Both the position numbers and the translations under genes were made by a program. The notes under the pieces were generated by a model. It was not told the origin of the DNA, searched no databases, and was given only the letters and a program-made list of their open reading frames with translations. From a virus: 64,000 nucleotides of DNA. The DNA lies in the IMG/VR virus record IMGVR_UViG_3300036770_003984, positions 1 through 64,000 of that record; one strand, 5' to 3'. This document shows positions 1-64,000 of this stretch, one piece after another; positions within the stretch are counted from its first letter, which is position 1; the number at the start of each line of letters is the position of its first letter.

Positions 1-1746
1 TATCTCTTCAAAATTTTCAATAGTATAAAATATTTTACCATTGATATAAATTTTTAATCTACCCAATCTATTTTTACCATCAATTAACCATTTTTCATTT
101 AAGTTAATTAATTCAACTTGTAATGCCGATTCTCCTCTTGTATATGGTGGTTTTATTAAAGAAACAGTATTGTTTGTCAAACTTTCCAAATATAGTTTTT
201 TGGTAATGTCACCCAAACCACCCTTCCAAAATAAATCACATTCGTCAAAATAATTATACCTTTCCCAAACTACATTAACTTGAAACCAATGTTCTTCATC
301 TAACCATGCTGGATTAATTTTTTCACAATCTGGATAAATTGGTGGTGTACATATATCAGTTATCGTATAACCTGTCTCATATGTTAAACCAGTTGTACAA
401 GTACCACTAACTTCACATCCTCCAGTAAATCTTAAAAATCTAATACCAATACTTGGATTTTTTGGGTCACCACATAGTTTAAAACCTAAAGCATTACTCA
501 TTGTATCCAATAATGGATTCTTTTCACAAGTATCTTCTATTGACGTAAATCCTGAAGTACAATCATTACAATCCGTACAATTATCACAATTTGTACAAGT
601 TGGTGTACAAGTTGTCTGAGGTGGAAATGGATTACAATATGGTGTTGGTGATGGAGTAGGGGTTGGTGTTGGTGTAGCTTGAATTATTGTACCACAAGTA
701 TGTGTTTGACATTCCCATCCACAACTTTGACAAGGTAAATCATTGCAACCACAACCACAAGATATTTGTGTTTCTTTATTTCCACCACATTTATCACAAC
801 CATAATTTACATGAGGGTCGTGAATATTATTAACTGAACGTGGAGGATAAACATAAATACATCTACTATTTGTAACATTATAATTACAACAAGCACAAGT
901 TGATAATGTGGTTAAACCTGACGTAACTCTAGTATAACCACTTGTACAAATTGGACTTCCATCTGCGTGATGATAAAATTTATTTTCAGCCCTAGTCCCA
1001 ATATAAAAGAAAAAGTTTTTATTATTGGGGTAAATTTCATTAAGTGTTGTTTCGCCAGTTGTACCTGAATATTCATTAACTAATCTAGGTTTTAATATCA
1101 TTTCAACACCCCAACCTTTATTCATCCTTTGAGGAAATATGTCATAATCATATGAGAATAACTTATAAAACCCTTGATAAAACCCACCATATAATTCGTG
1201 ATATTTTCCAATAAATGGACTTTCTTTACTTACAACCTCATACAAAATTGTTTTATTAAAACCTGAAAATTTTATATTAGATGATGTAAATCCAGTTACT
1301 TGATGTAATTTCAATCTTCTATCAAAATATAATCTATTAAATTTTAAATTATTTGGTAATAAACCATTAGTAAAAACAATTGTTTGTCCTGTCATCCCAG
1401 TTACTAAACCATTATCAATTCCAACTAATCCAATATCACAAGAACTACCAGATAATTCACAACTTAATATTTCGTTTTTTGGGTTGTAATAATTTTCAGA
1501 TACAAATATATTATTGAAATTATAGTTTTTATAAGTAAGAGTTATATTTTGTGTTGACGCTGTACTATTGATATCAAAATAAATCGGCAACTTATTCCCA
1601 TATGTTTGAGCAATTAAATATGGGGAAAACACAACTTCTTGATTAAAGTCTTGTTCATCGGAAGTTAATGATATGTCATAAGTTTCCAATGAAAGATGAA
1701 GTAAATTATTTATTGATGTAAATTGTCTTATATTTTGATTTGACAT
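1..1746 (-). CDS. Cysteine-rich putative virion structural protein (5' part only)
   Basis: Reads leftward from ATG at 1746 and stays open for 582 codons to the window edge, so the C-terminus is missing. I do not recognise the family. Residues 1-270 look like ordinary beta-rich structural sequence. From about residue 280 to 400 cysteine pairs are dense (STCACCNYN, SCGCGCNDLPCQSCGWEC, CTNCDNCTDCNDC), interrupted by a TPTPTPTPSPTP linker near residue 355. The rest returns to aromatic-rich sequence (EEHWFQVNVVWERY). Clustered CxxC pairs suggest metal binding or disulfide knots. A late-type element lies just upstream. Tail fibre or baseplate component is the best guess from context; no function is proven. 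Confidence 0.75.
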   Translation of the reverse strand, partial: MSNQNIRQFTSINNLLHLSLETYDISLTSDEQDFNQEVVFSPYLIAQTYGNKLPIYFDINSTASTQNITLTYKNYNFNNIFVSENYYNPKNEILSCELSGSSCDIGLVGIDNGLVTGMTGQTIVFTNGLLPNNLKFNRLYFDRRLKLHQVTGFTSSNIKFSGFNKTILYEVVSKESPFIGKYHELYGGFYQGFYKLFSYDYDIFPQRMNKGWGVEMILKPRLVNEYSGTTGETTLNEIYPNNKNFFFYIGTRAENKFYHHADGSPICTSGYTRVTSGLTTLSTCACCNYNVTNSRCIYVYPPRSVNNIHDPHVNYGCDKCGGNKETQISCGCGCNDLPCQSCGWECQTHTCGTIIQATPTPTPTPSPTPYCNPFPPQTTCTPTCTNCDNCTDCNDCTSGFTSIEDTCEKNPLLDTMSNALGFKLCGDPKNPSIGIRFLRFTGGCEVSGTCTTGLTYETGYTITDICTPPIYPDCEKINPAWLDEEHWFQVNVVWERYNYFDECDLFWKGGLGDITKKLYLESLTNNTVSLIKPPYTRGESALQVELINLNEKWLIDGKNRLGRLKIYINGKIFYTIENFEEI

Positions 1747-1751
1747 TACTT

Positions 1752-1765
1752 TTTTTAGATAAATA
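1752..1765 (-). promoter_or_regulatory. Late-type element upstream of 1-1746
   Basis: On the minus strand reads TATTTATCTAAAAAA, with TATTTAT ending 12 bases before the ATG at 1746. It is back to back with a second copy facing the other way at 1779-1793, making a divergent promoter pair in a 51-base gap. Confidence 0.5.
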
Positions 1766-1778
1766 CTCTGAAACGAAG

Positions 1779-1793
1779 TATTTATTAATAAAA
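1779..1793 (+). promoter_or_regulatory. Late-type element upstream of 1798
   Basis: Reads TATTTATTAATAAAA, a perfect match to the repeated element, with TATTTAT ending 12 bases before the ATG at 1798. Confidence 0.5.
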
Positions 1794-1797
1794 TTTA

Positions 1798-2628
1798 ATG
1801 ATGAACAATTTAAAAAAAGAATACTTTAATGATTATTGTTACTTTCTAATTGAGGGTGATGATAATGATTTTACATTAAGTTATTCTGTTTATAGTATAA
1901 TATCCGAGTCTGATTCAAATAAAACAAAAAAAAGATTTAACAAAAAAGATTTACCAAAAATTGAAGATAAAATTAAAAAAATAGTTAAATCAAACAAAAA
2001 AGTTTCAAAGAAAGAATTGGATGAATTGGTTGATTCAGATGGTACTATGTTATCATCTAGAATACCTATTTTGAATAAATGGTTAACACCAAAGAAAACA
2101 ATGGATCAGACTATTAAAGCAACAAGAACTCCAGGACTTACATTTATATATGGTGGTGGACGTAGACTTTATGGTGAAAATGAAGATGAACAAGATGAGT
2201 TTATTTATGAAATTGAATTAGATGACGCTTTTGGATATAAAGAAACTAAATTTAAAGATTTCAAAGGAACTATGCAAACCTTGAAAAAAATGGGTATTGA
2301 TGACCCAGAAGAGAGAGTTAAAAGAACTAAGCAATTTGGAAAATTAAGAGGTCAAAAAGTACGTAAAACTAAAGATGGTAAGAAAGTTCTTAAACAAAGA
2401 TTGGTTGAAAAAGAAAAATTGGATGAAATCAAAAAAGAACGAATGATTAAAATGGTTGAGGATATCTTAACTAAAAAAGGTGAAGATAAAGAATTTCTTA
2501 CTAAAGAAAAATCAGAAAATGGATTAAATAAAATATTAACAAAGAATTTAGAAAATATTAAAAAAATAGCAAAAAAAGAAGGTATTAATATAAATAAATT
2601 AATAAACATTCTAAAACAAGGTGAATAA
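1798..2628 (+). CDS. Lysine-rich hypothetical phage protein
   Basis: A 276-residue protein I cannot assign. Residues 95-150 hold the only distinctive stretch (KKTMDQTIKATRTPG, then IYGGGRRLYGENEDEQDE). The C-terminal third is a highly charged Lys/Glu helix (KMVEDILTKKGEDKEFLTKE), probably coiled coil. No signal peptide or membrane segment. First gene of a five-gene rightward run (1798-4396) with tiny gaps or overlaps, led by a late-type element, so a virion or assembly role is plausible. ATG is doubled at 1798 and 1801; the first is used here. Confidence 0.7.
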   Translation: MMNNLKKEYFNDYCYFLIEGDDNDFTLSYSVYSIISESDSNKTKKRFNKKDLPKIEDKIKKIVKSNKKVSKKELDELVDSDGTMLSSRIPILNKWLTPKKTMDQTIKATRTPGLTFIYGGGRRLYGENEDEQDEFIYEIELDDAFGYKETKFKDFKGTMQTLKKMGIDDPEERVKRTKQFGKLRGQKVRKTKDGKKVLKQRLVEKEKLDEIKKERMIKMVEDILTKKGEDKEFLTKEKSENGLNKILTKNLENIKKIAKKEGININKLINILKQGE

Positions 2629-3091
2629 AAATTTATACAATAAAAGGATTGAATTACCTGAAGATGTTGTTGGTTATCTTAAACAATGTTATGATTCTGT
2701 ACCCAATGTTGATGATAGTACTGATGGTTATAGAAGAAACAAAGAATTAAGAAATTCAGGATATGCGACATATCAACAACTCAAAAGGATGAAAAACTTT
2801 TTTGATAATTTTAATGGTAAACAAGATGAACCATCATTCATTTTAAATGGTGCTGACTATGTTAAAGGATGGGTTAATAATACATTAGGTGCTTGGAGAG
2901 ACAATGATGAAAGAAGTAAAGAAATAAAATCAGTAGTACAACAAAATCAATATATTAAACCACATACAAAAGATAACATTAATAATTTAAATAGACCAAG
3001 TAAAAGTCATAATACCGCTTTAGGTTTTTTTGATTTAGAAGTTACTGAAAGTCTTAAAAGAATAAACGAATTAATTAAAAAAATAATTTAA
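2621..3091 (+). CDS. Hypothetical phage protein (GTG start)
   Basis: 156 residues, unknown family. The only start that keeps the full frame is GTG at 2621, overlapping the last 8 bases of the upstream gene, which fits translational coupling. Soluble and basic. The C-terminus (VTESLKRINELIKKII) is an amphipathic helix resembling the terminal peptides on several other proteins in this window (see 58855 and 59480). Confidence 0.65.
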   Translation: MNKNLYNKRIELPEDVVGYLKQCYDSVPNVDDSTDGYRRNKELRNSGYATYQQLKRMKNFFDNFNGKQDEPSFILNGADYVKGWVNNTLGAWRDNDERSKEIKSVVQQNQYIKPHTKDNINNLNRPSKSHNTALGFFDLEVTESLKRINELIKKII

Positions 3092-3092
3092 T

Positions 3093-3386
3093 ATGCCACT
3101 AGAACCAATCAATTTATCACAACCTGACAATGATTTGTCAAAGATAGCAGAAAGAGAAAGAAATAAATTATTACCAAAAAATGATTACAAAAAAACTGCA
3201 TTTGAGTATTCAGCAACTAATCCTGATGCTTTAGCTAATGGTGATAATTTAGGGAGGGGAACTGGTAATTTTTTAGATAGGTATAACGATGCAATTGGTA
3301 CTACTACTGATATCAAAGAAAGAAGGAATCAAATTGTTATTAATGAATATAAAGTCAATAACCCATACACAACACCACCTGCGTAA
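3093..3386 (+). CDS. Small hypothetical protein
   Basis: 97 residues, hydrophilic, rich in Asn, Asp and Pro, with no recognisable domain (MPLEPINLSQPDNDLSKIAE). Follows the previous gene by one base and shares TAATG with the next, so it is part of the same operon. Low-complexity composition without hydrophobic segments suggests a small virion or accessory protein; nothing more can be said. Confidence 0.6.
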   Translation: MPLEPINLSQPDNDLSKIAERERNKLLPKNDYKKTAFEYSATNPDALANGDNLGRGTGNFLDRYNDAIGTTTDIKERRNQIVINEYKVNNPYTTPPA

Positions 3387-3775
3387 TGAAACTTTACAAT
3401 GTAGTTAAATCTCTTATATTAGAAACAGCCTCTGTTGACTCAATTATTGATGCAATTAAAAACAGAAGGAAGGTTGTTATTTATTATGATGGTGATGAAC
3501 CAGGAGGTAGAGGTCTTAGAGATATTGAACCAGTTTGTTTAGGTGTAAGTAAAAAAGGAAATTATGTTTTACGCGCTTGGGATAATGAAGGTGCGTCACA
3601 TAGAGGATTTTTAGGAAAAAAACCTTTACCAAGTTGGCGATTATTTAGGGTTGATAGAATAAGTTCATTTAATCCAACTAATGATTTTTTTAGCACTCCA
3701 AGACCTAATTACAACCCAAATGGTGATAGAAGTATGACAAAGGTTTTAATAAACGTAAAATTTGATGAAATTTAA
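3386..3775 (+). CDS. WYL-like domain protein
   Basis: 129 residues. Residues about 20-95 follow the WYL domain plan: IKNRRKVVIYYDG, then RGLRDIEPVCLGVSKKGNYV, then a final RLFRVDRI strand. WYL domains are small SH3-like folds that sense ligands or nucleic acid and usually sit in bacterial regulators; here the domain stands alone with no HTH. The first 13 residues (MKLYNVVKSLILE) before TAS resemble the capsid-targeting leaders discussed under 33972-34862. Start overlaps the previous stop (TAATG). Confidence 0.6.
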   Translation: MKLYNVVKSLILETASVDSIIDAIKNRRKVVIYYDGDEPGGRGLRDIEPVCLGVSKKGNYVLRAWDNEGASHRGFLGKKPLPSWRLFRVDRISSFNPTNDFFSTPRPNYNPNGDRSMTKVLINVKFDEI

Positions 3776-3787
3776 AAACTATTTAGT

Positions 3788-4396
3788 ATGCCAACAGAAA
3801 ATGATTTAATGCAAAAGTTAATGATATCCAAAAAAATAATGGATAAACATAATACAACACCAAGGAATCCAAACCCTCAAACATACAACTATAATACATC
3901 AGTTCAAGAATTTGATGTACCTCAAGCCAAATTTAATATTCCTCAAGAATATATGATGGAATCACAAACACCAATTAGACAAACTAATGAAGTTCCTACT
4001 AAAGATAGAATAATGTCATCAAAATTACCTGATGAAATTAAACGTCTAATGATTGAGCACCCAATTGCTCAACCAACAAGTATGGGAGGGTCTTCTGTAC
4101 TAAGTAATGATTTAATTGAAAAAGCGTCAAGATTAATGAAAAATGATGTTGCGAATAATGTTGACCCATTTAAAAAACAAAAACAACCAACTCAAGAATA
4201 TACTACACCTCAAAATATTGGTTTAAATGTTGATAAAAATACATTGAAAGATATGATTAGAGAAACTATTGAAGAAGTGTTAGGTGAAAATGGATTATTA
4301 GTTGAAAGCACAAGTAAATCAAATGATTTATTCCAATTTAGAGTTGGAAGTCATATCTTTGAAGGTAAAGTAACTCGTATCAAAAAAGTTAAATAG
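3788..4396 (+). CDS. Hypothetical phage protein, disordered N-terminus
   Basis: 202 residues. The first 150 are Pro/Asn/Gln-rich and look disordered. Residues 150-202 form a compact conserved-looking end (KDMIRETIEEVLGENGLL, then FQFRVGSHIFEGKVTRIKK) that may be a small beta-domain. Last gene of the run that starts at 1798; a strong terminator follows. Function unknown; a virion-associated role is inferred only from the operon. Confidence 0.65.
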   Translation: MPTENDLMQKLMISKKIMDKHNTTPRNPNPQTYNYNTSVQEFDVPQAKFNIPQEYMMESQTPIRQTNEVPTKDRIMSSKLPDEIKRLMIEHPIAQPTSMGGSSVLSNDLIEKASRLMKNDVANNVDPFKKQKQPTQEYTTPQNIGLNVDKNTLKDMIRETIEEVLGENGLLVESTSKSNDLFQFRVGSHIFEGKVTRIKKVK

Positions 4397-4419
4397 AGTT
4401 TTTATTTTTAATTCTTATT

Positions 4420-4462
4420 CCCCACATTCCCTGAAGAAATTCAAAGTGTGGGGTTTCGTTTT
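4420..4462 (+). terminator. Rho-independent terminator
   Basis: CCCCACA at 4420-4426 pairs with TGTGGGG at 4447-4453 and is followed by TTTCGTTTTT. Closes the 1798-4396 operon. Confidence 0.8.
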
Positions 4463-4484
4463 TATAGAAGAAAGTTTTTTGTTT

Positions 4485-4496
4485 TGACTCAAGTCA
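4485..4496. promoter_or_regulatory. Short palindrome upstream of the T9SS-tailed gene
   Basis: TGACTCAAGTCA (TGACT-N2-AGTCA) lies between the terminator and the gene at 4628. It could be an operator, but no second copy was found, so this is tentative. Confidence 0.2.
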
Positions 4497-4627
4497 TATT
4501 TTTTTTGGGTTAAGGTCATCTCCAAAATTGATTTTCATCATCGGAAACCGAAGTGTTATAAACTATATATTGTGGTATGAAAAATAATCAAACACAAAAT
4601 ATTTTAAAATTTAAAAAACACTTTATT

Positions 4628-6028
4628 ATGAAAACTTCAATCTTAGTTCAAATCATTTTCTTCTTGTCTTTACAGTTCTCTGTATTTGCACAAATTACTT
4701 CACAATCACTAAACATTAACCCTACTAGAAATTGTCCAACACAAATCGATGGTGACATTATGGGTCAATCACAATTATGTGAGCTTAGTGAATCAACTCC
4801 TATCAAATATGAAGTAAACCCATCTAATAACATAGTTTCATATGTTTGGACAGTACCTCAAGGTATGGCAATATTCAGAGGACAGAATACTAACCAAATT
4901 TTTGTTGATACAGATTACTCATTTATAAATGGTTATGTTACAGTAAAAGGTATCAACACTTGTGGACAATATACTCAAACAGATTCATTCTATGTAGATT
5001 TGTTACCATCAACACCCATATTTCAAACATCTACTGATATGGTTAGAGCTGACCAAATTTACACATATTCTGTAAACCAATTGAATGGAGTTACTTATAC
5101 TTGGACAGCACCTTATGGTTCAGTAATTATGAGTGGTCAAGGTACTGAAACTGTATCAGTTAAGTTTAGCCAAAGTTTCAATGGTGGATTTGTGGAAGTA
5201 TATGGTGAAAATGGTTGTGGTGTTAGTCAACTCAATCAAATTAATGTAACACTTGACAATGGTTCAAACACACAAAGAATTTTATCTCAAACAGATAGAA
5301 ACTACAATAACTCTAAAACTACTTTGGCTGGTGATATTGCATTCCATTCAAACCTAACAAACGCACAATTTAGTGATACTATTAAAAATGGTGATGTTTA
5401 TTACTTTGAAGTTGTTCTTCAAAACTATTCTCAAAACCCAATGGATAGTGTTTATCTAAAATATTTCCTTAGCTCTGACCCAAACAACTATCAATTAGTT
5501 AGAATCAAACGTCTTGAAGCTGGTGAAGAATATACACTACCTGTATTAACAATCCCAACTGATGGATTAAATGGTGACGAAGAATTATCTTTGGAATTAA
5601 ATCCTGACCAAGAAAAACCTGAAACAGATTATACAAATAACTTTTTGAAAGTTCCGTTCTATGTTCAACTTACAACAACAATGGTAACTAAATTTATAAC
5701 AGATAATAGTGTTAATACTTATAATTACCCAAATCCAGTTGTTGACCATACTCAATTCTATGTTAAACTAGGTTCAAACTTTAGCAAAACTGAAAGTGTA
5801 TTAATTAACATCTTTGATTTGAGTGGACAATTTGTTAAAAGAATTACAATTAACAATTCAAATGACCAAGGTGAATTTATCTCTGAAGTTTGGAATGGTG
5901 AAAATGAAAATGGTAATACTTTAGAAAGTGGTGTTTATTTCTACACAATTAACGCAGTTAACAATCAAGGAAATCTTAAAACGTTTGCATCAAATAAACA
6001 CATTAAAATTGTAAAATTGAAGTCTTAA
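4628..6028 (+). CDS. Secreted Ig/PKD-like protein with T9SS sorting domain
   Basis: 466 residues from ATG 4628; an in-frame ATG at 4577 would add 17 residues before the signal peptide and is less likely. Residues 1-21 are a type I signal peptide (MKTSILVQIIFFL ... SVFAQ). Two PKD/Ig-like repeats follow (YVWTVPQG near 75, YTWTAPYG near 157), then a CARDB-like domain (about 240-355). The last 101 residues are a type IX secretion C-terminal domain: NYPNPVVDHTQFYVKLG, IFDLSGQFVK, VWNGENENGNTLESGVYFY. In Bacteroidota such tails send proteins through the outer membrane to the cell surface. The gene has its own terminator before and after. It shares close tail similarity with the peptidase at 28313. 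Likely a surface adhesin or coat made by the infected cell (inference). Confidence 0.85.
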   Translation: MKTSILVQIIFFLSLQFSVFAQITSQSLNINPTRNCPTQIDGDIMGQSQLCELSESTPIKYEVNPSNNIVSYVWTVPQGMAIFRGQNTNQIFVDTDYSFINGYVTVKGINTCGQYTQTDSFYVDLLPSTPIFQTSTDMVRADQIYTYSVNQLNGVTYTWTAPYGSVIMSGQGTETVSVKFSQSFNGGFVEVYGENGCGVSQLNQINVTLDNGSNTQRILSQTDRNYNNSKTTLAGDIAFHSNLTNAQFSDTIKNGDVYYFEVVLQNYSQNPMDSVYLKYFLSSDPNNYQLVRIKRLEAGEEYTLPVLTIPTDGLNGDEELSLELNPDQEKPETDYTNNFLKVPFYVQLTTTMVTKFITDNSVNTYNYPNPVVDHTQFYVKLGSNFSKTESVLINIFDLSGQFVKRITINNSNDQGEFISEVWNGENENGNTLESGVYFYTINAVNNQGNLKTFASNKHIKIVKLKS

Positions 6029-6050
6029 TAAAAGTTTATTATCAAATTAA

Positions 6051-6079
6051 AATCCTCACATTATTGTGGGGATTTTTTT
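6051..6079 (+). terminator. Rho-independent terminator
   Basis: AATCCTCACA (6051-6060) pairs with TGTGGGGATT (6065-6074), then a T run. Isolates the gene at 4628 from the homing endonuclease. Confidence 0.8.
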
Positions 6080-6119
6080 ATTAAAATATATTTCCTTTTG
6101 ATAAAACTGATGTTGGGTA

Positions 6120-6133
6120 TATTTATTATAAAA
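6120..6133 (+). promoter_or_regulatory. Late-type element upstream of 6142
   Basis: Reads TATTTATTATAAAA, with TATTTAT ending 15 bases before the ATG of the homing endonuclease. Confidence 0.45.
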
Positions 6134-6141
6134 AGAATAAT

Positions 6142-7047
6142 ATGAACGAACAACTAATAAAAAAAATAATTGCAGAATATAAAAATGGGGTAGGTTCTAC
6201 TACCATTTCTAAAAAACTACGAGTACCTAAAGAAAAAGTTTTAAAAATATTAAAAGAACAAAATCTTACAAGAAAAAGAGATAGATGTTCAAAACTATCT
6301 ATCATACAAGAAAATGAAACTTTTAAAATAGAAAAAAAATGTCCGATGTGTGGTAATATTAGTTTCATCACAACTAAAAATAAAACTACAGCATGTAGAA
6401 ATTATTACAATACTATAAATAAAAAATCAAATTGCAAAAAATGTAGTTTAATTTTACAACAAGGAGAAGGTAATCCTTTCTTTGGGAAAAAACATACAGA
6501 ACAAACAAAAAGTAATATTTCACAAAGTAGAAAAGGAAAGGGTATAGGTTTAGATAACTCTATGTCTAAAATTGAACACAGAAAAAAACTTTCGGAGTCA
6601 TTAAAGAAAAGTTGGAAAAGTGGTAAACTTGAAGAAACAAGAAAAAAAATGTCTGAGGTATTAAAAAAGACGAGAAGACAAGGTAAAATAAAATCAGTTA
6701 TTAAGTCAAAAAAAGAAAATGAGATTTGTAATATAATTAAAAAATTGGGATATGTTGTTATCTCCTCGTTGAGAGTTGATACTAAAATCTGTGATATCTA
6801 TATTCCAAAACTTAATTTAATTATTGAATACTTTGGTGATTATTGGCATTGTAACCCAATTAAATATGATACCGATTATGTTAATGTTAAAAAAAATCTA
6901 ACAGCTAAAGAAATTTGGAAATATGATGAATCCAAACTTGAATTAATAAAAAGTTATGGTTATAATTTAGAGGTAATTTGGGAAAGTGAACTCAAATTAA
7001 ATAACGATAAATTATTAACTATAATTAAAAAATATGATTCAAAATGA
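6142..7047 (+). CDS. Free-standing homing endonuclease (NUMOD3 plus Vsr-like nuclease)
   Basis: 301 residues. Order of parts: an N-terminal HTH (SKKLRVPKEKVLKILKE), a four-Cys zinc motif (CPMCG about 70, CKKC about 104), a NUMOD3 DNA-binding motif (GKKHTEQTKSNISQSRKGKG, about 117-136), then a restriction-like nuclease core of the Vsr/EDxHD type (ICDIYIPKLNLIIEYFGDYW, about 218-237, then KEIWKYDESK). These enzymes cut a specific genomic site and copy themselves into it. Its stop at 7047 overlaps the probable start (7034) of the glycosyltransferase, so it looks inserted exactly against that gene. It carries its own late-type element. Confidence 0.85.
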   Translation: MNEQLIKKIIAEYKNGVGSTTISKKLRVPKEKVLKILKEQNLTRKRDRCSKLSIIQENETFKIEKKCPMCGNISFITTKNKTTACRNYYNTINKKSNCKKCSLILQQGEGNPFFGKKHTEQTKSNISQSRKGKGIGLDNSMSKIEHRKKLSESLKKSWKSGKLEETRKKMSEVLKKTRRQGKIKSVIKSKKENEICNIIKKLGYVVISSLRVDTKICDIYIPKLNLIIEYFGDYWHCNPIKYDTDYVNVKKNLTAKEIWKYDESKLELIKSYGYNLEVIWESELKLNNDKLLTIIKKYDSK

Positions 7048-8290
7048 TAATCAACCCCGGTTGGATCACAGAGAAAGAATAAGAGTACTTGTTCTGCCCT
7101 CGGATACGACTGGGGTTGGCTGAGGTAAATTCCGAAGTGTAGACCCCCATGTAATGTTACAGAATATGTACCCAACTGATTTTCATGTGGATATAAATTA
7201 TAACCCACCAATGGATGATATTAATTTTTGGAAACAATATCAGATAGTACACGCTCATAGAAGTATTGGTCAAAATTATAATGTTGTGCCTGATTTTATT
7301 AAAAAATTAAAATCGGAAGGAATTGTAGTAATTGTTGATTTGGATGATTATTGGTTGCCTGGTATTGAACACCCAATACACTCATTGATTGTTCAAGACA
7401 AGATACATGAGAAGATTATGGCTAACTTAAAAGTGGCTAGTTACGTTACTACAACAACAAGTATCTTTGCGGATGAGATAAGAAAATTAAATAGAAATGT
7501 TGTTATTTTCCCAAATGCTATAAATCCAGATGAACCACAATTTAAAGAACCAAACGAAAGTTCTGATAGAATCCGTATTGGTTGGTTAGGTGGGTCTTCA
7601 CATCTTCACGATTTAAAATTACTACAAGGATTTGTTCAAAAAAATATAAATCTTAAAGATAAAGTTCAATATGTTCTATGTGGATTTGATACAAGAGGTT
7701 CGGTAACTGAAATCAACCAAACGACTGGAGAAAGAAAACAAAGACCAATTAGACCAAAGGAAACTGTTTGGGCTCGTTATGAGGAAATATTTACATCAAA
7801 CTACCAAATTGTTGACCCAACTTATAAAAACTTTTTAATGGAGTTTAAAGAAGGTGAATATGAAAATATATCATCACAATCATATAGACGTGTTTGGACA
7901 AAACATATTAATACTTATGCCACAAATTATTCCAAGTTTGACATTTCAATGGCACCAATTAAAAACCATATTTTTAATAGGGTTAAATCACAATTGAAAG
8001 TCATTGAGGCAGGATTTTATAAAAAAGCTTTAATTGCTTCTGAAGTAGGTCCTTATACTATTGACTTGAAACATTCGTTAGAATTTGGTAAATTTGTTGA
8101 TGGTAATGCTTTGTTGGTTAAAGAAGAAAGAAATCATAGTGATTGGGCAAAATATATTAAGACTTTAGTTCATAATCCCAATTTAATTACCGACCTTGGG
8201 GAAAGATTGTATGAGAGTGTTAAAGACAAGTATGATTTAAGAAACGTAACCAAGACTAGAGCTGAATGGTACAAAACATTAATAAAATAA
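7034..8290 (+). CDS. Glycosyltransferase (GT-B type) with in-frame TGA near N-terminus
   Basis: The uninterrupted frame begins only at 7154, but the same frame upstream (ATG 7034) encodes a typical glycosyltransferase N-terminus: RIRVLVLPSDTTGVG, then TGA at 7121-7123, then GKFRSVDPHVMLQNMYP. Removing six bases (GGC-TGA-GGT reduced to one Gly codon) restores the expected GVG-KFRS. The rest is a GT-B protein: IVHAHRSIGQNY, DLDDYW, NAINPDEP, IGWLGGSSHLHD, and a donor-site half with MAPI and VIEAGFYKKALIASEVG. Either translation bypasses the stop, synthesis restarts at ATG 7154, or the gene is damaged. It heads the glycan island. Confidence 0.7.
7118..7126 (+). other. Candidate translational hop site GGC-TGA-GGT
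   Basis: A TGA stop is flanked by two glycine codons inside an otherwise intact coding frame. A peptidyl-tRNA-Gly leaving GGC and landing on GGT would skip the stop and give exactly one glycine, as the family motif needs. This is a hypothesis read from sequence only. Confidence 0.35.
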
Positions 8291-8294
8291 AATT

Positions 8295-9005
8295 ATGATT
8301 AAACAACCAATAACCAAGATTCTTTTTATGGACATTGAAACCGTTGGGTGTTGTCCAGATTATGATGTGTGTTCAACATTGAACCCATCTGTTGCCGCCC
8401 AATTTGACAAGTATTTTGATTGGTTTTTAAAAAGATTTCCTGAAGACTCTCATATTCAATACGACAAAAAAAATGATGTCTTTAGAACAAGAACTGGACT
8501 TGTACCTGAGTTTGCTAAAATTATCTGTATAAGTTTTGCATTTGTATTGGATGATGGGTCAGTTAGAAAACAAACATTTTTTGGTGATGACGAACATAAA
8601 CTTTTGTTAGATGTTCAAAAATTATTAATTAAATGTGGAAAACTTGATTTTTGGTTGTGTGGTCATAATCTTAAAAATTTTGATATCCCAATGTTGGCAA
8701 AACGTATGATTATCAATGGTTTAATGCCACCATCAATATTACCTTCTTATGATACCAAACCTTGGGAAATAAAAGCCATTGACACCAAAGAAATTTGGCA
8801 ATATGGTGCTTATACCTCAATAGGTTCTTTGGATTTGTTGTGTTCAAATATTGGAGTCGAAACACCAAAGAATGGTGAAGTAATTGGTCAGAATGTTCAT
8901 AATGAATATTGGGAAAAACAAAACTTAGAAGGAATAAAAGAGTATTGTGAAAAAGATGTAAATGTATTAATAGAAATAATTAAAAAATTAAAGGATTTGA
9001 AATGA
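8295..9005 (+). CDS. DEDDy 3'-5' exonuclease, PolB-exo-like
   Basis: 236 residues with all motifs of the RNase H-like DEDDy exonucleases: motif I MDIETVG (about 12), motif II HNLKNFDIPMLAKR (about 124), motif III YCEKDVNVL (about 217). It matches the predicted 3'-5' exonucleases related to the PolB proofreading domain (DNA_pol_B_exo2 type) and has no polymerase attached. Likely role: DNA trimming during phage replication or repair. Overlaps the dUTPase start by ATGA, so the two are co-translated. Confidence 0.85.
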   Translation: MIKQPITKILFMDIETVGCCPDYDVCSTLNPSVAAQFDKYFDWFLKRFPEDSHIQYDKKNDVFRTRTGLVPEFAKIICISFAFVLDDGSVRKQTFFGDDEHKLLLDVQKLLIKCGKLDFWLCGHNLKNFDIPMLAKRMIINGLMPPSILPSYDTKPWEIKAIDTKEIWQYGAYTSIGSLDLLCSNIGVETPKNGEVIGQNVHNEYWEKQNLEGIKEYCEKDVNVLIEIIKKLKDLK

Positions 9006-9598
9006 AAGATTTAATTGGTTTATATGAACAAGCCTTAAAATTACAAGAATATATAGATAGTCAAGAATCTGAAGATATTGACTATGACCAACTCTTCAAA
9101 GAGTTTGGTTTGGATATGAAAGAAATTGAACAGGAAATGATGGAAAATAAAACCAAATTACCACTTAATTATACAAAATTAAATTCTGATGTTATTGACC
9201 CATTTTATAATTATGAAAGTGATTCAGGATTTGATTTATACTCAACAGAAGATATAACAATTAAACCCTTTGGACGTGCCTTAATACCAACTGGATTATC
9301 ATTTGACATTAAAGATGGTTATGAAATACAAGTTAGGTCTAAAAGTGGATTGGCTATTAATCAAGGATTATTTGTTTTAAATTCCCCTGGAACTGTTGAT
9401 AGTGGATATTTGGGAGAAGTTAAAGTTATTCTATTTAACACGAATTCAGAACCATTTACAATAACTAAAGGAATGAAAGTAGCACAAGCTGTTTTATGTC
9501 CTGTTGTTGGGGGTAAATGGGTCGAATTAATAAACACAGAATCTCTACCAAAAAAAGATAGAGGTGATAATGGATTTGGAAGCACAGGAATTATATGA
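9002..9598 (+). CDS. dut: dUTP diphosphatase (trimeric dUTPase)
   Basis: 198 residues. The dUTPase motifs are all present: I SDSGFDLYS (about 73), II RSKSGLA (about 111), III GTVDSGYLGEVKV (about 130, with the substrate Tyr), IV near KGMKVAQAV, and V RGDNGFGSTG (C-terminal arm). It hydrolyses dUTP to dUMP, keeping uracil out of DNA and feeding dTMP synthesis. An acidic N-terminal extension of about 50 residues (LQEYIDSQESEDIDYDQLF) is longer than in the minimal enzyme and of unknown use. ATGA overlaps both neighbours. Confidence 0.93.
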   Translation: MKDLIGLYEQALKLQEYIDSQESEDIDYDQLFKEFGLDMKEIEQEMMENKTKLPLNYTKLNSDVIDPFYNYESDSGFDLYSTEDITIKPFGRALIPTGLSFDIKDGYEIQVRSKSGLAINQGLFVLNSPGTVDSGYLGEVKVILFNTNSEPFTITKGMKVAQAVLCPVVGGKWVELINTESLPKKDRGDNGFGSTGII

Positions 9599-10689
9599 TA
9601 ACAATAGGATTCTCAACGAGAAATGTTAGTAATGAATTTATTGATTTACTAAAACAAACATCAGGTATATCAAATTGTGAAATAATACCTATTGAAAATA
9701 ATGGAGAATATTCATTAACCGAGGTGTATAATAAAATAATTGAACAATCACAAAATGATATAATTGTTTTATGTCACGATGACATTTATTTTGATACTAA
9801 AAATTGGGGTATTAAAATATTAAATCATTTTAAACGAAATGGTGGTTTTGGTATTTTGGGTATGGCAGGTTCTGTAAGTTTACCTAAATCTGGAATGTGG
9901 TGGGAAGACTTCTCTAAAATGAGAGGTATTGTAAATCACGAACATAATGGAAAAAAATGGGAATCTAAATATTCTGAAAACAAAGGTGATGGTATTGATG
10001 AAGTTGTTTTAGTTGATGGTGTTTTTATAGTAGTTAATAAAGAAAAAATAAAGACAAAATTCAACGAAGACGTAAAAGGATTTCATTTTTATGATGTAGA
10101 CTTCTCATTTAATAATTTTATAAATGGAGTTAAAATTGGGGTAATTTATGATGTTAGAATTACTCATAAATCAATAGGCCAAACTAATGAAAAGTGGGAA
10201 GAAAATAGAAAATTATTTGTCGATAAAAATTCAGATAAATTACCTCAAAAAATAAAATATGATTTGTTTAAAACAAATAAAGTTAAAGTGATGGTATTTG
10301 ATGATAATCTAAAAACCTTTGATAAAATTTATAGATTGTTATCCAAAACAAAATCAAAAATATCTTTTTGTGGGATATTAAAAAACAAAAGTGATATTTT
10401 AAGATTAAATGCTAGTAATACAAATTATTTTACACTTTATGAACCATATGGTTATAAACTTGGTGATGGTAAATGGGGATTAAATGGTATGAATGGATTT
10501 ACTAAATCTCAACCTAATCAATTATATAAAATAAAAGAGTTTGATTATGATTTAGTTCATTGCGTAAATTCTGATATGTTTAATATGATTAAACAAATTT
10601 ACCCTAATACTTTAATTTATTCTGAAAAAAAAGATTTCAAAAGTTCGGAAGAACTATTAAACGAATATCAAAATTTATTAAATGGTTAA
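9595..10689 (+). CDS. Glycosyltransferase, GT2/StrF-like, with extra C-terminal domain
   Basis: 364 residues. The first 215 follow the Glyco_tranf_2_5 (StrF-like) GT-A fold: ITIGFSTRN, IVLCHDDIYFD (the acidic nucleotide-sugar/metal motif, about 59-69), GFGILGMAGS, a DGVFIVVNKEKI acceptor strand and FHFYDVDFSF. The remaining 140 residues (VKVMVFDDNLKTFDKI onwards) look like a second, Rossmann-type domain of unknown role. Start ATG overlaps the dUTPase stop. Member of the glycan island; the sugar and acceptor are unknown. Confidence 0.8.
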   Translation: MITIGFSTRNVSNEFIDLLKQTSGISNCEIIPIENNGEYSLTEVYNKIIEQSQNDIIVLCHDDIYFDTKNWGIKILNHFKRNGGFGILGMAGSVSLPKSGMWWEDFSKMRGIVNHEHNGKKWESKYSENKGDGIDEVVLVDGVFIVVNKEKIKTKFNEDVKGFHFYDVDFSFNNFINGVKIGVIYDVRITHKSIGQTNEKWEENRKLFVDKNSDKLPQKIKYDLFKTNKVKVMVFDDNLKTFDKIYRLLSKTKSKISFCGILKNKSDILRLNASNTNYFTLYEPYGYKLGDGKWGLNGMNGFTKSQPNQLYKIKEFDYDLVHCVNSDMFNMIKQIYPNTLIYSEKKDFKSSEELLNEYQNLLNG

Positions 10690-11473
10690 AATATTATCAG
10701 GATGGAGTAATAAGGGAGGTTCAACTTTTGCTTTTATAAATCTAACAAACGAACTCAATAAAGTTGGTATTGATACTACTTTTTATGGACCACATCAATG
10801 GCATTTGGATAAATGTAAATCAGGTCTTCTAGATAATAATTTTAGATTTACTAAAAATGATATTATTATTTGTCATTTTTTGAATTTAGGTAAGAGACCT
10901 GATGTGAAAAGAATTGTATTATCTTGTCACGAAAAGAATCTTTTTGAAGTTGGTAATATTAAACCATTTTGGGATAGTGTAGTTTTTCTAAATGAAAAAC
11001 ATAGGAATTATCATAGTAAATACAAAGGTAAATTTGAAATTATTCCAAATCTAAAAGAAAACTTGGAGAATAAAGACAAGTCTGAAGAAGTAAAAGGATG
11101 TGTGGGTATTATAGGGTCAATAGACCCAAATAAACAAACACATATATCAATTAAAAGAGCCTTAGAGGATGGTGTTAAAAAAGTATACATATTTGGTAAT
11201 GTAAGTGACCCAAATTATTATAATTCATATGTTAAACCTTTAATTGATAATGATAAAGTTATTGAATATGGATTCATAGGAGATAAACAAAAAATGTACG
11301 ATATGGTAGAGTCTGTTTATCTATCTTCAAATAGTGAGGTTGCTTCTCTAGTTCAAGATGAATGTTATACAACTGGAACTATATTCAAAGGTAATGAAGC
11401 GACAGAACACGATATTATAAATTTAAACAATAAAGAAATAATTGAAAAATGGAAAAAAATACTACGAATTTAA
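10682..11473 (+). CDS. Putative GT-B glycosyltransferase
   Basis: 263 residues. The start SGWSNKGGSTFAFINLTNEL is the glycine loop and helix of a GT-B N-terminal domain; the C-terminal half has a GT4-like domain start (GCVGIIGSIDPNKQTHISIK, about 140) and a terminal DECYTTGTIFKGNEA where family members carry the donor-binding Glu region. Shorter than a full GT4 enzyme. Overlaps the preceding and following genes, in keeping with one island transcript. Confidence 0.65.
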   Translation: MVKILSGWSNKGGSTFAFINLTNELNKVGIDTTFYGPHQWHLDKCKSGLLDNNFRFTKNDIIICHFLNLGKRPDVKRIVLSCHEKNLFEVGNIKPFWDSVVFLNEKHRNYHSKYKGKFEIIPNLKENLENKDKSEEVKGCVGIIGSIDPNKQTHISIKRALEDGVKKVYIFGNVSDPNYYNSYVKPLIDNDKVIEYGFIGDKQKMYDMVESVYLSSNSEVASLVQDECYTTGTIFKGNEATEHDIINLNNKEIIEKWKKILRI

Positions 11474-12216
11474 AAAAACCTATCATATACGCATACTTTT
11501 TATGTTATAATGAAGCAACAATTCTACCTCATCTTTTAAAATATTATTTAACTTTTTGTGATAAAGTTTTTATATTAGATAATGGGTCAACTGACGATAG
11601 TATAAAAATAGTAAATTCATTCCCAAATACTGAAGTAATTAGATTTAATTCTAATGGTGAATTTAGAGATGATGTTCATATACAAATAAAAAATAACATT
11701 TGGAAAAATCATAAAAATGATGTTGATTATGTTATACTTGGGGATGCTGATGAATTTTTATATCATAATAATATAGTTGATTTCTTGACTGAAAAATTTA
11801 ATCAGGGGTATACTATTTTTAAACCATTTGGGTATCATATGGTAGGTGATGTTGATTTAGAATTAAGTGACAATGATAATATTTTTGAAAAAATTAAAGA
11901 TGGTATTAGAACACCAGTACTTGATAAAATGATGATATTTGATTGTAAAAAAATCAGAGAAATTAATTACTCTTATGGTTGTCACTTTGCTAACCCACAA
12001 GGTGAAGTTAAATTATATAATGGTGAAGACTTAAAAATGGTACATTATAAATTTTTAGGAGTTAAAAATTATGTATATAGAAATAGTATGAGACGAGAAC
12101 GTTTAAGTACATTTAACAAACAAAATGGACTTGGTACATATTATTTGTATTCTGATGATGAAAATGTGAAAGATTATATGGATCATTTTAATAAAAGAAC
12201 TAAAATACTTGATTAA
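11449..12216 (+). CDS. Glycosyltransferase family 2 (Glyco_tranf_2_4 type)
   Basis: 255 residues. YAYFLCYNEATILPHLLKYY, then DKVFILDNGSTDDS (about 37-50), then DYVILGDADEFL (about 95), the DxD-type acidic motif of GT-A enzymes that look after 'you-are-here' core synthesis in LPS. Late HCxFANPQGEV-like region and a Lys/Arg-rich end (YRNSMRRERLSTF) match the acceptor side. Start is inside the end of the previous gene, and the stop TAATG joins the next. Confidence 0.85.
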   Translation: MEKNTTNLKKPIIYAYFLCYNEATILPHLLKYYLTFCDKVFILDNGSTDDSIKIVNSFPNTEVIRFNSNGEFRDDVHIQIKNNIWKNHKNDVDYVILGDADEFLYHNNIVDFLTEKFNQGYTIFKPFGYHMVGDVDLELSDNDNIFEKIKDGIRTPVLDKMMIFDCKKIREINYSYGCHFANPQGEVKLYNGEDLKMVHYKFLGVKNYVYRNSMRRERLSTFNKQNGLGTYYLYSDDENVKDYMDHFNKRTKILD

Positions 12217-12926
12217 TGATAATTTTAACAACTTTTTACAACGTTGGAAACTACATTGAAAGGTGTATTCTCTCAATTAGAAATCAATCTTTAAAAGATT
12301 TCAAATGTTACCTTATTGATGATATGTCAACAGACTCTTCAGTATCTAAAATAAGACCATTAATAAAAAAAGATAAAAGATTTATCTTAATTAAGAATAC
12401 TGAAAAAAAATATAAAACAAAAAATTATGTTGACATATTATCTAATGTTGACATAAGTGACGATGAGATTGTTATTGAGTTGGATGGTGATGATTTTTTT
12501 GCTAATGATAAAGTTTTAGAAAAAGTTAATGAAGTATATAAAGACCAAAATGTATGGATAACAAATGGTAGTTTTATATATTCATCAGGTCAAAGGGGAT
12601 TTTCTTCACCACAAGTTAATTTTGATACATTAAGAACTGATAGATTTACAGCAAGTCATTTAAGAACTTGGAAAACATTTTTATGGAGAAAAATTAAAGA
12701 TGAAGACCATAGAGACAATAATGGAAATTATTTTAGATTAAATGCTGATTTGGCTTATATGTTACCTATGTTAGAAATGGCTGGGAGTTTACACTATAAA
12801 TTTATACCTGATTTAATGGTGGTTTATAACGAACAAAACCCATTAAATGACCATAAAGTTGATATGAGTTTAGTTAATAGTTGTGCAATTGAAATAAGAA
12901 GTAGAAAAAAATACGATAGGTTATGA
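12216..12926 (+). CDS. Glycosyltransferase family 2
   Basis: 236 residues, GT-A fold: ILTTFYNVGNYIERCILSIR, KCYLIDDMSTDSS (about 30-42), then VIELDGDDFF (about 89-98) as the metal-binding DxD motif, followed by KVNEVYKDQNVWITNGSF. No membrane segments, so cytoplasmic. The sugar and acceptor cannot be read from the sequence. Joined by ATGA to the fucosyltransferase downstream. Confidence 0.85.
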   Translation: MIILTTFYNVGNYIERCILSIRNQSLKDFKCYLIDDMSTDSSVSKIRPLIKKDKRFILIKNTEKKYKTKNYVDILSNVDISDDEIVIELDGDDFFANDKVLEKVNEVYKDQNVWITNGSFIYSSGQRGFSSPQVNFDTLRTDRFTASHLRTWKTFLWRKIKDEDHRDNNGNYFRLNADLAYMLPMLEMAGSLHYKFIPDLMVVYNEQNPLNDHKVDMSLVNSCAIEIRSRKKYDRL

Positions 12927-13699
12927 TAACAACATTTTTACAAGGTGGATTAGGTAATCAAATATTTCAAATTATGGCGGCAATAAGTCATAGTAAAAAA
13001 ATTAATACTGATTGTTATTTTGATTTTTCAAAGTCTAATGTTGAGACTCAAGGTCAAAGAGCAAATAAATATGCTGATAATCTATTTAAAAACTTAAATA
13101 ATACTATTATTAACTTTAATAATCTACAAAGATACATTGAACCTAGATTTAGTTTTACTCCATTACCAATTATTGATAATGTCTGTTTGATAGGTAGTTT
13201 TCAATCTGAAAAATATTTTGACAACATAAAAAATGAAATTTATGATTTATTTTATTTTGATGAAAATAAAATGAGTCAAATACAAAATTACATAAATGAA
13301 AAAACAGGTGGTGATTTAGTTACATCTCTTCATATAAGAAGAGGTGATTATCTTAGAAAACCAAACTTCCATCCAACTCAGGATTTAAATTATTATGTTA
13401 AAGCTATGGAAATTACAAATACCAAAAAATACATAGTAGTTTCTGATGACATACAATGGTGTAAAGAAAATTTTATTGGTGATAAATTTATTTTTTCAGA
13501 TTTTACTGATGAAATTGACGATTTAATGTTGATTATGAATTGTAATCACCATATTATTGCAAATAGTAGTTTTAGTTGGTGGGGAGCTTATTTGTGTAAA
13601 AATCCAAATAAAATAGTTGTTGCACCTAAATTGTGGTTTGGTCTACAAGGTCCTCAAGATACTGAGGACATTTATATAAATAATTGGATAAAAATATAA
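12923..13699 (+). CDS. Alpha-1,2-fucosyltransferase-like glycosyltransferase (GT11)
   Basis: 258 residues and an almost textbook GT11 protein: the GDP-fucose glycine loop QGGLGNQIFQIMAA (residues 7-20), IGSFQSEKYF (about 88), the HIRRGDYLRK motif (about 134), and SSFSWWGAYL (about 217). GT11 enzymes move fucose from GDP-fucose to a galactose 2-OH. Length is slightly short of bacterial relatives but no motif is missing. This is the only gene of the island whose sugar can be guessed; no GDP-fucose synthesis genes lie in this window, so the donor must come from the host or elsewhere in the phage. Confidence 0.9.
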   Translation: MITTFLQGGLGNQIFQIMAAISHSKKINTDCYFDFSKSNVETQGQRANKYADNLFKNLNNTIINFNNLQRYIEPRFSFTPLPIIDNVCLIGSFQSEKYFDNIKNEIYDLFYFDENKMSQIQNYINEKTGGDLVTSLHIRRGDYLRKPNFHPTQDLNYYVKAMEITNTKKYIVVSDDIQWCKENFIGDKFIFSDFTDEIDDLMLIMNCNHHIIANSSFSWWGAYLCKNPNKIVVAPKLWFGLQGPQDTEDIYINNWIKI

Positions 13700-13703
13700 A
13701 AAT

Positions 13704-14327
13704 ATGTTATTAAATTTTGACCAACTTATAAAAAAATATGATTTAAAAATTAAAGGTATTATTCATATTGGTGCTCACTATGGAGATGAATATTACCTAT
13801 ATGAAAAGAACAATGTTAAAAATTTAATTTTTTTTGAAGCTTCACCGATTAATTTTGAAGTCTTAAAAGAAAGAATTAATGATAAAGCAAACTTAGTGAA
13901 TTATGCGTTAGGTAATGAAAATAAAAAAGTCATTCTAAATATTGAGACAAATAATAAAGGTATGTCTAATTCAATCTTGAAGCCTGGTATTCATTTAACT
14001 CAATATCCACATATAAAATTTGAATCTACAATTGAGGTTGATATGGTAAGATTGGATGACTATATAACACAAAATAATATTAACATAGAGAATTATAATT
14101 TTATTAATATTGATGTTCAAGGATATGAGTTGGAAGTTTTTAAAGGTGGTGAAAAAGTTCTAGAAAGTATTGATTATATTATTACCGAAGTTAATAGAGA
14201 TTATGTCTATGTTGATAACGTTTTAGTTACCGATTTAGATGAATATTTAAATAAATTTGGTTTTGAAAGAGTTGAGACATCTTGGGATGGTTATACTTGG
14301 GGAGACGCTTTTTATATAAAAAAATGA
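13704..14327 (+). CDS. FkbM family methyltransferase
   Basis: 207 residues. SAM-binding motif I GIIHIGAHYGDEYYLYEK (about 18), acidic strand FFEASP (about 46), motif NYALGNENKKV, then FINIDVQGYELEVFKGG (about 134), the FkbM signature. FkbM enzymes O-methylate sugars or small molecules. Within the glycan island it probably caps a sugar; a second FkbM gene lies at 15153. The stop overlaps the next ATG (ATGA). Confidence 0.88.
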   Translation: MLLNFDQLIKKYDLKIKGIIHIGAHYGDEYYLYEKNNVKNLIFFEASPINFEVLKERINDKANLVNYALGNENKKVILNIETNNKGMSNSILKPGIHLTQYPHIKFESTIEVDMVRLDDYITQNNINIENYNFINIDVQGYELEVFKGGEKVLESIDYIITEVNRDYVYVDNVLVTDLDEYLNKFGFERVETSWDGYTWGDAFYIKK

Positions 14328-15163
14328 TTAATTTATATTTTAATAATAGTGGAAGAGGTCCTGGAAAAGTTTATAGTAATTTAATTAAAGGCCTAGAATT
14401 ATTGAACATTGATTATACAATCAATCAAAATATTAATAATGGATGGAAAAATTTAATCCTACAATCTCATTGGGCATTAAATTCTGAAAAAATAAATGAT
14501 GCTATTATTGGGCCAAATATTTGTGTTTTGCCAATTGACAATCAAGAAGTTATGTCCCAAAAATATAAAAAAATTATTGTACCATCAGAATGGGTACAAA
14601 AATTATATGAAAGATGGTTACCAAAAGAAAAAATAATTGTTTGGCCAGTTGGTATTGATACGGATTATTTTAAAGATTTTTCAAATGAACATAAGACAAA
14701 TGATTGTCTAATATATTTTAAAAGACGAGATGAAAGTGAGTTAAATTTAGTAATTTCATTTTTAAAATCAATTAATCAAACTTATCAAATAGTTAAATAT
14801 GGTAGTTATTCTGAGTCTGATTTTTTAAACCATTTAAAAAGTTCTAAATATGGTATTGTCATTAATAAATGTGAATCACAAGGTATTGCAATCCAAGAAA
14901 TGATGAGTACGAATTTACCATTATTAGTTTGGGATACACCAATATGGGATGATAGAGGTGAAACTTTTAAAATAGAAGCAACATCAGTTCCTTATTGGGA
15001 TAGAAGATGTGGGTATAAATTTACAAAATTTGAAGAAATAGACGATATTTTCAATACTTTTATAGAGAAAAAAAATACTTATTCACCAAGACACTTCATT
15101 TTAGAACATTTATCTTTAGAACATAGTGTTAATAATTTAATTAAAGAATTTTATGGATTATAA
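14324..15163 (+). CDS. Glycosyltransferase family 4-like (GT-B)
   Basis: 279 residues from ATG 14324; a longer frame from TTG 14282 runs inside the previous gene and is not needed. GT-B plan: FNNSGRGPGKVYSNLIKGL loop, KIIVPSEWVQKLYERW (about 85), VWPVGIDTDYF (about 106), then the donor site with CESQGIAIQEMMSTNLP (about 185), the E-x7-E motif of GT4 retaining enzymes, and VWDTPIWDDRG. Overlaps both neighbours. Confidence 0.82.
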   Translation: MINLYFNNSGRGPGKVYSNLIKGLELLNIDYTINQNINNGWKNLILQSHWALNSEKINDAIIGPNICVLPIDNQEVMSQKYKKIIVPSEWVQKLYERWLPKEKIIVWPVGIDTDYFKDFSNEHKTNDCLIYFKRRDESELNLVISFLKSINQTYQIVKYGSYSESDFLNHLKSSKYGIVINKCESQGIAIQEMMSTNLPLLVWDTPIWDDRGETFKIEATSVPYWDRRCGYKFTKFEEIDDIFNTFIEKKNTYSPRHFILEHLSLEHSVNNLIKEFYGL

Positions 15164-15821
15164 TGAATTTTTAAAATACTATACAATAGAAACTTTATCA
15201 TCAATTGATGTAAACATACATGAAGTGATGTTAAATAAATTTATTTCATTGCAAAAAGAAAAAAAAGAATTTATTTTTTTTGATATAGGTTGTAATGGAG
15301 GTAGTTTTATTAAAACGATTAAAAATAAAGGTATTAATGCTAAAATTCATGCTTTTGAACCACACCCATACCTATTCAAATATTTAACTGAAACTTATCC
15401 TAACGATAAGATAAATTGTGAATGTGTAACAAATATTGATGGAAAATGTAATATAAATATACCATTATATTCTGTTGGTTTAAGTAGTATAATAAAAAGA
15501 CCTATATTTGAGAGTTTAAAAACTACTCAAGAAATTAAATCACTAGAGTGTAATGCCATAAGATTGGATTCATATTGTAAAAAAAATGATATTAGACAAA
15601 TTGATTTTATTAAAATAGATGTTGAAGGTGCTGAGTATTTTGTGTTTGAAGGGGCACAAAAGTTATTAAGTGAAAATAAAATTTTATGTGGACAATTTGA
15701 AGTAGGTATTGAAGAAAGTGGTCATACTACTAATGATATATTAAATATGTTAATAAAATATGGTTATGAAGTTGATAAAACTTTAAAATCTGATTACTTT
15801 TTTTTTTTAAAAAATAAATAA
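15153..15821 (+). CDS. FkbM family methyltransferase
   Basis: 222 residues. FFDIGCNGGSFIKTIKNKG (motif I, about 43), HAFEPHPYLFKYL (about 68), VGLSSI, LDSYCKKNDIRQIDFIKIDV (about 130-149), EGAEYFVFEGAQKLL. Same family as 13704 but only distantly similar, so it is unlikely to be a recent duplicate. Probably methylates a sugar of the same glycan. Overlaps the previous gene by 11 bases and shares TAATG with the next. Confidence 0.87.
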   Translation: MDYNEFLKYYTIETLSSIDVNIHEVMLNKFISLQKEKKEFIFFDIGCNGGSFIKTIKNKGINAKIHAFEPHPYLFKYLTETYPNDKINCECVTNIDGKCNINIPLYSVGLSSIIKRPIFESLKTTQEIKSLECNAIRLDSYCKKNDIRQIDFIKIDVEGAEYFVFEGAQKLLSENKILCGQFEVGIEESGHTTNDILNMLIKYGYEVDKTLKSDYFFFLKNK

Positions 15822-16435
15822 TGGATAATAACATCATAATAACAATCTCAACAGCAATAATAGACGATAATATTACAAAAGAACAAAGAATTTTAGAATA
15901 TGAAGAGTGTTTTAATATAATTAAAGGTTTTGGGTATTTTGATTTCTATATTGTAGAAACTGTTTTATCCTATTCTGACTTTCTAGAAAAACATTCCAAA
16001 AATGTTTTTTATACAAACGTTAATGGGAAGTATAACAATAGAGGTACTAACTATGTAAATTCATTTAAAAAGTTTTTAAATGAATCTAAATTTAATGATG
16101 ATGATATTATAGTTCATATAACTGGTAGATACCCATTAACTGATGATTCTTTTTTTAAGAATTGTTTAAAATTGGAAAAGGAAAAAATTGGTTGTTTTAA
16201 AAAAGATAGACACAATCAATGTTATTTATTTCTATATGGAATGAGATTTAAGGAGTTAAAAGGGTTATTAAATAGTATAAACGTAGATTATATGGAACGT
16301 AATATGATTAACTTAGAAATGTTATTTTCACAAAACATACCAGAAGATACTATTATGTTATTAGATAATTTAGGAATAATAGGTAGACAAAGTAATGAAA
16401 AAAATCCAAATGTTTATGGAAAATTAAAATTTTAA
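15821..16435 (+). CDS. Hypothetical protein, possible glycosyltransferase
   Basis: 204 residues. The beginning (IIITISTAIIDDNITKEQRI) and the middle (DDDIIVHITGRYPLTDDSF, about 93-111) look like a GT-A-like Rossmann core in which the acidic motif is replaced by TGRYPL, as in some poorly characterised capsule enzymes. No signal peptide. The guess rests mainly on the island context, and the residue evidence is weak. Confidence 0.5.
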   Translation: MDNNIIITISTAIIDDNITKEQRILEYEECFNIIKGFGYFDFYIVETVLSYSDFLEKHSKNVFYTNVNGKYNNRGTNYVNSFKKFLNESKFNDDDIIVHITGRYPLTDDSFFKNCLKLEKEKIGCFKKDRHNQCYLFLYGMRFKELKGLLNSINVDYMERNMINLEMLFSQNIPEDTIMLLDNLGIIGRQSNEKNPNVYGKLKF

Positions 16436-16438
16436 ATT

Positions 16439-17098
16439 ATGAGTGAAATATTAACATTAAATGAAATAGGTCTTAAAAATAAAAGTGACAAATCATCTGA
16501 ATACCATAATTATCTAAAATTATATGATAAGTATTTTTCTATTTATAGAAATAAAAATATAAATTTTTTAGAAATCGGTATTTTATTTGGTGATTCTCTA
16601 AAAATATTTGATGAATATTTTATAAATGGAAATATAACTGCAATTGATATTGAAGATAAATCATATCTAAGTAAAAGTAATATACAAATTATTAAAGGTG
16701 ACCAATCTGATATAAATTTATTAAATCGTTTTGAGGATAATAAATATGATATTATTTTAGATGATGGCTCTCACAATATGAGTCACCAACAAATATCTTT
16801 AGGTGTTCTTTTTAAAAAATTAAAAAGTGGTGGTCTTTACATCATTGAAGATTTACACACTAGTTGTTATGAATATAGAGAAAATATAATGTACAATAAT
16901 AAATTATTTGGACTAACAAATGATAATAGTACTATTGATTTTCTAAATGGTATAAAAAATAAAACGGATAAAAATAAATATTTAACCACAAAAGAATATG
17001 AGTATCTATGTGAAAATATTGAAAGTATTGAAATTTTTGAAACTAGTAGAAAGAATAACAATGAATTTTCAATCACATCAATAATAAAGAAAAAATAA
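16439..17098 (+). CDS. SAM-dependent methyltransferase (CmcI/macrocin-OMT-like)
   Basis: 219 residues. NFLEIGILFGDSLKIFDEYF (motif I, about 42), TAIDIEDKSYL, IIKGDQSD, then YDIILDDGSHNMSHQQIS (about 103), GGLYIIEDLHTSCYE (about 134). The DDGSH plus IIEDLHTS pair is characteristic of sugar O-methyltransferases of the cephalosporin/macrocin type, which use a metal. Likely another sugar-capping enzyme. Confidence 0.82.
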   Translation: MSEILTLNEIGLKNKSDKSSEYHNYLKLYDKYFSIYRNKNINFLEIGILFGDSLKIFDEYFINGNITAIDIEDKSYLSKSNIQIIKGDQSDINLLNRFEDNKYDIILDDGSHNMSHQQISLGVLFKKLKSGGLYIIEDLHTSCYEYRENIMYNNKLFGLTNDNSTIDFLNGIKNKTDKNKYLTTKEYEYLCENIESIEIFETSRKNNNEFSITSIIKKK

Positions 17099-17106
17099 TA
17101 TACGAT

Positions 17107-17697
17107 ATGCACAAAGAACAAATAAATTATTTAAATAAAATAAAGGATAAATTTCCAGCAGCGTTTAAAAATAAAAAAGTTTTAGATATTGGGTCATTCA
17201 ATGTTAATGGTAATGAAAAACCATGGTTTGAAGATTGTGATTTTATAGGTTTGGATTTATTACCAGGACTTGGTGTAGATGTTGTTTGCCCAGCAAATGA
17301 ATATGATGCCCCAAACAACACTTTTGATACAATCATTTCATGTGAATGTTGGGAACACAATCCATATTACAAAGAAAGTATAATGAACGCTATTAGAATG
17401 TTAAAATCTGGAGGTTATTTTATTTGGACGTGCGCAACAACTGGTAGACCAATTCATGGTACAAAAACACAAGACGAAATAGATAAAAAAAATAATAAAA
17501 CAGCACAAGGAAATAGTACCAATAATTGGATTACTATGCCAAATGTAAAAAAAGAGGGTTGGGATAATGAGTATTACAAAAATTTAACTGAACAAGATAT
17601 TCGTGAATTTTGTGATGTTGACTCTATTTTTTCATCATATAGTTTTGAAATTGAAACTAATCATTGTGATTTATATTTTTGGGGAATAAAAAAATAA
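17107..17697 (+). CDS. Class I SAM-dependent methyltransferase
   Basis: 196 residues, Methyltransf_11 type: KVLDIGSFNVNG (motif I, about 24), FIGLDLLPG, NTFDTIISCECWEHNPYY (motif IV, about 75), AIRMLKSGGYFIWTCAT (about 98). The His-containing WEHNP replaces the more usual E-H-L/F signature. Substrate unknown; last methyltransferase of the island. Confidence 0.82.
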   Translation: MHKEQINYLNKIKDKFPAAFKNKKVLDIGSFNVNGNEKPWFEDCDFIGLDLLPGLGVDVVCPANEYDAPNNTFDTIISCECWEHNPYYKESIMNAIRMLKSGGYFIWTCATTGRPIHGTKTQDEIDKKNNKTAQGNSTNNWITMPNVKKEGWDNEYYKNLTEQDIREFCDVDSIFSSYSFEIETNHCDLYFWGIKK

Positions 17698-17749
17698 ATT
17701 TACAATCAATAAAAATATAATATGATTTATAAAAATTAAACATATTTAA

Positions 17750-18475
17750 ATGGCAACAAGAAAAAAACCAACACAACCTCAAAACACTGAGGAAACAAAA
17801 AAAACAAAAAAGGAAATTATTTGTGAAATAATCAAAAAGAAATCCAAAGAAAAGTTCTTATCAGACAATCAAAAATTATATTATGATTTGTTGAAAAAAA
17901 ATCAAATAACAATTTGTTCAGGTCCTGCAGGTGTTGGTAAATCATATATTGCAATGAAAGCAGCACTAGATATTTTATCTGACCCAACCACACCATACGA
18001 AAAAATTATTATTGTAAGACCTGCGGTTGAAGCTGAAGAAAAACTAGGTTCTCTACCTGGAAATGTTGAAGAAAAATTAGATCCTTATATTTTCCCCTCA
18101 TATTACTTAATGAATAAAATCATTGGCAAAGAAACAAGAGAAAAATTGAAAGACATTGATGTTATTGAAGTTTTCGCTTTGGCTTATATGAGAGGTATGA
18201 ATATTGATAACTCCATTCTTATATTTGAGGAAGCTCAAAATTCAACTCCTAACCAAATGAAATTACTCTTGACAAGGATTGGGTTCAATAGTAAATTTTT
18301 TATCAGTGGTGACTTAGAACAGACCGATAGATATAAAGATAAGACACACTCAGGATTGTATGATGCAATCAAGAAGTTCAAAGGTTTGGATGATGTTGGA
18401 GTTTTTGAATTTGATAATAAAGATGTGGTTAGAAATCCATTAATCGGAAAAATATTAAAAAGATACGAAGAATGA
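17750..18475 (+). CDS. phoH: PhoH-like P-loop ATPase
   Basis: 241 residues. After a Lys-rich start, Walker A is GPAGVGKSY (about 63-71) and Walker B is ILIFEEAQNSTPNQMKLLLT (about 156-175), with IVRPAVEAEEKLGSLPG and FFISGDLEQTD as PhoH family signatures. PhoH proteins are RNA-handling ATPases common in marine and freshwater phages, and their exact role in infection is open. It ends with ATGA overlapping the next gene. Confidence 0.93.
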   Translation: MATRKKPTQPQNTEETKKTKKEIICEIIKKKSKEKFLSDNQKLYYDLLKKNQITICSGPAGVGKSYIAMKAALDILSDPTTPYEKIIIVRPAVEAEEKLGSLPGNVEEKLDPYIFPSYYLMNKIIGKETREKLKDIDVIEVFALAYMRGMNIDNSILIFEEAQNSTPNQMKLLLTRIGFNSKFFISGDLEQTDRYKDKTHSGLYDAIKKFKGLDDVGVFEFDNKDVVRNPLIGKILKRYEE

Positions 18476-19119
18476 GAATTGCTATAGATGTAAATGGTGT
18501 ATTAAGAGATACAATTGGTAAATTCAAACATTTATATGAAAAACATTTAATTGAGGGATATCAAGAATTTACACCACAAACATATAAAATTGACTTGTCT
18601 GGTAACACTGAATTGGAAACAATTTCAGAACCATTTGAATATAAAATATTATCTCCAGTAACGACTTTAGAATTACAAGACCATTTTTCGTTTCAATCAA
18701 ATGAAGAATTTTATTCATTTATGTATGAAGAATATTGTATGGAGTTATTTGGACATGCCCCATCAACTGAGATGACAACATTTAATGATTTAAATGACAT
18801 TTATGTCAAGAATAGGAAACAATGGGATTTTATAATATTATCCGATGAAATTAAGAAATCAAAACCTGCAACTCTTTTCTTTTTATCAAAATTTGGATGT
18901 GAATTAGAAAAAATAATTTTTTATTCAAATTTTACAATAAATTCAATATGGAATGAATTTGATGTTTTACTTACAGCTAATCCTAACTTATTATTAAATC
19001 ATCCAAATGAAAAAATTTTAATAAAGTTTGAAACAGAATATAATAAGGATATAAACTCAAAATACTCTATACAAAAAATAAAAGAGTTAGATTCAGTAAT
19101 TAAGAAAATATTATGTTAA
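18472..19119 (+). CDS. HAD-like protein with altered motif I
   Basis: 215 residues. It opens with RIAIDVNGVLRDTIGKF, the HAD motif I frame (DxDGVLxD) but with Asn in place of the second Asp, the general acid. ILSDEIKKSKPATLFFLSKFG (shown here as its first 20 residues ending KF) sits where HAD motifs II/III lie, and FDVLLTANPNLLL where motif IV would be. Possibly an inactive or altered nucleotidase. Overlaps phoH and the next gene. Confidence 0.55.
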   Translation: MRIAIDVNGVLRDTIGKFKHLYEKHLIEGYQEFTPQTYKIDLSGNTELETISEPFEYKILSPVTTLELQDHFSFQSNEEFYSFMYEEYCMELFGHAPSTEMTTFNDLNDIYVKNRKQWDFIILSDEIKKSKPATLFFLSKFGCELEKIIFYSNFTINSIWNEFDVLLTANPNLLLNHPNEKILIKFETEYNKDINSKYSIQKIKELDSVIKKILC

Positions 19120-19382
19120 AAATACTAGGTGAAAATTATTATTTTGATATTGATGCAATTGAAAAATACATCAATGTTGAACCCCCAATTGATTTTACTG
19201 GAGCACCACAAAATCACATAAGTGTAGTTAAATACGAAATGGTTAAAATGATGACAGAAACATTAATTGTTGAAAACGAAGAAGCTGATGAAGCATTAGG
19301 AATGAAAAGTACAGAATTATCAATACCATTTAGATTAGCATTTAATTCATTACTATATAAAAAATTAATAAATAAAATTTAA
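19113..19382 (+). CDS. Small hypothetical protein
   Basis: 89 residues, no recognisable family. The middle (YEMVKMMTETLIVENEEADE) is acidic and helical. Overlaps the stop of the HAD-like gene by 7 bases and is followed after one base by a glycosyltransferase, so it is co-expressed. In similar phage gene runs such small proteins are uncharacterised. Confidence 0.6.
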   Translation: MLKILGENYYFDIDAIEKYINVEPPIDFTGAPQNHISVVKYEMVKMMTETLIVENEEADEALGMKSTELSIPFRLAFNSLLYKKLINKI

Positions 19383-19383
19383 T

Positions 19384-20445
19384 ATGACACCGGAACAAAT
19401 TTCAAAGATTGAGAAATCAATAGAAAATTTAAAAAACAAAAAATCAGTTATCTATTTTTTAGTTCAAGACACAAAAGGAAATGCCAAAGCGTCAATCACT
19501 TACATTTACAAAATGGCATATACACTACACAAAAACAATCATAGTGTAGTTATTTTACATGAAAAGAGTGATTATGTTGGAGTTTCTTCTTGGTTAAGTT
19601 CAGAGTATATGGAAATACCACATAAATCTATTGAACAACAGAATCTTAACATTGCACCAGAAGATTTTATTATCATACCTGAATTGTATGGTTTTGTTAT
19701 GCCACAAATTAAAAGTTTACCTTGTGGTAAAATAGTTCTTTGTCAAGCTCACGACTATATGTTGGAAACTTTACAACCAGGACAATCTTGGTCAGATTTG
19801 GGATTCCTTAAATGTATTACCACTTCTGAATTTATGAAAGAACATATATCAAACGTAATGAGGTCAGCATCTATTGATGTTATTGAACCAACAATTTCAG
19901 AAGTATTTAAACCTAATGGATTTCCAGCTAAACCAATCATCGCAGTACATTCTAGAGAACAAAGAGATACTTTAAACTTAATTAAAAATTTCTATCTTAA
20001 ATTCCCACAATATCGTTGGATAACATTTAAAGATATGAGAGGTTTAAGTGAAAAAGAATTTGCTCAGACAATTCAAGATTGTTGTTTGGCAGTTTGGATT
20101 GATGATTCAAGTAGTTATGGAACTTTCCCATTAGAAGCTATAAAATCTAATGTTCCTGTACTAGGATTAGTACCAAATTTATTCCCACATTGGATGAATG
20201 AAGAGAATGGACTTTGGGTAAACAATAAAGTTCAAATTGTAGATTTTGTTGCTGATTACTTACAAAATTGGTTAGAAGATAATGTAAATGAAACTTTATT
20301 CACAGGTATGAAAGAAACAGTTTCAAAACTTCCAAATCAAGAAACATTTGAAAATAAGGTTTTAGAAAGATTTGAATCTTATATGTTAAAGAGACAACAA
20401 TCATTTGAAGAACAATTAAATAAATTACAAACAATAGAAGAATAA
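19384..20445 (+). CDS. Putative GT-B glycosyltransferase
   Basis: 353 residues. N-terminal half: VIYFLVQDTKGNAKASITYI, a substrate-loop and helix plan. Linker FLKCITTSEFMKEHIS (about 140). C-terminal half: RWITFKDMRGLSEKEFA, then AVWIDDSSSYGTFPLEAIKS (about 238-257), where the phosphate-binding S/G-T-F-P-L-E-A motif matches GT4-type donor sites, and the C-terminus is helical. It belongs with the island although separated by phoH. Confidence 0.75.
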   Translation: MTPEQISKIEKSIENLKNKKSVIYFLVQDTKGNAKASITYIYKMAYTLHKNNHSVVILHEKSDYVGVSSWLSSEYMEIPHKSIEQQNLNIAPEDFIIIPELYGFVMPQIKSLPCGKIVLCQAHDYMLETLQPGQSWSDLGFLKCITTSEFMKEHISNVMRSASIDVIEPTISEVFKPNGFPAKPIIAVHSREQRDTLNLIKNFYLKFPQYRWITFKDMRGLSEKEFAQTIQDCCLAVWIDDSSSYGTFPLEAIKSNVPVLGLVPNLFPHWMNEENGLWVNNKVQIVDFVADYLQNWLEDNVNETLFTGMKETVSKLPNQETFENKVLERFESYMLKRQQSFEEQLNKLQTIEE

Positions 20446-20447
20446 TT

Positions 20448-21242
20448 ATGCAAAAATTTGACGTTTCAGTTATATTACCAATTAAGTCCTCAAGTTCAGT
20501 TGAGTTTGATTCTTATTTTGAAAAAGCAATCAATTCGTTAAAAGAACAAAAAACCCAAATAAATGAATTAATAATTGTTTATTGTGAGGAAACAAACTTA
20601 ATTGAAAAACTTGATACTTATGACTTTGGTGATATACAAGTAAAAAAATTGGCTTGGAAGGAAACCCCAAACTTTGCCAATCAAATTAATTATGGGGTAC
20701 AAAACGCATCTTCTGAGTGGGTTTCAATATTTGAGTTTGATGATGAATATTCCAAGATTTGGTTTGATAATGTAAAAAAGTATAGTGAAGTATATGATAA
20801 AGTTCACGTATTTTTACCAATAGTTGTTGATACTGATGATAAAGGAAAATTTGTTGGTTTTACAAATGAAGCTACCTTCGCATTGAACATTGCTACAGAA
20901 ATGGGAATTCTTACTAATGAAGTTTTACAAGATTTTCAGAATTTCCAAATGTCTGGTATGGTTGTTAAAAAACAAACATTCATTGATTTGGGTATGTTAA
21001 AACCATCATTCAAATTAACCTTTGGTTATGAAATGTTTTTGAGATTAACATATAGTGGTGTAAGAATTATGACCATTCCTAGAATTGGGTACAAACATAC
21101 AAATTTTAGAGAGGGTTCAATATTTTGGAACTACAAAAATGGAGAAAATGTACTAAGTCAAAATGAAATTAAATTTTGGATTGACTCAGCTAAAAACGAA
21201 TACTTCTTTACTACAGATAGAGAAATAAAATTTCAAGACTAA
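20448..21242 (+). CDS. Glycosyltransferase family 2-like
   Basis: 264 residues. DVSVILPIKSSSSVEFDSYF, then NELIIVYCEETNL, ANQINYGVQNASSEWVSIFE (about 80-99), FEFDDEYSKIWFDN as the DxD region, then GMVVKKQTFIDLG and KLTFGYEMFLRL, which match the acceptor part of GT2 enzymes. The DxD motif reads D-D-E. Last glycosyltransferase of the run. Confidence 0.75.
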   Translation: MQKFDVSVILPIKSSSSVEFDSYFEKAINSLKEQKTQINELIIVYCEETNLIEKLDTYDFGDIQVKKLAWKETPNFANQINYGVQNASSEWVSIFEFDDEYSKIWFDNVKKYSEVYDKVHVFLPIVVDTDDKGKFVGFTNEATFALNIATEMGILTNEVLQDFQNFQMSGMVVKKQTFIDLGMLKPSFKLTFGYEMFLRLTYSGVRIMTIPRIGYKHTNFREGSIFWNYKNGENVLSQNEIKFWIDSAKNEYFFTTDREIKFQD

Positions 21243-21250
21243 ACTTTTAA

Positions 21251-21997
21251 ATGTCAGAAAACATTGAACTAACAGGGTCAACAATTTCAGATAAAAAAAA
21301 GGGGAGGAAACCAAAACAAAAAAATTATTTTGACATTCAAGAGGAAACGGCAGTAGTGAAATACCTATCTGCCGAAACTTTTGAAGAAAAGAATAAAATT
21401 TATAATGAATTCCTAAAAGACCCTTTGGATAAAATGATATCTTCAATTATTAGGAGATATAAATTATATAGGAAAGACATTGACTTTGAAGAAATACACA
21501 TTGATACTCACTCTTTTTTATTAACCAAAATTGATAAATTTAAACCTTCAAAAGAAAAGAAGGCCTATTCATATTTTGGTACTATCTGTAAAAATTATTT
21601 GATGGGTCAAATACTCAAAGACCAAAAAGAAACAAATAGAAAAGTTTCATATGAAGATATTTCAAGTGATTTAGAAAATGATGAAAATCTATCTTATAGT
21701 ATAGATAATGAATCTTTTGACTCAGAAACAATTATCCGTAATTTTTTGGTTGAATTAAAAAAAATCACAAAAGAAAAAAATTTAAATGAAAATGAAATAA
21801 AACTTGGGGAAGCACTTATGGATATATTTGAAAATTATGAAACAATTTTTATTGGAACTAACAATAACAAATATAACAAAAACATAATTCTTTTATCATT
21901 AAGGGAAATGACTAATTTAAATACCAAAGAAATTCGTTCAGCAATAAAGAAATACAAAATGATTTATTTGGATATGATTCAAAAAATGATTAAATAA
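21251..21997 (+). CDS. Late-transcription sigma factor, T4 gp55-like
   Basis: 248 residues. Region 2-like sequence at residues 50-125: SSIIRRYKLYRKDIDFEEIH, DTHSFLLTKIDKFKPSKEKK, YSYFGTICKNYLMGQILKDQ. The YxYFGTICKNYL stretch corresponds to the conserved core-polymerase and -10 contact region of phage late sigma factors (T4 gp55: HAYITQACFNAFVQ). It recruits host RNA polymerase to late promoters. A helical C-terminal half (about 150-248) is extra to gp55. It stands just before tail genes; the repeated TATTTAT element in this window is the obvious candidate target. Confidence 0.8.
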   Translation: MSENIELTGSTISDKKKGRKPKQKNYFDIQEETAVVKYLSAETFEEKNKIYNEFLKDPLDKMISSIIRRYKLYRKDIDFEEIHIDTHSFLLTKIDKFKPSKEKKAYSYFGTICKNYLMGQILKDQKETNRKVSYEDISSDLENDENLSYSIDNESFDSETIIRNFLVELKKITKEKNLNENEIKLGEALMDIFENYETIFIGTNNNKYNKNIILLSLREMTNLNTKEIRSAIKKYKMIYLDMIQKMIK

Positions 21998-22008
21998 TAT
22001 TTAATAGT

Positions 22009-22383
22009 ATGCCAAGACCATTAAAAAAAGAAATTAATTTATCCAAGGAATCAATTTTATCCTTGATGCAAGAAATCTACAATGAACTTGTGGAACAAAG
22101 AAACACAGCAATCAGAATTCAAAATAAAATGTTAACTATGATGAAAGAACCTGAAGATATGACACTAATAGGTCCTGTCATTGAAAAACAACAAAAAATT
22201 ATAAATGATTGTGTTGAGAAAAAATTAAGTCTTTCAAAGTTACAAACATCAATGTGGGACAAAAATAATAATAGTAAAGAAAGTTTCTCTATAGCTGATT
22301 TTGACGTTGATAATGATATTATTAAAGATTTAATGGAAAGAGATATTTCCAAAGTAGATAATACATATAAAATGAAAAAATAA
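22009..22383 (+). CDS. Hypothetical helical protein
   Basis: 124 residues, all-helical and charged (SILSLMQEIYNELVEQRNTA, VIEKQQKIINDCVEKKLSLS). No family recognised. Lies between the late sigma factor and the large 645-residue tail protein with short gaps. It might be a late-transcription partner (T4 gp33 is small and co-acts with gp55) or a terminase small subunit, but no residue evidence supports either. Confidence 0.6.
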   Translation: MPRPLKKEINLSKESILSLMQEIYNELVEQRNTAIRIQNKMLTMMKEPEDMTLIGPVIEKQQKIINDCVEKKLSLSKLQTSMWDKNNNSKESFSIADFDVDNDIIKDLMERDISKVDNTYKMKK

Positions 22384-22387
22384 TTAA

Positions 22388-24325
22388 ATGGGACTAGATT
22401 TAGAAAATGATTACTCAAAAGTTAAAGACCAAATTAGTTCTACTAACGCGTACAAAGATTTAAAAGACCAATACGACCAACAAAGAAAAAAAAGAGGTGA
22501 AACTTTTGAAAAAAATATTAGTGATATTTCATCATCTTTAGATCAATTTAAAAAAGATACTAAAAGATTTCAAAAACAAGCCAAAACACAACTTGAACAA
22601 CTTCTTGATATTAATAATATAACAGGAGGTAAAGGTTCGGGTTCTATTGCGTTAATTAAACGATTGTTCCTTACTACTTTAAAAAATATTGAACCAAAAA
22701 TAGCTGAAATTTTAAATGATGAAGCTATTAAAGTTTTGGGTTGTGACCAACAACAAACTTATAGTGGAGAAACTTCATATTATATTAAGATTGCCAGTAT
22801 AGATTTAGGTTCTCTGTTGAAATATAATCCATTGAGTGACGTTGGACGATTAGCTTATGAAAGAAATCCTATTGATGTTCAGATACCTCCATTTTCTATG
22901 AATCGTGAGTTATTTAATAGGATTCAAAATCCAGATGATTCTTTTTTTGACCAATATGGTGTTTTTTATCGTGGTCAATCTGGACAATTTTTATTTGATA
23001 TTAAATATGAAGAATTTGACGATATTGGAAATCCAGGTCCTTGGTTTAAAGTAACTTTGAAGGATAGAGCAAATGGGGTTAATAAAATAATACCTTTTTT
23101 AATTGATTATTATAAGACAATAAAACTAGTTGATTTTAGAAATATTATAGTTGGAATAATGGATGCCTTAACTGGTTGTGTATCTATAAATGCTAGTTTA
23201 GGGATTGAAGAAACTACAAATAAAACTAAAACCAATCTTTTAATAACACGAATTCTTGGTTTATGTTTTGACAATGTTAAAGAAATTGATGTTTCAGGTA
23301 CGGCTAAATTAGCTGAACTAGATAAAATTGATGAAAGTTTTTTTGAATTTACTGATATAGATTTAATTAATATTGAACAAACCGTAAATAACATTGCAAA
23401 TCGTGTTGTTCAATATCAAAATTGTGGTAATGTTAATTTACCTGTTAATGCAACTCAAATAAATGAGGCTTTAGCTTCTTTGTTTTTTGTTGAAGATGAC
23501 CGATTAGTTGATGCTGGGGCTGACATAACAAAGGTAGTTACAGAAAATGAAGAATGGAAAGGTGCTACAATAGGAGGTAATTTACAAATAGCAGTTGATT
23601 TAAATTTTATTAAATTAATTGTACAAGGAATTATATCGGCTTTATTGACACCAAAAATACTACTACCAATATTCGTTATGTTAAAAGTTTTAGGTAAAAA
23701 TTTTCAAGATACGATAGCTGATTTATTTAATTTTATGAAGCTCTTCAAAAGATTTATGATAGATATGGTATCAAGAATAGGGGCTATATTTGTTCAAGAA
23801 TTATTTGACTTAGTTTCTAAAAACATAAAAGAAATTCTTCAAACAGTTATCAGAGATTTAGCAAAAGAAAAGGCGGATAAAAGAATAATAATAATTCTAA
23901 AATTAATTCAATTGTTAATTGTTGTTGCAGATTTTATCCGTGATTGGAGAAAATGTAAAAGTGTCGTTGATGAATTACTATGGTTACTTAAAATAGCCAC
24001 AACTGGGTGGGGTCCAAACTCTTTATTATCAGGATTTAAAGGTACTATACCTTATCCATTACTATTGGCGGCAAGATTCCTAGATGGTTATTCTGAGACA
24101 AGAGCTTTTATTGGCACAGTCGAAGAACTACAAAAATTAGGTATTCCTACAGGACCTATGCCAGATGGAAGTCCCAATTTAGGTTTATTAGCTATGTTTG
24201 GTCAAATGAAAGCTATGGCCATAGAACAAGCTGAAAATGGTAAAGTAGAAATAGCGGTAGACCCATTATCTTTTACACCTGCGGGATTAACGAATGGTAT
24301 TGTTATTTTTGGTAAATCTATATAA
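22388..24325 (+). CDS. Large hypothetical tail/baseplate protein
   Basis: 645 residues. N-terminal coiled coil (YDQQRKKRGETFEKNISDIS). Middle beta-rich section. From about residue 410 to 560 there are amphipathic or hydrophobic helices (IKLIVQGIISALLTPKILLP, IIIILKLIQLLIVVADFIRD) that could cross a membrane or pack in a tail tube. No named family recognised. Its position directly before the gp5-like baseplate gene makes a baseplate hub or tape-like role likely (inference). Confidence 0.65.
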   Translation: MGLDLENDYSKVKDQISSTNAYKDLKDQYDQQRKKRGETFEKNISDISSSLDQFKKDTKRFQKQAKTQLEQLLDINNITGGKGSGSIALIKRLFLTTLKNIEPKIAEILNDEAIKVLGCDQQQTYSGETSYYIKIASIDLGSLLKYNPLSDVGRLAYERNPIDVQIPPFSMNRELFNRIQNPDDSFFDQYGVFYRGQSGQFLFDIKYEEFDDIGNPGPWFKVTLKDRANGVNKIIPFLIDYYKTIKLVDFRNIIVGIMDALTGCVSINASLGIEETTNKTKTNLLITRILGLCFDNVKEIDVSGTAKLAELDKIDESFFEFTDIDLINIEQTVNNIANRVVQYQNCGNVNLPVNATQINEALASLFFVEDDRLVDAGADITKVVTENEEWKGATIGGNLQIAVDLNFIKLIVQGIISALLTPKILLPIFVMLKVLGKNFQDTIADLFNFMKLFKRFMIDMVSRIGAIFVQELFDLVSKNIKEILQTVIRDLAKEKADKRIIIILKLIQLLIVVADFIRDWRKCKSVVDELLWLLKIATTGWGPNSLLSGFKGTIPYPLLLAARFLDGYSETRAFIGTVEELQKLGIPTGPMPDGSPNLGLLAMFGQMKAMAIEQAENGKVEIAVDPLSFTPAGLTNGIVIFGKSI

Positions 24326-24327
24326 TT

Positions 24328-24546
24328 ATGGAAAAACGAGAAAAAGCTCAAAAAGCGTTAGAAATTGCTAAAGATTATAAGTCACATTCAAACAAAGATT
24401 TAATTTTTGTTATGGACTTTATACTAGAAGATTTTAATCTTACAAAAGAAACTTTATTTAAACTATCCTCACATTTGGATAAACTTGAACTAACATATAA
24501 TTTAATTTTAAAGGAATACCAATCTAGAAACAATGTTAACAAATGA
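24328..24546 (+). CDS. Small hypothetical helical protein
   Basis: 72 residues, charged and helical throughout (KALEIAKDYKSHSNKDLIFV, FKLSSHLDKLELTYNLILKE). Starts two bases after the large tail protein's stop and overlaps the start of the baseplate spike gene by 14 bases, so it is translated with the tail operon. It may be a baseplate assembly chaperone, which is inference from position alone. Confidence 0.6.
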   Translation: MEKREKAQKALEIAKDYKSHSNKDLIFVMDFILEDFNLTKETLFKLSSHLDKLELTYNLILKEYQSRNNVNK

Positions 24547-26104
24547 TAAACAAATATTTTTTCCAGGTATTGTTTTGGACAATAAAGACCCAATGGTACT
24601 TGGTAGAATTAGAGCGCAACCTGAAACTGAAGATTTAACATCAATCGAAAACCCTTATTTGGGATTTGATAGGACATATGATACTTGGACTGAAAAAGAT
24701 CCTTTAATATTTTTACCATTATTACCAATCCATTTTTATGATGTACCACTAGAAAACGAATATGTTACTTTAATTTATCAAGATAAAAATTTTAGAAGAG
24801 AAAATCAATTTTATATACCTGGACCAATTTCTAGTCCAATGAATATAAAATTTGAGAATTATTTAGGAGCTAAAAAATTTCTTGGAGCTGGGGCTAAAAA
24901 TACAAAAACTTTATCTTTAAAAGATAATAATAATCAATATAGAAAATTAAAAAGTTTTGGCATATTCCCAGAACCTGGTGATATATCAATAATGGGTAGA
25001 GGTAGCACTGACTTAGTATTGAAAGAAAATGAAGTTCTTATTAGAGCTGGTAAAACACAACCACAAAGTTTAAGTCCAAATACTTTTCCTAATAGTAATC
25101 AATATCGTTCTTTTATACAACTTTCAAATTTTACAACAAGGAAAGTTCTTAAAGAACCACAAAACATTAATGTAACTGAAACAAGTAATGTCAAAGTAAA
25201 AAAAATGATTATGTGGGAAGTCTTAAATTTAGAAAATGAGTTTGATAAATTTGTTGGTAATGTTACACTTAGAAATTTTAAATTATCTTCACAATTGGTA
25301 TTTGCATCAGACTTTAAATTAGATACAATTTTAGATTTACGTATTGGTGATGACTATGGAACTCCTTTAGAAGTTTTCACATTTACTGGAATTACTGCAA
25401 ATGAGTTAGGTCAATTGATTACATCAGTTGCTAATTCTCTTTTTGATGGTGTGATTAATATACCTGGATATGAAATTAAAAATGTAAACAATTTTATTGA
25501 AAATAACTCTAACCCAACAACTCCATTTGTAATTACACCATCAGAAAATACATTTAAAGTTGGTTTAAAAAACCAAGATACTACTAGTGGTTTAATTAAT
25601 AGTGTTGAATTAAATAATTATTTAAATATTTCTAGTAATATTCGAGTTAAAGGTAAAACTTCTATAAGTGGTTTTTTATTAATATCTGGTAGAAGTTCTG
25701 ATGGTCAAAACCCACTTTTTGGTCCAATAACTAAAACAAAAAAACAAACAATAGTAAATGCTGATTATTTTGTCTCACCTATAACTTATAGTACAATTGG
25801 AGCACAAAGAATTTATTTATTATCACACGATTCAGATGGACCTAAAGGTAAAATAAATTTAAAAGATACAATTTATGGTATACCTCAAAGTACTTTTACA
25901 GACACAATTGAACCCTTATCGTATCCAACTGTTAGAGGTGATAAATTAATAGAATTATTAGAAAAAATTGTTCAATATTTAACGAGTCATGTTCATCCTT
26001 TTTTTGGTGTCCCACCAGTACCTTCAGCTCCATTGGAAGATATATTAATACAACTTTCAGATGCTTCAAATACTATTCTAAATCAAAATATTCGAATTAA
26101 TTGA
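24533..26104 (+). CDS. Baseplate spike/hub protein with gp5-like OB fold
   Basis: 523 residues. Residues about 8-25 (IFFPGIVLDNKDPMVLGRIR) match the OB-fold start of T4 gp5 and other phage spike proteins, continuing with IFLPLLPIHFYDVPLENEYV and DKNFRRENQFYIPGPISSP. No lysozyme domain follows, unlike T4 gp5. A beta-strand-rich body leads to a C-terminal segment with SHVHPFFGVPP (about 490), a histidine-containing end typical of contractile spikes. It should form the trimeric puncturing spike core. Confidence 0.78.
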   Translation: MLTNDKQIFFPGIVLDNKDPMVLGRIRAQPETEDLTSIENPYLGFDRTYDTWTEKDPLIFLPLLPIHFYDVPLENEYVTLIYQDKNFRRENQFYIPGPISSPMNIKFENYLGAKKFLGAGAKNTKTLSLKDNNNQYRKLKSFGIFPEPGDISIMGRGSTDLVLKENEVLIRAGKTQPQSLSPNTFPNSNQYRSFIQLSNFTTRKVLKEPQNINVTETSNVKVKKMIMWEVLNLENEFDKFVGNVTLRNFKLSSQLVFASDFKLDTILDLRIGDDYGTPLEVFTFTGITANELGQLITSVANSLFDGVINIPGYEIKNVNNFIENNSNPTTPFVITPSENTFKVGLKNQDTTSGLINSVELNNYLNISSNIRVKGKTSISGFLLISGRSSDGQNPLFGPITKTKKQTIVNADYFVSPITYSTIGAQRIYLLSHDSDGPKGKINLKDTIYGIPQSTFTDTIEPLSYPTVRGDKLIELLEKIVQYLTSHVHPFFGVPPVPSAPLEDILIQLSDASNTILNQNIRIN

Positions 26105-26120
26105 TATTTATGTAATAAAA
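26105..26120 (+). promoter_or_regulatory. Late-type element upstream of 26127
   Basis: TATTTATGTAATAAAA, with TATTTAT ending 15 bases before the ATG; it starts directly after the stop of the spike gene. Confidence 0.5.
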
Positions 26121-26126
26121 CACATA

Positions 26127-27593
26127 ATGTCAATTAATAATTCTTATTTCAGTAGAAATAACACTATAATACATAAAAGTTATACAAACACAGGTAGTAA
26201 TCCAGTTACTGAAATATTTTATGGAAAAATATTCAATTCTGATTTGCCATCATCTTATAGTAGGTTTATTTTCAATTTGGATTTAACTTTGTTAAAACAA
26301 AAAATAAAAGATAAAACTATAAGTACCAATTGTACATCTGGGTTAACACATACTTTGAGAATGACAAATACAGGTTCATTTAATAGAGAACTATTAAATA
26401 CCAACACATCTCAAGCAAGAAAAAGAGCAACATCATTTGATTTAATACTATTTAGGATTCCATTTATTGACGATGATACTAGTCAACCACAAATTTGGGA
26501 TGAAGGTGTTGGTTATGATTTTAGTGATTTTGTATACGAATTTAATGAATTAGATAGAAATTTTTCTAATAGACCATCAAATTGGTATCAACGAACAACT
26601 ATTAATAATTGGTCTGAAGAAGGATTATATAATAATCAAAATTTAGGTTCTTACCCATACTCCGCACTCACAATTGTAGATGAACAACATTTTGAATTTG
26701 GGGATGAGAATATTGAATTTGATATGACTAATGAAATAAATGATGTATTAAATGGTTCTTTAAGTGGTGTTACTGGTTGGGGGATTGCATATAAACCACA
26801 ATTAGAACTATTATCTGATTTAGATTCAGCGTATGAAGTTCAATTCTTTACAAGACATACTCAAACATTCTATGAACCTTATTTGGAAACATCGTATAAT
26901 GATTTAATAGAAGATGATAGAAATAATTTTACTTTAGGTAAAGTTAATAAATTATATCTTTATTTATACGAAGATGGTAATCCAATTAATTTAGATAATT
27001 TACCCAAAGTCACAATTCTTGATAATTCAGGAAATATTATACCAAGTTTATCGGCAATAACAAGTTGTCAAAAAACCCAAGGGGTGTATGAAGTAACTAT
27101 TCCACCGCTTATTGGTTATAAAACTCCTTGCACATTTTCAGACAAATGGACTGGATTAACTTATAATGGATTTCCATTACCTAATGTAACAAATGATTTT
27201 ACGTTACAACCATTTAAAAATGGATTCACAATTGGTACAAATTCTCAAGACCCTAAAATATATGGATTTGATTATTATGGAATTAAACAAGATGAAAAGA
27301 TATTTAATACCGATATAAGAAAAGTTGGGGTTATTATCAAACAAGCATACACCACTAATAAATTATTACCAAAAGTTAGTGCTTATTATCGTGTGTATGT
27401 TAGAGAAGGACAAACTGAAGTTCAAGTTCAAGATTGGACTCAAATTAATAGAACTCCTAATGAATACTATTTCATCTTTGATACAAGAGATAAAATTCCA
27501 AATGAATATTATATTGATATTAAAGTTGAAAGTAGTGGGGAAATCAATACATATAAAAGACAAATAAAATTCCAAATCGTGAATTATAAATAA
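26127..27593 (+). CDS. Hypothetical tail/receptor-region structural protein
   Basis: 488 residues, beta-rich, no signal peptide. Repeated aromatic-and-Asn stretches (YFSRNNTIIHKSYTNTGSNP, IWDEGVGYDFSDFVYEFNEL, NRPSNWYQRTTINNWSEEGL) resemble a lectin-like or jelly-roll module that many Bacteroidota phages place in their tails. The last 100 residues hold an Ig-like pattern (VGVIIKQAYTTNKLLPKVSA, FIFDTRDKIPNEYYIDIKVE). A host-recognition role is inferred from the fold impression and the location next to baseplate genes. Confidence 0.6.
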   Translation: MSINNSYFSRNNTIIHKSYTNTGSNPVTEIFYGKIFNSDLPSSYSRFIFNLDLTLLKQKIKDKTISTNCTSGLTHTLRMTNTGSFNRELLNTNTSQARKRATSFDLILFRIPFIDDDTSQPQIWDEGVGYDFSDFVYEFNELDRNFSNRPSNWYQRTTINNWSEEGLYNNQNLGSYPYSALTIVDEQHFEFGDENIEFDMTNEINDVLNGSLSGVTGWGIAYKPQLELLSDLDSAYEVQFFTRHTQTFYEPYLETSYNDLIEDDRNNFTLGKVNKLYLYLYEDGNPINLDNLPKVTILDNSGNIIPSLSAITSCQKTQGVYEVTIPPLIGYKTPCTFSDKWTGLTYNGFPLPNVTNDFTLQPFKNGFTIGTNSQDPKIYGFDYYGIKQDEKIFNTDIRKVGVIIKQAYTTNKLLPKVSAYYRVYVREGQTEVQVQDWTQINRTPNEYYFIFDTRDKIPNEYYIDIKVESSGEINTYKRQIKFQIVNYK

Positions 27594-27601
27594 ACTTTTG
27601 A

Positions 27602-27616
27602 TATTTATAAATAAAA
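27602..27616 (+). promoter_or_regulatory. Late-type element upstream of 27620
   Basis: TATTTATAAATAAAA, with TATTTAT ending 11 bases before the ATG. It also contains TATAAATA, the T4 late promoter string. Confidence 0.5.
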
Positions 27617-27619
27617 ATT

Positions 27620-27805
27620 ATGGCAGAATATACTTACCCAATTAGTGCTACAAGTGCAAATACTGAAGTTATTATGTGTGAACTTTGTGATGGTACTGTA
27701 ACACCAGTTACACCCCCACATCCAATATGGACTGATGCTCAAAATAAACCAGTCATTCAATTAAACGCAATTACATTGGGTGGTGTTAATGGATTAAATA
27801 GTTAA
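27620..27805 (+). CDS. Small hypothetical structural protein
   Basis: 61 residues: MAEYTYPISATSANTEVIMC, then CDGTVTPVTPPHPIW and a hydrophobic end. Preceded by its own late-type element, so strongly expressed late; perhaps a small fibre or decoration protein, but no family is recognised. One CxxC pair (CELC) is present. Confidence 0.6.
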   Translation: MAEYTYPISATSANTEVIMCELCDGTVTPVTPPHPIWTDAQNKPVIQLNAITLGGVNGLNS

Positions 27806-27810
27806 ATTAT

Positions 27811-28281
27811 ATGAGAATCACAGAATCACAAATCAACAAACTCGTTAAAAAAATAGTTAACGAAAAAGATTATGGAAAAGTACAAAACTATATGTTTTTC
27901 AGTAATCTAGAACAAATGATAAGACAAGCACAATTGTTACTAGAATTAGACCCAATGGAAGTAGAGAAAATTCTTCAAGGTGGTCACGATTGGGCTGATG
28001 ACCATATCGCAACAGCAAAAGAAAACTTAGACCAAGTGTTTGACTTTCTAATGAACGAAACTCAATATTCTGACGAATTCTATGATGAAGAAGAAGATGT
28101 GGTTATGATGGAAGGAAAAAAGAAAACTGGAACAAAATTATGTTCAAGAGGATATAATGCAGCTAAGAGTAAATTTAAAGTTTTTCCCAGTGCTTATAGT
28201 AATGGTTACGGAGTACAAGTATGTAAAGGTGACAAACCTGGATTAGATGGAAAAAAACGTTGTTCACCACCTTATTGTTAA
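27811..28281 (+). CDS. Putative internal virion protein with capsid-targeting leader
   Basis: 156 residues. The first 18 (MRITESQINKLVKKIVNE) form an amphipathic helix ending in V-N-E, the same plan as the leaders at 33602 and 34862, which I read as capsid-targeting peptides. An acidic helix follows (about 60-100, FDFLMNETQYSDEFYDEEED), then a cysteine-bearing basic C-terminus (LCSRGYNAAKSKFKVFPSAY, VQVCKGDKPGL, KRCSPPYC) seen in related phage proteins of unknown function. Confidence 0.6.
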   Translation: MRITESQINKLVKKIVNEKDYGKVQNYMFFSNLEQMIRQAQLLLELDPMEVEKILQGGHDWADDHIATAKENLDQVFDFLMNETQYSDEFYDEEEDVVMMEGKKKTGTKLCSRGYNAAKSKFKVFPSAYSNGYGVQVCKGDKPGLDGKKRCSPPYC

Positions 28282-28288
28282 AATATAA

Positions 28289-28315
28289 AAGAGGACATTA
28301 AGTCCTCTTTTTTTA
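28289..28315. terminator. Bidirectional terminator between convergent genes
   Basis: AAGAGGAC (28289-28296) pairs with GTCCTCTT (28302-28309), flanked by A-rich and T-rich tracts. Serves the rightward tail operon and the leftward peptidase gene. Confidence 0.85.
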
Positions 28316-30886
28316 TATCTTATGTAAAATTGATTTTGAATTAATACTTTTCATTTCACCCTTGTTATTTCTACATACAATGTTATAGAAATAAACACCT
28401 GATGAAAATTCACTCATACCATCCCATTTCTCAGAAACAAACTTACCAAAACCATCATTGTTATTTAATTTGATTGTTTTAAGAATAGTACCTTTAATAT
28501 CAAACACCTCAATCAACAATTCATCAGCCTCAGAAAATTCATTACCAAGATTCACAACAAATGTTGTATAATCTTTAATTGGGTTTGGATAGTTATAAAT
28601 CTCATTTTTCATTTCAATTTTATTAACTGATGATAACAAAATTTGTTGTGGTATTGTATCTTCATAAATATTTTGATTGTGTACGATTCTTAAAGCAGGA
28701 TCTCCGTGATATATTAAATAATCTGCAGCCAATTCATTTAATAATCCATTATTTGATAAACTACTCATAGCCATTTTTATTAATTCACCATTTGTTTTAT
28801 TTTCAGTTCCAAGTAATCTGTAAAATTCTGTAGTAAAAGAATTAACTGAGAATAAAGAAATTGGTTTTGAAAATCCAAGGAATGCTGAAACTCCTCTGTT
28901 TGGACTTAGAACTAAGGTTTCACTTAAATCTTGTGTGGAGTTAAAAATATTTCCACTTGAGCAACTTAGAGACATAAAAAGGGGGTATTTGTATTTGTTA
29001 TTATATCTTTCGATTTTATTTAATTCAAAATCAATACTAGTTTCAGTTGCATGACCTAAATAAGTCATAATAGATACTCCTTTATTAAGTGTTGAATTTA
29101 AAGTTGAATCATTATTAGAATTTGTAAGATTAAAGTTTTCTTTATAAAACGAATGAACATTAGCATTAAATTCACTATTTTCCAAATTATCACCCAATGT
29201 GTTTATAACATTTGCAAACATTTGTTGTTCCGTTACATTAACACCACCACTTAAATGTAATACGTTTTTATCCCAAGAATTATCAGATGAATTTTTATAA
29301 GTTTCCATCTCAATAATTTTATTCATATAAACTCTAAACTCATCACCATTTGTTACGGATAATCTACCAACTGAAAGACTTGGTGTTGTTTGTCCTTTTT
29401 TTGTAAACAACATATTATCAGACCCAGGATAACCAAATGTTGGAATTTGAACATCGTATGTACTGAAATTTCTAACTTGATTATATTCCTTTGCTTTACC
29501 AATTAAAAATACGTGTTTTGGATTATCCCAATGAGTTAAAATATAATCTGAAAAGTTTCTAATTGATTGTGGGTGCAAATCTATACCATAACCAAATTGG
29601 TCAAAAATTTCTTGGATATTAACAATAATTGGGTTGTGTTCTGATGAACGATATGCCGCCCACTCAATAAGAGGATTGTCACCATATACATCATTAAACA
29701 TTTTACTATGTGCAATCATTACATAATCACCATTATAGTTTTGGTAGTTAGTGAAATTAACCTTATCAACTTTACCAACCAATTTAGTATTAGATAAAGT
29801 AATTAACACCAATTCTCTATCAACAGATGATGCTGGTAAATCAGTTAATACTTTTTGAGTATTAACATCATAAAAACAATGTATTCTAACTCCATTTGTA
29901 ATATCAAAAAGATAAACTTGATTTGACATCCCATTAAAATTATCTATTTCCAAGAATTTTCTTCCACCAGCACCAACATTAAATTGATATACACTTTTAC
30001 CTTCAAAGTTAAAACTTCTTGGGTATGTTACTTTAACATAACTGATTGAATGTTTGTCTAAACTATTATCCAAACCTCTAACTGAAAGTGTTGTTGTTTG
30101 TTGAAGACTTTGAAGTTCAATTTGAGTTGTGATAATTGTGTCGCCATAATACAACATATTAAGTATTGGTTGATTAGATATTGAGTATTCAACATTGTGA
30201 TTAAAACCTTTTGAATACATTCTAACCTCAACACTTGGTTTAATTGTGGTTTGTATAAAGTATGGTGTGTTTAATGTAATTGATTGATTTGTTGATAATT
30301 GACTACCATATCCTTCACCATATTCAAATGAACTTCTTGAGAAATCAATTCCACTAATTGAATATTCTTTCCCTACTGACCATATTAAGTTGGGGAGAAC
30401 CACAACCTCGGAAATGAAATAATTTTCTCTCTGAGGGAGATTTGTGAGGTTTGATGATATGTTTTGATATCTTTTTCCATTGATTGAATTATCCCAAGTT
30501 AAGAAATAAGAAGATGAATCTGTAATAAGACTATATTTAGGATTAAAGTGTCCGTTATTATATAGTTCTTTATCTAAAGTAGATTTATTTTTTTGACCCC
30601 AAAATTCAATGTAGTCAACTGAATCACCATTCATTTTAACATTGATTGGAATTTCTTGACCATTTAAAAATAATTGGATATTTGTTTGTGTTAATTTTGA
30701 TAAATCAACACCTGACATTGTTAGATGTGATGATGGAATACGATAAAGTCCATCCTCGGAAATTTTGAATTTGTAATATGTGTTTTGATAGTTTATCCAT
30801 TCATTACCGAATTTACCATCAGACATTTGTCCAAAAGAAAAACCACCAATTAGAAGAAAGATTAAAGTTAAAAGTATTGTTTTCAT
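28313..30886 (-). CDS. Secreted gingipain-like C25 cysteine peptidase with T9SS sorting domain
   Basis: 857 residues from ATG 30886; an upstream in-frame ATG at 30934 would put 16 residues before the signal peptide. Residues 1-20 are a signal peptide (MKTILLTLIFLLIGGFSFGQ). The C25 core carries the catalytic pair: His in TYLGHATETS (about 611; GHA instead of the usual GHG) and Cys in SLSCSSGNIF (about 642), with IGKAKEYNQVR and VGRLSVTNGDE upstream as in PorU-type C25 enzymes. The last 93 residues are a T9SS sorting tail (NYPNPIKDYTTFVVNLG, VFDIKGTILK, SSGVYFYNIV), so it is cargo and not the sortase PorU, which has no tail. Expected on or outside the infected host's surface. Confidence 0.88.
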   Translation of the reverse strand: MKTILLTLIFLLIGGFSFGQMSDGKFGNEWINYQNTYYKFKISEDGLYRIPSSHLTMSGVDLSKLTQTNIQLFLNGQEIPINVKMNGDSVDYIEFWGQKNKSTLDKELYNNGHFNPKYSLITDSSSYFLTWDNSINGKRYQNISSNLTNLPQRENYFISEVVVLPNLIWSVGKEYSISGIDFSRSSFEYGEGYGSQLSTNQSITLNTPYFIQTTIKPSVEVRMYSKGFNHNVEYSISNQPILNMLYYGDTIITTQIELQSLQQTTTLSVRGLDNSLDKHSISYVKVTYPRSFNFEGKSVYQFNVGAGGRKFLEIDNFNGMSNQVYLFDITNGVRIHCFYDVNTQKVLTDLPASSVDRELVLITLSNTKLVGKVDKVNFTNYQNYNGDYVMIAHSKMFNDVYGDNPLIEWAAYRSSEHNPIIVNIQEIFDQFGYGIDLHPQSIRNFSDYILTHWDNPKHVFLIGKAKEYNQVRNFSTYDVQIPTFGYPGSDNMLFTKKGQTTPSLSVGRLSVTNGDEFRVYMNKIIEMETYKNSSDNSWDKNVLHLSGGVNVTEQQMFANVINTLGDNLENSEFNANVHSFYKENFNLTNSNNDSTLNSTLNKGVSIMTYLGHATETSIDFELNKIERYNNKYKYPLFMSLSCSSGNIFNSTQDLSETLVLSPNRGVSAFLGFSKPISLFSVNSFTTEFYRLLGTENKTNGELIKMAMSSLSNNGLLNELAADYLIYHGDPALRIVHNQNIYEDTIPQQILLSSVNKIEMKNEIYNYPNPIKDYTTFVVNLGNEFSEADELLIEVFDIKGTILKTIKLNNNDGFGKFVSEKWDGMSEFSSGVYFYNIVCRNNKGEMKSINSKSILHKI

Positions 30887-31140
30887 AGTATAAAAATTAT
30901 TTGTTTTAATTAATATACTATATAAGAGACTCAAAGACCCTATATTTCTTGGTGACCTAAATCAAGGTTATTAAACGTCATATCAATAAATGATTTGGGT
31001 TACTCGGTTTTAGATTGATTAATGATTGGGGTCACAATTATTCAAAAAATAAAATATTTTTCAATTTAATAAAACTTTATATTATAATATTACGTTTAGT
31101 ATTGGAAAAGTATTATTTTTACATTTAAATAATTAAACCT
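30887..31140. other. Divergent intergenic region
   Basis: 254 bases, very AT-rich, between the leftward C25 peptidase and the rightward exported gene. Leftward near the peptidase start, TTTG and a TATATTAAT box about 20 bases apart could be a host-type promoter (weak). No late-type element and no open frame of note were seen. Confidence 0.35.
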
Positions 31141-31482
31141 ATGAAAAAACTATTTTTGTTATTACTTTTACTTTTTAGTTTTGGTGTATTTGCACAATAT
31201 AATATTAACACTGAAATCAAAAATGATACTATTATTTTAGAGTATAAAACAATAGTACTATTTGATAGTAATGATTATATTAACATATTAGGTCAAAAAT
31301 TATTTGACCAAGAAATTTTGATTAAACATATTTTAATATGTCAATCAAATAATACAGCAATTTATAGATATATGTATTTCTTAAAACCTAAAATACAATG
31401 TGAAGAATATTTAAATAATTTATTAGAAAAATGTAAAGAAAAATATCCGAATTCTTTTTTACTAAATTGTTTAGATATATGA
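31141..31482 (+). CDS. Small exported protein, paralogue of 32818
   Basis: 113 residues. Signal peptide MKKLFLLLLLLFSFGVFAQ, cleavage after FAQ. The mature part is about 93 residues and ends with YFLKPKIQCEEYLNNLLEKC and KEKYPNSFLL, aligned with YVIRPKYETDEYLEKLLDRC and KFYFPNSYMV of the gene at 32818. Function unknown; periplasmic or surface location is expected. Lies 254 bases from the divergent peptidase gene. Confidence 0.75.
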   Translation: MKKLFLLLLLLFSFGVFAQYNINTEIKNDTIILEYKTIVLFDSNDYINILGQKLFDQEILIKHILICQSNNTAIYRYMYFLKPKIQCEEYLNNLLEKCKEKYPNSFLLNCLDI

Positions 31483-31491
31483 TAATTAATA

Positions 31492-31506
31492 TATTTATGT
31501 ATAAAA
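31492..31506 (+). promoter_or_regulatory. Late-type element upstream of 31516
   Basis: TATTTATGTATAAAA, with TATTTAT ending 17 bases before the ATG at 31516. Confidence 0.5.
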
Positions 31507-31515
31507 CGAAAATAT

Positions 31516-32706
31516 ATGACATGTTGTAATAAAAGAATAATAATTACTGAAGAAGATAGAAAACATATTTTAGGTATGTATGGGGTTATTCTAGAAACGG
31601 ATAAAATAAAACCCAATGAACAAGAAAAAGTAATTAAATTAGACCAACTTTATGCTAATGGTTATTATTCTATAACTAATAATAATAAAGCTAAATTTAA
31701 TGCAATTTTAGATGCCCAACTATTACCTACATTAAAACAATATCCTAATGTTAAATTAAATATTGATGTTAGGGCAGGTGAATCTATTTCTCCTAATTAT
31801 GACTATGAGTTAAAGGATAATAAACTTAAACCTGATATGTATCTTGCAAATCTTAGAAGAGATAAAATGATTGCATACCTAAATCAATATCTACAAGATT
31901 CTGGTTTAAAAAACTTACCAAATGTTAGTAATGTGCCAAATACACCAGGAACAAATGTTTGGAGAGGTAGGTCAGGTAAAGCAGATAATGGTATTGATAG
32001 ATTTGTTGAGGTTGTAATAGATTTAAATATTCCAGGTTTATGTTTAACTAATCTAAAAATTGAAGTTATTTATGACAAAAGTCCAGCAACGGCAGAATTT
32101 CCATGTAGAGGAAAACATAAATGTGATAGAGCAATATTTAATGTAAAATTAAATGGGGTTGTAATAGGTGAGGCTAATTTAAATAATGAGAATGATGGTG
32201 GAAGTAGAAACGCGACATTAATAGTTACTTCAGAACAAGCAACAACAATAGGTGGTAATTCTAATCAATTAGTATTAGCATTGGAAGGAATTCATGAAAA
32301 ACCCCACGATGATGTTCCTGAAGTAAGAATAACTGACCCTAAAGGTAATGTTATATTTCATGGATGTTGTGCTATTTTATCAGTTGGTAAAGGTCAAGAT
32401 AGGACTCTATTAATGTTAGACAAATGTGGAACAAAAGTTTTATCAGCATCAAAAGCGGTTGGTGTTGGTGAACCAACAAAGGATCAACTTGGTAGACCTA
32501 CATATGTTATTGGTACTGAAATGCAACTTCGTGACGATATAATACCAATTCTTAGAAAGACTAAAAGTATAACTGAAAATAACGATGGTACTATTACTTT
32601 TATTCAAAATTATTCAACAACTAAATTTAGATTTAATGCGGGTCTAACTATAAATCCACAAAAACCAATTATAATATCACCAAATGGTGAAGTCTCACAA
32701 AGATAA
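31516..32706 (+). CDS. Putative virion protein with capsid-targeting-like leader and OmpA-like region
   Basis: 396 residues. The N-terminus (RIIITEEDRKHILGMYGVIL, then E-T) resembles the leader peptides of 33602-36620. Residues about 45-120 recall an OmpA-like fold (GYYSITNNNKAKFNAILDAQ, KLNIDVRAGESISPNYDY, LANLRRDKMIAYLNQYLQ), where OmpA domains have a TDxxG and N-x2-L-S-x2-RA core, but the match is partial. A cysteine-bearing beta region follows (CLTNLKIEVIY, FPCRGKHKCDR, FHGCCAIL). Driven by a late-type element and followed by a terminator. Confidence 0.55.
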   Translation: MTCCNKRIIITEEDRKHILGMYGVILETDKIKPNEQEKVIKLDQLYANGYYSITNNNKAKFNAILDAQLLPTLKQYPNVKLNIDVRAGESISPNYDYELKDNKLKPDMYLANLRRDKMIAYLNQYLQDSGLKNLPNVSNVPNTPGTNVWRGRSGKADNGIDRFVEVVIDLNIPGLCLTNLKIEVIYDKSPATAEFPCRGKHKCDRAIFNVKLNGVVIGEANLNNENDGGSRNATLIVTSEQATTIGGNSNQLVLALEGIHEKPHDDVPEVRITDPKGNVIFHGCCAILSVGKGQDRTLLMLDKCGTKVLSASKAVGVGEPTKDQLGRPTYVIGTEMQLRDDIIPILRKTKSITENNDGTITFIQNYSTTKFRFNAGLTINPQKPIIISPNGEVSQR

Positions 32707-32731
32707 AAACTACATAAATAGTTTTTTTTTT

Positions 32732-32762
32732 AAAAGGTAGAAAAATATTTCTACCTTTTTTT
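32732..32762 (+). terminator. Rho-independent terminator
   Basis: AAAAGGTAGAAA pairs with TTTCTACCTTTT around an AATA loop, followed by T's. Closes the gene at 31516. Confidence 0.85.
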
Positions 32763-32791
32763 GTTTTATAATTAAAACCTTTTTATCTTTG
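32760..32791 (+). promoter_or_regulatory. Bacteroidota-type host promoter
   Basis: TTTG at 32760-32763 (-33 box), then 20 bases, then TATCTTTG at 32784-32791 (-7 box, consensus TAnnTTTG). Places the transcript start just before the ATG at 32818. The cleanest host-sigma promoter in the window, and evidence for the host phylum and for early expression of the exported gene. Confidence 0.7.
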
Positions 32792-32817
32792 TGAAGAATC
32801 AAATTAAATTAAACATT

Positions 32818-33165
32818 ATGAAAAAACTACTCGTATTATTCTCAATCGTATTAGGTCTTGGTCTTAATGCACAATCACAAATTGTTTCTGATGTGTTGAC
32901 ATTAGATAATAAAAAAGATTCCACAATTTACGTAAAACATTACATTAAATTGTTTGAACTACAAGATTCCGTTGATGTTAGTGACATTAAATTACTTGAC
33001 GAATCTATTGTTGTGGAAAAACCAATAGATTTTAATTTTAAACCTCGTTATTTTTATGTTATAAGACCAAAATACGAAACTGATGAATATTTGGAAAAAT
33101 TATTGGATAGATGCAAATTTTATTTTCCAAATTCATATATGGTAGCTCAAATCATTAATAATTAA
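32818..33165 (+). CDS. Small exported protein, paralogue of 31141
   Basis: 115 residues from ATG 32818; a GTG at 32791 lies inside the promoter's -7 box and cannot be the start. Signal peptide MKKLLVLFSIVLGLGLNAQ. Mature part shares the C-terminal block with 31141 (see that entry), so the two are diverged duplicates flanking the gene at 31516. Expressed from a host-type promoter, hence probably early. Function unknown. Confidence 0.75.
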   Translation: MKKLLVLFSIVLGLGLNAQSQIVSDVLTLDNKKDSTIYVKHYIKLFELQDSVDVSDIKLLDESIVVEKPIDFNFKPRYFYVIRPKYETDEYLEKLLDRCKFYFPNSYMVAQIINN

Positions 33166-33183
33166 AAAATTTTAAAAAAAGAT

Positions 33184-33597
33184 ATGAAAAAATTTATTAA
33201 AAGGTTTTTAAAACGTAGTTACGTAAAGTGGGTTCTATTCAATAGAAAAATGAGTAACCCAGACTACAATAAAGTCTCTGAGACACAAAAAAAATGTATG
33301 TCAATTGCAAGATTATTGATTCTACATCCAGATTCTCATTTTCGACTTACTTTCTTAAGTAAAAAAAGATATATTATAAATAAAACTTTGGGTTTATTTC
33401 TAATATTGGATGGAAAATTATTGAGTATAACAAACCATGTTCATCATCATGATATTATTATAAGTGATAGAAATTATGATAGGTTTACCAAAATGTATGA
33501 TGAAAAAGTTGAAACAATACGTCAAAAAGATGAGGATGAAATTATGTCACAAATTGTTCACTCATTGGATGTAATACTTAATAAGATAAAAAGTTAA
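33184..33597 (+). CDS. Hypothetical basic protein
   Basis: 137 residues, strongly basic N-terminus (MKKFIKRFLKRSYVKWVLF), then a mixed region with an HVHHHD cluster (about 80) and a helical end (DEIMSQIVHSLDVILNKIKS). No family recognised. Follows the exported gene by 18 bases, so probably shares its promoter. Convergent with the gene at 33602. Confidence 0.6.
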   Translation: MKKFIKRFLKRSYVKWVLFNRKMSNPDYNKVSETQKKCMSIARLLILHPDSHFRLTFLSKKRYIINKTLGLFLILDGKLLSITNHVHHHDIIISDRNYDRFTKMYDEKVETIRQKDEDEIMSQIVHSLDVILNKIKS

Positions 33598-33601
33598 TAT
33601 T

Positions 33602-33970
33602 TTATGTTATCTTAACTAATTTAATATCATTTCCACCATCAGTTTTTCCTAAATCTATTTCTTTTGACCTATTAATTTCTTTCATAATTAAATCAACTTT
33701 ATCTTTTTTAATTATAGATTCAAGTTGTTTCTTATTACTCGGATGTACATATTCCATTTTATAATTCCCATTGGATTGTTTTGTTAAACTTAAAACTTTT
33801 ACATTCCACCACATAAAAGCACCATAAGCTTGCAATTGCCATTTAATTGAATCTATTACAATTTTACCATCTTTATTTACCGAAATACTTGGAGGTGTTT
33901 CCATCTCAACAATTACACGTTTAATTAATCTTGTTAAATCACTTTCTGTTAGTCTAATAATTTTTTTCAT
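33602..33970 (-). CDS. Putative internal virion protein with capsid-targeting leader
   Basis: 122 residues from ATG 33970, chosen because a longer frame to 34243 lies inside the neighbouring gene. The start has a helical leader (LTESDLTRLIKRVIVE) ending in I-V-E before METPPS, the clearest example of the repeated leader in this window. Mature part: KIVIDSIKWQLQAYGAFMWW, KQLESIIKKDKVDLIMKEIN. One base after the stop of 33972-34862 on the same strand. Function unknown. Confidence 0.65.
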   Translation of the reverse strand: MKKIIRLTESDLTRLIKRVIVEMETPPSISVNKDGKIVIDSIKWQLQAYGAFMWWNVKVLSLTKQSNGNYKMEYVHPSNKKQLESIIKKDKVDLIMKEINRSKEIDLGKTDGGNDIKLVKIT

Positions 33971-33971
33971 T

Positions 33972-34862
33972 TTATTTTTTATTTTTATATGACACCATTG
34001 TCGGTTTATTTCCAGTTCCAATTTTTGGATTTTTCTTTTCTTCTCTACGTTTTTGAGCACATGCGGATTTCTTTTCAGAATCTGACATCTTACCAGCAAC
34101 TCCTGCAGCCCTACATTTAGGATAACTCTTGGTATCAGCTTCACTCCTCCCACAAGGAGGATGTTTACCATCAACCTTTCTACATATATTAACCCAAGGT
34201 CCTTTTGGTTGTGATGACCCCTTGGGTTTTTTCTTTGTCCCAAACCATACCGCCAAATCTTCAGTAATTATTGGAGCTTCTTCATACCCCCATTCATTAA
34301 TAGTGTGAACATAATGTTTATCTATTTTATAACTTCCATCCTTCCCCTTTTCCCACATTCCAACAGTTCTTCTTATATTATCTTTGGTTGTTGATTTAAC
34401 TTTAATTTTATTTGCTTCAGTATCAACAAAATCTGAAAATGGTTGTAATTCAGGGTTCTTCCATTTTTTCATCCCAATTTCAATTGGTGCGTTATATTCA
34501 CCACCATATCCAAATGTTGCCTCATTTATTTTTTTTGATTTACCCTTTGGGTAGGGGTTAATTAGGTCACCATCGTCATCATTTTGTACTGGATGATTCT
34601 TGGCATAGATTGAAGATTTTTTTGCCTTAGATTCAATTTTTTTAATGTCTTTCTTTGGTGTATCCATTTTACCATCATAACTATCAGTAGCTAATTGTTG
34701 ACTATAATATTTTGATACAGAATCTTGATATGCACCCAATTCTGATTTTTTAAATATTCTTTTTCCTGGTCTAAGAGGAACAACAAATGAACCTCTTGAA
34801 CCAGATTCACTTGTCGCCTCTTTTAATATTTGTTTGACTATATTTTTTATTTTACTTATCAT
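33972..34862 (-). CDS. Putative internal virion protein, DUF5872-like C-terminus
   Basis: 296 residues. Leader MISKIKNIVKQILKE, then ATSESGSRGSF, which copies the predicted cleavage junction of the major capsid protein (FLINE-ATSDGSSGSF). The C-terminal 75 residues are a Cys/Lys-rich module (CRKVDGKHPPCGRSEADTKS, YPKCRAAGVAGKMSDSEKKS, ACAQKRREEKKNP) resembling DUF5872, found in many phages and of unknown role. Highly basic, as expected for a DNA-associated protein inside a head. I infer that it is packaged and cut by the phage protease. Confidence 0.7.
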   Translation of the reverse strand: MISKIKNIVKQILKEATSESGSRGSFVVPLRPGKRIFKKSELGAYQDSVSKYYSQQLATDSYDGKMDTPKKDIKKIESKAKKSSIYAKNHPVQNDDDGDLINPYPKGKSKKINEATFGYGGEYNAPIEIGMKKWKNPELQPFSDFVDTEANKIKVKSTTKDNIRRTVGMWEKGKDGSYKIDKHYVHTINEWGYEEAPIITEDLAVWFGTKKKPKGSSQPKGPWVNICRKVDGKHPPCGRSEADTKSYPKCRAAGVAGKMSDSEKKSACAQKRREEKKNPKIGTGNKPTMVSYKNKK

Positions 34863-34882
34863 TATCTTATAAAATTAATAAT

Positions 34883-35092
34883 ATGGAAGAAAAAGAATTA
34901 TTTGGTAATTTATTTAATACAATTCCTCTTCATACTGAAGAACATTTGGAAACTATCCTAAACACCATTGATAAAGAACAAGCAGTTTTTTTTATAGTTC
35001 AAGCTGTAAAATATGCTTATCATCAAGGTTCTTATTCTATTGGTGAATCTGAAGTAATTTCAAAATGTATTAGACTTTTAAGTAAAGGTTAG
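34883..35092 (+). CDS. Small hypothetical protein
   Basis: 69 residues, acidic and helical (LHTEEHLETILNTIDKEQAV, YAYHQGSYSIGESEVISKCI). Similar small proteins occur in other aquatic phages; no function known. It lies alone on the plus strand among leftward genes, 20 bases from a divergent start. Confidence 0.6.
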   Translation: MEEKELFGNLFNTIPLHTEEHLETILNTIDKEQAVFFIVQAVKYAYHQGSYSIGESEVISKCIRLLSKG

Positions 35093-35117
35093 GTTATTTA
35101 TTTCCTTCCTCTTTCTT

Positions 35118-36620
35118 TTACTTGTGTATTATTTCACCATTAGCTCCACATGCAAAATCCTTCATATTACCTAAATCACTTAGATATTCATAAGTATTAT
35201 TAGGAAAGTAATATTTGTTATTTAATTGTACCAGAGCCATTGGTTTTGTTTGTCTATTAACATTACTATTAACAGTTTTAGTATCTATAAAAATATTATA
35301 TGTATTATTTTTTGGATCTTTTTTGTAAGTATCAAGAACACAAGCCAAATTAGGGTGTCCCCAACGTGGTTCTTTTTGAATTAAACAATCTATAGTTCCA
35401 TTACCACTAGGAGCTTCACAATTATCTATAGGAGGTTTTGTTGTTTTTGTATCTGTTGAACCTTTTGCTTCTTTTTCTGTCTCTATCTTAGCTTTACCTA
35501 AATCTACACTCGATTCACCCTTCCAACGCGCAAACTTACTCTCTAACGGAATTGTAACATATACTCTATAATAATTGAATTCCCAATGTGTAGGTGACCA
35601 TCCACCGGCAAAATGATAATTCATAAGTCTAACAAATTTATAACCAATATAACTAGACATATCGGTTAAAATAGCTGGTGCTTTTTTACTAATGGTTAAG
35701 TCTTTATATGAGTACATTGCAAGACAAAAAGTTGTATAGCTATTTAAGTCTGAAATAGCCGCAGCAATTGCATCTTCATCAGTTCCCCATTCCGATGAAG
35801 TAGCACGTTGAATTTTCTCATTAAAAGCTGCAGCCTCTGGAGCAAACAAAGGTGATTGTGCTAATTTGTTATATTGTTCTTCTTTGGGAAATTTTGTAGT
35901 ACAAAAAGTATTTATTGCATTTAGAAAATCTTCACTTGTTTGTTCTGAAGAAGTTTTTACAAGACCTATTTTATGTAATGCTTCGTGCATAGTTGCTATT
36001 GTAGTATAAGCAATTAAAGCTCCCGACATAAATAATGCTGGTCTACCCATACTACTAATTTTTTCAGTAGTTTTTTTAACTATACCATCAGATTTAGGCT
36101 TATTGGTTTCCCACCATTTATTAGTTCTTAACTGTTTTAATTCTTTATTAAGAACATCACTTAAGTTAGTAAGGCCGCCATTTTGATAAATATCTATATT
36201 TGGCAATTGTCTAGTAAATTTGTCTATATCAGCATCAGTTGGTATTTTATCAGGTTTAAAATATTTTTCAATCTCGTTAGCTAACATCTCAATTGTATAA
36301 TAGTAATTTTGAGATGTCATAAATCCACCTTCTTGACCTTGTTTATCTACTTTAAAAGTTTTTACATCAACATTTTTTAAAATATTATCAAGGCCAGTTA
36401 CAACTAAAGGATTATGTTTTTCATATTGTATAAAAGTTGTTAATGGCTTTCCGTGAAATTTTCCTACTGCTAATCTTGGTAAACCTATCATTTTTTGAAT
36501 TATTGGCCAATTTTCATTCAAAATTTTTTTATTAACCAAATATTGTTGTTTTGTTGCTTCAGTATGGAGATTCAAGATTCGTTTTTTTTCTTGTTCATCC
36601 AAAAAATATAGTTTTTTCAT
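35118..36620 (-). CDS. Large putative internal virion protein with leader and membrane helix
   Basis: 500 residues. Leader LDEQEKKRILNLHTEATKQQ with an E-A junction like other leaders. One hydrophobic helix near residue 195 (ALFMSGALIAYTTIATMHEA). An annexin-like GTDE motif (SEWGTDEDAIAAAISDL, about 280). A C-terminal region with paired cysteines (DNCEAPSGNGTIDCLIQKEP) that resembles a small cell-wall-binding module. The hydrophobic segment would allow the protein to pass the host envelope during DNA entry (inference). A late-type element precedes it. Confidence 0.6.
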   Translation of the reverse strand: MKKLYFLDEQEKKRILNLHTEATKQQYLVNKKILNENWPIIQKMIGLPRLAVGKFHGKPLTTFIQYEKHNPLVVTGLDNILKNVDVKTFKVDKQGQEGGFMTSQNYYYTIEMLANEIEKYFKPDKIPTDADIDKFTRQLPNIDIYQNGGLTNLSDVLNKELKQLRTNKWWETNKPKSDGIVKKTTEKISSMGRPALFMSGALIAYTTIATMHEALHKIGLVKTSSEQTSEDFLNAINTFCTTKFPKEEQYNKLAQSPLFAPEAAAFNEKIQRATSSEWGTDEDAIAAAISDLNSYTTFCLAMYSYKDLTISKKAPAILTDMSSYIGYKFVRLMNYHFAGGWSPTHWEFNYYRVYVTIPLESKFARWKGESSVDLGKAKIETEKEAKGSTDTKTTKPPIDNCEAPSGNGTIDCLIQKEPRWGHPNLACVLDTYKKDPKNNTYNIFIDTKTVNSNVNRQTKPMALVQLNNKYYFPNNTYEYLSDLGNMKDFACGANGEIIHK

Positions 36621-36632
36621 ATTTTAAAAAGT

Positions 36633-36646
36633 TTTTATTATAAATA
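36633..36646 (-). promoter_or_regulatory. Late-type element upstream of 35118-36620
   Basis: On the minus strand TATTTATAATAAAA, with TATTTAT ending 19 bases before the ATG at 36620. Confidence 0.5.
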
Positions 36647-36686
36647 TCAATAAAGAATAAAAAGTATTATTACTTAAATTATAATT

Positions 36687-36720
36687 GAAAAAAAAGAGGG
36701 ACAAAAACTTGTCCCTCTCG
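36687..36720 (-). terminator. Terminator after the major capsid gene
   Basis: Reading leftward, GAGGGACAAG is followed by a pairing TTTGTCCCTC and a run of T's. It sits 20 bases past the capsid gene stop and before the next leftward promoter. Confidence 0.85.
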
Positions 36721-36740
36721 TCATTTTTTATTAAGATTTA

Positions 36741-38582
36741 CTATCTCAATTCTTGTAAGTCAAATGTTCTAACACCATCAACTGTAATTCTCGCATAGAA
36801 GCGGTTGTTCACCATTTTTTTAGCGTATCTAGTCATAATACCCTTGATAGGAGTAAAGTTGAATGGATTATACATTGTTGGAGTTAATTGAAGTGGAACA
36901 TACGGAGCGTAGATGTAACCAGTATCAAGAAGTGAAGTACCTTTATGTCCGATTAACACTTGGTTAGGTGGGAAGTAAGGGTCACGATATACTTGGTATC
37001 TACCTGCTAATGTACCTACTCTTTCAATACCCATATTGTATTGGTCTTGCTCAGGAGAAGCATTTGATACGTGGAAGTATTCCAAGTCATCAAAGATTGC
37101 AGAAACCTCAGAAGAAACAACAATCCAGTTAGCACCACCTCTAAGAGTTGATTTGTGGATTTGAGCTGAAAGTTGGTTGATAGCTGTGATAAGAGTTTGG
37201 TTCCAGTCTTTTTGAGTGTAAGAAGTGTTATTTTGTAATCTTCTCCATCCGTTGTAGTCCCATCTCAAGTTCCAAGCCGCACCTTTTCTAAGGTCACGTA
37301 GGATTTCTCTATCGATTTCAGCTGCAACTTGTTCAGAAAGAAGGGCAGTTAATTCAGCCTCAGCATCAATGTTATGGAATGCTGCAACGTCTTGAGCAAG
37401 TTCAGGAGACCATTGAGCTCTAAGTTTTCTTTCAGTTACAGAAACAGTTACTGATTCAAGGTCAAAAGAAACTTCACCAATTTTATCTTCAAATTCAAGT
37501 TCTTCGTATCTTCTATATACAACAGTAAATGAAGACGCTGAAGAAGCTGAGAAAATTGTAGTACCAGTGTAACCATCTAAAGATGAAGCGTTACAATCAG
37601 CACATACTGGACAAGATAAGTCAACCTCAATTAACATACAACCATCTTGGATACAAGTGTCATTATATGTACCACCACCATTTGTTGGCCATAAAGTTGA
37701 TGTTGATTTTGAAGTAGGTTGAACAAGACCTTTACCATATTGTTGAGTTACAACTCTAAACAATAAGTTGGGTAAAGTACTAGTACCAATACCCATAGTA
37801 TCACAAGGAGTAGTACTAGCAGAAATACCACCATTATTTCTAATTACTTTAAGGTCAGATAAGAATGTTTCAGTATCAACTTCAGAACCATCAGGTGCAA
37901 TAAGTTTACCTACACCATCATATGCGAAACCACACACTTTGATTAAAAGTTTTCTAACATTTGGTGTTTCTTCAGTTATTTCTAAAGGAACAACTTGACC
38001 ATTTGACCAAGTCATAGTTGTTGCACTAGCTGTAATTGCTGACCAACGACCTTTAGAATAATCAAATAAACCAGCAGGATTTAAACCAGGTTCAGCACCT
38101 TCATAGAATAAATCATAAAGATTTTTTTGATAAGCATTAGAATCCGTACCATAACCAGCATTTGGGTCACCAGGATAATTACCAGGACTACCTATTGGTG
38201 CATGATGATTACCAGAAAAAGTACCTCCATTAGTGTCACCACTATAACCTTGAATTTTAGGTATAAAGTAGAACAATTTACCGATAGGTAAGTTCATAGC
38301 TTGTACAGATACGATGTCATTTGCTAATAATTTAGAGAATACACGTCTAACGATTGGAAATACAACTGTTTCAAATGAACCAGAACTTCCATCAGATGTT
38401 GCTTCGTTGATTAAGAATGATGCTTGATTTTCATATAATTGTGCAACATTTTCTTTTAGATGACCTCTAAGGCCTTCAAGGAATCCTAATCTATCCCATT
38501 TGTTAATAGTATCTTCTTTGATAACTTTAAGGTGTTTCAAACCAATGTTACCAACAAGACCGCTTTCTAATAATGCTCCCAT
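36741..38582 (-). CDS. Major capsid protein, T4 gp23-like
   Basis: 613 residues, longer than T4 gp23 (521). Residues 1-60 are the pro-region; the predicted protease site is FLINE-ATSDGSSGSF after Glu60, close to the Glu65 cut in T4. HK97-fold signatures follow: FPIVRRVFSKLLANDIVSVQ (about 75), PIGKLFYFIPKIQG, and the C-terminal NRFYARITVDGVRTFDLQEL. An insert at about 300-345 has CPVCADCNASSLDGYTGT, an added domain absent from T4 gp23. Builds the capsid shell. No own promoter element; transcribed with the scaffold. Confidence 0.92.
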   Translation of the reverse strand: MGALLESGLVGNIGLKHLKVIKEDTINKWDRLGFLEGLRGHLKENVAQLYENQASFLINEATSDGSSGSFETVVFPIVRRVFSKLLANDIVSVQAMNLPIGKLFYFIPKIQGYSGDTNGGTFSGNHHAPIGSPGNYPGDPNAGYGTDSNAYQKNLYDLFYEGAEPGLNPAGLFDYSKGRWSAITASATTMTWSNGQVVPLEITEETPNVRKLLIKVCGFAYDGVGKLIAPDGSEVDTETFLSDLKVIRNNGGISASTTPCDTMGIGTSTLPNLLFRVVTQQYGKGLVQPTSKSTSTLWPTNGGGTYNDTCIQDGCMLIEVDLSCPVCADCNASSLDGYTGTTIFSASSASSFTVVYRRYEELEFEDKIGEVSFDLESVTVSVTERKLRAQWSPELAQDVAAFHNIDAEAELTALLSEQVAAEIDREILRDLRKGAAWNLRWDYNGWRRLQNNTSYTQKDWNQTLITAINQLSAQIHKSTLRGGANWIVVSSEVSAIFDDLEYFHVSNASPEQDQYNMGIERVGTLAGRYQVYRDPYFPPNQVLIGHKGTSLLDTGYIYAPYVPLQLTPTMYNPFNFTPIKGIMTRYAKKMVNNRFYARITVDGVRTFDLQELR

Positions 38583-38618
38583 TTTGTATTTGATTTTTGT
38601 TTTAGTTTTGTTTATTGT

Positions 38619-40184
38619 TTATTTTAATTTTGACATTAAATCCTTCATTCTCATAAATTGAGGATTTTCATAAGTTTTTGATTCAATTAAGTTAATTGCT
38701 GAACCATTAGTTGGAACTTTATTAATTGTTCTTTCAATTGATTCGTTAACTTGTTGTGGTTTAGATGATGTTAATTCATCTTTAATAATTTTGTAAAGAG
38801 TCTTAGATTCTTTAAGAGATTCTACATCGTCAAATCTTTTAAGGATATTAATTTTTTCTTGTTTTGAAGTTGAATGTTCAGTAAACAATCTAGTTGCGTA
38901 CGCTAGGTTTGAATTGAATACTGCCACTTCATTCAATTTATTTCTGAAAATATTAAGTGCCTTTCTGTATTCTTCGTTTTTCTCTCTTAAAATTTCCATT
39001 TCTTGTAAATCAATAGATTCTTCTCTTAGATGACGAGGAGCTGTTCTTGGTTTTGGAAGACCATCTCTACCCCAATATTTACCATTTCCAAGTGTACGTG
39101 AAGCTTCTTTTGTTTCCACCTTTTTAGGTTTCATTTTCATACTTCCTTTAGTTTCTTTTGATTTGGTTGGTTTTTTAGAGAATTCACCATCAAAACTTGG
39201 AGAATCAGATTTGTAGATATCTTTTTTAACTTTACCCATACCTACACCTCTAGTACCTTGTTTCATATCTTCTTTAAAACCACCTTCTTGATTTGGTTTT
39301 TTAGAATATTTGAATTTTGAAGCTGAACCCATACCCATTCCTTTTGGTTTCATAGATTTTTTAGCTTCGTATAAAGATTCATAAAATTCTTCTTCTTCTT
39401 CTTCTTCTTCCATTTCAATTTCGTAAATAGTATCTTCATCAAATTTACTAAGAATGTCTTTATATTTATCTTCACGTTCAAAATCTTCTTCGTCCATAGT
39501 ACTCATATAATCTTCGTCCATAGTACTCATATAATCTTCGTCCATAGTACTCATATAATCTTCGTCCATAGTACTCATATAATCTTCGTCCATATAGTTT
39601 TCGTCCATTTCGTGATACATACCTTCGTCCATATAGTCACTTTCCATATATTCTTCTTCATCCATATGATAATTTTCTCTGACAATCATATATTCAGTAT
39701 CGTTTTCCTCATCTTTTAAACGAATATTACCAGCTGGGTCTTCTTCAACTTGGACTTTATCTTGAGGTCCCATTGATTTAAATACTTTGAAAAGAACGTC
39801 ACTTTGTTCCTCTTTACTCATACCTGTTTGGTCTAGATTTCTTAAGTCAAGGACTTCCTCATCCTCTTCATCATCTTCTTCTTCATCAGAATATTCATCA
39901 GTATAGTCCCCTTCTTCGTAATCTTCTTCGTAATCTTCTTCGTCATCAACTTCTTCTTCGTCATCAGGGAATTCAACATCAGCAACATCTGAATCCATAT
40001 CAATCTCTTCTTCGTCCTCGACTTCTTCTTCGTCATCTTGTTCGTTAAGAGATTCTTTTACCAATTGTTTGATTTCTTGTTTCATAGTTGAAGCAAGTAT
40101 TCCTTTTGCATTTTCAGCAACCGCTTCCTCCAAATTTTTCATTTGGATGATTGCCTCTTCTAAAATATTATTTTCTTTAGCCAT
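38619..40184 (-). CDS. Prohead core scaffold, T4 gp22-like, with acidic repeats
   Basis: 521 residues, much longer than T4 gp22 (269). Order: helical start with LVKESLNE (possible protease site), a very acidic region (60-270) that includes four perfect copies of DEDYMSTM, a basic middle (KSMKPKGMGMGSASKF), and a helical C-terminus (YENPQFMRMKDLMSKLK) that corresponds to the end of gp22. Lies between the protease and the capsid gene as gp22 does. Scaffold is assembled inside the prohead and then degraded. The repeat length polymorphism should vary between relatives. Confidence 0.82.
   Translation of the reverse strand: MAKENNILEEAIIQMKNLEEAVAENAKGILASTMKQEIKQLVKESLNEQDDEEEVEDEEEIDMDSDVADVEFPDDEEEVDDEEDYEEDYEEGDYTDEYSDEEEDDEEDEEVLDLRNLDQTGMSKEEQSDVLFKVFKSMGPQDKVQVEEDPAGNIRLKDEENDTEYMIVRENYHMDEEEYMESDYMDEGMYHEMDENYMDEDYMSTMDEDYMSTMDEDYMSTMDEDYMSTMDEEDFEREDKYKDILSKFDEDTIYEIEMEEEEEEEEFYESLYEAKKSMKPKGMGMGSASKFKYSKKPNQEGGFKEDMKQGTRGVGMGKVKKDIYKSDSPSFDGEFSKKPTKSKETKGSMKMKPKKVETKEASRTLGNGKYWGRDGLPKPRTAPRHLREESIDLQEMEILREKNEEYRKALNIFRNKLNEVAVFNSNLAYATRLFTEHSTSKQEKINILKRFDDVESLKESKTLYKIIKDELTSSKPQQVNESIERTINKVPTNGSAINLIESKTYENPQFMRMKDLMSKLK
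39487..39582 (-). repeat. Four tandem 24-base repeats in the scaffold gene
   Basis: Four identical units of 24 bases (start TCTTCGTCCATAG on the plus strand), encoding DEDYMSTM each; a 15-base partial copy follows. Perfect identity at DNA level implies recent slippage. Not a CRISPR: no spacers. Confidence 0.9.
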
Positions 40185-40203
40185 TTTCTTGGTTTTTTGT
40201 TTA

Positions 40204-40219
40204 TTTTATTATATAAATA
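40204..40219 (-). promoter_or_regulatory. Late-type element upstream of the scaffold gene
   Basis: Minus strand TATTTATATAATAAAA, with TATTTAT ending 28 bases before the ATG at 40184. It should drive scaffold and capsid genes. Confidence 0.55.
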
Positions 40220-40297
40220 TATACGATGTTAAAAAAAGTTAGTTAAATTAATTTTTAACCAAATATTTTTAACAATTATAAATATTTGAATAATGGC

Positions 40298-40324
40298 AAA
40301 AAAAAAGGGAGACATATGTCTCCC
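40298..40324 (-). terminator. Terminator after 40343-40558
   Basis: Perfect 18-base palindrome GGGAGACATATGTCTCCC (40307-40324) with, in leftward reading, nine T's after it. Separates the small gene from the scaffold transcript. Confidence 0.88.
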
Positions 40325-40342
40325 AAAATAATTTGTGATTTT

Positions 40343-40558
40343 TTATTCAATCACTTCATCAATTTTACTTTCTACTATTGCGGTAATTCTCCAATCAAAA
40401 GTATAGTGTTCATAAATTTTAGTTATTTTTGTCTCAACATCTGTTGGTGAGTAACCCATAACTAATTTTTCTAATTTTAACTTTTTTTTCTTTCCAGTTT
40501 CTTCGTCAACAAACTCTTCAGAGATTTTTGCAATAAAATATTTTTGTCCTTCTTCCAT
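40343..40558 (-). CDS. DUF4494-like small protein
   Basis: 71 residues: KYFIAKISEEFVDEETGKKK, then YSPTDVETKITKIYEHYTFD and WRITAIVESKIDEVIE. This follows the plan of the Bacteroidota DUF4494 family (a single compact alpha/beta domain of unknown role). It occupies the place of T4 gp68, between protease and scaffold, but shows no gp68 features. Confidence 0.6.
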   Translation of the reverse strand: MEEGQKYFIAKISEEFVDEETGKKKKLKLEKLVMGYSPTDVETKITKIYEHYTFDWRITAIVESKIDEVIE

Positions 40559-40617
40559 TTTATTTAAATTTTTTAATTAATTAATTAAAAAAATAATAAG
40601 AAGATTAAATATAAAAA

Positions 40618-41337
40618 TCAATATCCGTATAAAGATAATTTTTTCATTAGTTCTAAAGATTTATTTCCACTTTCTCCAACATTCCTTTCTACTGCCATTT
40701 TCCTATCATCATCTAAATTTTCTTCAAACATATGTTTATCATCTTTGTTTAAGAAAAGATAAGCACCAGGTGTTGATGGTGATGAAACTAAATCAAAACA
40801 TATTAATTCAAAATCATCTTGTACTTCATTTTGTTCTCCAACTTTTTTTAATGAACCAACACCACGAGAAGATATACCAAGAGTAACACCTTGTCTTAAA
40901 TAATTTGCGGCCATATCACCCTTAGTTGATACTATACCTCTTTCGTGGAATCCTGGGGATGTTAACAATTTGAGTTTACCCATTAAAACTGGTCCTTCCC
41001 ACCAAACTTCATTTATAATATGAGATACTCTATCAAGGTCAATTAAAGATGATTCAGGATGATTTAATTCTGATAATGATGTTCCTTTTTGAATCATCTT
41101 TTTATAATTCTCAGCTTCCCTTTTTAATATCTTTTCTGGGTAGATTCTACCATTTCTATTTGGTGTATTGTATTTTTGTAATACAGCATAGAATTCAAAT
41201 GGTTTTGAATGGTCTAACATTTGTTTGGATTCTTGTAACATTTTAGAGTTAAATCCATCTGTTGGGGAAACCCACCCATCATTTTCAATTAAAATACCTC
41301 TACCTAACTCACCAGGGTTTAAAATTTTTAAGCTCAT
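40618..41337 (-). CDS. Prohead core protease, T4 gp21-like (peptidase S77)
   Basis: 239 residues. FEFYAVLQKYNTPNRNGRIY opens the protease fold; the catalytic His is in SELNHPESSLIDLDRVSH (about 95) and the Ser in GISSRGVGSL (about 155), followed by FDLVSSPSTPGAYL. Family S77 enzymes cut scaffold, capsid protein and internal proteins after [L/I]-x-E in the maturing head. This is the expected processor of the leader peptides proposed in this annotation. It has its own late-type element. Confidence 0.88.
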   Translation of the reverse strand: MSLKILNPGELGRGILIENDGWVSPTDGFNSKMLQESKQMLDHSKPFEFYAVLQKYNTPNRNGRIYPEKILKREAENYKKMIQKGTSLSELNHPESSLIDLDRVSHIINEVWWEGPVLMGKLKLLTSPGFHERGIVSTKGDMAANYLRQGVTLGISSRGVGSLKKVGEQNEVQDDFELICFDLVSSPSTPGAYLFLNKDDKHMFEENLDDDRKMAVERNVGESGNKSLELMKKLSLYGY

Positions 41338-41344
41338 TGTATGA

Positions 41345-41360
41345 TTTTATTATATAAATA
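41345..41360 (-). promoter_or_regulatory. Late-type element upstream of the protease gene
   Basis: Minus strand TATTTATATAATAAAA, identical to the scaffold copy, with TATTTAT ending 16 bases before the ATG at 41337. Confidence 0.55.
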
Positions 41361-41375
41361 TTTAAAAATATATAT

Positions 41376-41831
41376 TTATATTTTGACATTAGTTTTTTTG
41401 TCGTTTTTTGTTAAAAAAAAACTAAAATGTTCATTCCTTAAAAAATTATAATGTAATATATTTTTGGTAAGTTCTTTGAGACTTTCTTTTAATTTTGAAG
41501 ATTTAAAATCTATTTGTGTTGGATTAAGATATAAATTTATTTCTAAATTTAGGAATGATTTTTTACCTAATGTTATTCCACTTGAACGTAAATCCAAATC
41601 AGATATAAAATTTTCTTTAAAAATAACCTTGTCTAAATTTTGATAAATTGTGTGTTTTATTGACCTAGATAAGTTTAAAATAATTCGATTCCAATTTTCT
41701 TCTTCCTCTTTTGGTTCAACCCAAGTTTGTATGTTTAAGTAAATTGATTTTAATTCAAAAGAATCTGTTGTACCATATATTACTTTTATAGTCTTAAAAC
41801 CTTGGATTTTAGAGGTTTTGCCTTTTTTCAT
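41376..41831 (-). CDS. Hypothetical phage protein
   Basis: 151 residues; mixed alpha/beta, no recognised family (IKVIYGTTDSFELKSIYLNI, SGITLGKKSFLNLEINLYLN). Lies between the protease and the bS21 gene on the opposite strand. The basic start (MKKGKTSKIQGFKTIK) has no signal peptide. Possibly a head-completion protein from position; unproven. Confidence 0.6.
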   Translation of the reverse strand: MKKGKTSKIQGFKTIKVIYGTTDSFELKSIYLNIQTWVEPKEEEENWNRIILNLSRSIKHTIYQNLDKVIFKENFISDLDLRSSGITLGKKSFLNLEINLYLNPTQIDFKSSKLKESLKELTKNILHYNFLRNEHFSFFLTKNDKKTNVKI

Positions 41832-41906
41832 TAATTTTAATAGTTTATCAGTTTATTTTTTATAAAAAGTAACTGATATTTTAATAAATGTCAAAAAAAT
41901 AAAATT

Positions 41907-42098
41907 ATGTTGATTGTAAAAGTTGATCAAAACACAAACATTGAGAAAGCCTTAAAACTCTTTAAAAGTAAGGTAATTAAAACTAAACTAATGAGTGAAT
42001 TACGAAATCGAAAAGAATTCACAAAAAAATCAGTAACAAGACGAACTACTGTTAATAAAGCAAAATATGTGCAACAAATAAAATCAAAAGAAGATTAG
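41907..42098 (+). CDS. rpsU: Ribosomal protein bS21 homologue
   Basis: 63 residues beginning MLIVKVDQNTNIEKALKLFK, then SKVIKTKLMSELRNRKEFTK and KSVTRRTTVNKAKYVQQ, which follows the bS21 pattern along its whole length (E-x-I-E-x-A-L-K-x-F-K, then ELRxRxxFxKPSVxRR). bS21 sits near the 3' end of 16S rRNA by the anti-Shine-Dalgarno; in Bacteroidota it helps hide that sequence. A phage copy could replace the host protein and change which mRNAs are translated (inference). It is alone on the plus strand within the leftward head operon and has no AGGAGG before its ATG. Confidence 0.88.
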   Translation: MLIVKVDQNTNIEKALKLFKSKVIKTKLMSELRNRKEFTKKSVTRRTTVNKAKYVQQIKSKED

Positions 42099-42811
42099 AG
42101 ATTTTCTTTTAGATTTTTTAACTTGAAATAAGTTAATTTATCATATTTTTCTGTGGTTATTTTTTCAATTGATTCATCAATTCTTTTTGATGTTTCAATG
42201 TCAGATGTTTTTTTAATTTCATTTAATTTTGAAATTATATCTATTTTCAATATATCAAACTCACTATTTAATTTATTATCGTCTTCTTTTAATAAACTAA
42301 TTAAACTTTTCTTATCCGATTCGTTTAACTCTGAGATATATTTGTTAATTGTTTGGTTTGCTATATTAACCATTGTTGAAATGGGTAAATTAATAACATC
42401 ACTATTTTCATCTTTTGATTTTTTAATCAAAGATTCTGAAATTATTTTTCTACTTTTTATTTTGTTTTCTAATGTCAGAATATTTGTTGAAAATAAATTA
42501 TCAATATCATCATATTGATTTTCACTCTTAACATCATCAACCCATAATTCTAACACTTTTAAATCTTTTGGATTTATTTTGTTAATAGTATTTTCATATA
42601 TTGTAATACATTCATTTATGAATTGGTCTGCAATATCTTTAGTGTACCCTTTATTTGTATTCAATTCATCGTAGACAAAAAACAATTTTTTCAAATTTTT
42701 GTTTTCCAAAACAAGTTTTTTGAATATCTTTAACTCATCCTTAAATAAATTTCTACCATAGGATTCTAACAAGTATTTTTCTATTTTTGATTTTAAAAGT
42801 CCAAATTTCAT
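42095..42811 (-). CDS. Helical hypothetical protein near portal (gp67/68-position)
   Basis: 238 residues from ATG 42811. An upstream in-frame ATG (42838) lies before a late-type element and within the portal stop, so is rejected. The leader KFGLLKSKIEKYLLE-SYGR again has L-x-E. The rest is charged helix (NKNLKKLFFVYDELNTNKGY). Position between portal and protease is that of T4 core proteins gp67 and gp68. Overlaps the bS21 gene tail by 4 bases, convergently. Confidence 0.62.
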   Translation of the reverse strand: MKFGLLKSKIEKYLLESYGRNLFKDELKIFKKLVLENKNLKKLFFVYDELNTNKGYTKDIADQFINECITIYENTINKINPKDLKVLELWVDDVKSENQYDDIDNLFSTNILTLENKIKSRKIISESLIKKSKDENSDVINLPISTMVNIANQTINKYISELNESDKKSLISLLKEDDNKLNSEFDILKIDIISKLNEIKKTSDIETSKRIDESIEKITTEKYDKLTYFKLKNLKENL

Positions 42812-42816
42812 AGTTT

Positions 42817-42830
42817 TTTTATTATAAATA
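42817..42830 (-). promoter_or_regulatory. Late-type element upstream of 42095-42811
   Basis: Minus strand TATTTATAATAAAA, identical to the copy at 36633, with TATTTAT ending 12 bases before the ATG. It begins directly after the portal stop. Confidence 0.5.
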
Positions 42831-44642
42831 TCAATCATCTAAAAGTTTTTTCAGATGTACTTCCATTTCACCCAAATAATTTCTTACTTTTGACAAATCA
42901 ATATAAGAATCATCCTCAGTTAATGAATCACTTTCCAATAGAATATTTAAATTATTTTTATTAATTGATTCTGGTGCTAAACCTGGAGGTGGGGGTGATT
43001 CTTCACCTCCAGGAGGTGGTGGTGGCATTCCTCCACTTTCTTCTCCTCCTCCACCGGGTGGTGGTGGTGCTCCACCTTCAGTTGTACCTGACTTAGTTCC
43101 ATAAAGTTTATCAATATTATCAAATAAACCAGTATGTGTTATAATTGTCGCAGTATTTGTTAATTCAGCACCAACAGCCTTTTCAATCCTTTGTTGTTGT
43201 AAATCAAGTTTAATTTCCTCTTCAGAGAATCCCATAATATGTTTCTTAGCCCATGTAACTGATGTTGGTGAAATACCTTCAATTGCCGTAACACATTCTT
43301 TATAAAGTGCGACTTTCTCTTTCCATATATCAATTTTAAGTAAATCAGCCTGACTTGATGGATTTGTCAAACCTAAAGTGAAGTTACCTAACTCATCTTC
43401 AAAACCTAAAAGGAATAAATGTATAATGGCGATTTTATTTAATTCGGCAACCATACATTTTTGTATTCTATTGATTGTTCTAGCAAATCTTATATCAATC
43501 AAAGAAAGATTTTTACCATCACCAACAGGTTCTTCAAAACCTAAGAATGCTTTAGGTACACGTAGAGCGGTTAATAATTTCTTTTGGATATATTCAATAT
43601 CGGCAATTTCACCTAAATTCGCACCACCAGGTAATGTTTCAATTGGCATAGTTTGAGCTGGGTCTCTAACAGGAATAAAATAATCTTGGTCAACAGCCAT
43701 TTGATTAAATCTCATATCAACATTACCAGTCTGAGAATCAACAACTTGACTACGTTTAAACTTATTTGCAACACGTTGTACATAAGCTTCAACATCTTTA
43801 TCATCCATATTTCCAACAAAGACTTTGAACACCCTTCTTTCTGGTGCTCTTGAAGTTCTATATATCAACATTGCATCCTCAGATAATAATAATTGTTTCC
43901 AAATACGTCTTGCCTTTTCCAACATTGATGTACCATATGGAAGTTTTCTATCATCACCAAATAAACGGAAATGAGCAATTTCCCAAGAATTAAACTCCAT
44001 GTCTTTAACTTTCCATTTGAATCTTAAACCTTTGTTTTCAACGGGGTCTTCAACATTTTGTCTACCAGCTTGCGTAGGAGCACCTCGTTCCAAACGTTCA
44101 ATTTCAATGTTTGGTAGTTGCATACAACCAACAATACCTTTTTCTGGATCAAGTTTAAGGTAAACAAAATTATCACCATACTTACAAGTATTTCTTGTCC
44201 ACATTGGTAAGTTTGTGTTAATATCCAAAATATTATTAAATAAATCAGCTAAAATAGATTTAATCCTTTTTGACTCTGAATATATCTGTAACATATTACC
44301 ATTTTGGTCAACAGTTGTTGATTCCTCACCATAAATGTCTAGTGCTGCAGATATTTCTGGTGTATACTCCATAGATTCGTAATCGTAAAATGAGGCCAAT
44401 CTAGTTGGTTCGTAATATACTGCTTGGGTATATAGATTACTTTCAATTTTAGTCCATTGATTAGCTAAATAATATGTTTGTTGAGCTTGTAATAACTCTT
44501 TATCATATTCTTGTTTGGATGTTGTACGTAATAATTCTTTTCTATCAAACTTATATGTTGGATAGTCTTGATTTAAAAGTTCATTAGGTCCGAAGGCTTG
44601 AGATAATCTTTGCCATACGGTATATTTGTTATTATTTTCCAT
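42831..44642 (-). CDS. Portal vertex protein, T4 gp20-like
   Basis: 603 residues; gp20 is 524. Motifs of the family: YYLANQWTKIESNLYTQAVY, EYTPEISAALDIYGEESTTV (about 93), WTRNTCKYGDNFVYLKLDPE, SWEIAHFRLFGDDRKLPYGT (about 219), ALRVPKAFLGFEEPVGDG (about 362). The C-terminal addition (about 515-565) is a Gly/Pro-rich linker (PPPPGGGGEESGGMPPPP) not in T4. The portal forms the dodecameric DNA gate and nucleates the head. The order terminase, portal, core protein, protease, scaffold and capsid protein fits T4. Confidence 0.92.
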   Translation of the reverse strand: MENNNKYTVWQRLSQAFGPNELLNQDYPTYKFDRKELLRTTSKQEYDKELLQAQQTYYLANQWTKIESNLYTQAVYYEPTRLASFYDYESMEYTPEISAALDIYGEESTTVDQNGNMLQIYSESKRIKSILADLFNNILDINTNLPMWTRNTCKYGDNFVYLKLDPEKGIVGCMQLPNIEIERLERGAPTQAGRQNVEDPVENKGLRFKWKVKDMEFNSWEIAHFRLFGDDRKLPYGTSMLEKARRIWKQLLLSEDAMLIYRTSRAPERRVFKVFVGNMDDKDVEAYVQRVANKFKRSQVVDSQTGNVDMRFNQMAVDQDYFIPVRDPAQTMPIETLPGGANLGEIADIEYIQKKLLTALRVPKAFLGFEEPVGDGKNLSLIDIRFARTINRIQKCMVAELNKIAIIHLFLLGFEDELGNFTLGLTNPSSQADLLKIDIWKEKVALYKECVTAIEGISPTSVTWAKKHIMGFSEEEIKLDLQQQRIEKAVGAELTNTATIITHTGLFDNIDKLYGTKSGTTEGGAPPPPGGGGEESGGMPPPPPGGEESPPPPGLAPESINKNNLNILLESDSLTEDDSYIDLSKVRNYLGEMEVHLKKLLDD

Positions 44643-44680
44643 AAATTAAATCTAAATTTATTTGATAAAAATTAAATACT

Positions 44681-44830
44681 TTACTGTTTAGTACCATTAT
44701 TAGTGTTACCTTTTTTTTGATTAATATCAGTGTTTCCACCAGGATTAACCATTATTGGTTTTTGACCGGGTACTATCAATCTTCCATTAGCATTTATTTT
44801 ACCAGATGTTTTTCTTTTTTCAAATCCCAT
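44681..44830 (-). CDS. 49-residue hypothetical protein between terminase and portal
   Basis: Short frame from ATG 44830 to TAA 44681: MGFEKRKTSGKINANGRLIV, then PGQKPIMVNPGGNTD, then a Gln/Lys/Asn end. Basic N-terminus, Pro/Gly core. A late-type element sits 13 bases before the start, and the gene fills the gap exactly, so it is probably real. Function unknown; could be a neck or portal-associated peptide (inference). Confidence 0.55.
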   Translation of the reverse strand: MGFEKRKTSGKINANGRLIVPGQKPIMVNPGGNTDINQKKGNTNNGTKQ

Positions 44831-44834
44831 AATC

Positions 44835-44850
44835 TTTTATTTAATAAATA
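44835..44850 (-). promoter_or_regulatory. Late-type element upstream of 44681-44830
   Basis: Minus strand TATTTATTAAATAAAA, with TATTTAT ending 13 bases before the ATG; starts on the first base after the terminase stop. Confidence 0.5.
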
Positions 44851-46620
44851 TTATCTTCTTTGATTTCCAAATAACCAAGAGTATTTCATATAATCTTCCT
44901 TTGAAACATTTTGATTTCTTTGTTGTAATCTATCATGCCCATATGGTATTACTGGATTAAATTCTAATTGTTTTCCCATATTTTCATTATTACTTACAGC
45001 CCAAGATTCCAACATTGCCTTTGTTTGTTCAGTGACTTTTTCCAAACTGCTGAAAGATGATTCAGCAATATAAGTCGCCATTGCAATTGACATTATTAAG
45101 TCATCGTGTTGTCCCTTTTGGTGGTCTGGTCTTCCATTGACATAAATAAAGGTGTTCATCTCATCAAATAACCTTGAACTATATATCTTAAATTCATGTC
45201 TCATTGCTTCCTCAAATGATGCAATTATCTGAACACGTTTATTATTAAAATTAAGTCCAGGAATTTTATCCAATGCCTTGGGGTCATATTTCCATTTGTT
45301 TGCCAAATCTACCCCATCCACATATAAATTTTTATAACCCAACTCTTGTAACTTCCTTGAGGTTGAAACCCCCATACCACCAGTTATATCTATCACAATA
45401 AAACAATTATACATATTACCCCACTTATAACATATTTCAGCCATTGTATCTGGAGGTAACTTTCCAACATATTCTGCAACTTGTTCTCTTGTATCAAAAT
45501 CAATAATTTGGAATGAACTAAAGTCTTCACTATCCCCTCTACTGACATCCACACCCATAACGTATTTATGTCCCATAATAGGTTCTTTCCATATCCATAG
45601 AGAATTACCTATCATTTTATTTTGGGGTTCTTTAATCATATTTTCTTTAACTCTTTGCATTAAAAGAGAATCAAATACGTTATCACCAGAACCCAAGAAG
45701 TTACACTCTAACTCTTGTGAAACTTTTCTCTTATCATATTTAAGTTTCTTTACCATTCCCTCAAACCAAGATGAACAAGGTTTGTACCCTGAATTCATCA
45801 TTAATTTAAGTTCCTCGTAATTTCTTTCATCAAATGGAATATGTCCCCAACTTATAATATCATTACTACTATATTCTGTTTTATTAAGGAGATAATGAAT
45901 AACATCTTGTGTTTTGACTAAAAATAAATCTTTGGTATATCTTGGGTCTCTAAACCAAAACATCTCAGATATTTTAAAGTCATTCATTCCCCTATTTGCT
46001 TGATTATATATTTCATAATAAATTGGGTCATAACCATTTGGTGTTGACACTACAATAACTTTACCCCCAGTTGATAGTGAGGCCATACAAGCCGCCCAAA
46101 AGTCTGAATCCGCGTCAATAAATGCCGCCTCGTCAAATACTAGGATTGTTGGTGTAAAACCACGTAGAGCATCCTTTGAGGTTGCCACAGCTTTTACTTC
46201 ACATCCATTGTTTGTCTTATAATGTTTTTGTGAATTTTTATCAACAGAAAAATCAATTCCAACCCAACTTGGCCATTGACCAATAAACATTCTTATTTTA
46301 TTTGCCATCTCTTGTGATGTATCTAATTTGTTGGCAATGATTAGAATCTTTTCAGGTTTTGTCTTTTTGGCAAAAGCTATTTTTAATGATACCCAAGCCG
46401 CAGTTACTGTTGATACACCAGCTTGTCTGTACTTTAATGCAATGTTTTCATTGTAATTTTCATAGTCATTAAGTAATGAAATTTGGTCTGGAAATAACTC
46501 TAATGGGACATATTTTGATACAGTATTATCATAGGTTTCCAGATATGTTCTTAACGCGTATGGGGTATCTTTCATACACTTAAGATATTCAATCATTACT
46601 TGTTCTTTTGTTAAACTCAT
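44851..46620 (-). CDS. Large terminase subunit, T4 gp17-like
   Basis: 589 residues (gp17: 610). ATPase: adenine-side YENYNENIALKYRQAGVSTV with a Walker A variant (RQAGVST, about 63), Walker B PTILVFDEAAFID (about 160), and the coupling motif VVSTPNGYDP (about 193). RNase H-like nuclease: GVDVSRGDSEDFS (about 354), VIDITGGMGVS (about 407) and HDDLIMSIAMATYI (about 511). It packages DNA through the portal and cuts it into headfuls. A late-type element precedes it and a terminator lies upstream. Confidence 0.94.
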   Translation of the reverse strand: MSLTKEQVMIEYLKCMKDTPYALRTYLETYDNTVSKYVPLELFPDQISLLNDYENYNENIALKYRQAGVSTVTAAWVSLKIAFAKKTKPEKILIIANKLDTSQEMANKIRMFIGQWPSWVGIDFSVDKNSQKHYKTNNGCEVKAVATSKDALRGFTPTILVFDEAAFIDADSDFWAACMASLSTGGKVIVVSTPNGYDPIYYEIYNQANRGMNDFKISEMFWFRDPRYTKDLFLVKTQDVIHYLLNKTEYSSNDIISWGHIPFDERNYEELKLMMNSGYKPCSSWFEGMVKKLKYDKRKVSQELECNFLGSGDNVFDSLLMQRVKENMIKEPQNKMIGNSLWIWKEPIMGHKYVMGVDVSRGDSEDFSSFQIIDFDTREQVAEYVGKLPPDTMAEICYKWGNMYNCFIVIDITGGMGVSTSRKLQELGYKNLYVDGVDLANKWKYDPKALDKIPGLNFNNKRVQIIASFEEAMRHEFKIYSSRLFDEMNTFIYVNGRPDHQKGQHDDLIMSIAMATYIAESSFSSLEKVTEQTKAMLESWAVSNNENMGKQLEFNPVIPYGHDRLQQRNQNVSKEDYMKYSWLFGNQRR

Positions 46621-46626
46621 ATAATC

Positions 46627-46640
46627 TTTTTATATAAATA
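46627..46640 (-). promoter_or_regulatory. Late-type element upstream of the terminase gene
   Basis: Minus strand TATTTATATAAAAA, with TATTTAT ending 13 bases before the ATG at 46620. The AT half lacks one T of the ATAAAA form. Confidence 0.45.
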
Positions 46641-46641
46641 T

Positions 46642-46675
46642 AAAAACCCCCACTTATTTCTAAATGGGGGTTTTT
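46642..46675. terminator. Bidirectional terminator
   Basis: AAAAACCCCCA pairs with TGGGGGTTTTT around an 11-13 base loop. Ends the leftward transcript of 46679-48298 just before the terminase promoter element. Confidence 0.85.
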
Positions 46676-46678
46676 ATT

Positions 46679-48298
46679 TTAATCTTCAACATCTAACCAA
46701 CCTAAATCAATTGGTCCATCATCTGTTGACTTTTGGTCGTATTTTTTCTTTGAATATGATGGGAAATCCTTTTTTAAATTTGTTGTCATCTCTCTTGCCT
46801 TTTCAATTATTTCTTCAACAAATGACTCTGCGTATGGGTCTAAATCTTTACCAATAGTTAAAGATTGAACTAATTTTTTTAATTTACCTTTATTTGCAAT
46901 ATCTTCATCTTCTACTTCTGAGAAGTATTTTAAAACCCCTGGAATTAATTCTCTCTGTTCGTCTTCATTAGGTACAATTTCATTAAATATTTCATAAAAT
47001 CTTTTGAAGAAAACTTCAGAGAATACTAAATCATATGCTTCAATTTCAAGTGAAGTTGCCGCACGTTTAGCTAAAGCTCTTTGTTCGTCACTAGTAGTTC
47101 CTCCACCAGCGGCAGAAGTGAAAAACATTATTGTACCTTTAACTAATTCGTGTACTAAAAGAGGTAAAGTAGATGCTCTTGCTCTTACTGTGAATGCACC
47201 CCCAAAATCAAGTTCTTCTTCATCTTCTTCATCTTCATAATCACCACCCATATCACCACCTGTTTCACCAGTTTCTTCAGGAGATAATACCTCAACTTGT
47301 CCTATTTGTCCACCACCTGATGTACCTATTCCCCCAATGTCATCAAATAACCAATACATATGTAACATAATTGGTTGTATTACGTTAGAAATTTCTAATA
47401 TTCTTTCACCTCCAGGTAATTCTTGTATTTTTCTCATACAAATTTTGTATGCGTCAGCGTAATACAATGCCATACCTCTTCTAAAATAATTTATTATCAT
47501 TCTGTTTGTTACGGCATCAGAAAATTCTTCTTTTGCTTTTTCTAATGTTTCAGGTGAAATTTTGAATGTGGATTGTATTGCTTCTTTAGCTTTTTCTTCA
47601 TCAAACTCAATACCCATTGATTCAAAATCATTTTTTAAATCTTCTAATTTTTGAGTTTTTTCAGCATCAATATCTGCGAATTTGTCTAAAATTTCTTCAT
47701 CACTTATTTTATCAGCTTTAGCTTTCATACTTGAAAGTTTTGGCAGGAATCCATAACTTAATTCCCCATCCAATTGTATCATTTTTGTAAAAAACTTGTT
47801 ATCAATACCCATAGCTTTTTCAACAGATTCCATAGCTATTTGTTCAAGTTCTTCTTTGTTTCCCATTTGTAACCTTGTTAATTCACCCATAAGTTTTTGT
47901 ACAATAGTCATAAGAGTTCTAAACGCGGTTACAGAATCAGATTTAAAATTAGGATTTGAAATATTCAAACGTCTTGCGATATCAGAATCACGACCAATTA
48001 ATTCTTCTAGTCGTTGTATTGAAAACTTAAAAGCTTCTGAGGTAAAAAAATCAACTTGAGGTTGAGTAAGACCAAATTTATTCAAAGGTAATTCACCCCT
48101 TTCAATTTTTGATTGTAAAGTTCTACTTGGACGTGCACCACCAACTTCAGGTCCAAATGTCATTTCATCTTCTTTAATTAAAGATTCAATTTCATTTAAA
48201 ATTTGATTTTCTTTTTTTGTTAAACCTTCACTTAAAAGTTTATATTTTAAACCTTGTCTGGTTTCTTTTAAAAGAGATATTTTATTTTTTAAGCTCAT
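46679..48298 (-). CDS. Hypothetical large virion-associated protein
   Basis: 539 residues, mostly helical. N-terminus LLKETRQGLKYKLLSEGLTK (an L-x-E site at about 25). Body repeats helical charged blocks (KAMGIDNKFFTKMIQLDGEL, KSDSVTAFRTLMTIVQKLMG). Around residue 360 there is an acidic loop (DYEDEEDEEELDFGGAF). I cannot name the family. Head or neck association is inferred from position upstream of the terminase. Confidence 0.6.
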   Translation of the reverse strand: MSLKNKISLLKETRQGLKYKLLSEGLTKKENQILNEIESLIKEDEMTFGPEVGGARPSRTLQSKIERGELPLNKFGLTQPQVDFFTSEAFKFSIQRLEELIGRDSDIARRLNISNPNFKSDSVTAFRTLMTIVQKLMGELTRLQMGNKEELEQIAMESVEKAMGIDNKFFTKMIQLDGELSYGFLPKLSSMKAKADKISDEEILDKFADIDAEKTQKLEDLKNDFESMGIEFDEEKAKEAIQSTFKISPETLEKAKEEFSDAVTNRMIINYFRRGMALYYADAYKICMRKIQELPGGERILEISNVIQPIMLHMYWLFDDIGGIGTSGGGQIGQVEVLSPEETGETGGDMGGDYEDEEDEEELDFGGAFTVRARASTLPLLVHELVKGTIMFFTSAAGGGTTSDEQRALAKRAATSLEIEAYDLVFSEVFFKRFYEIFNEIVPNEDEQRELIPGVLKYFSEVEDEDIANKGKLKKLVQSLTIGKDLDPYAESFVEEIIEKAREMTTNLKKDFPSYSKKKYDQKSTDDGPIDLGWLDVED

Positions 48299-48307
48299 AT
48301 TTTTTTT

Positions 48308-49255
48308 TTAGATTAAACGATGTTTTTTAACTTGTGACATAAAATAGTCTAAACCTTCAGATTGTTCACCTTTTCTTTTTGCTTCAGCTGGGTCTTTATC
48401 TGGTTTTTTAAAAGGATTACCAGTTTTTTTCTTTTCTTCCTTTTCTGTTTCAGTTTCCTTTTCAGTTTCTGTTTCAGTATTACCTTTATATTTTTTTCTT
48501 CTTGCTTCAGCTGGGTCTTTATCTGGTTTTTTAAAAGGATTACCAGTTTTTTTCTTTTCTTCCTTTTCTGTTTCAGTCTCAGTTTCTTTTTCTTTGGTAT
48601 CACCCATTGTTGTTTCAATCAATCGGATTAAATCTCTCTTAGTCATAGTTGGTTTTAAATTTTTTTCGATTATATTTTCTAAATGATTACGAAGTTTTGA
48701 TTCACTAGTCAACTTAGGATTTAATAAACTACCCATATTTGATTTCATTTGACCTGTTATTGCTGCTGTAAGTGCTTTATTATAATCAACAACTTCATTT
48801 GTTTCTTTCTTCTTATATTTTACAGTCTTTTCAGGATGTTTTTTTTCTGGCATTTTTTCATATTGTTTTTTTGATGTACTCTTTGAAAATTCTTTTGCCA
48901 TTTTACACCATTTACAATCGTCATCTTTACACTTATTACATCTAGCCCAAAATAATCCTTGTTGAGCCTTAGACTCAAATTTTTCTTTTATTTCAGATTC
49001 CATAGGAGTTATTGTTGTTTTTCCACCTGTAGTATCTACTTCCATATTACCAATCGTAGTTTTAGAATTATCTTTTACAACATAACCTGTTTTAGTAACT
49101 GGTGTTGTATTTGGTGGTGTTGTTGTCTGTTCGGTTGTTTCCTTCCTTGACATTTTTTCAAACAACAAATTTATTTTACCCTCATTAAGGGTTGATATAA
49201 ATTGGGGATTTAATCCTCTATCCAACAAAAATCCAATTTTTTTATTTAGATTCAT
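48308..49255 (-). CDS. Hypothetical protein with zinc-like motif and Lys/Glu repeats
   Basis: 315 residues. The start KKIGFLLDRGLNPQFISTLN is followed by a Thr-rich linker, then CNKCKDDDCKWCKMAKEF (about 104), a C-x2-C-x4-C-x2-C zinc-finger spacing, and a long Lys/Glu tail with two copies of about 41 residues (KKTGNPFKKPDKDPAEA). Overlaps both neighbours' ends by about 10 bases. Function unknown; the charged tail suggests DNA or scaffold contact. Confidence 0.6.
   Translation of the reverse strand: MNLNKKIGFLLDRGLNPQFISTLNEGKINLLFEKMSRKETTEQTTTPPNTTPVTKTGYVVKDNSKTTIGNMEVDTTGGKTTITPMESEIKEKFESKAQQGLFWARCNKCKDDDCKWCKMAKEFSKSTSKKQYEKMPEKKHPEKTVKYKKKETNEVVDYNKALTAAITGQMKSNMGSLLNPKLTSESKLRNHLENIIEKNLKPTMTKRDLIRLIETTMGDTKEKETETETEKEEKKKTGNPFKKPDKDPAEARRKKYKGNTETETEKETETEKEEKKKTGNPFKKPDKDPAEAKRKGEQSEGLDYFMSQVKKHRLI
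48381..48580 (-). repeat. Two-copy repeat, about 123-base period
   Basis: A block of roughly 75 bases (plus strand begins GCTTCAGCTGGGTCTTTATC) occurs twice with a 123-base spacing, in frame, within the gene at 48308. It encodes KKTGNPFKKPDKDPAEA each time. Confidence 0.75.
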
Positions 49256-49655
49256 AACTCAATTTTTTTTCGTATTCAAGGACAATGTCCCTCGCGTATA
49301 ACTTATTTTTTATAGATTCTTCACTCTCACCAAATCTAAATACCAATCTTTTAACCAAATCAAAATTTATATATTCACTTTCATTCTCCCAAGCCAAAGC
49401 AATAACATCATCAATTGAATCTTGCATTGAAAAATAATCAGACTTTTGAATTACAGAAAAAGAAATTTCATCATTTTTCAAAACTCCAACTTTTTTTATA
49501 TGTAAAATATCTGGGGGTAAAGGATAACCATTAGCTGGTTTTGATTCCCAATATTCCCCCCAAATATCATCAACTTTATCTGAAAAAATAAATTCGTAAA
49601 TATTATCACCTTTATAATTTGGTCCTAATTCATTAACAAAAATTAAAAACATCAT
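49242..49655 (-). CDS. Conserved-looking hypothetical protein
   Basis: 137 residues: FLIFVNELGPNYKGDNIYEF, EYWESKPANGYPLPPDILHI, KKVGVL, then DDVIALAWENESEYINFD. I recall similar proteins in other aquatic T4-like phages but no function. Overlaps its neighbours at both ends, so it is co-translated. No signal peptide or membrane helix. Confidence 0.62.
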   Translation of the reverse strand: MMFLIFVNELGPNYKGDNIYEFIFSDKVDDIWGEYWESKPANGYPLPPDILHIKKVGVLKNDEISFSVIQKSDYFSMQDSIDDVIALAWENESEYINFDLVKRLVFRFGESEESIKNKLYARDIVLEYEKKLSYESK

Positions 49656-50917
49656 TTTACATTACCATTTGGAGAAATATAAAATCTTTCATTGTACATT
49701 TCAAATACTAATTGACCTTTTGTATCCTTACCCAATAATTTAGCTTTTGGATACTTGTTCAAAAATCTATGAGCAGAATCTTCTTGTTCATAACTCTCAC
49801 TTATTTTTTGAATTGTATTTGATTTTTTATTTGTTGTTTTTGGAATAAAATAATTACTCAAAACTTTATCAATTTTAGATTCAGAATATAATGATTGTCT
49901 ATTGAATGATTGTCTATTTTTCATACTTCTAGCATCTCTTCCCATTGGAAAATCTTCGCCCATTTCACCTTGAGGTTGTCTTGGCGGTGTTTGTGGTGCT
50001 GATTGTCCACCCATCATACCTTCTTCATCCCCCATCATTCCTTCTTCATCACCCATCATTCCTTCTTCATCACCCATCATTCCTTGTTCGTCATCTACTT
50101 CCAATTCGTATTCAGTTTCACCACCTTCAAACTTAGACATTACTTTTTCTTTATCTTCAGCCTCAAGATTATCTATAGGTAGTGCTGAAATAACTGAATT
50201 CAAAATATAAAGAACATCTTGTGATGTTAATTGATTTTCTTCATCTTGCAAGAATTGTCTTACTTTTTGAGCTAATTTACCAGTGTATTTTTGTAAAACC
50301 TTAATTGTGACTTGTTCATCGTCATCTTCTGGATTTTCGTCCATTCCCATATCATCCATTGGCATATCTTCATCACCCATATCATCCATTGGCATATCAT
50401 CCATTCCCATATCTTCACCACCCATATCACCTTCAGGTGAGCCTTGTGGTGCTTGAGCTGGTTGTGGCGCGGGTGCTGGTTGTTGTGGTGCTGGTTGTGG
50501 AGCGGGTCTTTGTTGTTGCTGTTGTGGTTGTTCATCCAAAGTTAAATAATATTTTTCTTCAGAATCACCTTCAAACAAAGATATGTTATGTTCGTACCCT
50601 TCAATAGAATTTACTTCTTTAGTTATAATATTTAATCTTTTTAGGGCTTGTGAATATGATGGATAAAATTTCCTATTTTTCATAGGGTCAATATATTCAC
50701 TTGTTGATTCATTTAAACCTTTTTTGATTACATATCCAACTTTCTCTTTAACAATAAAATATGTTTCGTTATCTGCTAAAGTTTTTTTATAATCAAAAGA
50801 ATGTGTTTCATTTATTGGTTTTGGAATGTTCAAATTATAGTTTGAAATTTCAATCATACGTCTGATTGCATCCATTCCTTGTAACTTTTCACTACCTATT
50901 GGTCTTAATTTTCCCAT
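49652..50917 (-). CDS. Hypothetical protein with Met/Asp repeats
   Basis: 421 residues. N-terminal domain (1-130), a Gln/Pro/Ala linker (PQQQQQRPAPQPAPQQPAPA), acidic Met-Asp repeats (MDDMPMDDMG), a helical domain (EQVTIKVLQKYTGKLAQKVR), four tandem MGDEEGM units, and a C-terminal domain (EDSAHRFLNKYPKAKLLGKD, FEMYNERFYISPNGNVK). Low-complexity acidic blocks resemble those of the scaffold gene. Probably a head-core or assembly protein (inference). Overlaps the next gene by 4 bases. Confidence 0.6.
   Translation of the reverse strand: MGKLRPIGSEKLQGMDAIRRMIEISNYNLNIPKPINETHSFDYKKTLADNETYFIVKEKVGYVIKKGLNESTSEYIDPMKNRKFYPSYSQALKRLNIITKEVNSIEGYEHNISLFEGDSEEKYYLTLDEQPQQQQQRPAPQPAPQQPAPAPQPAQAPQGSPEGDMGGEDMGMDDMPMDDMGDEDMPMDDMGMDENPEDDDEQVTIKVLQKYTGKLAQKVRQFLQDEENQLTSQDVLYILNSVISALPIDNLEAEDKEKVMSKFEGGETEYELEVDDEQGMMGDEEGMMGDEEGMMGDEEGMMGGQSAPQTPPRQPQGEMGEDFPMGRDARSMKNRQSFNRQSLYSESKIDKVLSNYFIPKTTNKKSNTIQKISESYEQEDSAHRFLNKYPKAKLLGKDTKGQLVFEMYNERFYISPNGNVK
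50010..50093 (-). repeat. Four tandem 21-base repeats
   Basis: Units begin CCCATCAT at 50010, 50031, 50052 and 50073 and encode MGDEEGM; small substitutions in the first and last unit. Confidence 0.8.
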
Positions 50918-50929
50918 AATATTTTTTGT

Positions 50930-50945
50930 TTTTATAATATAAATA
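50930..50945 (-). promoter_or_regulatory. Late-type element upstream of 49652-50917
   Basis: Minus strand TATTTATATTATAAAA, with TATTTAT ending 21 bases before the ATG at 50917. Confidence 0.5.
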
Positions 50946-50952
50946 TACAGAA

Positions 50953-51699
50953 TTATTTAATTCTTAATTTTTCATCCAAAGAAAGTTTTTTATCAATAAG
51001 TTTTGTTGGTATATTATATAATTTCTCAATATAACCATTACGTCTCAAAACTTTAAAGACTAAATTTTCTAATCCCAATTCACCAGATTTATCTAAACCA
51101 CTTATTCTATATTTTTTTAATTTATCTTTAATCACTTTTACACCATTACGAATTGTTTCAATATCTTCACCTTCCAAATGTTTAATTAAATTATCAATAA
51201 TTCGCATCCATTTTTTAACGTTAATTGTAATGTCTTCATTACTAGCTTTCATTTTTTCTTTGATTGGTTTTTTAATCCATTCATCATTTAGAATAGAATA
51301 AATACCACCACTAACACCTTTATCATCAATACCCTCAACATATGCTTCAACATCATAACCAAAAATTTTTATGTTTCTTTTTTGATTAAAAACTATTTTT
51401 TTTAAATCAAAATATTCAACATACATATCTTTAAGTTTATCTGAAAATTGTTTGTAATCTACTAATATGTGTAAATCAACATCCGAATATTCTGACCAAT
51501 TATAATTCGCAATTGAACCTTTAACAATAATATCATCAATTACAACATCCACCCCAAAAGAATCAATGAATTGATTTGCAATTTCTAGTAAATGCTTTCT
51601 AACATTTGGATTCATTATTGAACCACCATCAACCCAAATTTTTGGTTGTAATGTTGAATTTAATTTAAAACTAGATATAACTTTATTTAAACTTTCCAT
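50953..51699 (-). CDS. Nucleotidyltransferase-fold protein
   Basis: 248 residues. The Pol-beta/NTase motif is intact: IVKGSIANYNWSEYSDVDLH (about 58-77), GS followed by DxD, then the third acidic position at about 120 (IFGYDVEAYVEG). C-terminal helices (KKWMRIIDNLIKHLEGEDIE) follow. NTase-fold proteins transfer NMP to proteins, RNA or small molecules. Why one sits in a structural operon is unclear. A short TATTTAT element lies 5 bases before the ATG. Confidence 0.75.
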   Translation of the reverse strand: MESLNKVISSFKLNSTLQPKIWVDGGSIMNPNVRKHLLEIANQFIDSFGVDVVIDDIIVKGSIANYNWSEYSDVDLHILVDYKQFSDKLKDMYVEYFDLKKIVFNQKRNIKIFGYDVEAYVEGIDDKGVSGGIYSILNDEWIKKPIKEKMKASNEDITINVKKWMRIIDNLIKHLEGEDIETIRNGVKVIKDKLKKYRISGLDKSGELGLENLVFKVLRRNGYIEKLYNIPTKLIDKKLSLDEKLRIK

Positions 51700-51704
51700 A
51701 AATG

Positions 51705-51711
51705 ATAAATA
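51705..51711 (-). promoter_or_regulatory. Half late-type element upstream of the NTase gene
   Basis: TATTTAT only (AT-rich half reads CATTTATG), 5 bases before the ATG. Weaker than the others. Confidence 0.3.
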
Positions 51712-51731
51712 TTAGTGCACCACTATAATTA

Positions 51732-51974
51732 TCACAATTTTCTATATTGGTATGATTTTGCTATTTTGGAATTAAAAAACTTACCTTGAGATTCCGACAT
51801 CCTAAATTGGGTATACACTTGATGGGGGACATTTTCATAGGAGTATCTGAGTCCGTTGTTAAATTCCACAACTAACTCTTTTGTTTCTGTATCAAATTCT
51901 GTCTTTTTAATATTACTTGACTGAATTTCATTAATAATTTTTGTACCTCTGATTTCTTCTCTTAAAATTGCCAT
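51732..51974 (-). CDS. KTSC domain protein
   Basis: 80 residues, essentially one KTSC domain: SSNIKKTEFDTETKELVVEF, NNGLRYSYENVPHQVYTQF, SESQGKFFNSKIAKSYQYRK. KTSC domains are small folds found alone in phages or fused to lysyl-tRNA synthetase, with unknown function. Leftward, between the NTase and UVR genes. Confidence 0.85.
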   Translation of the reverse strand: MAILREEIRGTKIINEIQSSNIKKTEFDTETKELVVEFNNGLRYSYENVPHQVYTQFRMSESQGKFFNSKIAKSYQYRKL

Positions 51975-51990
51975 AATATTTTAAATTTAA

Positions 51991-52013
51991 AAACCCCTCT
52001 AAACTGAGGGGTT
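51991..52013 (-). terminator. Rho-independent terminator
   Basis: Leftward reading AACCCCTC pairs with GAGGGGTT around TAAACT-type loop, then T's. Ends the UVR gene transcript. Confidence 0.8.
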
Positions 52014-52017
52014 ATAA

Positions 52018-52452
52018 TTAGTTTATTTTTTTTAATTCATCTCGGATTTCAATCGCTCTTTCAAAATTTTGTTCTTTAATCGCGACATCCAACTCTTTTT
52101 TCAAATCTTTAACCTTAGATGAGTTATTCTCAAGTTCTTTAATTTTATCTCTTAATCTTGCAGCTTCCTCAAAATCTTGATTTGATACACATTCATCTAG
52201 TTTAGATTTCAACTCATTAACTTCACTCTTATCATTAAATGGTGGATTAGTAAAAATGAAACTAATAGTTGTGAATAATCCATCATTTGATTCTTTAATT
52301 GACTTTCTATATTTTTTAATTTCTTTTGAAATGTCATCTGGGTTTAACCCTTTTAAAAATCCATCCATAGGAGTATTAAATTTCTGATTGTCTTGATTGA
52401 AAATTTCATTTAAAATTTCCTCAAATCTTTTATAAAAATCTTTACTGTTCAT
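52018..52452 (-). CDS. Protein with two UVR domains (McsA-like)
   Basis: 144 residues from ATG 52452; a longer start (52506) only adds a poor leader. Two UVR motifs: LKSKLDECVSNQDFEEAARL (then RDKIKELE) and LKKELDVAIKEQNFERAIEI (then RDELKKIN). UVR domains bridge UvrB/UvrC and also bind ClpC (McsA, CtsR partners). The divergent neighbour is a ClpC-like ATPase, which has a UVR-like stretch of its own, so an adaptor or regulator role for Clp is likely (inference). Confidence 0.8.
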   Translation of the reverse strand: MNSKDFYKRFEEILNEIFNQDNQKFNTPMDGFLKGLNPDDISKEIKKYRKSIKESNDGLFTTISFIFTNPPFNDKSEVNELKSKLDECVSNQDFEEAARLRDKIKELENNSSKVKDLKKELDVAIKEQNFERAIEIRDELKKIN

Positions 52453-52538
52453 AATATTATATTTTTTAAAGTTTATTTTCATTTTTATAATCCAATTATA
52501 TACCAATTAAATTAACTAGTCAAGAATTAAAAAAAATA

Positions 52539-52553
52539 CTGACAATTTGTCAG
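52539..52553. promoter_or_regulatory. Palindrome in the divergent Clp/UVR promoter region
   Basis: CTGACA-N3-TGTCAG, 15 bases, between the divergent UVR and Clp genes. Candidate operator for coordinated control; unproven. Confidence 0.3.
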
Positions 52554-52608
52554 TTTAACATAGTTGAAAATGTAAAAATAAATATTATAATTAGTTAAAA
52601 ACAAAAAT

Positions 52609-54639
52609 ATGATAGAATCAAAAGATGGAGATTACTCAACAAAAGGTAAAGGTGATACCCCAGTGTTAAATAATTTTGCAAAAGATTTAATCAAACTTGC
52701 CGAAGAAGGAAAATTAGACCCTGTTGTAGGTAGAGATAGAGAAATAACAAGAATCGCCCAAATATTATCAAGAAGAAAAAAGAATAACCCAATCATAATA
52801 GGTGAACCTGGTTGTGGTAAAACTGCCATAGTAGAAGGTTTGGCCTTAAAAATATTGAATGGTGAATGTCCAAGAAATCTAATGGATAAAAGAATTATGT
52901 CCTTGGATATGACATCAATTGTTGCGGGAACAAAATATCGTGGACAATTTGAGGAAAGAATGAAAGTTATTATTGAAGAACTTCAATCAGCCCCAAATAT
53001 AATTCTTTTCATTGATGAAATACACCAAATCGTTGGTGCTGGAAATTCATCAGGTTCATTGGATGCGTCAAACATTTTTAAACCAGCTTTGGCAAGGGGT
53101 GAAATACAATGTATTGGTGCAACAACATTAGATGAATATAGAAAGAATTTTGAAAAAGATGGGGCATTAGAAAGACGTTTCCAAAAAGTAATTGTTGACC
53201 CTTCTTCAAAAGAAGAAACCTTACAGATTTTAATCAATGTTAAAGACAAATATGAAAATTATCATAAAGTAAGTTATAGTGATGATATTCTAAAACTTTG
53301 TGTTGATTTGGCTGAAAGATATATTACAGATAGAGAATTCCCAGATAAAGCATTTGATATTATTGATGAGGTTGGAGCTAGAAGTCAAGTTGACACTAAG
53401 ATGCCACAAATCATTGAAGACTTGAAACAAAAAGCTCAAGATATCAAACAACAAAAGATTGAAGTTGTTAAAAGTCAGAACTATGAATTAGCCGCAGATT
53501 TACGTGATAAAGAAACAAAAATATTGGATAAATTAGAATCTGAAAAGAAAAAATTTGAATCTGACTTATTAACCAAAAAGAAAGAAATTTCAGTTGAATT
53601 GGTATATGAAGTGGTATCTAATATGACCAAAATACCAGTATCAAAAATGAACTCAGATGAAACAAATAAACTTTCATCATTAGCTGATAATCTTTCATCT
53701 AAAGTCATTGGTCAATCTGAAGCGGTATCCAAAATTGCTAAATCAATCCGTAGAAACAGACTTGGTATTAAAGACCCAAGTAAACCTATAGGTTCATTTA
53801 TTTTCTTAGGTTCAACTGGTGTTGGTAAAACATATTTAGCAAAACAATTGGCAAAAGAAATATTTGGTAGTGAAGATAATCTTATCCGAGTTGATATGTC
53901 AGAATTCCAAGAAAAACATTCAATATCAAGATTGATTGGTTCTCCTCCAGGTTATGTTGGTTATGATGAGGGTGGGCAATTAACTGAACAAGTTAAAAAT
54001 AAACCATATTCGGTTATTCTATTTGACGAAATTGAAAAGGCTAATAAAGATGTATTCTCGACATTACTTCAGGTATTAGATGATGGACATCTTACTGATG
54101 GATTGGGAAGAAAAATTAACTTCAAAAATTGTATCATAATTATGACCTCCAATCTTGGGGTTAAAAAATTCCAAGAATTTGGAACTGGTGTTGGATTCAA
54201 AACAAGTACAAATTCTTATATTGAGGAAGAAGAAAAAAGAGATATTCTCAAGAAAGAACTTAAAAAGTTTTTTGCTCCTGAGTTCTTAAATCGTATTGAT
54301 GAAATTATTGTATTTAATACATTGAAAGAAGAAGAAGTTAAACAAATTGTAAAACTTGAAATTGAAAAATTAATGAATAGATTAAATGGATTAAATTACA
54401 ATATAACTTGTGATGAATCTGTTTACGATTTAATTTCAAAAGTTGGGTTTGATGAAACATATGGTGCAAGACCAATAAAACGAGCCATACAAGACAAAAT
54501 TGAAGATTTCATATCAGAGGAAGTACTTAACGGAAATGTTGTTGAGAATCAAAATTATGAACTCACAACCAATGAAGAAAACATAGTGTTTAAAGAAAAA
54601 GAAGTTAAAAAATCAAAAAAGAAAAAAGGGACTGAATAG
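52609..54639 (+). CDS. clpC: ClpC-like AAA+ unfoldase without Clp_N domain
   Basis: 676 residues. D1: VVGRDREITRIAQILSRRKK, Walker A GEPGCGKTA (about 66), Walker B ILFIDEIHQIV (about 130). Middle domain with a UVR-like helix (QKIEVVKSQNYELAADLRDK). D2: Walker A GSTGVGKTY (about 400), Walker B SVILFDEIEKA (about 475), then GVGFKTSTN (about 527), where the V-G-F tripeptide matches the ClpP-binding loop of ClpC/ClpA. The N-terminal substrate-binding domain is absent (the protein opens at D1). It should unfold proteins for the host ClpP. Distinct from the disaggregase ClpB, which lacks the loop. Confidence 0.9.
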   Translation: MIESKDGDYSTKGKGDTPVLNNFAKDLIKLAEEGKLDPVVGRDREITRIAQILSRRKKNNPIIIGEPGCGKTAIVEGLALKILNGECPRNLMDKRIMSLDMTSIVAGTKYRGQFEERMKVIIEELQSAPNIILFIDEIHQIVGAGNSSGSLDASNIFKPALARGEIQCIGATTLDEYRKNFEKDGALERRFQKVIVDPSSKEETLQILINVKDKYENYHKVSYSDDILKLCVDLAERYITDREFPDKAFDIIDEVGARSQVDTKMPQIIEDLKQKAQDIKQQKIEVVKSQNYELAADLRDKETKILDKLESEKKKFESDLLTKKKEISVELVYEVVSNMTKIPVSKMNSDETNKLSSLADNLSSKVIGQSEAVSKIAKSIRRNRLGIKDPSKPIGSFIFLGSTGVGKTYLAKQLAKEIFGSEDNLIRVDMSEFQEKHSISRLIGSPPGYVGYDEGGQLTEQVKNKPYSVILFDEIEKANKDVFSTLLQVLDDGHLTDGLGRKINFKNCIIIMTSNLGVKKFQEFGTGVGFKTSTNSYIEEEEKRDILKKELKKFFAPEFLNRIDEIIVFNTLKEEEVKQIVKLEIEKLMNRLNGLNYNITCDESVYDLISKVGFDETYGARPIKRAIQDKIEDFISEEVLNGNVVENQNYELTTNEENIVFKEKEVKKSKKKKGTE

Positions 54640-54650
54640 TCCCTTTTTTT
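54622..54650. terminator. Bidirectional terminator between clpC and the peptidase
   Basis: AAAGGGACT pairs with AGTCCCTTT around GAAT, A's before and T's after; overlaps the clpC stop and the last codons. Confidence 0.85.
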
Positions 54651-55464
54651 ATAGTAAAAATTTACTTGGTTTAACCTCTTCAAAATATTTCACATTCCCC
54701 AAATCATTAATCATTTTCTTTGCAATTTCCAATGTATTAAAAACATCCTCAACAATTACATATTCGTGTTTTGTGTGGTAGTTATAATACCCTACAGCAA
54801 AATTTATACAAGAGAAATCAAATTGGTTTTTAAGTGCATAAACATCAGTATAAGGGTGTGATTGATATTTGTTTCGGTTATCAAATCCCTCAGTTAACAC
54901 CTTATCACATTTGCTGAAGAATTCTGACTTCTTATCAAATAATTTTGTCCCCATACAATATTCACTAACCATCCAATTACCTGGGGCATCAAATTGAATA
55001 ACATATCCAACATTTGAGAAAAACTCTTTATCAGCATTCTTTGAACCATGACAACCAGTTTCTTCAGAGACAAAAAATGCCGCTTTAACATTTGGTAAAT
55101 TTTTTAATAATTCCAAACATACATAAACACCACATTTGTCATCCCCACCTATCCCTGTTGGTTGATTGTTATCGTTATATGCCTTTAATGCCAATTTTAA
55201 TTCCTTTTGGTCATTGGGTAACATCATTTCTTTAATGTTGATTGTATCCAATTCGTGGACTGTGTCGGTATGTGCAACAACACAAGGGAAATATTCAATA
55301 TCATCCGTTTGTTTGGTTGCATAAACATTACCCATCTTATCAACTTGATAAGGGATATTGTTTTCAGTTAACCATTCACATAGGAATTGAATCATTAAGT
55401 CCTCTTTGTATGTCTTGGTAGGTATGGACAAAACCTTTTTGAGTAAATCGTAATTGTGTTTCAT
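54649..55464 (-). CDS. M20-type metallopeptidase
   Basis: 271 residues, short for the family. Metal-site motifs: CVVAHTDTVHE (about 62), GIGGDDKCGVY (about 104), FFVSEETGCHGS (about 130) and YHTKHEYVIVEDV (near the C-terminus). This fits the M20/M42 aminopeptidase-peptidase T group with the dimerisation domain absent or shortened. Could digest peptides released by Clp proteolysis (inference from neighbourhood). Convergent with clpC. Confidence 0.82.
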   Translation of the reverse strand: MKHNYDLLKKVLSIPTKTYKEDLMIQFLCEWLTENNIPYQVDKMGNVYATKQTDDIEYFPCVVAHTDTVHELDTINIKEMMLPNDQKELKLALKAYNDNNQPTGIGGDDKCGVYVCLELLKNLPNVKAAFFVSEETGCHGSKNADKEFFSNVGYVIQFDAPGNWMVSEYCMGTKLFDKKSEFFSKCDKVLTEGFDNRNKYQSHPYTDVYALKNQFDFSCINFAVGYYNYHTKHEYVIVEDVFNTLEIAKKMINDLGNVKYFEEVKPSKFLL

Positions 55465-55473
55465 GACACAATA

Positions 55474-56844
55474 TTACAACATTCTTTTTAATTTTCTAAC
55501 TAAATGTTCAAATAATTCACCCATTGATAAAAAATTATTAAATTCTTCAAAACTGAAACTCTTATATATTGTTTCACCACTCTTTTTAATGTGTGTTACA
55601 AGAAGTTTTCCATCTTTAATTCCTGTGATAATAAATGAACCTCTTTCATCATCAATTTTGACAGGAGTATTCAATTGATACTTTTTAAGTAATCCCATTA
55701 ATTTTAAATTCTCACTAATATTCTTGGAATATTTTTCAGGATTTTCTTCAATCTTATCAATTATTTTTTCAAATTCGTATTCAACTTCTCTGTTAAAAGA
55801 TTCTGTGTCAAATTGACCACGATATGGATACTCGTAAATCTCAGATTTTAAACCACCACCAACGAACTCAGATAATTTTGTCATCAACTCTTCAATAGTG
55901 TTTGTTTTAGTCGCTATTAATAAATCTTTTAATTGTGAAACCCAAGTGCGATATTCATAAAAACATCTATCTATATTACTTCTTTTAACTACATGTATTT
56001 GATATCTTTCAAATGGATTACAAAAATCACTATATAATTCTTCTTTTAGTGCATTAATCCCAGCTTGTTCATTATGATTATCATAATCGTCTAGTATTCT
56101 ACTTATTTCATTATCAAATTGATTATATAATAATTCACATAATTTACCCTTTATATTATAATCATCCCTCCAATTAAAAAATTCAGGTTTAATATATGAA
56201 ACAATTTTATCCAAAAGTTTATTACTACCATCATTAAAATAATTTAATAAATTACCTTCTAGCCAATCGTAATTTGTATCTCCTTCCCATAAATTAGAAC
56301 TATATCCGTATGTACTTAAAACGGCCTCAATATAATAAAGATCGTTACTATCAAAATCCATTAAACTCAAAACACCTGCGTTACCCCCAAATTCTAAATA
56401 AATTTTACTATTACCTGGTACTTTTTTATTATATTGTATATAATCAATATTAGAATCTATCCTCTGTAATTTATATTTATCAAATTCTTTTCCATTCTCA
56501 ATCAAGACTAATGTTGTTATTAAATCAATATTACCGACTATGTCTGTAATTGTTTTATCTAAATCTGGAAAATAATAGAAAGCATCCGTTAAATGAATAT
56601 CATCACCATAATTATCATAGACTTCAAAATATTCTCCATATGCTAGAGTTATAATTCCATATCTAGTATCTTTTTCTTCTTTATTAATGAAAAAGTATAC
56701 AGTTCTATTATTATAGACATTTTTACCATGTCTTGTTGTAGTCAAGAATTCTGGACCTACTTTTAAACCCTCTTCCATATTTGGAGATTTAATGGCCAAG
56801 TATTTGTCATTTTCAAACAATATATCGTTATTAGAATAATCCAT
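55474..56844 (-). CDS. Hypothetical phage protein
   Basis: 456 residues from ATG 56844; an earlier start at 56874 falls within the promoter element. Residues 1-60 (NDKYLAIKSPNMEEGLKVGP, RTVYFFINKEEKDTRYGIIT) resemble a module in other phage proteins that usually carries a W-C-T motif; here no cysteine is present. The remainder is acidic and helical. Function unknown. The C-terminus (SMGELFEHLVRKLKRML) is amphipathic. Confidence 0.6.
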   Translation of the reverse strand: MDYSNNDILFENDKYLAIKSPNMEEGLKVGPEFLTTTRHGKNVYNNRTVYFFINKEEKDTRYGIITLAYGEYFEVYDNYGDDIHLTDAFYYFPDLDKTITDIVGNIDLITTLVLIENGKEFDKYKLQRIDSNIDYIQYNKKVPGNSKIYLEFGGNAGVLSLMDFDSNDLYYIEAVLSTYGYSSNLWEGDTNYDWLEGNLLNYFNDGSNKLLDKIVSYIKPEFFNWRDDYNIKGKLCELLYNQFDNEISRILDDYDNHNEQAGINALKEELYSDFCNPFERYQIHVVKRSNIDRCFYEYRTWVSQLKDLLIATKTNTIEELMTKLSEFVGGGLKSEIYEYPYRGQFDTESFNREVEYEFEKIIDKIEENPEKYSKNISENLKLMGLLKKYQLNTPVKIDDERGSFIITGIKDGKLLVTHIKKSGETIYKSFSFEEFNNFLSMGELFEHLVRKLKRML

Positions 56845-56850
56845 ACATTT

Positions 56851-56867
56851 TTTTATTAAAATAAATA
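56851..56867 (-). promoter_or_regulatory. Late-type element upstream of 55474-56844
   Basis: Minus strand TATTTATTTTAATAAAA, with TATTTAT ending 16 bases before the ATG at 56844. Confidence 0.45.
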
Positions 56868-56923
56868 TAATCAAAACTTGGAATTATCAATCATTATATT
56901 TATTATTGTATTACTTTACAAAA

Positions 56924-57304
56924 GGGGAGTAACTGGTATCGATTGACATTGTTGGTTATTAGGGGCATGTCAGACCTAAACTAAGTCTGTTAAACTGGTT
57001 TGAAACGATAGACGGCAACGTTATCAACAAACTTTCTGCAGTAGGTTTAATCCGTGCTGAAGAAGCAGTAGTAGCCTAGTCAATAGGGTATTACTTTCGA
57101 GTCGGGGTGCATTAACTCAGGAACAGGAGCACTATAGGGTTGTCTAATCAATTCTCATCCCTAAAAATGAATTGACCGATTTTGTTGATTTTGGGTGTAT
57201 AAAAATCAAATAGCTCGGAACATTGCGAATAATGTTGTCCTAAGCATGTAGTCCTTAGTAATTGAGATGGGCAAGAATTGGGTTCGATTCCCAAACTCTC
57301 CACC
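56924..57304 (+). ncRNA. ssrA: tmRNA (trans-translation) with unusual long tag
   Basis: 5' end GGGGAGT (56924-56930) pairs with ACTCTCC (57295-57301) as a 7-bp acceptor; the T arm has GGTTCGATTCC; after the discriminator the genome reads CCT, so CCA is not encoded, as usual in Bacteroidota. The tag reading frame begins near ATAGAC at GGC 57014 and ends with TAG 57077-57079, giving 21 residues: it starts GNVINKLSAV and ends RAEEAVVA. Host tags in this phylum are about ten residues ending in a LAA-like end. It would rescue stalled ribosomes and mark peptides for Clp. A terminator follows. Confidence 0.9.
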
Positions 57305-57314
57305 TTTAAAAAAG

Positions 57315-57343
57315 AAAACCCCTCCGTTAAGAAGGGGTTTTTT
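57315..57343. terminator. Bidirectional terminator after tmRNA
   Basis: AAAACCCCT pairs with AGGGGTTTT, then TT. Shared by the tmRNA and the leftward gene at 57347. Confidence 0.85.
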
Positions 57344-57346
57344 GTT

Positions 57347-57661
57347 TTACTGAATTTCTTTTTGATTTAATGCTTTATCAATTCTTTTGTCGGTATAACG
57401 TATTGATTCATCAAACTTGGTAGTAATATCTCTCCACAAGTTGTCCATAGCCTTATTTGAATCATCTCTTTGGTCACCAATAGTTCTATACACATTATCA
57501 AATTGACGTTGAACATTATCAACATCAAATCTTTGATTTTCTTTTATGGCAACAATCTGCCTTTCAATTCTTAATACCTTAACCAAACCCCAAACAATAA
57601 CTCCAACAAATACTAGAGCCAACATCGAGAGCATACCTAAAGCGAAATAAGTAATTCCCAT
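57347..57661 (-). CDS. Membrane-anchored coiled-coil protein
   Basis: 104 residues: one N-terminal transmembrane helix (FALGMLSMLALVFVGVIVWG) and then a coiled coil (NVQRQFDNVYRTIGDQRDDS, NKAMDNLWRDITTKFDESIR). Single-pass topology resembles an i-spanin or a holin-accessory protein. Follows two similar membrane/coiled-coil genes on the same strand, so likely a lysis or envelope module. Confidence 0.65.
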   Translation of the reverse strand: MGITYFALGMLSMLALVFVGVIVWGLVKVLRIERQIVAIKENQRFDVDNVQRQFDNVYRTIGDQRDDSNKAMDNLWRDITTKFDESIRYTDKRIDKALNQKEIQ

Positions 57662-57714
57662 AATAATAAATTATTTAAATTTTATGTCATATAGACATAC
57701 TAATTTTAAATTAC

Positions 57715-58206
57715 TTATTTTAAAAGTAAAAGGATGATTGAAGTAAACCCCACTGAAACACCTCCAATGGTTAATCCTGTTAACCATTTATTCCTATTTT
57801 TTACTTTACGGAATTCAGTATTCAAATCTGTAATAATCTTTTTTTGGGACTCTTCAATTGTCTTATATCCTTGAACAATTTGGTCTTTGGTTTCAGCCTC
57901 TCTTTTTAACATATTTGTAATATCCATTGATTTATCAAAGGCTACCTTATATTGGTCTTTTACTTTAACACAATCATCTAATACAATTTTATACTCAGAT
58001 AGTCTAGTAGTTACAATTTTCAATGAATCATATTGTATAGCAATTTTCTCAGCAAATTTTCTATTGATAATAAAAGAGGTATCACCATTGACAACTATTA
58101 AGTCAATTTTGGGTTTAATTGTGTCTGTGTTATTGGTTAAACCTTGTGCGTAAACCATCCAAGAGCTGGTCATTAGAACTATTAATAATAGCGTCAATCT
58201 TAACAT
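57715..58206 (-). CDS. Spanin-like protein with N-terminal signal and C-terminal membrane helix
   Basis: 163 residues. Signal peptide-like start (MLRLTLLLIVLMTSSWMVYA) with no lipobox cysteine, a coiled coil (EKIAIQYDSLKIVTTRLSEY), and a C-terminal hydrophobic helix (LTIGGVSVGFTSIILLLLK). Overlaps 58130-58483 by 77 bases in another frame, the arrangement seen for overlapping Rz/Rz1-type spanins. However the fit to a two-component spanin is loose, since the second protein lacks a lipobox. Confidence 0.55.
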   Translation of the reverse strand: MLRLTLLLIVLMTSSWMVYAQGLTNNTDTIKPKIDLIVVNGDTSFIINRKFAEKIAIQYDSLKIVTTRLSEYKIVLDDCVKVKDQYKVAFDKSMDITNMLKREAETKDQIVQGYKTIEESQKKIITDLNTEFRKVKNRNKWLTGLTIGGVSVGFTSIILLLLK

Positions 58207-58483
58207 TGTTTTGAATTTTTAATTGGTTTATTTTTGATGTTAGATTACTTTCACTTATTTGAATGCTTGTAGTTAAGATATCCAACTGTGATTCCATTTT
58301 TTCTCTCTCAGATTTCATTACATCCAATTTTTTATATAGAGAATCTATGGCTTTCTTTTCAGCATCAATAATTTGTTGTTGTAATTTCTTGTTATCTTGA
58401 TGATTTGTATTCATCATATAACCCAAAATAATCCCAATCAATAATATTGATACCACGATAATTAGGGTGTGTTTCCAATTCAT
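58130..58483 (-). CDS. Putative i-spanin-like protein
   Basis: 117 residues: N-terminal membrane anchor (HTLIIVVSILLIGIILGYMM) and a periplasmic coiled coil (SLYKKLDVMKSEREKMESQL, LTSKINQLKIQNNVKIDAII). This is the architecture of Rz-type inner-membrane spanins that fuse the two membranes at lysis. The overlapping downstream frame and a small lipoprotein gene diverging from its start are supporting context. Confidence 0.58.
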   Translation of the reverse strand: MNWKHTLIIVVSILLIGIILGYMMNTNHQDNKKLQQQIIDAEKKAIDSLYKKLDVMKSEREKMESQLDILTTSIQISESNLTSKINQLKIQNNVKIDAIINSSNDQLLDGLRTRFNQ

Positions 58484-58617
58484 ATTTTATGTTTTATTTA
58501 TAATTATATTTTTTTTTAAAAAAATGTTAAAACCATTTGACTTCTCTGAAAATATTGCCTATTTATTGTTTATAAAAAATAACAAATCAATTTTAAAACA
58601 TTTAAAAACAACAAAAA

Positions 58618-58803
58618 ATGAAAAAAGTAATTTTTGGAGCAGCATTGGTACTTGGTACTATTTTCACATCTTGTGATTCACAATCTAAACCTGATGAAGT
58701 TAAACCAACTGAAGATTCTACTAAGGTTGAAACAACTACAGTAACAACACCATCTGTTGATTCCGCAAAAGTAGAAGAAACAAAACCTGAAGGTAAAAAA
58801 TAG
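58618..58803 (+). CDS. Small lipoprotein
   Basis: 61 residues. Signal peptide with lipobox: KKVIFGAALVLGTIFTSCDS, cysteine at 19, then a hydrophilic Thr/Glu/Pro tail (KPTEDSTKVETTTVTTPSVD). Outer-membrane or surface lipoprotein expected. Size and composition recall o-spanins such as Rz1, but it could equally be a superinfection-exclusion lipoprotein. Diverges from the i-spanin-like gene at 58483. Confidence 0.75.
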   Translation: MKKVIFGAALVLGTIFTSCDSQSKPDEVKPTEDSTKVETTTVTTPSVDSAKVEETKPEGKK

Positions 58804-58820
58804 TATTTAGGTTAAAAATT

Positions 58821-58857
58821 AAAATCCCCACTCTTAATTGAAATGGGGATTTTTTTA
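58821..58857. terminator. Terminator after the lipoprotein gene
   Basis: ATCCCCA pairs with TGGGGAT (58824-58830 with 58844-58850), then T's; also lies at the end of the convergent gene at 58855. Confidence 0.8.
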
Positions 58858-59487
58858 TTTCATTAATTTTTTAATTCTATTAACTTCTTCTTTTAATGCT
58901 CCTTGGATTACATCTGGTATTAGTGTAAATGGTGTCGCAAAAAGAAATTTACTTTGTGATGTTATTTTTCCACTTGTTGGTGTTGTTGAATCACTTTTAA
59001 GACTTGATGGTTCTTTTTTATTTTCTTTCTTGTTTTCTTTTTTATTTTCTTTTTTATTTTCTTTCTTGTCTTCTTTTTTATCTTCTTTTTTATCTTCTTT
59101 TTTATTGGTAGTTGTTGAGGGTTTAAATCCTCTAAAGAACGAATTAATATCTTGTTTTTCTTTTTTTTTATTTGTAATCCAATATTCTAAGTGTTCTGTA
59201 GTTGTCTCACCAATTTTATTATTTTGTTTAACTAATTGACCAACAGAATATTTTTGTTTTTGCAAGTTACAAAAATTAGAATAAAAAATTTCAATATTAC
59301 CATCACGAGAAATTTCATGTTTAATCTTATAACTACCATTGCAATTTAACCCATAAGAATCAACAACCTCACCATCATAAGGACAAAGTACATTTGTTGA
59401 GTTTTGTACAATATATTTTCCTTTTTGCACACTTATATCATCAATTTTTATCCTTTCTCCTTCAATAGGACTAATAAATCTATCCAT
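58855..59487 (-). CDS. Degenerate M23 (LytM-like) domain protein with Lys/Glu repeat
   Basis: 210 residues. The first 105 follow the M23 peptidase fold (FISPIEGERIKIDDISVQKG, LCPYDGEVVDSYG, YKIKHEI, FYSNFCNLQKQKYSVGQLVK, then EHLEYWI), but the zinc ligand pair HxxxD and the HxH motif are missing (HLEY instead of HLH), so it should be inactive. Next comes a run of KKED/KKEN repeats and a C-terminus ALKEEVNRIKKLMK matching the end of the neighbouring protein. A possible wall-binding or structural protein. Confidence 0.6.
   Translation of the reverse strand: MDRFISPIEGERIKIDDISVQKGKYIVQNSTNVLCPYDGEVVDSYGLNCNGSYKIKHEISRDGNIEIFYSNFCNLQKQKYSVGQLVKQNNKIGETTTEHLEYWITNKKKEKQDINSFFRGFKPSTTTNKKEDKKEDKKEDKKENKKENKKENKKENKKEPSSLKSDSTTPTSGKITSQSKFLFATPFTLIPDVIQGALKEEVNRIKKLMK
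59011..59105 (-). repeat. 12-base tandem repeat encoding KKED/KKEN
   Basis: About eight units of 12 bases within the gene at 58855, two versions (D or N at the fourth residue). Confidence 0.8.
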
Positions 59488-60022
59488 TACTCATAATTTC
59501 TTTAATTCTATTTATTTCTTCTAATATAAGATTTGAATCAATTTCATTAGATTCTGCAACCGCCAAAGGTTGTAAATCTTTTGTACCAGTTTTTATTGAA
59601 GGATTAGTAAAAAAAGTTGTTTTTTTCCAAAGAGCGTTAGCAATTGCTTGTTTTCTACTTTCAGTATTTTGTGAATTTGAAGATATTGATTCCAAAGTCA
59701 TTTCCAATGTATTAGTACTTATTTTTTTTGCCTTATTTGAAGTTCCGTATAATTTTATCATATTGTCAATCAAATTATCTGCGTGATTCAGATTACCTGC
59801 AGTATTAGTAATATTTATTGATACAATATCCCTAATTTTTTTTAAATCACTTAATTTTATATTTTCATATTTGTGATTAGTTAAATAATAATCAATCCCA
59901 TCTAATAATAGACCATATTGTTCGCTGTCATTACCTCCAAGACTTGTGAAATCAACTTTTGATGTAGCATTTGGTTTATTTAGGTTATCTTTAAATTCTT
60001 TTAAAGTTAAATGATTTGGCAT
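59480..60022 (-). CDS. Hypothetical protein sharing C-terminal motif with 58855
   Basis: 180 residues from ATG 60022; earlier starts lie upstream of the late-type element. Soluble helical (NATSKVDFTSLGGNDSEQYG, DNLIDNMIKLYGTSNKAKKI). Ends in LILEEINRIKEIMSNG, aligned with ALKEEVNRIKKLMK of the neighbour (58855-59487), whose start it overlaps by 8 bases. The shared motif suggests a common docking or packaging signal. No family recognised. Confidence 0.6.
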   Translation of the reverse strand: MPNHLTLKEFKDNLNKPNATSKVDFTSLGGNDSEQYGLLLDGIDYYLTNHKYENIKLSDLKKIRDIVSINITNTAGNLNHADNLIDNMIKLYGTSNKAKKISTNTLEMTLESISSNSQNTESRKQAIANALWKKTTFFTNPSIKTGTKDLQPLAVAESNEIDSNLILEEINRIKEIMSNG

Positions 60023-60030
60023 TGTTTTAT

Positions 60031-60045
60031 TTTTATTAATAAATA
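60031..60045 (-). promoter_or_regulatory. Late-type element upstream of 59480-60022
   Basis: Minus strand TATTTATTAATAAAA, identical to the copy at 1779, with TATTTAT ending 16 bases before the ATG. Confidence 0.5.
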
Positions 60046-60060
60046 CCACAATAAAATAAA

Positions 60061-60091
60061 AAAAGTACAACTTAGGTTGTACTTTTTTTAT
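60061..60091 (-). terminator. Terminator overlapping the end of 60072-60365
   Basis: AAAAGTACAA pairs with TTGTACTTTT with CTTAGG loop, T/A runs on both sides. Confidence 0.8.
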
Positions 60092-60365
60092 TTTCAAATT
60101 TCAAACCCCAATTAGCACCAATCATTGACATTTGTCTTTCGGCATAAACATCAGTATAATTAAGTTTTTTCTTGATTTGTTTAGTACCCCATTCTTTCCA
60201 TTTGTCATATTGTTCTTCAGTAATTGTCCAATCATTGTACCAAGCATCCTTACGGTCTTTGATATCCTCATATGTAACCTTATGACCAGCAAATTCAAAC
60301 ATTTTATTCAATATTTCAATTACTAGTTTGTCTCTTTTTTCTTGATATGAAAGTCTCTTAGCCAT
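60072..60365 (-). CDS. Hypothetical phage protein
   Basis: 97 residues, basic and helical (SYQEKRDKLVIEILNKMFEF, WTITEEQYDKWKEWGTKQIK). No recognised domain; similar short proteins occur in Bacteroidota phages. Nine bases after the RNA ligase stop on the same strand and so likely in the same transcript. Confidence 0.6.
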   Translation of the reverse strand: MAKRLSYQEKRDKLVIEILNKMFEFAGHKVTYEDIKDRKDAWYNDWTITEEQYDKWKEWGTKQIKKKLNYTDVYAERQMSMIGANWGLKFENKKSTT

Positions 60366-60373
60366 AATTTTAT

Positions 60374-61384
60374 TTATTTTTCGTTTAACAAAAATTTGTT
60401 TGATATAACTTTGAATGATATTGTTCTATCATATGCTCTTATAACAACACCTTCCCTATCAAAGTTCCCATTAAGTTGAGATTTATCTTCAGCAAATAAC
60501 AATAATTCATCAATTGATTTTGGAAGTACAAATCCGTAATCTAATATTGGAACAGTTTTTAAACCCAAATCTTCCATTAACATTAGGAATTTAGTAAATG
60601 GGATATTTTTTTGTTCATCAATATTAAATGCGTTGAAGAATTTAACTGTTTGACCTTTTATCTTGTATGGGTTACCCTGGATTCCTTCTCCGATGATTTC
60701 ACCTTGAACACACATATTATAACCCAATTTAGATAAAGATTCCTCCAGATTCAATTCTCTTGCAACTTTCCAAAAGGAGTTACCCTCAGTCTCCAATAGC
60801 TCAAGATTTCTTGAACACACCCCAAATACACCATCCTTGTAATAGAATGTAGCACTTGATCCATCCAACTTCTCAGTGACATAAAATGCCTTACCAGACA
60901 ACCTAATATTTTCGTATTCACTTGATAAGTTTTGAATACGTTCTTCATCTGTTTTTCTTATAAAAGATGGAAACATACCTTTAACTTTACCTTGAAGTTC
61001 CGCTGGAATTGGGGGTTCGTATTTAAATATACCCAACATTTCAGTAACATCTTCTCCTTCAGTTATTTCCATAACAATTGGAAGAACACTTATTGGTAAT
61101 AATAGACCTTGACTTAATTGTCCTCTTAATCTTATTGTTTTCAATCTAAATCCTTCACTACCATCAGACATTTTTTTGTATGATGTTTTTCTTAAGAATT
61201 CAAATTCTTCTTTGATTGGTAAGAAGGAGTCAATCTCACAATAGATACAAAAGTCCCCAACTTTGTATTCTCCTTTTTTGGATACAACATCCCAGTTGTT
61301 TATTCTAACAACTTCTATAACGTCAGCCCCAACTATAGGTCTAACTTCTTTTACTATTTGTATACTCGCTAATTTTCTTTCCAT
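60374..61384 (-). CDS. ATP-dependent RNA ligase, Rnl5/DRB0094-like
   Basis: 336 residues from ATG 61384, since MERKLASIQ matches the usual start and an ATG at 61399 only adds five residues inside the neighbour. N-terminal OB domain (IVGADVIEVVRINNWDVVSK). Ligase motif I EKLDGSSATF with the AMP-binding Lys (about 172), motif III region VFGVCSRNLELL, motif IV DREGVVIRAY (about 310), and motif V SFKVISNKF. These enzymes seal RNA nicks, some with 3'-OH/5'-PO4 ends on broken tRNA; a phage may use it against host tRNA cleavage. Confidence 0.85.
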   Translation of the reverse strand: MERKLASIQIVKEVRPIVGADVIEVVRINNWDVVSKKGEYKVGDFCIYCEIDSFLPIKEEFEFLRKTSYKKMSDGSEGFRLKTIRLRGQLSQGLLLPISVLPIVMEITEGEDVTEMLGIFKYEPPIPAELQGKVKGMFPSFIRKTDEERIQNLSSEYENIRLSGKAFYVTEKLDGSSATFYYKDGVFGVCSRNLELLETEGNSFWKVARELNLEESLSKLGYNMCVQGEIIGEGIQGNPYKIKGQTVKFFNAFNIDEQKNIPFTKFLMLMEDLGLKTVPILDYGFVLPKSIDELLLFAEDKSQLNGNFDREGVVIRAYDRTISFKVISNKFLLNEK

Positions 61385-61385
61385 A

Positions 61386-61832
61386 TTAACTAAATTCATT
61401 ATTTGGTGAAACTCTTAATCCATCTATATATTCTTCTTTTACTTCAAAATCGTAGTGGTACTGACGTGGATGTTCTCTACGATATTTTTCATGATCATAA
61501 CCATCAGGTTGTCCCCATACTAACGCCATTGTAATAAACTCCTCAACATCCATTTCTTTACCATACTCATCTATAACTCTACCTGTTCTTATAAAGTTCA
61601 ATAATTCTTCTTTATTTGAATAAAATTTTTTGTCATTGAAATTCCATAAAAACTTCCAACCACTACTACGTTTACCTAAATGAATGTTTGTTCCATCAGT
61701 AAACAAATCCCAAATTGAATTACTTTCAATTGAAAGTTGTGAAATATCAATAGAATTAATATTATTAATCAATTCTTGTTTTCTTTTCTCCATTTCTTCC
61801 ACACTTGGAATTCTGTAGTAGTTTGTTCCCAT
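61386..61832 (-). CDS. Phage protein with MGTNYY / IHLGKRSSGWKF motif
   Basis: 148 residues: it begins MGTNYYRIPSVEEMEKRKQE and has the IHLGKRSSGWKFLWNF block (about 51), then MALVWGQPDGYDHEKYRREH (about 103). This fits a widespread phage family of unknown function; in many relatives a zinc CxxC precedes the H-x-G-K block, but it is missing here. Overlaps the ligase start region; same transcript. Confidence 0.72.
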   Translation of the reverse strand: MGTNYYRIPSVEEMEKRKQELINNINSIDISQLSIESNSIWDLFTDGTNIHLGKRSSGWKFLWNFNDKKFYSNKEELLNFIRTGRVIDEYGKEMDVEEFITMALVWGQPDGYDHEKYRREHPRQYHYDFEVKEEYIDGLRVSPNNEFS

Positions 61833-61866
61833 TGTTTTATTAGTTTTAATTGTTTCACAAAATTAA

Positions 61867-61912
61867 GAAATCCCCACCTAATATCAAAATTAAATGGGGA
61901 TTTTTTTTTAAG
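61867..61912. terminator. Terminator between 61908-62213 and the genes to the left
   Basis: AAATCCCCA pairs with TGGGGATTT, long AT loop, then T's. Confidence 0.75.
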
Positions 61913-62213
61913 GATTTAATCTAAATGACCAATCTATTTCCCAGTCTCGTTGGACTTTACCAAACCTAGTATCAAAATAAATCCCAACCATTTTACACAG
62001 ATTTTCCATATCGTGAATTTTCTTTACATCACTTTCATTTTCCAAGTTGAATGCGATATTAACCCACTTATCAACTGGTAATCTGTTTGGTTTATCATAT
62101 TTCTCAATCAATATTGGAGTTTTAATTGATTCATTCATCGTGTAATCAATCCCCTCATTTTTCAATCTTTCAAGTTTGTTTAGTACAAACTCATACGCTT
62201 CATTAATGGTCAT
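61908..62213 (-). CDS. Hypothetical phage protein
   Basis: 101 residues (ERLKNEGIDYTMNESIKTPI, KKIHDMENLCKMVGIYFDTR, ending with VQRDWEIDWSFRLNP). No family recognised. Compact soluble alpha/beta pattern. Four bases from the next upstream gene on the same strand. Confidence 0.6.
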   Translation of the reverse strand: MTINEAYEFVLNKLERLKNEGIDYTMNESIKTPILIEKYDKPNRLPVDKWVNIAFNLENESDVKKIHDMENLCKMVGIYFDTRFGKVQRDWEIDWSFRLNP

Positions 62214-62217
62214 TTTT

Positions 62218-62457
62218 TTAATTTAAATTTTCTAAAAATTTTACGAATTCAGTTATATTTTTTTCCTCAAAAATTATTGTATTGTCTTGTGTTATTGAAA
62301 CTTCTTTTTTGGGAAAAATTTTAATTGTAAATTTAGAATCTCTGGTTATTACAAATTCGTCATCAAATGTCAAATTAACTTGATAAGATTCTTTTTTAAT
62401 TATTGGTTCAATTGTTTGCCAAACCTTAGTTTGAAACTTTGTTAATTTTTCTTTCAT
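62218..62457 (-). CDS. Small hypothetical protein with an SD-like leader
   Basis: 79 residues (WQTIEPIIKKESYQVNLTFD, DEFVITRDSKFTIKIFPKKE): mixed beta/alpha, unknown. Its ATG overlaps the TGA of a 29-residue membrane peptide gene. The seven bases before the ATG follow AGGAGG, the only strong Shine-Dalgarno I noticed; it is also the coding sequence of that peptide's Arg-Arg end, so may be chance. Confidence 0.65.
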   Translation of the reverse strand: MKEKLTKFQTKVWQTIEPIIKKESYQVNLTFDDEFVITRDSKFTIKIFPKKEVSITQDNTIIFEEKNITEFVKFLENLN

Positions 62458-62543
62458 GCCTTCCTCCTTTTTCTAATTGTAAATAAAAATAGAAGAAATA
62501 GTATAAACCAAATTCCTGTCATTATTTTATTGAATATATTCAT
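62454..62543 (-). CDS. 29-residue membrane peptide
   Basis: MNIFNKIMTGIWFILFLLFL then FTIRKRRKA: one transmembrane helix with a basic cytoplasmic tail. Starts at ATG 62543 and stops at TGA overlapping the next gene's ATG. Too short to judge by similarity, but position and coupling support it. A small toxin-like or holin-like peptide is possible (inference). Confidence 0.45.
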   Translation of the reverse strand: MNIFNKIMTGIWFILFLLFLFTIRKRRKA

Positions 62544-62547
62544 AGTT

Positions 62548-62808
62548 TTATTTTTTTTCAAATTCTTCCTTTAAAACAGATAATTCATCTTGTACATTTT
62601 TTCTTTCAGTTTCTAAAACTGATTTAATTAAATCATCCCCACCTATATATAAAAATCTTGATATTTTAAACTTACAATCAGACATCCCCGTAATTTTCAT
62701 ATCTAAATTATTATATTTCAGTAGAGAATCAATAATATGGAGTCTCATTTCCATATTTTCAATTTTATCCATAAAGGATTTTAACTCAAAAAATTTTTCT
62801 TCTGTCAT
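62548..62808 (-). CDS. Small helical hypothetical protein
   Basis: 86 residues, coiled-coil-like ends (LKSFMDKIENMEMRLHIIDS, ETERKNVQDELSVLKEEFEK) with a middle KITGMSDCKFKISRFLYIGG. No family recognised. Six bases after the Pyr_excise-like gene. Confidence 0.62.
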   Translation of the reverse strand: MTEEKFFELKSFMDKIENMEMRLHIIDSLLKYNNLDMKITGMSDCKFKISRFLYIGGDDLIKSVLETERKNVQDELSVLKEEFEKK

Positions 62809-62814
62809 AATTTT

Positions 62815-63306
62815 TTATACCAATTCTAAGTGATTTTCTTCACAAAACCAATAGGGAACATCACGATTTTTCCAAGAAACAAAATCTTTTTTTGCCCAAA
62901 TGTAATAGTTTCTATAAGATTGGATAACATCTTTAACCTTATATTCATCAGGCATTGCTTTGGGTGGTTCAGTGAAACCTTTGTCACAAATATTGACAAA
63001 ATTTGTTACGCACCACTCAATAACATCTTGGGACTTATGACGTTTTCCATATCTATAAGTATACTCCTTACACAATTCCAATCCAAGTTCACATAGATAT
63101 AAATAGTTAGATAATGATTCTCTAACCCATATTGAACAAGGGTGATTTTTGTGGGATAATTTATAAGGGATATCCAATTTGGAATTTGTTACGTGGTGGG
63201 CAGAACATAATAGTTGAGCCGTTTCCAATATCATCTTAACAACGTGTTTGTCACAATGGTATTTAGCACATTTGACAACATCATAATCCAAAAAGAAAAT
63301 GTTCAT
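62815..63306 (-). CDS. Pyr_excise-like phage protein
   Basis: 163 residues: MNIFFLDYDVVKCAKYHCDK, then HVVKMILETAQLLCSAHH, KNHPCSIWVRESLSNYLYLC, EPPKAMPDEYKV and WKNRDVPYWF. This conserved pattern is seen in many phages and is sometimes grouped with the Pyr_excise (T4 endonuclease V) family; the match for catalysis is not certain. A DNA-repair glycosylase role is tentative. Confidence 0.65.
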   Translation of the reverse strand: MNIFFLDYDVVKCAKYHCDKHVVKMILETAQLLCSAHHVTNSKLDIPYKLSHKNHPCSIWVRESLSNYLYLCELGLELCKEYTYRYGKRHKSQDVIEWCVTNFVNICDKGFTEPPKAMPDEYKVKDVIQSYRNYYIWAKKDFVSWKNRDVPYWFCEENHLELV

Positions 63307-63365
63307 TTTTATTTATGTTGAATGGTGAAAGGTTCTACTTTGGGTAATAAGGAATTTCATCAAAA

Positions 63366-63953
63366 TCATTTTCCTCCCTCAAGAGTTTTTAAAGCTTCCA
63401 AATAAACTTCTATTGCTTTCAAGTAAAGATTAAAATTTCCACCCCTCATATTCTTAAGTAACTCTTTTTTCTCTTGAAGATAAGTAACAGCGAAAGATTT
63501 ATCATACTCAACAATAGATGAAATGTTCTCAATCAAGTCAGCATATTTAACTGTTTGACAATAAGCAGGAATTCTACCAAGTCTTTCAACTTCCATAGCT
63601 TTTCTTTTGGCTCTATTGACTTTAGGATAAGCTTCTTTGGTGTAGGTGTCGGTTAAATGACCAATACCTGAAACAATCATCTCAGTACTTAAATAGGGAT
63701 AACCAATCTCACTTAATTTTTTTCTTAAAGTTTCAATAGTACAAGGAGTATCTTCCAATAAATCATGACCTAACGATATTTCTATTGCAAATACTTCACC
63801 ATTACTAAAAGAATCTGATTTATATTTATTTACTAATTCTGCGACAGCCAATGGATGAGTCCAATAAGGTTCGCCCGTATATTTTCTCACTTGAGTGCCA
63901 TGTTGTTCTTTGACAAACTCAAGAAATTTTTCTTGTTGTTCTGTTAATACCAT
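63366..63953 (-). CDS. HD-domain hydrolase, MESH1/SpoT-like
   Basis: 195 residues. The SpoT-type HD motif set is visible: KYTGEPYWTHPLAVAELVNK (first His, about 24), SLGHDLLEDTPCT (HD, about 62), and TVKYADLIENISSI (final Asp and Asn, about 135). No synthetase domain. Small stand-alone proteins of this type (MESH1) hydrolyse ppGpp or related nucleotides. A phage could use it to cancel the host's stringent response (inference). No late-type element was seen before it. Confidence 0.85.
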   Translation of the reverse strand: MVLTEQQEKFLEFVKEQHGTQVRKYTGEPYWTHPLAVAELVNKYKSDSFSNGEVFAIEISLGHDLLEDTPCTIETLRKKLSEIGYPYLSTEMIVSGIGHLTDTYTKEAYPKVNRAKRKAMEVERLGRIPAYCQTVKYADLIENISSIVEYDKSFAVTYLQEKKELLKNMRGGNFNLYLKAIEVYLEALKTLEGGK

Positions 63954-64000
63954 AATTCTTTTTTGCTTTTATTTTTACGTGAATATTGTTTTGAACTTTT

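Follow-up and report, generated by a model that had tools for sequence, protein, structure and literature searches.

Can a bacteriophage encode a component of the secretion machinery through which its host decorates the cell surface? The question is raised by a single long reading frame (positions 28313-30886, minus strand, with its ATG at 30886 and its stop codon at 28313) in the viral record IMGVR_UViG_3300036770_003984, a 128.5 kb sequence of which the first 64 kb are here called the window. A first-pass annotation placed the boundaries of this reading frame correctly and described its 857-residue product as a phage-encoded, gingipain-like C25 peptidase with its own type IX secretion system (T9SS) sorting tail. 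The points at issue are whether the gene belongs to the phage, to which branch of the C25 peptidases its product belongs, what kind of tail it carries and what it might do in infection.

Genomic context of the reading frame

The record is that of a T4-like phage (Caudoviricetes), as seen from matches to PHROGs and Pfam models. A gp23-type major capsid protein (36741-38582; PF07068, E 1.5e-72), a prohead protease (40618-41337; phrog_207, E 3e-42), a portal protein (42831-44642; phrog_213, E 3.5e-67) and a terminase large subunit (44851-46620; phrog_2, E 1.9e-41, and PF03237) are all encoded on the minus strand and lie no more than 20 kb from the gene under study. IMG/VR contains at least 600 relatives of the capsid protein, whose best match among isolates is that of Flavobacterium phage immuto, at 38.7%; immuto and Microcystis phage Mel-JY01 are also among the top isolate records for the terminase. 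Because relatives reach 318 kb the record may be part of a larger genome. The host, deduced through the phage relatives and through the T9SS itself, probably belongs to the Bacteroidota. A bacterial contig mistaken for phage was also considered and was rejected.

The gene occupies a variable slot between two conserved phage genes, at 27811-28281 and 33184-33597, both on the plus strand. Among 90 relatives containing both border genes the gap between them is 55 to 2994 bp long, frequently around 100 bp (55-187 bp in about half of them), as compared with 4903 bp in the window. With core phage genes that are neighbours in relatives flanking it on both sides, and structural genes within 20 kb, the gene is indeed phage-encoded, as had been proposed. 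A strong, bidirectional terminator-like hairpin (28288-28316; AAAGAGGAC-ATTAA-GTCCTCTTTTTTT, -14.4 kcal/mol, z -5.4) separates it from the convergent gene at 27811-28281. The reading frame is intact, and its GC content and codon usage agree with those of the phage.

A short PorU2-type protein

Residues 1-20 (30827-30886) form a putative Sec signal peptide, MKTILLTLIFLLIGGFSFGQ, judged by eye, with the stretch closing in FGQ. Residues 388-734 (28685-29725) constitute a C25 peptidase domain that matches Peptidase_C25 (PF01364) from end to end (1-374 of 374, E 8e-58, 196.9 bits against a cut-off of 23), and contain the catalytic residues His612 (29051-29053, in YLGHA) and Cys642 (28961-28963, in SLSCSSGN). 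Both columns are nearly invariant across 17 PorU2 proteins and line up with the His and Cys of PorU (6ZA2) and gingipain R (1CVR). A T9SS C-terminal domain (CTD) follows at about residues 762-857 (28316-28603), of which residues 766-841 score 26.8 bits with TIGR04183 (NCBIfam), above the curated cut-off of 23; the Pfam model for the T9SS tail falls narrowly below its own (24 versus 27). The signal peptide, the C25 His/Cys region and the T9SS domain read from the sequence in the first-pass annotation are thus all present, with profile matches to both the C25 and the T9SS-CTD families, and the signal peptide and the CTD together are those expected of a T9SS substrate. AlphaFold on a two-row alignment of the protein gave a pLDDT of 32.

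The gingipain-like label, in contrast, does not hold. The protein matches NF052324 (NCBIfam, "putative T9SS sortase PorU2") over model positions 3-769 of 879 with E 1e-164, scoring 550 bits where the cut-off is 450; with PorU (NF033707) it reaches only 167.7 bits, the cut-off there being 420. Among the 43 proteins of a maximum-likelihood tree it falls inside PorU2 and is separated from PorU at 100/100; its neighbours within PorU2 are three sequences, one of them from a Chitinophagales MAG, at a support of 98/94, although the phage branch is long and the exact neighbour is unsure. A 17-row PorU2 profile searched against the PDB matched PorU (6ZA2) with E 1.5e-23 and gingipain with E 1e-10, while phmmer with the phage protein alone matched nothing there. 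The protein shares fold family and dyad with PorU but lies outside the PorU clade, and it has the C25 domain and dyad in common with the gingipains RgpB and Kgp, to which the match is weaker; gingipains, moreover, are cargo, whereas the phage tail is of the component type described below. The closer PorU2/PorU matches and this tail rule out a gingipain-type cargo protease. The motif GHA at the catalytic His, which had been taken as a replacement of a common GHG, is frequent among cellular PorU2 proteins, and a special substitution is likewise ruled out.

Profile and tree place the phage protein in the PorU2 family as a short form, and since NF052324 models only the N-terminal 879 positions we limit the claim to a short PorU2-type protein. 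It shares with the PorU2 of Bacteroidia the N-terminal domain, the C25 domain with its His and Cys, and a family-type CTD, but cellular PorU2 is about 1690 residues long and adjoins PorV2, whereas the phage form has 857 residues, in a record without PorV2. Aligned to a profile of eight long cellular PorU2 sequences, several of them read from an internal start, it covers positions 9-780 and then 1555-1658; the approximately 775 residues in between are absent, and with them most of the C-terminal half of the cellular protein. PorU2 is widespread, scoring above cut-off in 110 of the 149 Bacteroidia genomes sampled. The family is thought to anchor proteins on the host cell surface, and its sortase label is inherited by homology: in the literature searched we found neither a function shown for PorU2, transpeptidase activity included, nor the name itself. 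We also observed a cellular PorU2-like protein (L038:9982-12543) that is similarly short (853 residues) and has a CTD-like end, but is without the catalytic His and Cys.

The C-terminal domain and its companions

The proposal that the protein carries its own sorting tail stands in so far as a T9SS tail is present, but this tail is a better match to the PorU component type than to the tails of cargo. PorU, too, belongs to the CTD proteins, but its CTD is not cleaved off and remains on PorV, from which PorU acts (PMC10202324); a CTD of its own is therefore to be expected in a PorU-type protein. We compared tail profiles made from 11 PorU, 8 PorU2 and 24 generic type-A sequences. With the PorU-CTD profile, to which the phage CTD is most similar, the tail of the PorU2-type protein scores 48.6 and generic type-A tails at most 25.0, although the control is small and its generic tails were picked as strong TIGR04183 matches, such that the case for a PorU/PorU2 component-type tail over a generic cargo tag is good without being final.

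A second protein with a PorU-type CTD is encoded about 22 kb away (4577-6028, plus strand). Behind a signal peptide it carries two PKD_6 domains, a stretch matching positions 1321-1437 of cellular PorU2, and a CTD, and is without C25; scans of viral contigs and phages gave no match to it. Its tail scores 52.5 with the PorU-CTD profile and shares 46% identity with the tail of the PorU2-type protein; with the PorU tail region it scores 42.6 bits, against up to 39 bits for a few further proteins, of cellular origin. The third tagged phage protein, at record position 75326-76663, has in contrast a generic cargo tag, scoring 42.0 with type A and 6.9 with PorU.

In each of the five cellular genomes examined, PorV2 (NF052325, 475-529 bits) is encoded directly upstream of PorU2. 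No PorV-family protein was found in the phage record, in a search whose control recovered five in one cellular genome, and any docking by the phage enzyme would therefore need a barrel supplied by the host.

T9SS-tagged proteins in related phages

The first-pass annotation regarded a T9SS protein in a phage as unusual, and unusual it is, but phage T9SS cargo is not unprecedented, there being one published case. In the accessible text of that report, Cryophage (Bellas et al. 2020, PMC7468147) is described as a phage in which genes encoding T9SS type A sorting domains differ between variants; these are cargo enzymes (endoglucanase, GH39, PA14), and the same text describes no sortase homologue. 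We find that T9SS cargo also recurs in the T4-like clade. Tails above cut-off are present in three of 45 relatives besides the record of the window, and in five of 50 further records, which include the 642-kb metagenomic phage LR756502 and the cultured Flavobacterium phage vB_FspM_immuto (NC_055915). The immuto protein, gp015 (YP_010114427), is a T9SS-tailed exported protein of an isolated T4-like relative, and differs from the PorU2-type protein in being cargo only, without C25; the availability of this phage opens phage T9SS cargo to study now. The gene (L282:3692-4423; NC_055915 12691-13422) is annotated as encoding a cohesin-domain protein and carries Por_Secre_tail.

Envelope genes of other types occur in the same clade. 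In one relative the slot between the two border genes contains a 900-residue TonB-dependent receptor (L075:12900-15602; Plug, CarboxypepD_reg). In a 229-kb relative a row of five genes with probably exported products lies just downstream of the capsid gene (L130:5629-12546), and encodes a T9SS-tailed subtilase (S8) with SprB repeats, a T9SS-tailed SprB-repeat protein and other exported-looking proteins. SprB repeats are repeats of gliding adhesins, here present in a phage.

We found no close relative of the phage PorU2-type gene itself in the collections searched. Neither PorU2 nor C25 was found in the 45 and 50 relative records (about 95), many of which are fragmentary so that the absence weighs little; single-sequence scans of IMG/VR and INPHARED gave no match; and of the 180 pattern matches that a profile of four PorU2 sequences gave in IMG/VR, none was a relative. 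Nor did we find, in the literature searched, a phage homologue of a T9SS sortase component, and a phage-encoded one appears to be new. It would be the first sign of a virus acting at the processing step of the T9SS, and through it PorU2, a paralogue that is common but still uncharacterised, becomes testable in a minimal form of 857 residues.

Possible roles in infection

The explanation that we favour, with a probability of about one half, is that the gene is a captured and shortened PorU2 whose product is exported via the host T9SS and alters the anchoring of proteins at the host surface. It is based on the PorU2 match, the tree, the retained dyad and the occurrence of a component-type CTD in two phage proteins; on the proximity of PorV2 to cellular PorU2 (5/5) in contrast to a phage without PorV; on the envelope genes found in the slots of relatives or near their capsid genes (the TonB receptor, the T9SS-tailed S8 protease and the SprB-repeat proteins); and on an intact reading frame of phage-like GC and codon usage, taken together with the behaviour of PorU, which acts from PorV and retains its CTD (PMC10202324). 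The host gene would have been captured by a T4-like phage of Bacteroidota and reduced to its N-terminal and C25 domains and the component-type CTD. Made during infection, the protein would pass the inner membrane by Sec and be carried across the outer membrane by the host T9SS, with its PorU-type tail then docking on a PorV-family barrel of the host; the likeliest would be PorV2, which shares an operon with cellular PorU2. At the surface it may act as the host's CTD-processing sortase or displace it, such that the balance of anchored and released proteins would shift; the product of 4577-6028, which would dock at the same site, would be displayed together with the type-A cargo from 75326-76663, and the surface proteins of the host altered. 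The most likely benefit to the phage would be to stop superinfection or the adsorption of progeny to debris.

The presence of the PorU2-type protein and two further T9SS-tagged proteins suggests that the phage re-decorates the surface of its host during infection. More tentatively, the three could constitute a T9SS attachment module, in which a PorU2-type sortase, a non-catalytic protein for the same site and a cleavable cargo would seize PorV/PorV2 complexes and rewrite the surface. On this reading the phage would possess a viral sortase with which it subverts a secretion system of its host at the step where substrates are processed.

Catalysis need not be central to such an interference. The PorU2-type protein and the PKD protein of 4577-6028 might act as dominant-negative decoys that fill PorV/PorV2 sites of the host and jam attachment, a possibility in keeping with a docking-type CTD common to both proteins and a catalytic domain in only one, and with the existence of non-catalytic forms such as the short, tailed cellular homologue without His and Cys noted above. 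The phage enzyme nonetheless retains both catalytic residues and the whole of C25, and we consider a decoy rather unlikely. We give a similarly low weight to a secreted C25 protease effector that shaves receptors or other surface proteins and thereby blocks superinfection or aids release: the dyad is intact, and the T9SS-tailed subtilase beside the capsid gene of the 229-kb relative marks surface proteases as a theme of the clade, but the sequence is that of PorU2 and not of a gingipain, with a tail of component type.

It is also conceivable that the gene is a passenger from a slot of gene exchange and has no role in infection. It is known from one phage record, the content of the slot varies greatly and is often missing altogether, and in a close relative (L196) with 82-92% DNA identity on both flanks the place of PorU2 is taken by an HNH-like reading frame, called by eye and without a Pfam match. 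Against this stand the intactness of the 857-residue reading frame, its long branch combined with catalytic residues like those of the host proteins, a composition that fits the phage, a terminator of its own and the partner protein, encoded 22 kb away, that bears the same tail; we regard a passenger as quite improbable. That a bacterial PorU2 was joined into a phage contig during assembly can be dismissed almost entirely, for while a near-identical contig (L043, 99.96% over 2365 bp) ends at window position 31636, about 750 bp before the gene, so that the gene is spanned by one assembly, each flank consists of a phage core gene, the two being adjacent in relatives, so that an artefact would have required two misjoins in exactly the right position, and GC and codon usage suit the phage.

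Other features of the genome

The window contains a run of surface-sugar transferase-like genes (7154-17697), with a glycosyltransferase at 7154-8290 and a family 11 glycosyltransferase at 12923-13699. A tmRNA gene is located at 56924-57304, with the tag GNVINKLSAVGLIRAEEAVVA. The phage also encodes a ClpB-like chaperone (window 52609-54639), DnaK/Hsp70 (L003:12125-13984) and a class II tRNA-synthetase-like protein (L003:14292-15125).

Many of the phage proteins have a common N-terminal leader of the approximate form M(K/R)xIIITE(S/N)(Q/E)xxxL/I. It occurs within the first 40 residues in 12 of 147 reading frames, as compared with 2 of 670 internal segments of 40 residues, and a looser form is present in more. 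Carriers are encoded in the window at 27811-28281 and 31516-32706, and elsewhere in the record at positions 91122-92774, 100803-101189, 102864-103328, 107473-110371, 111131-111595, 114545-117174 and 119414-124551. By analogy with the internal proteins of T4, the leader could be a capsid-targeting sequence that is cut by the prohead protease.
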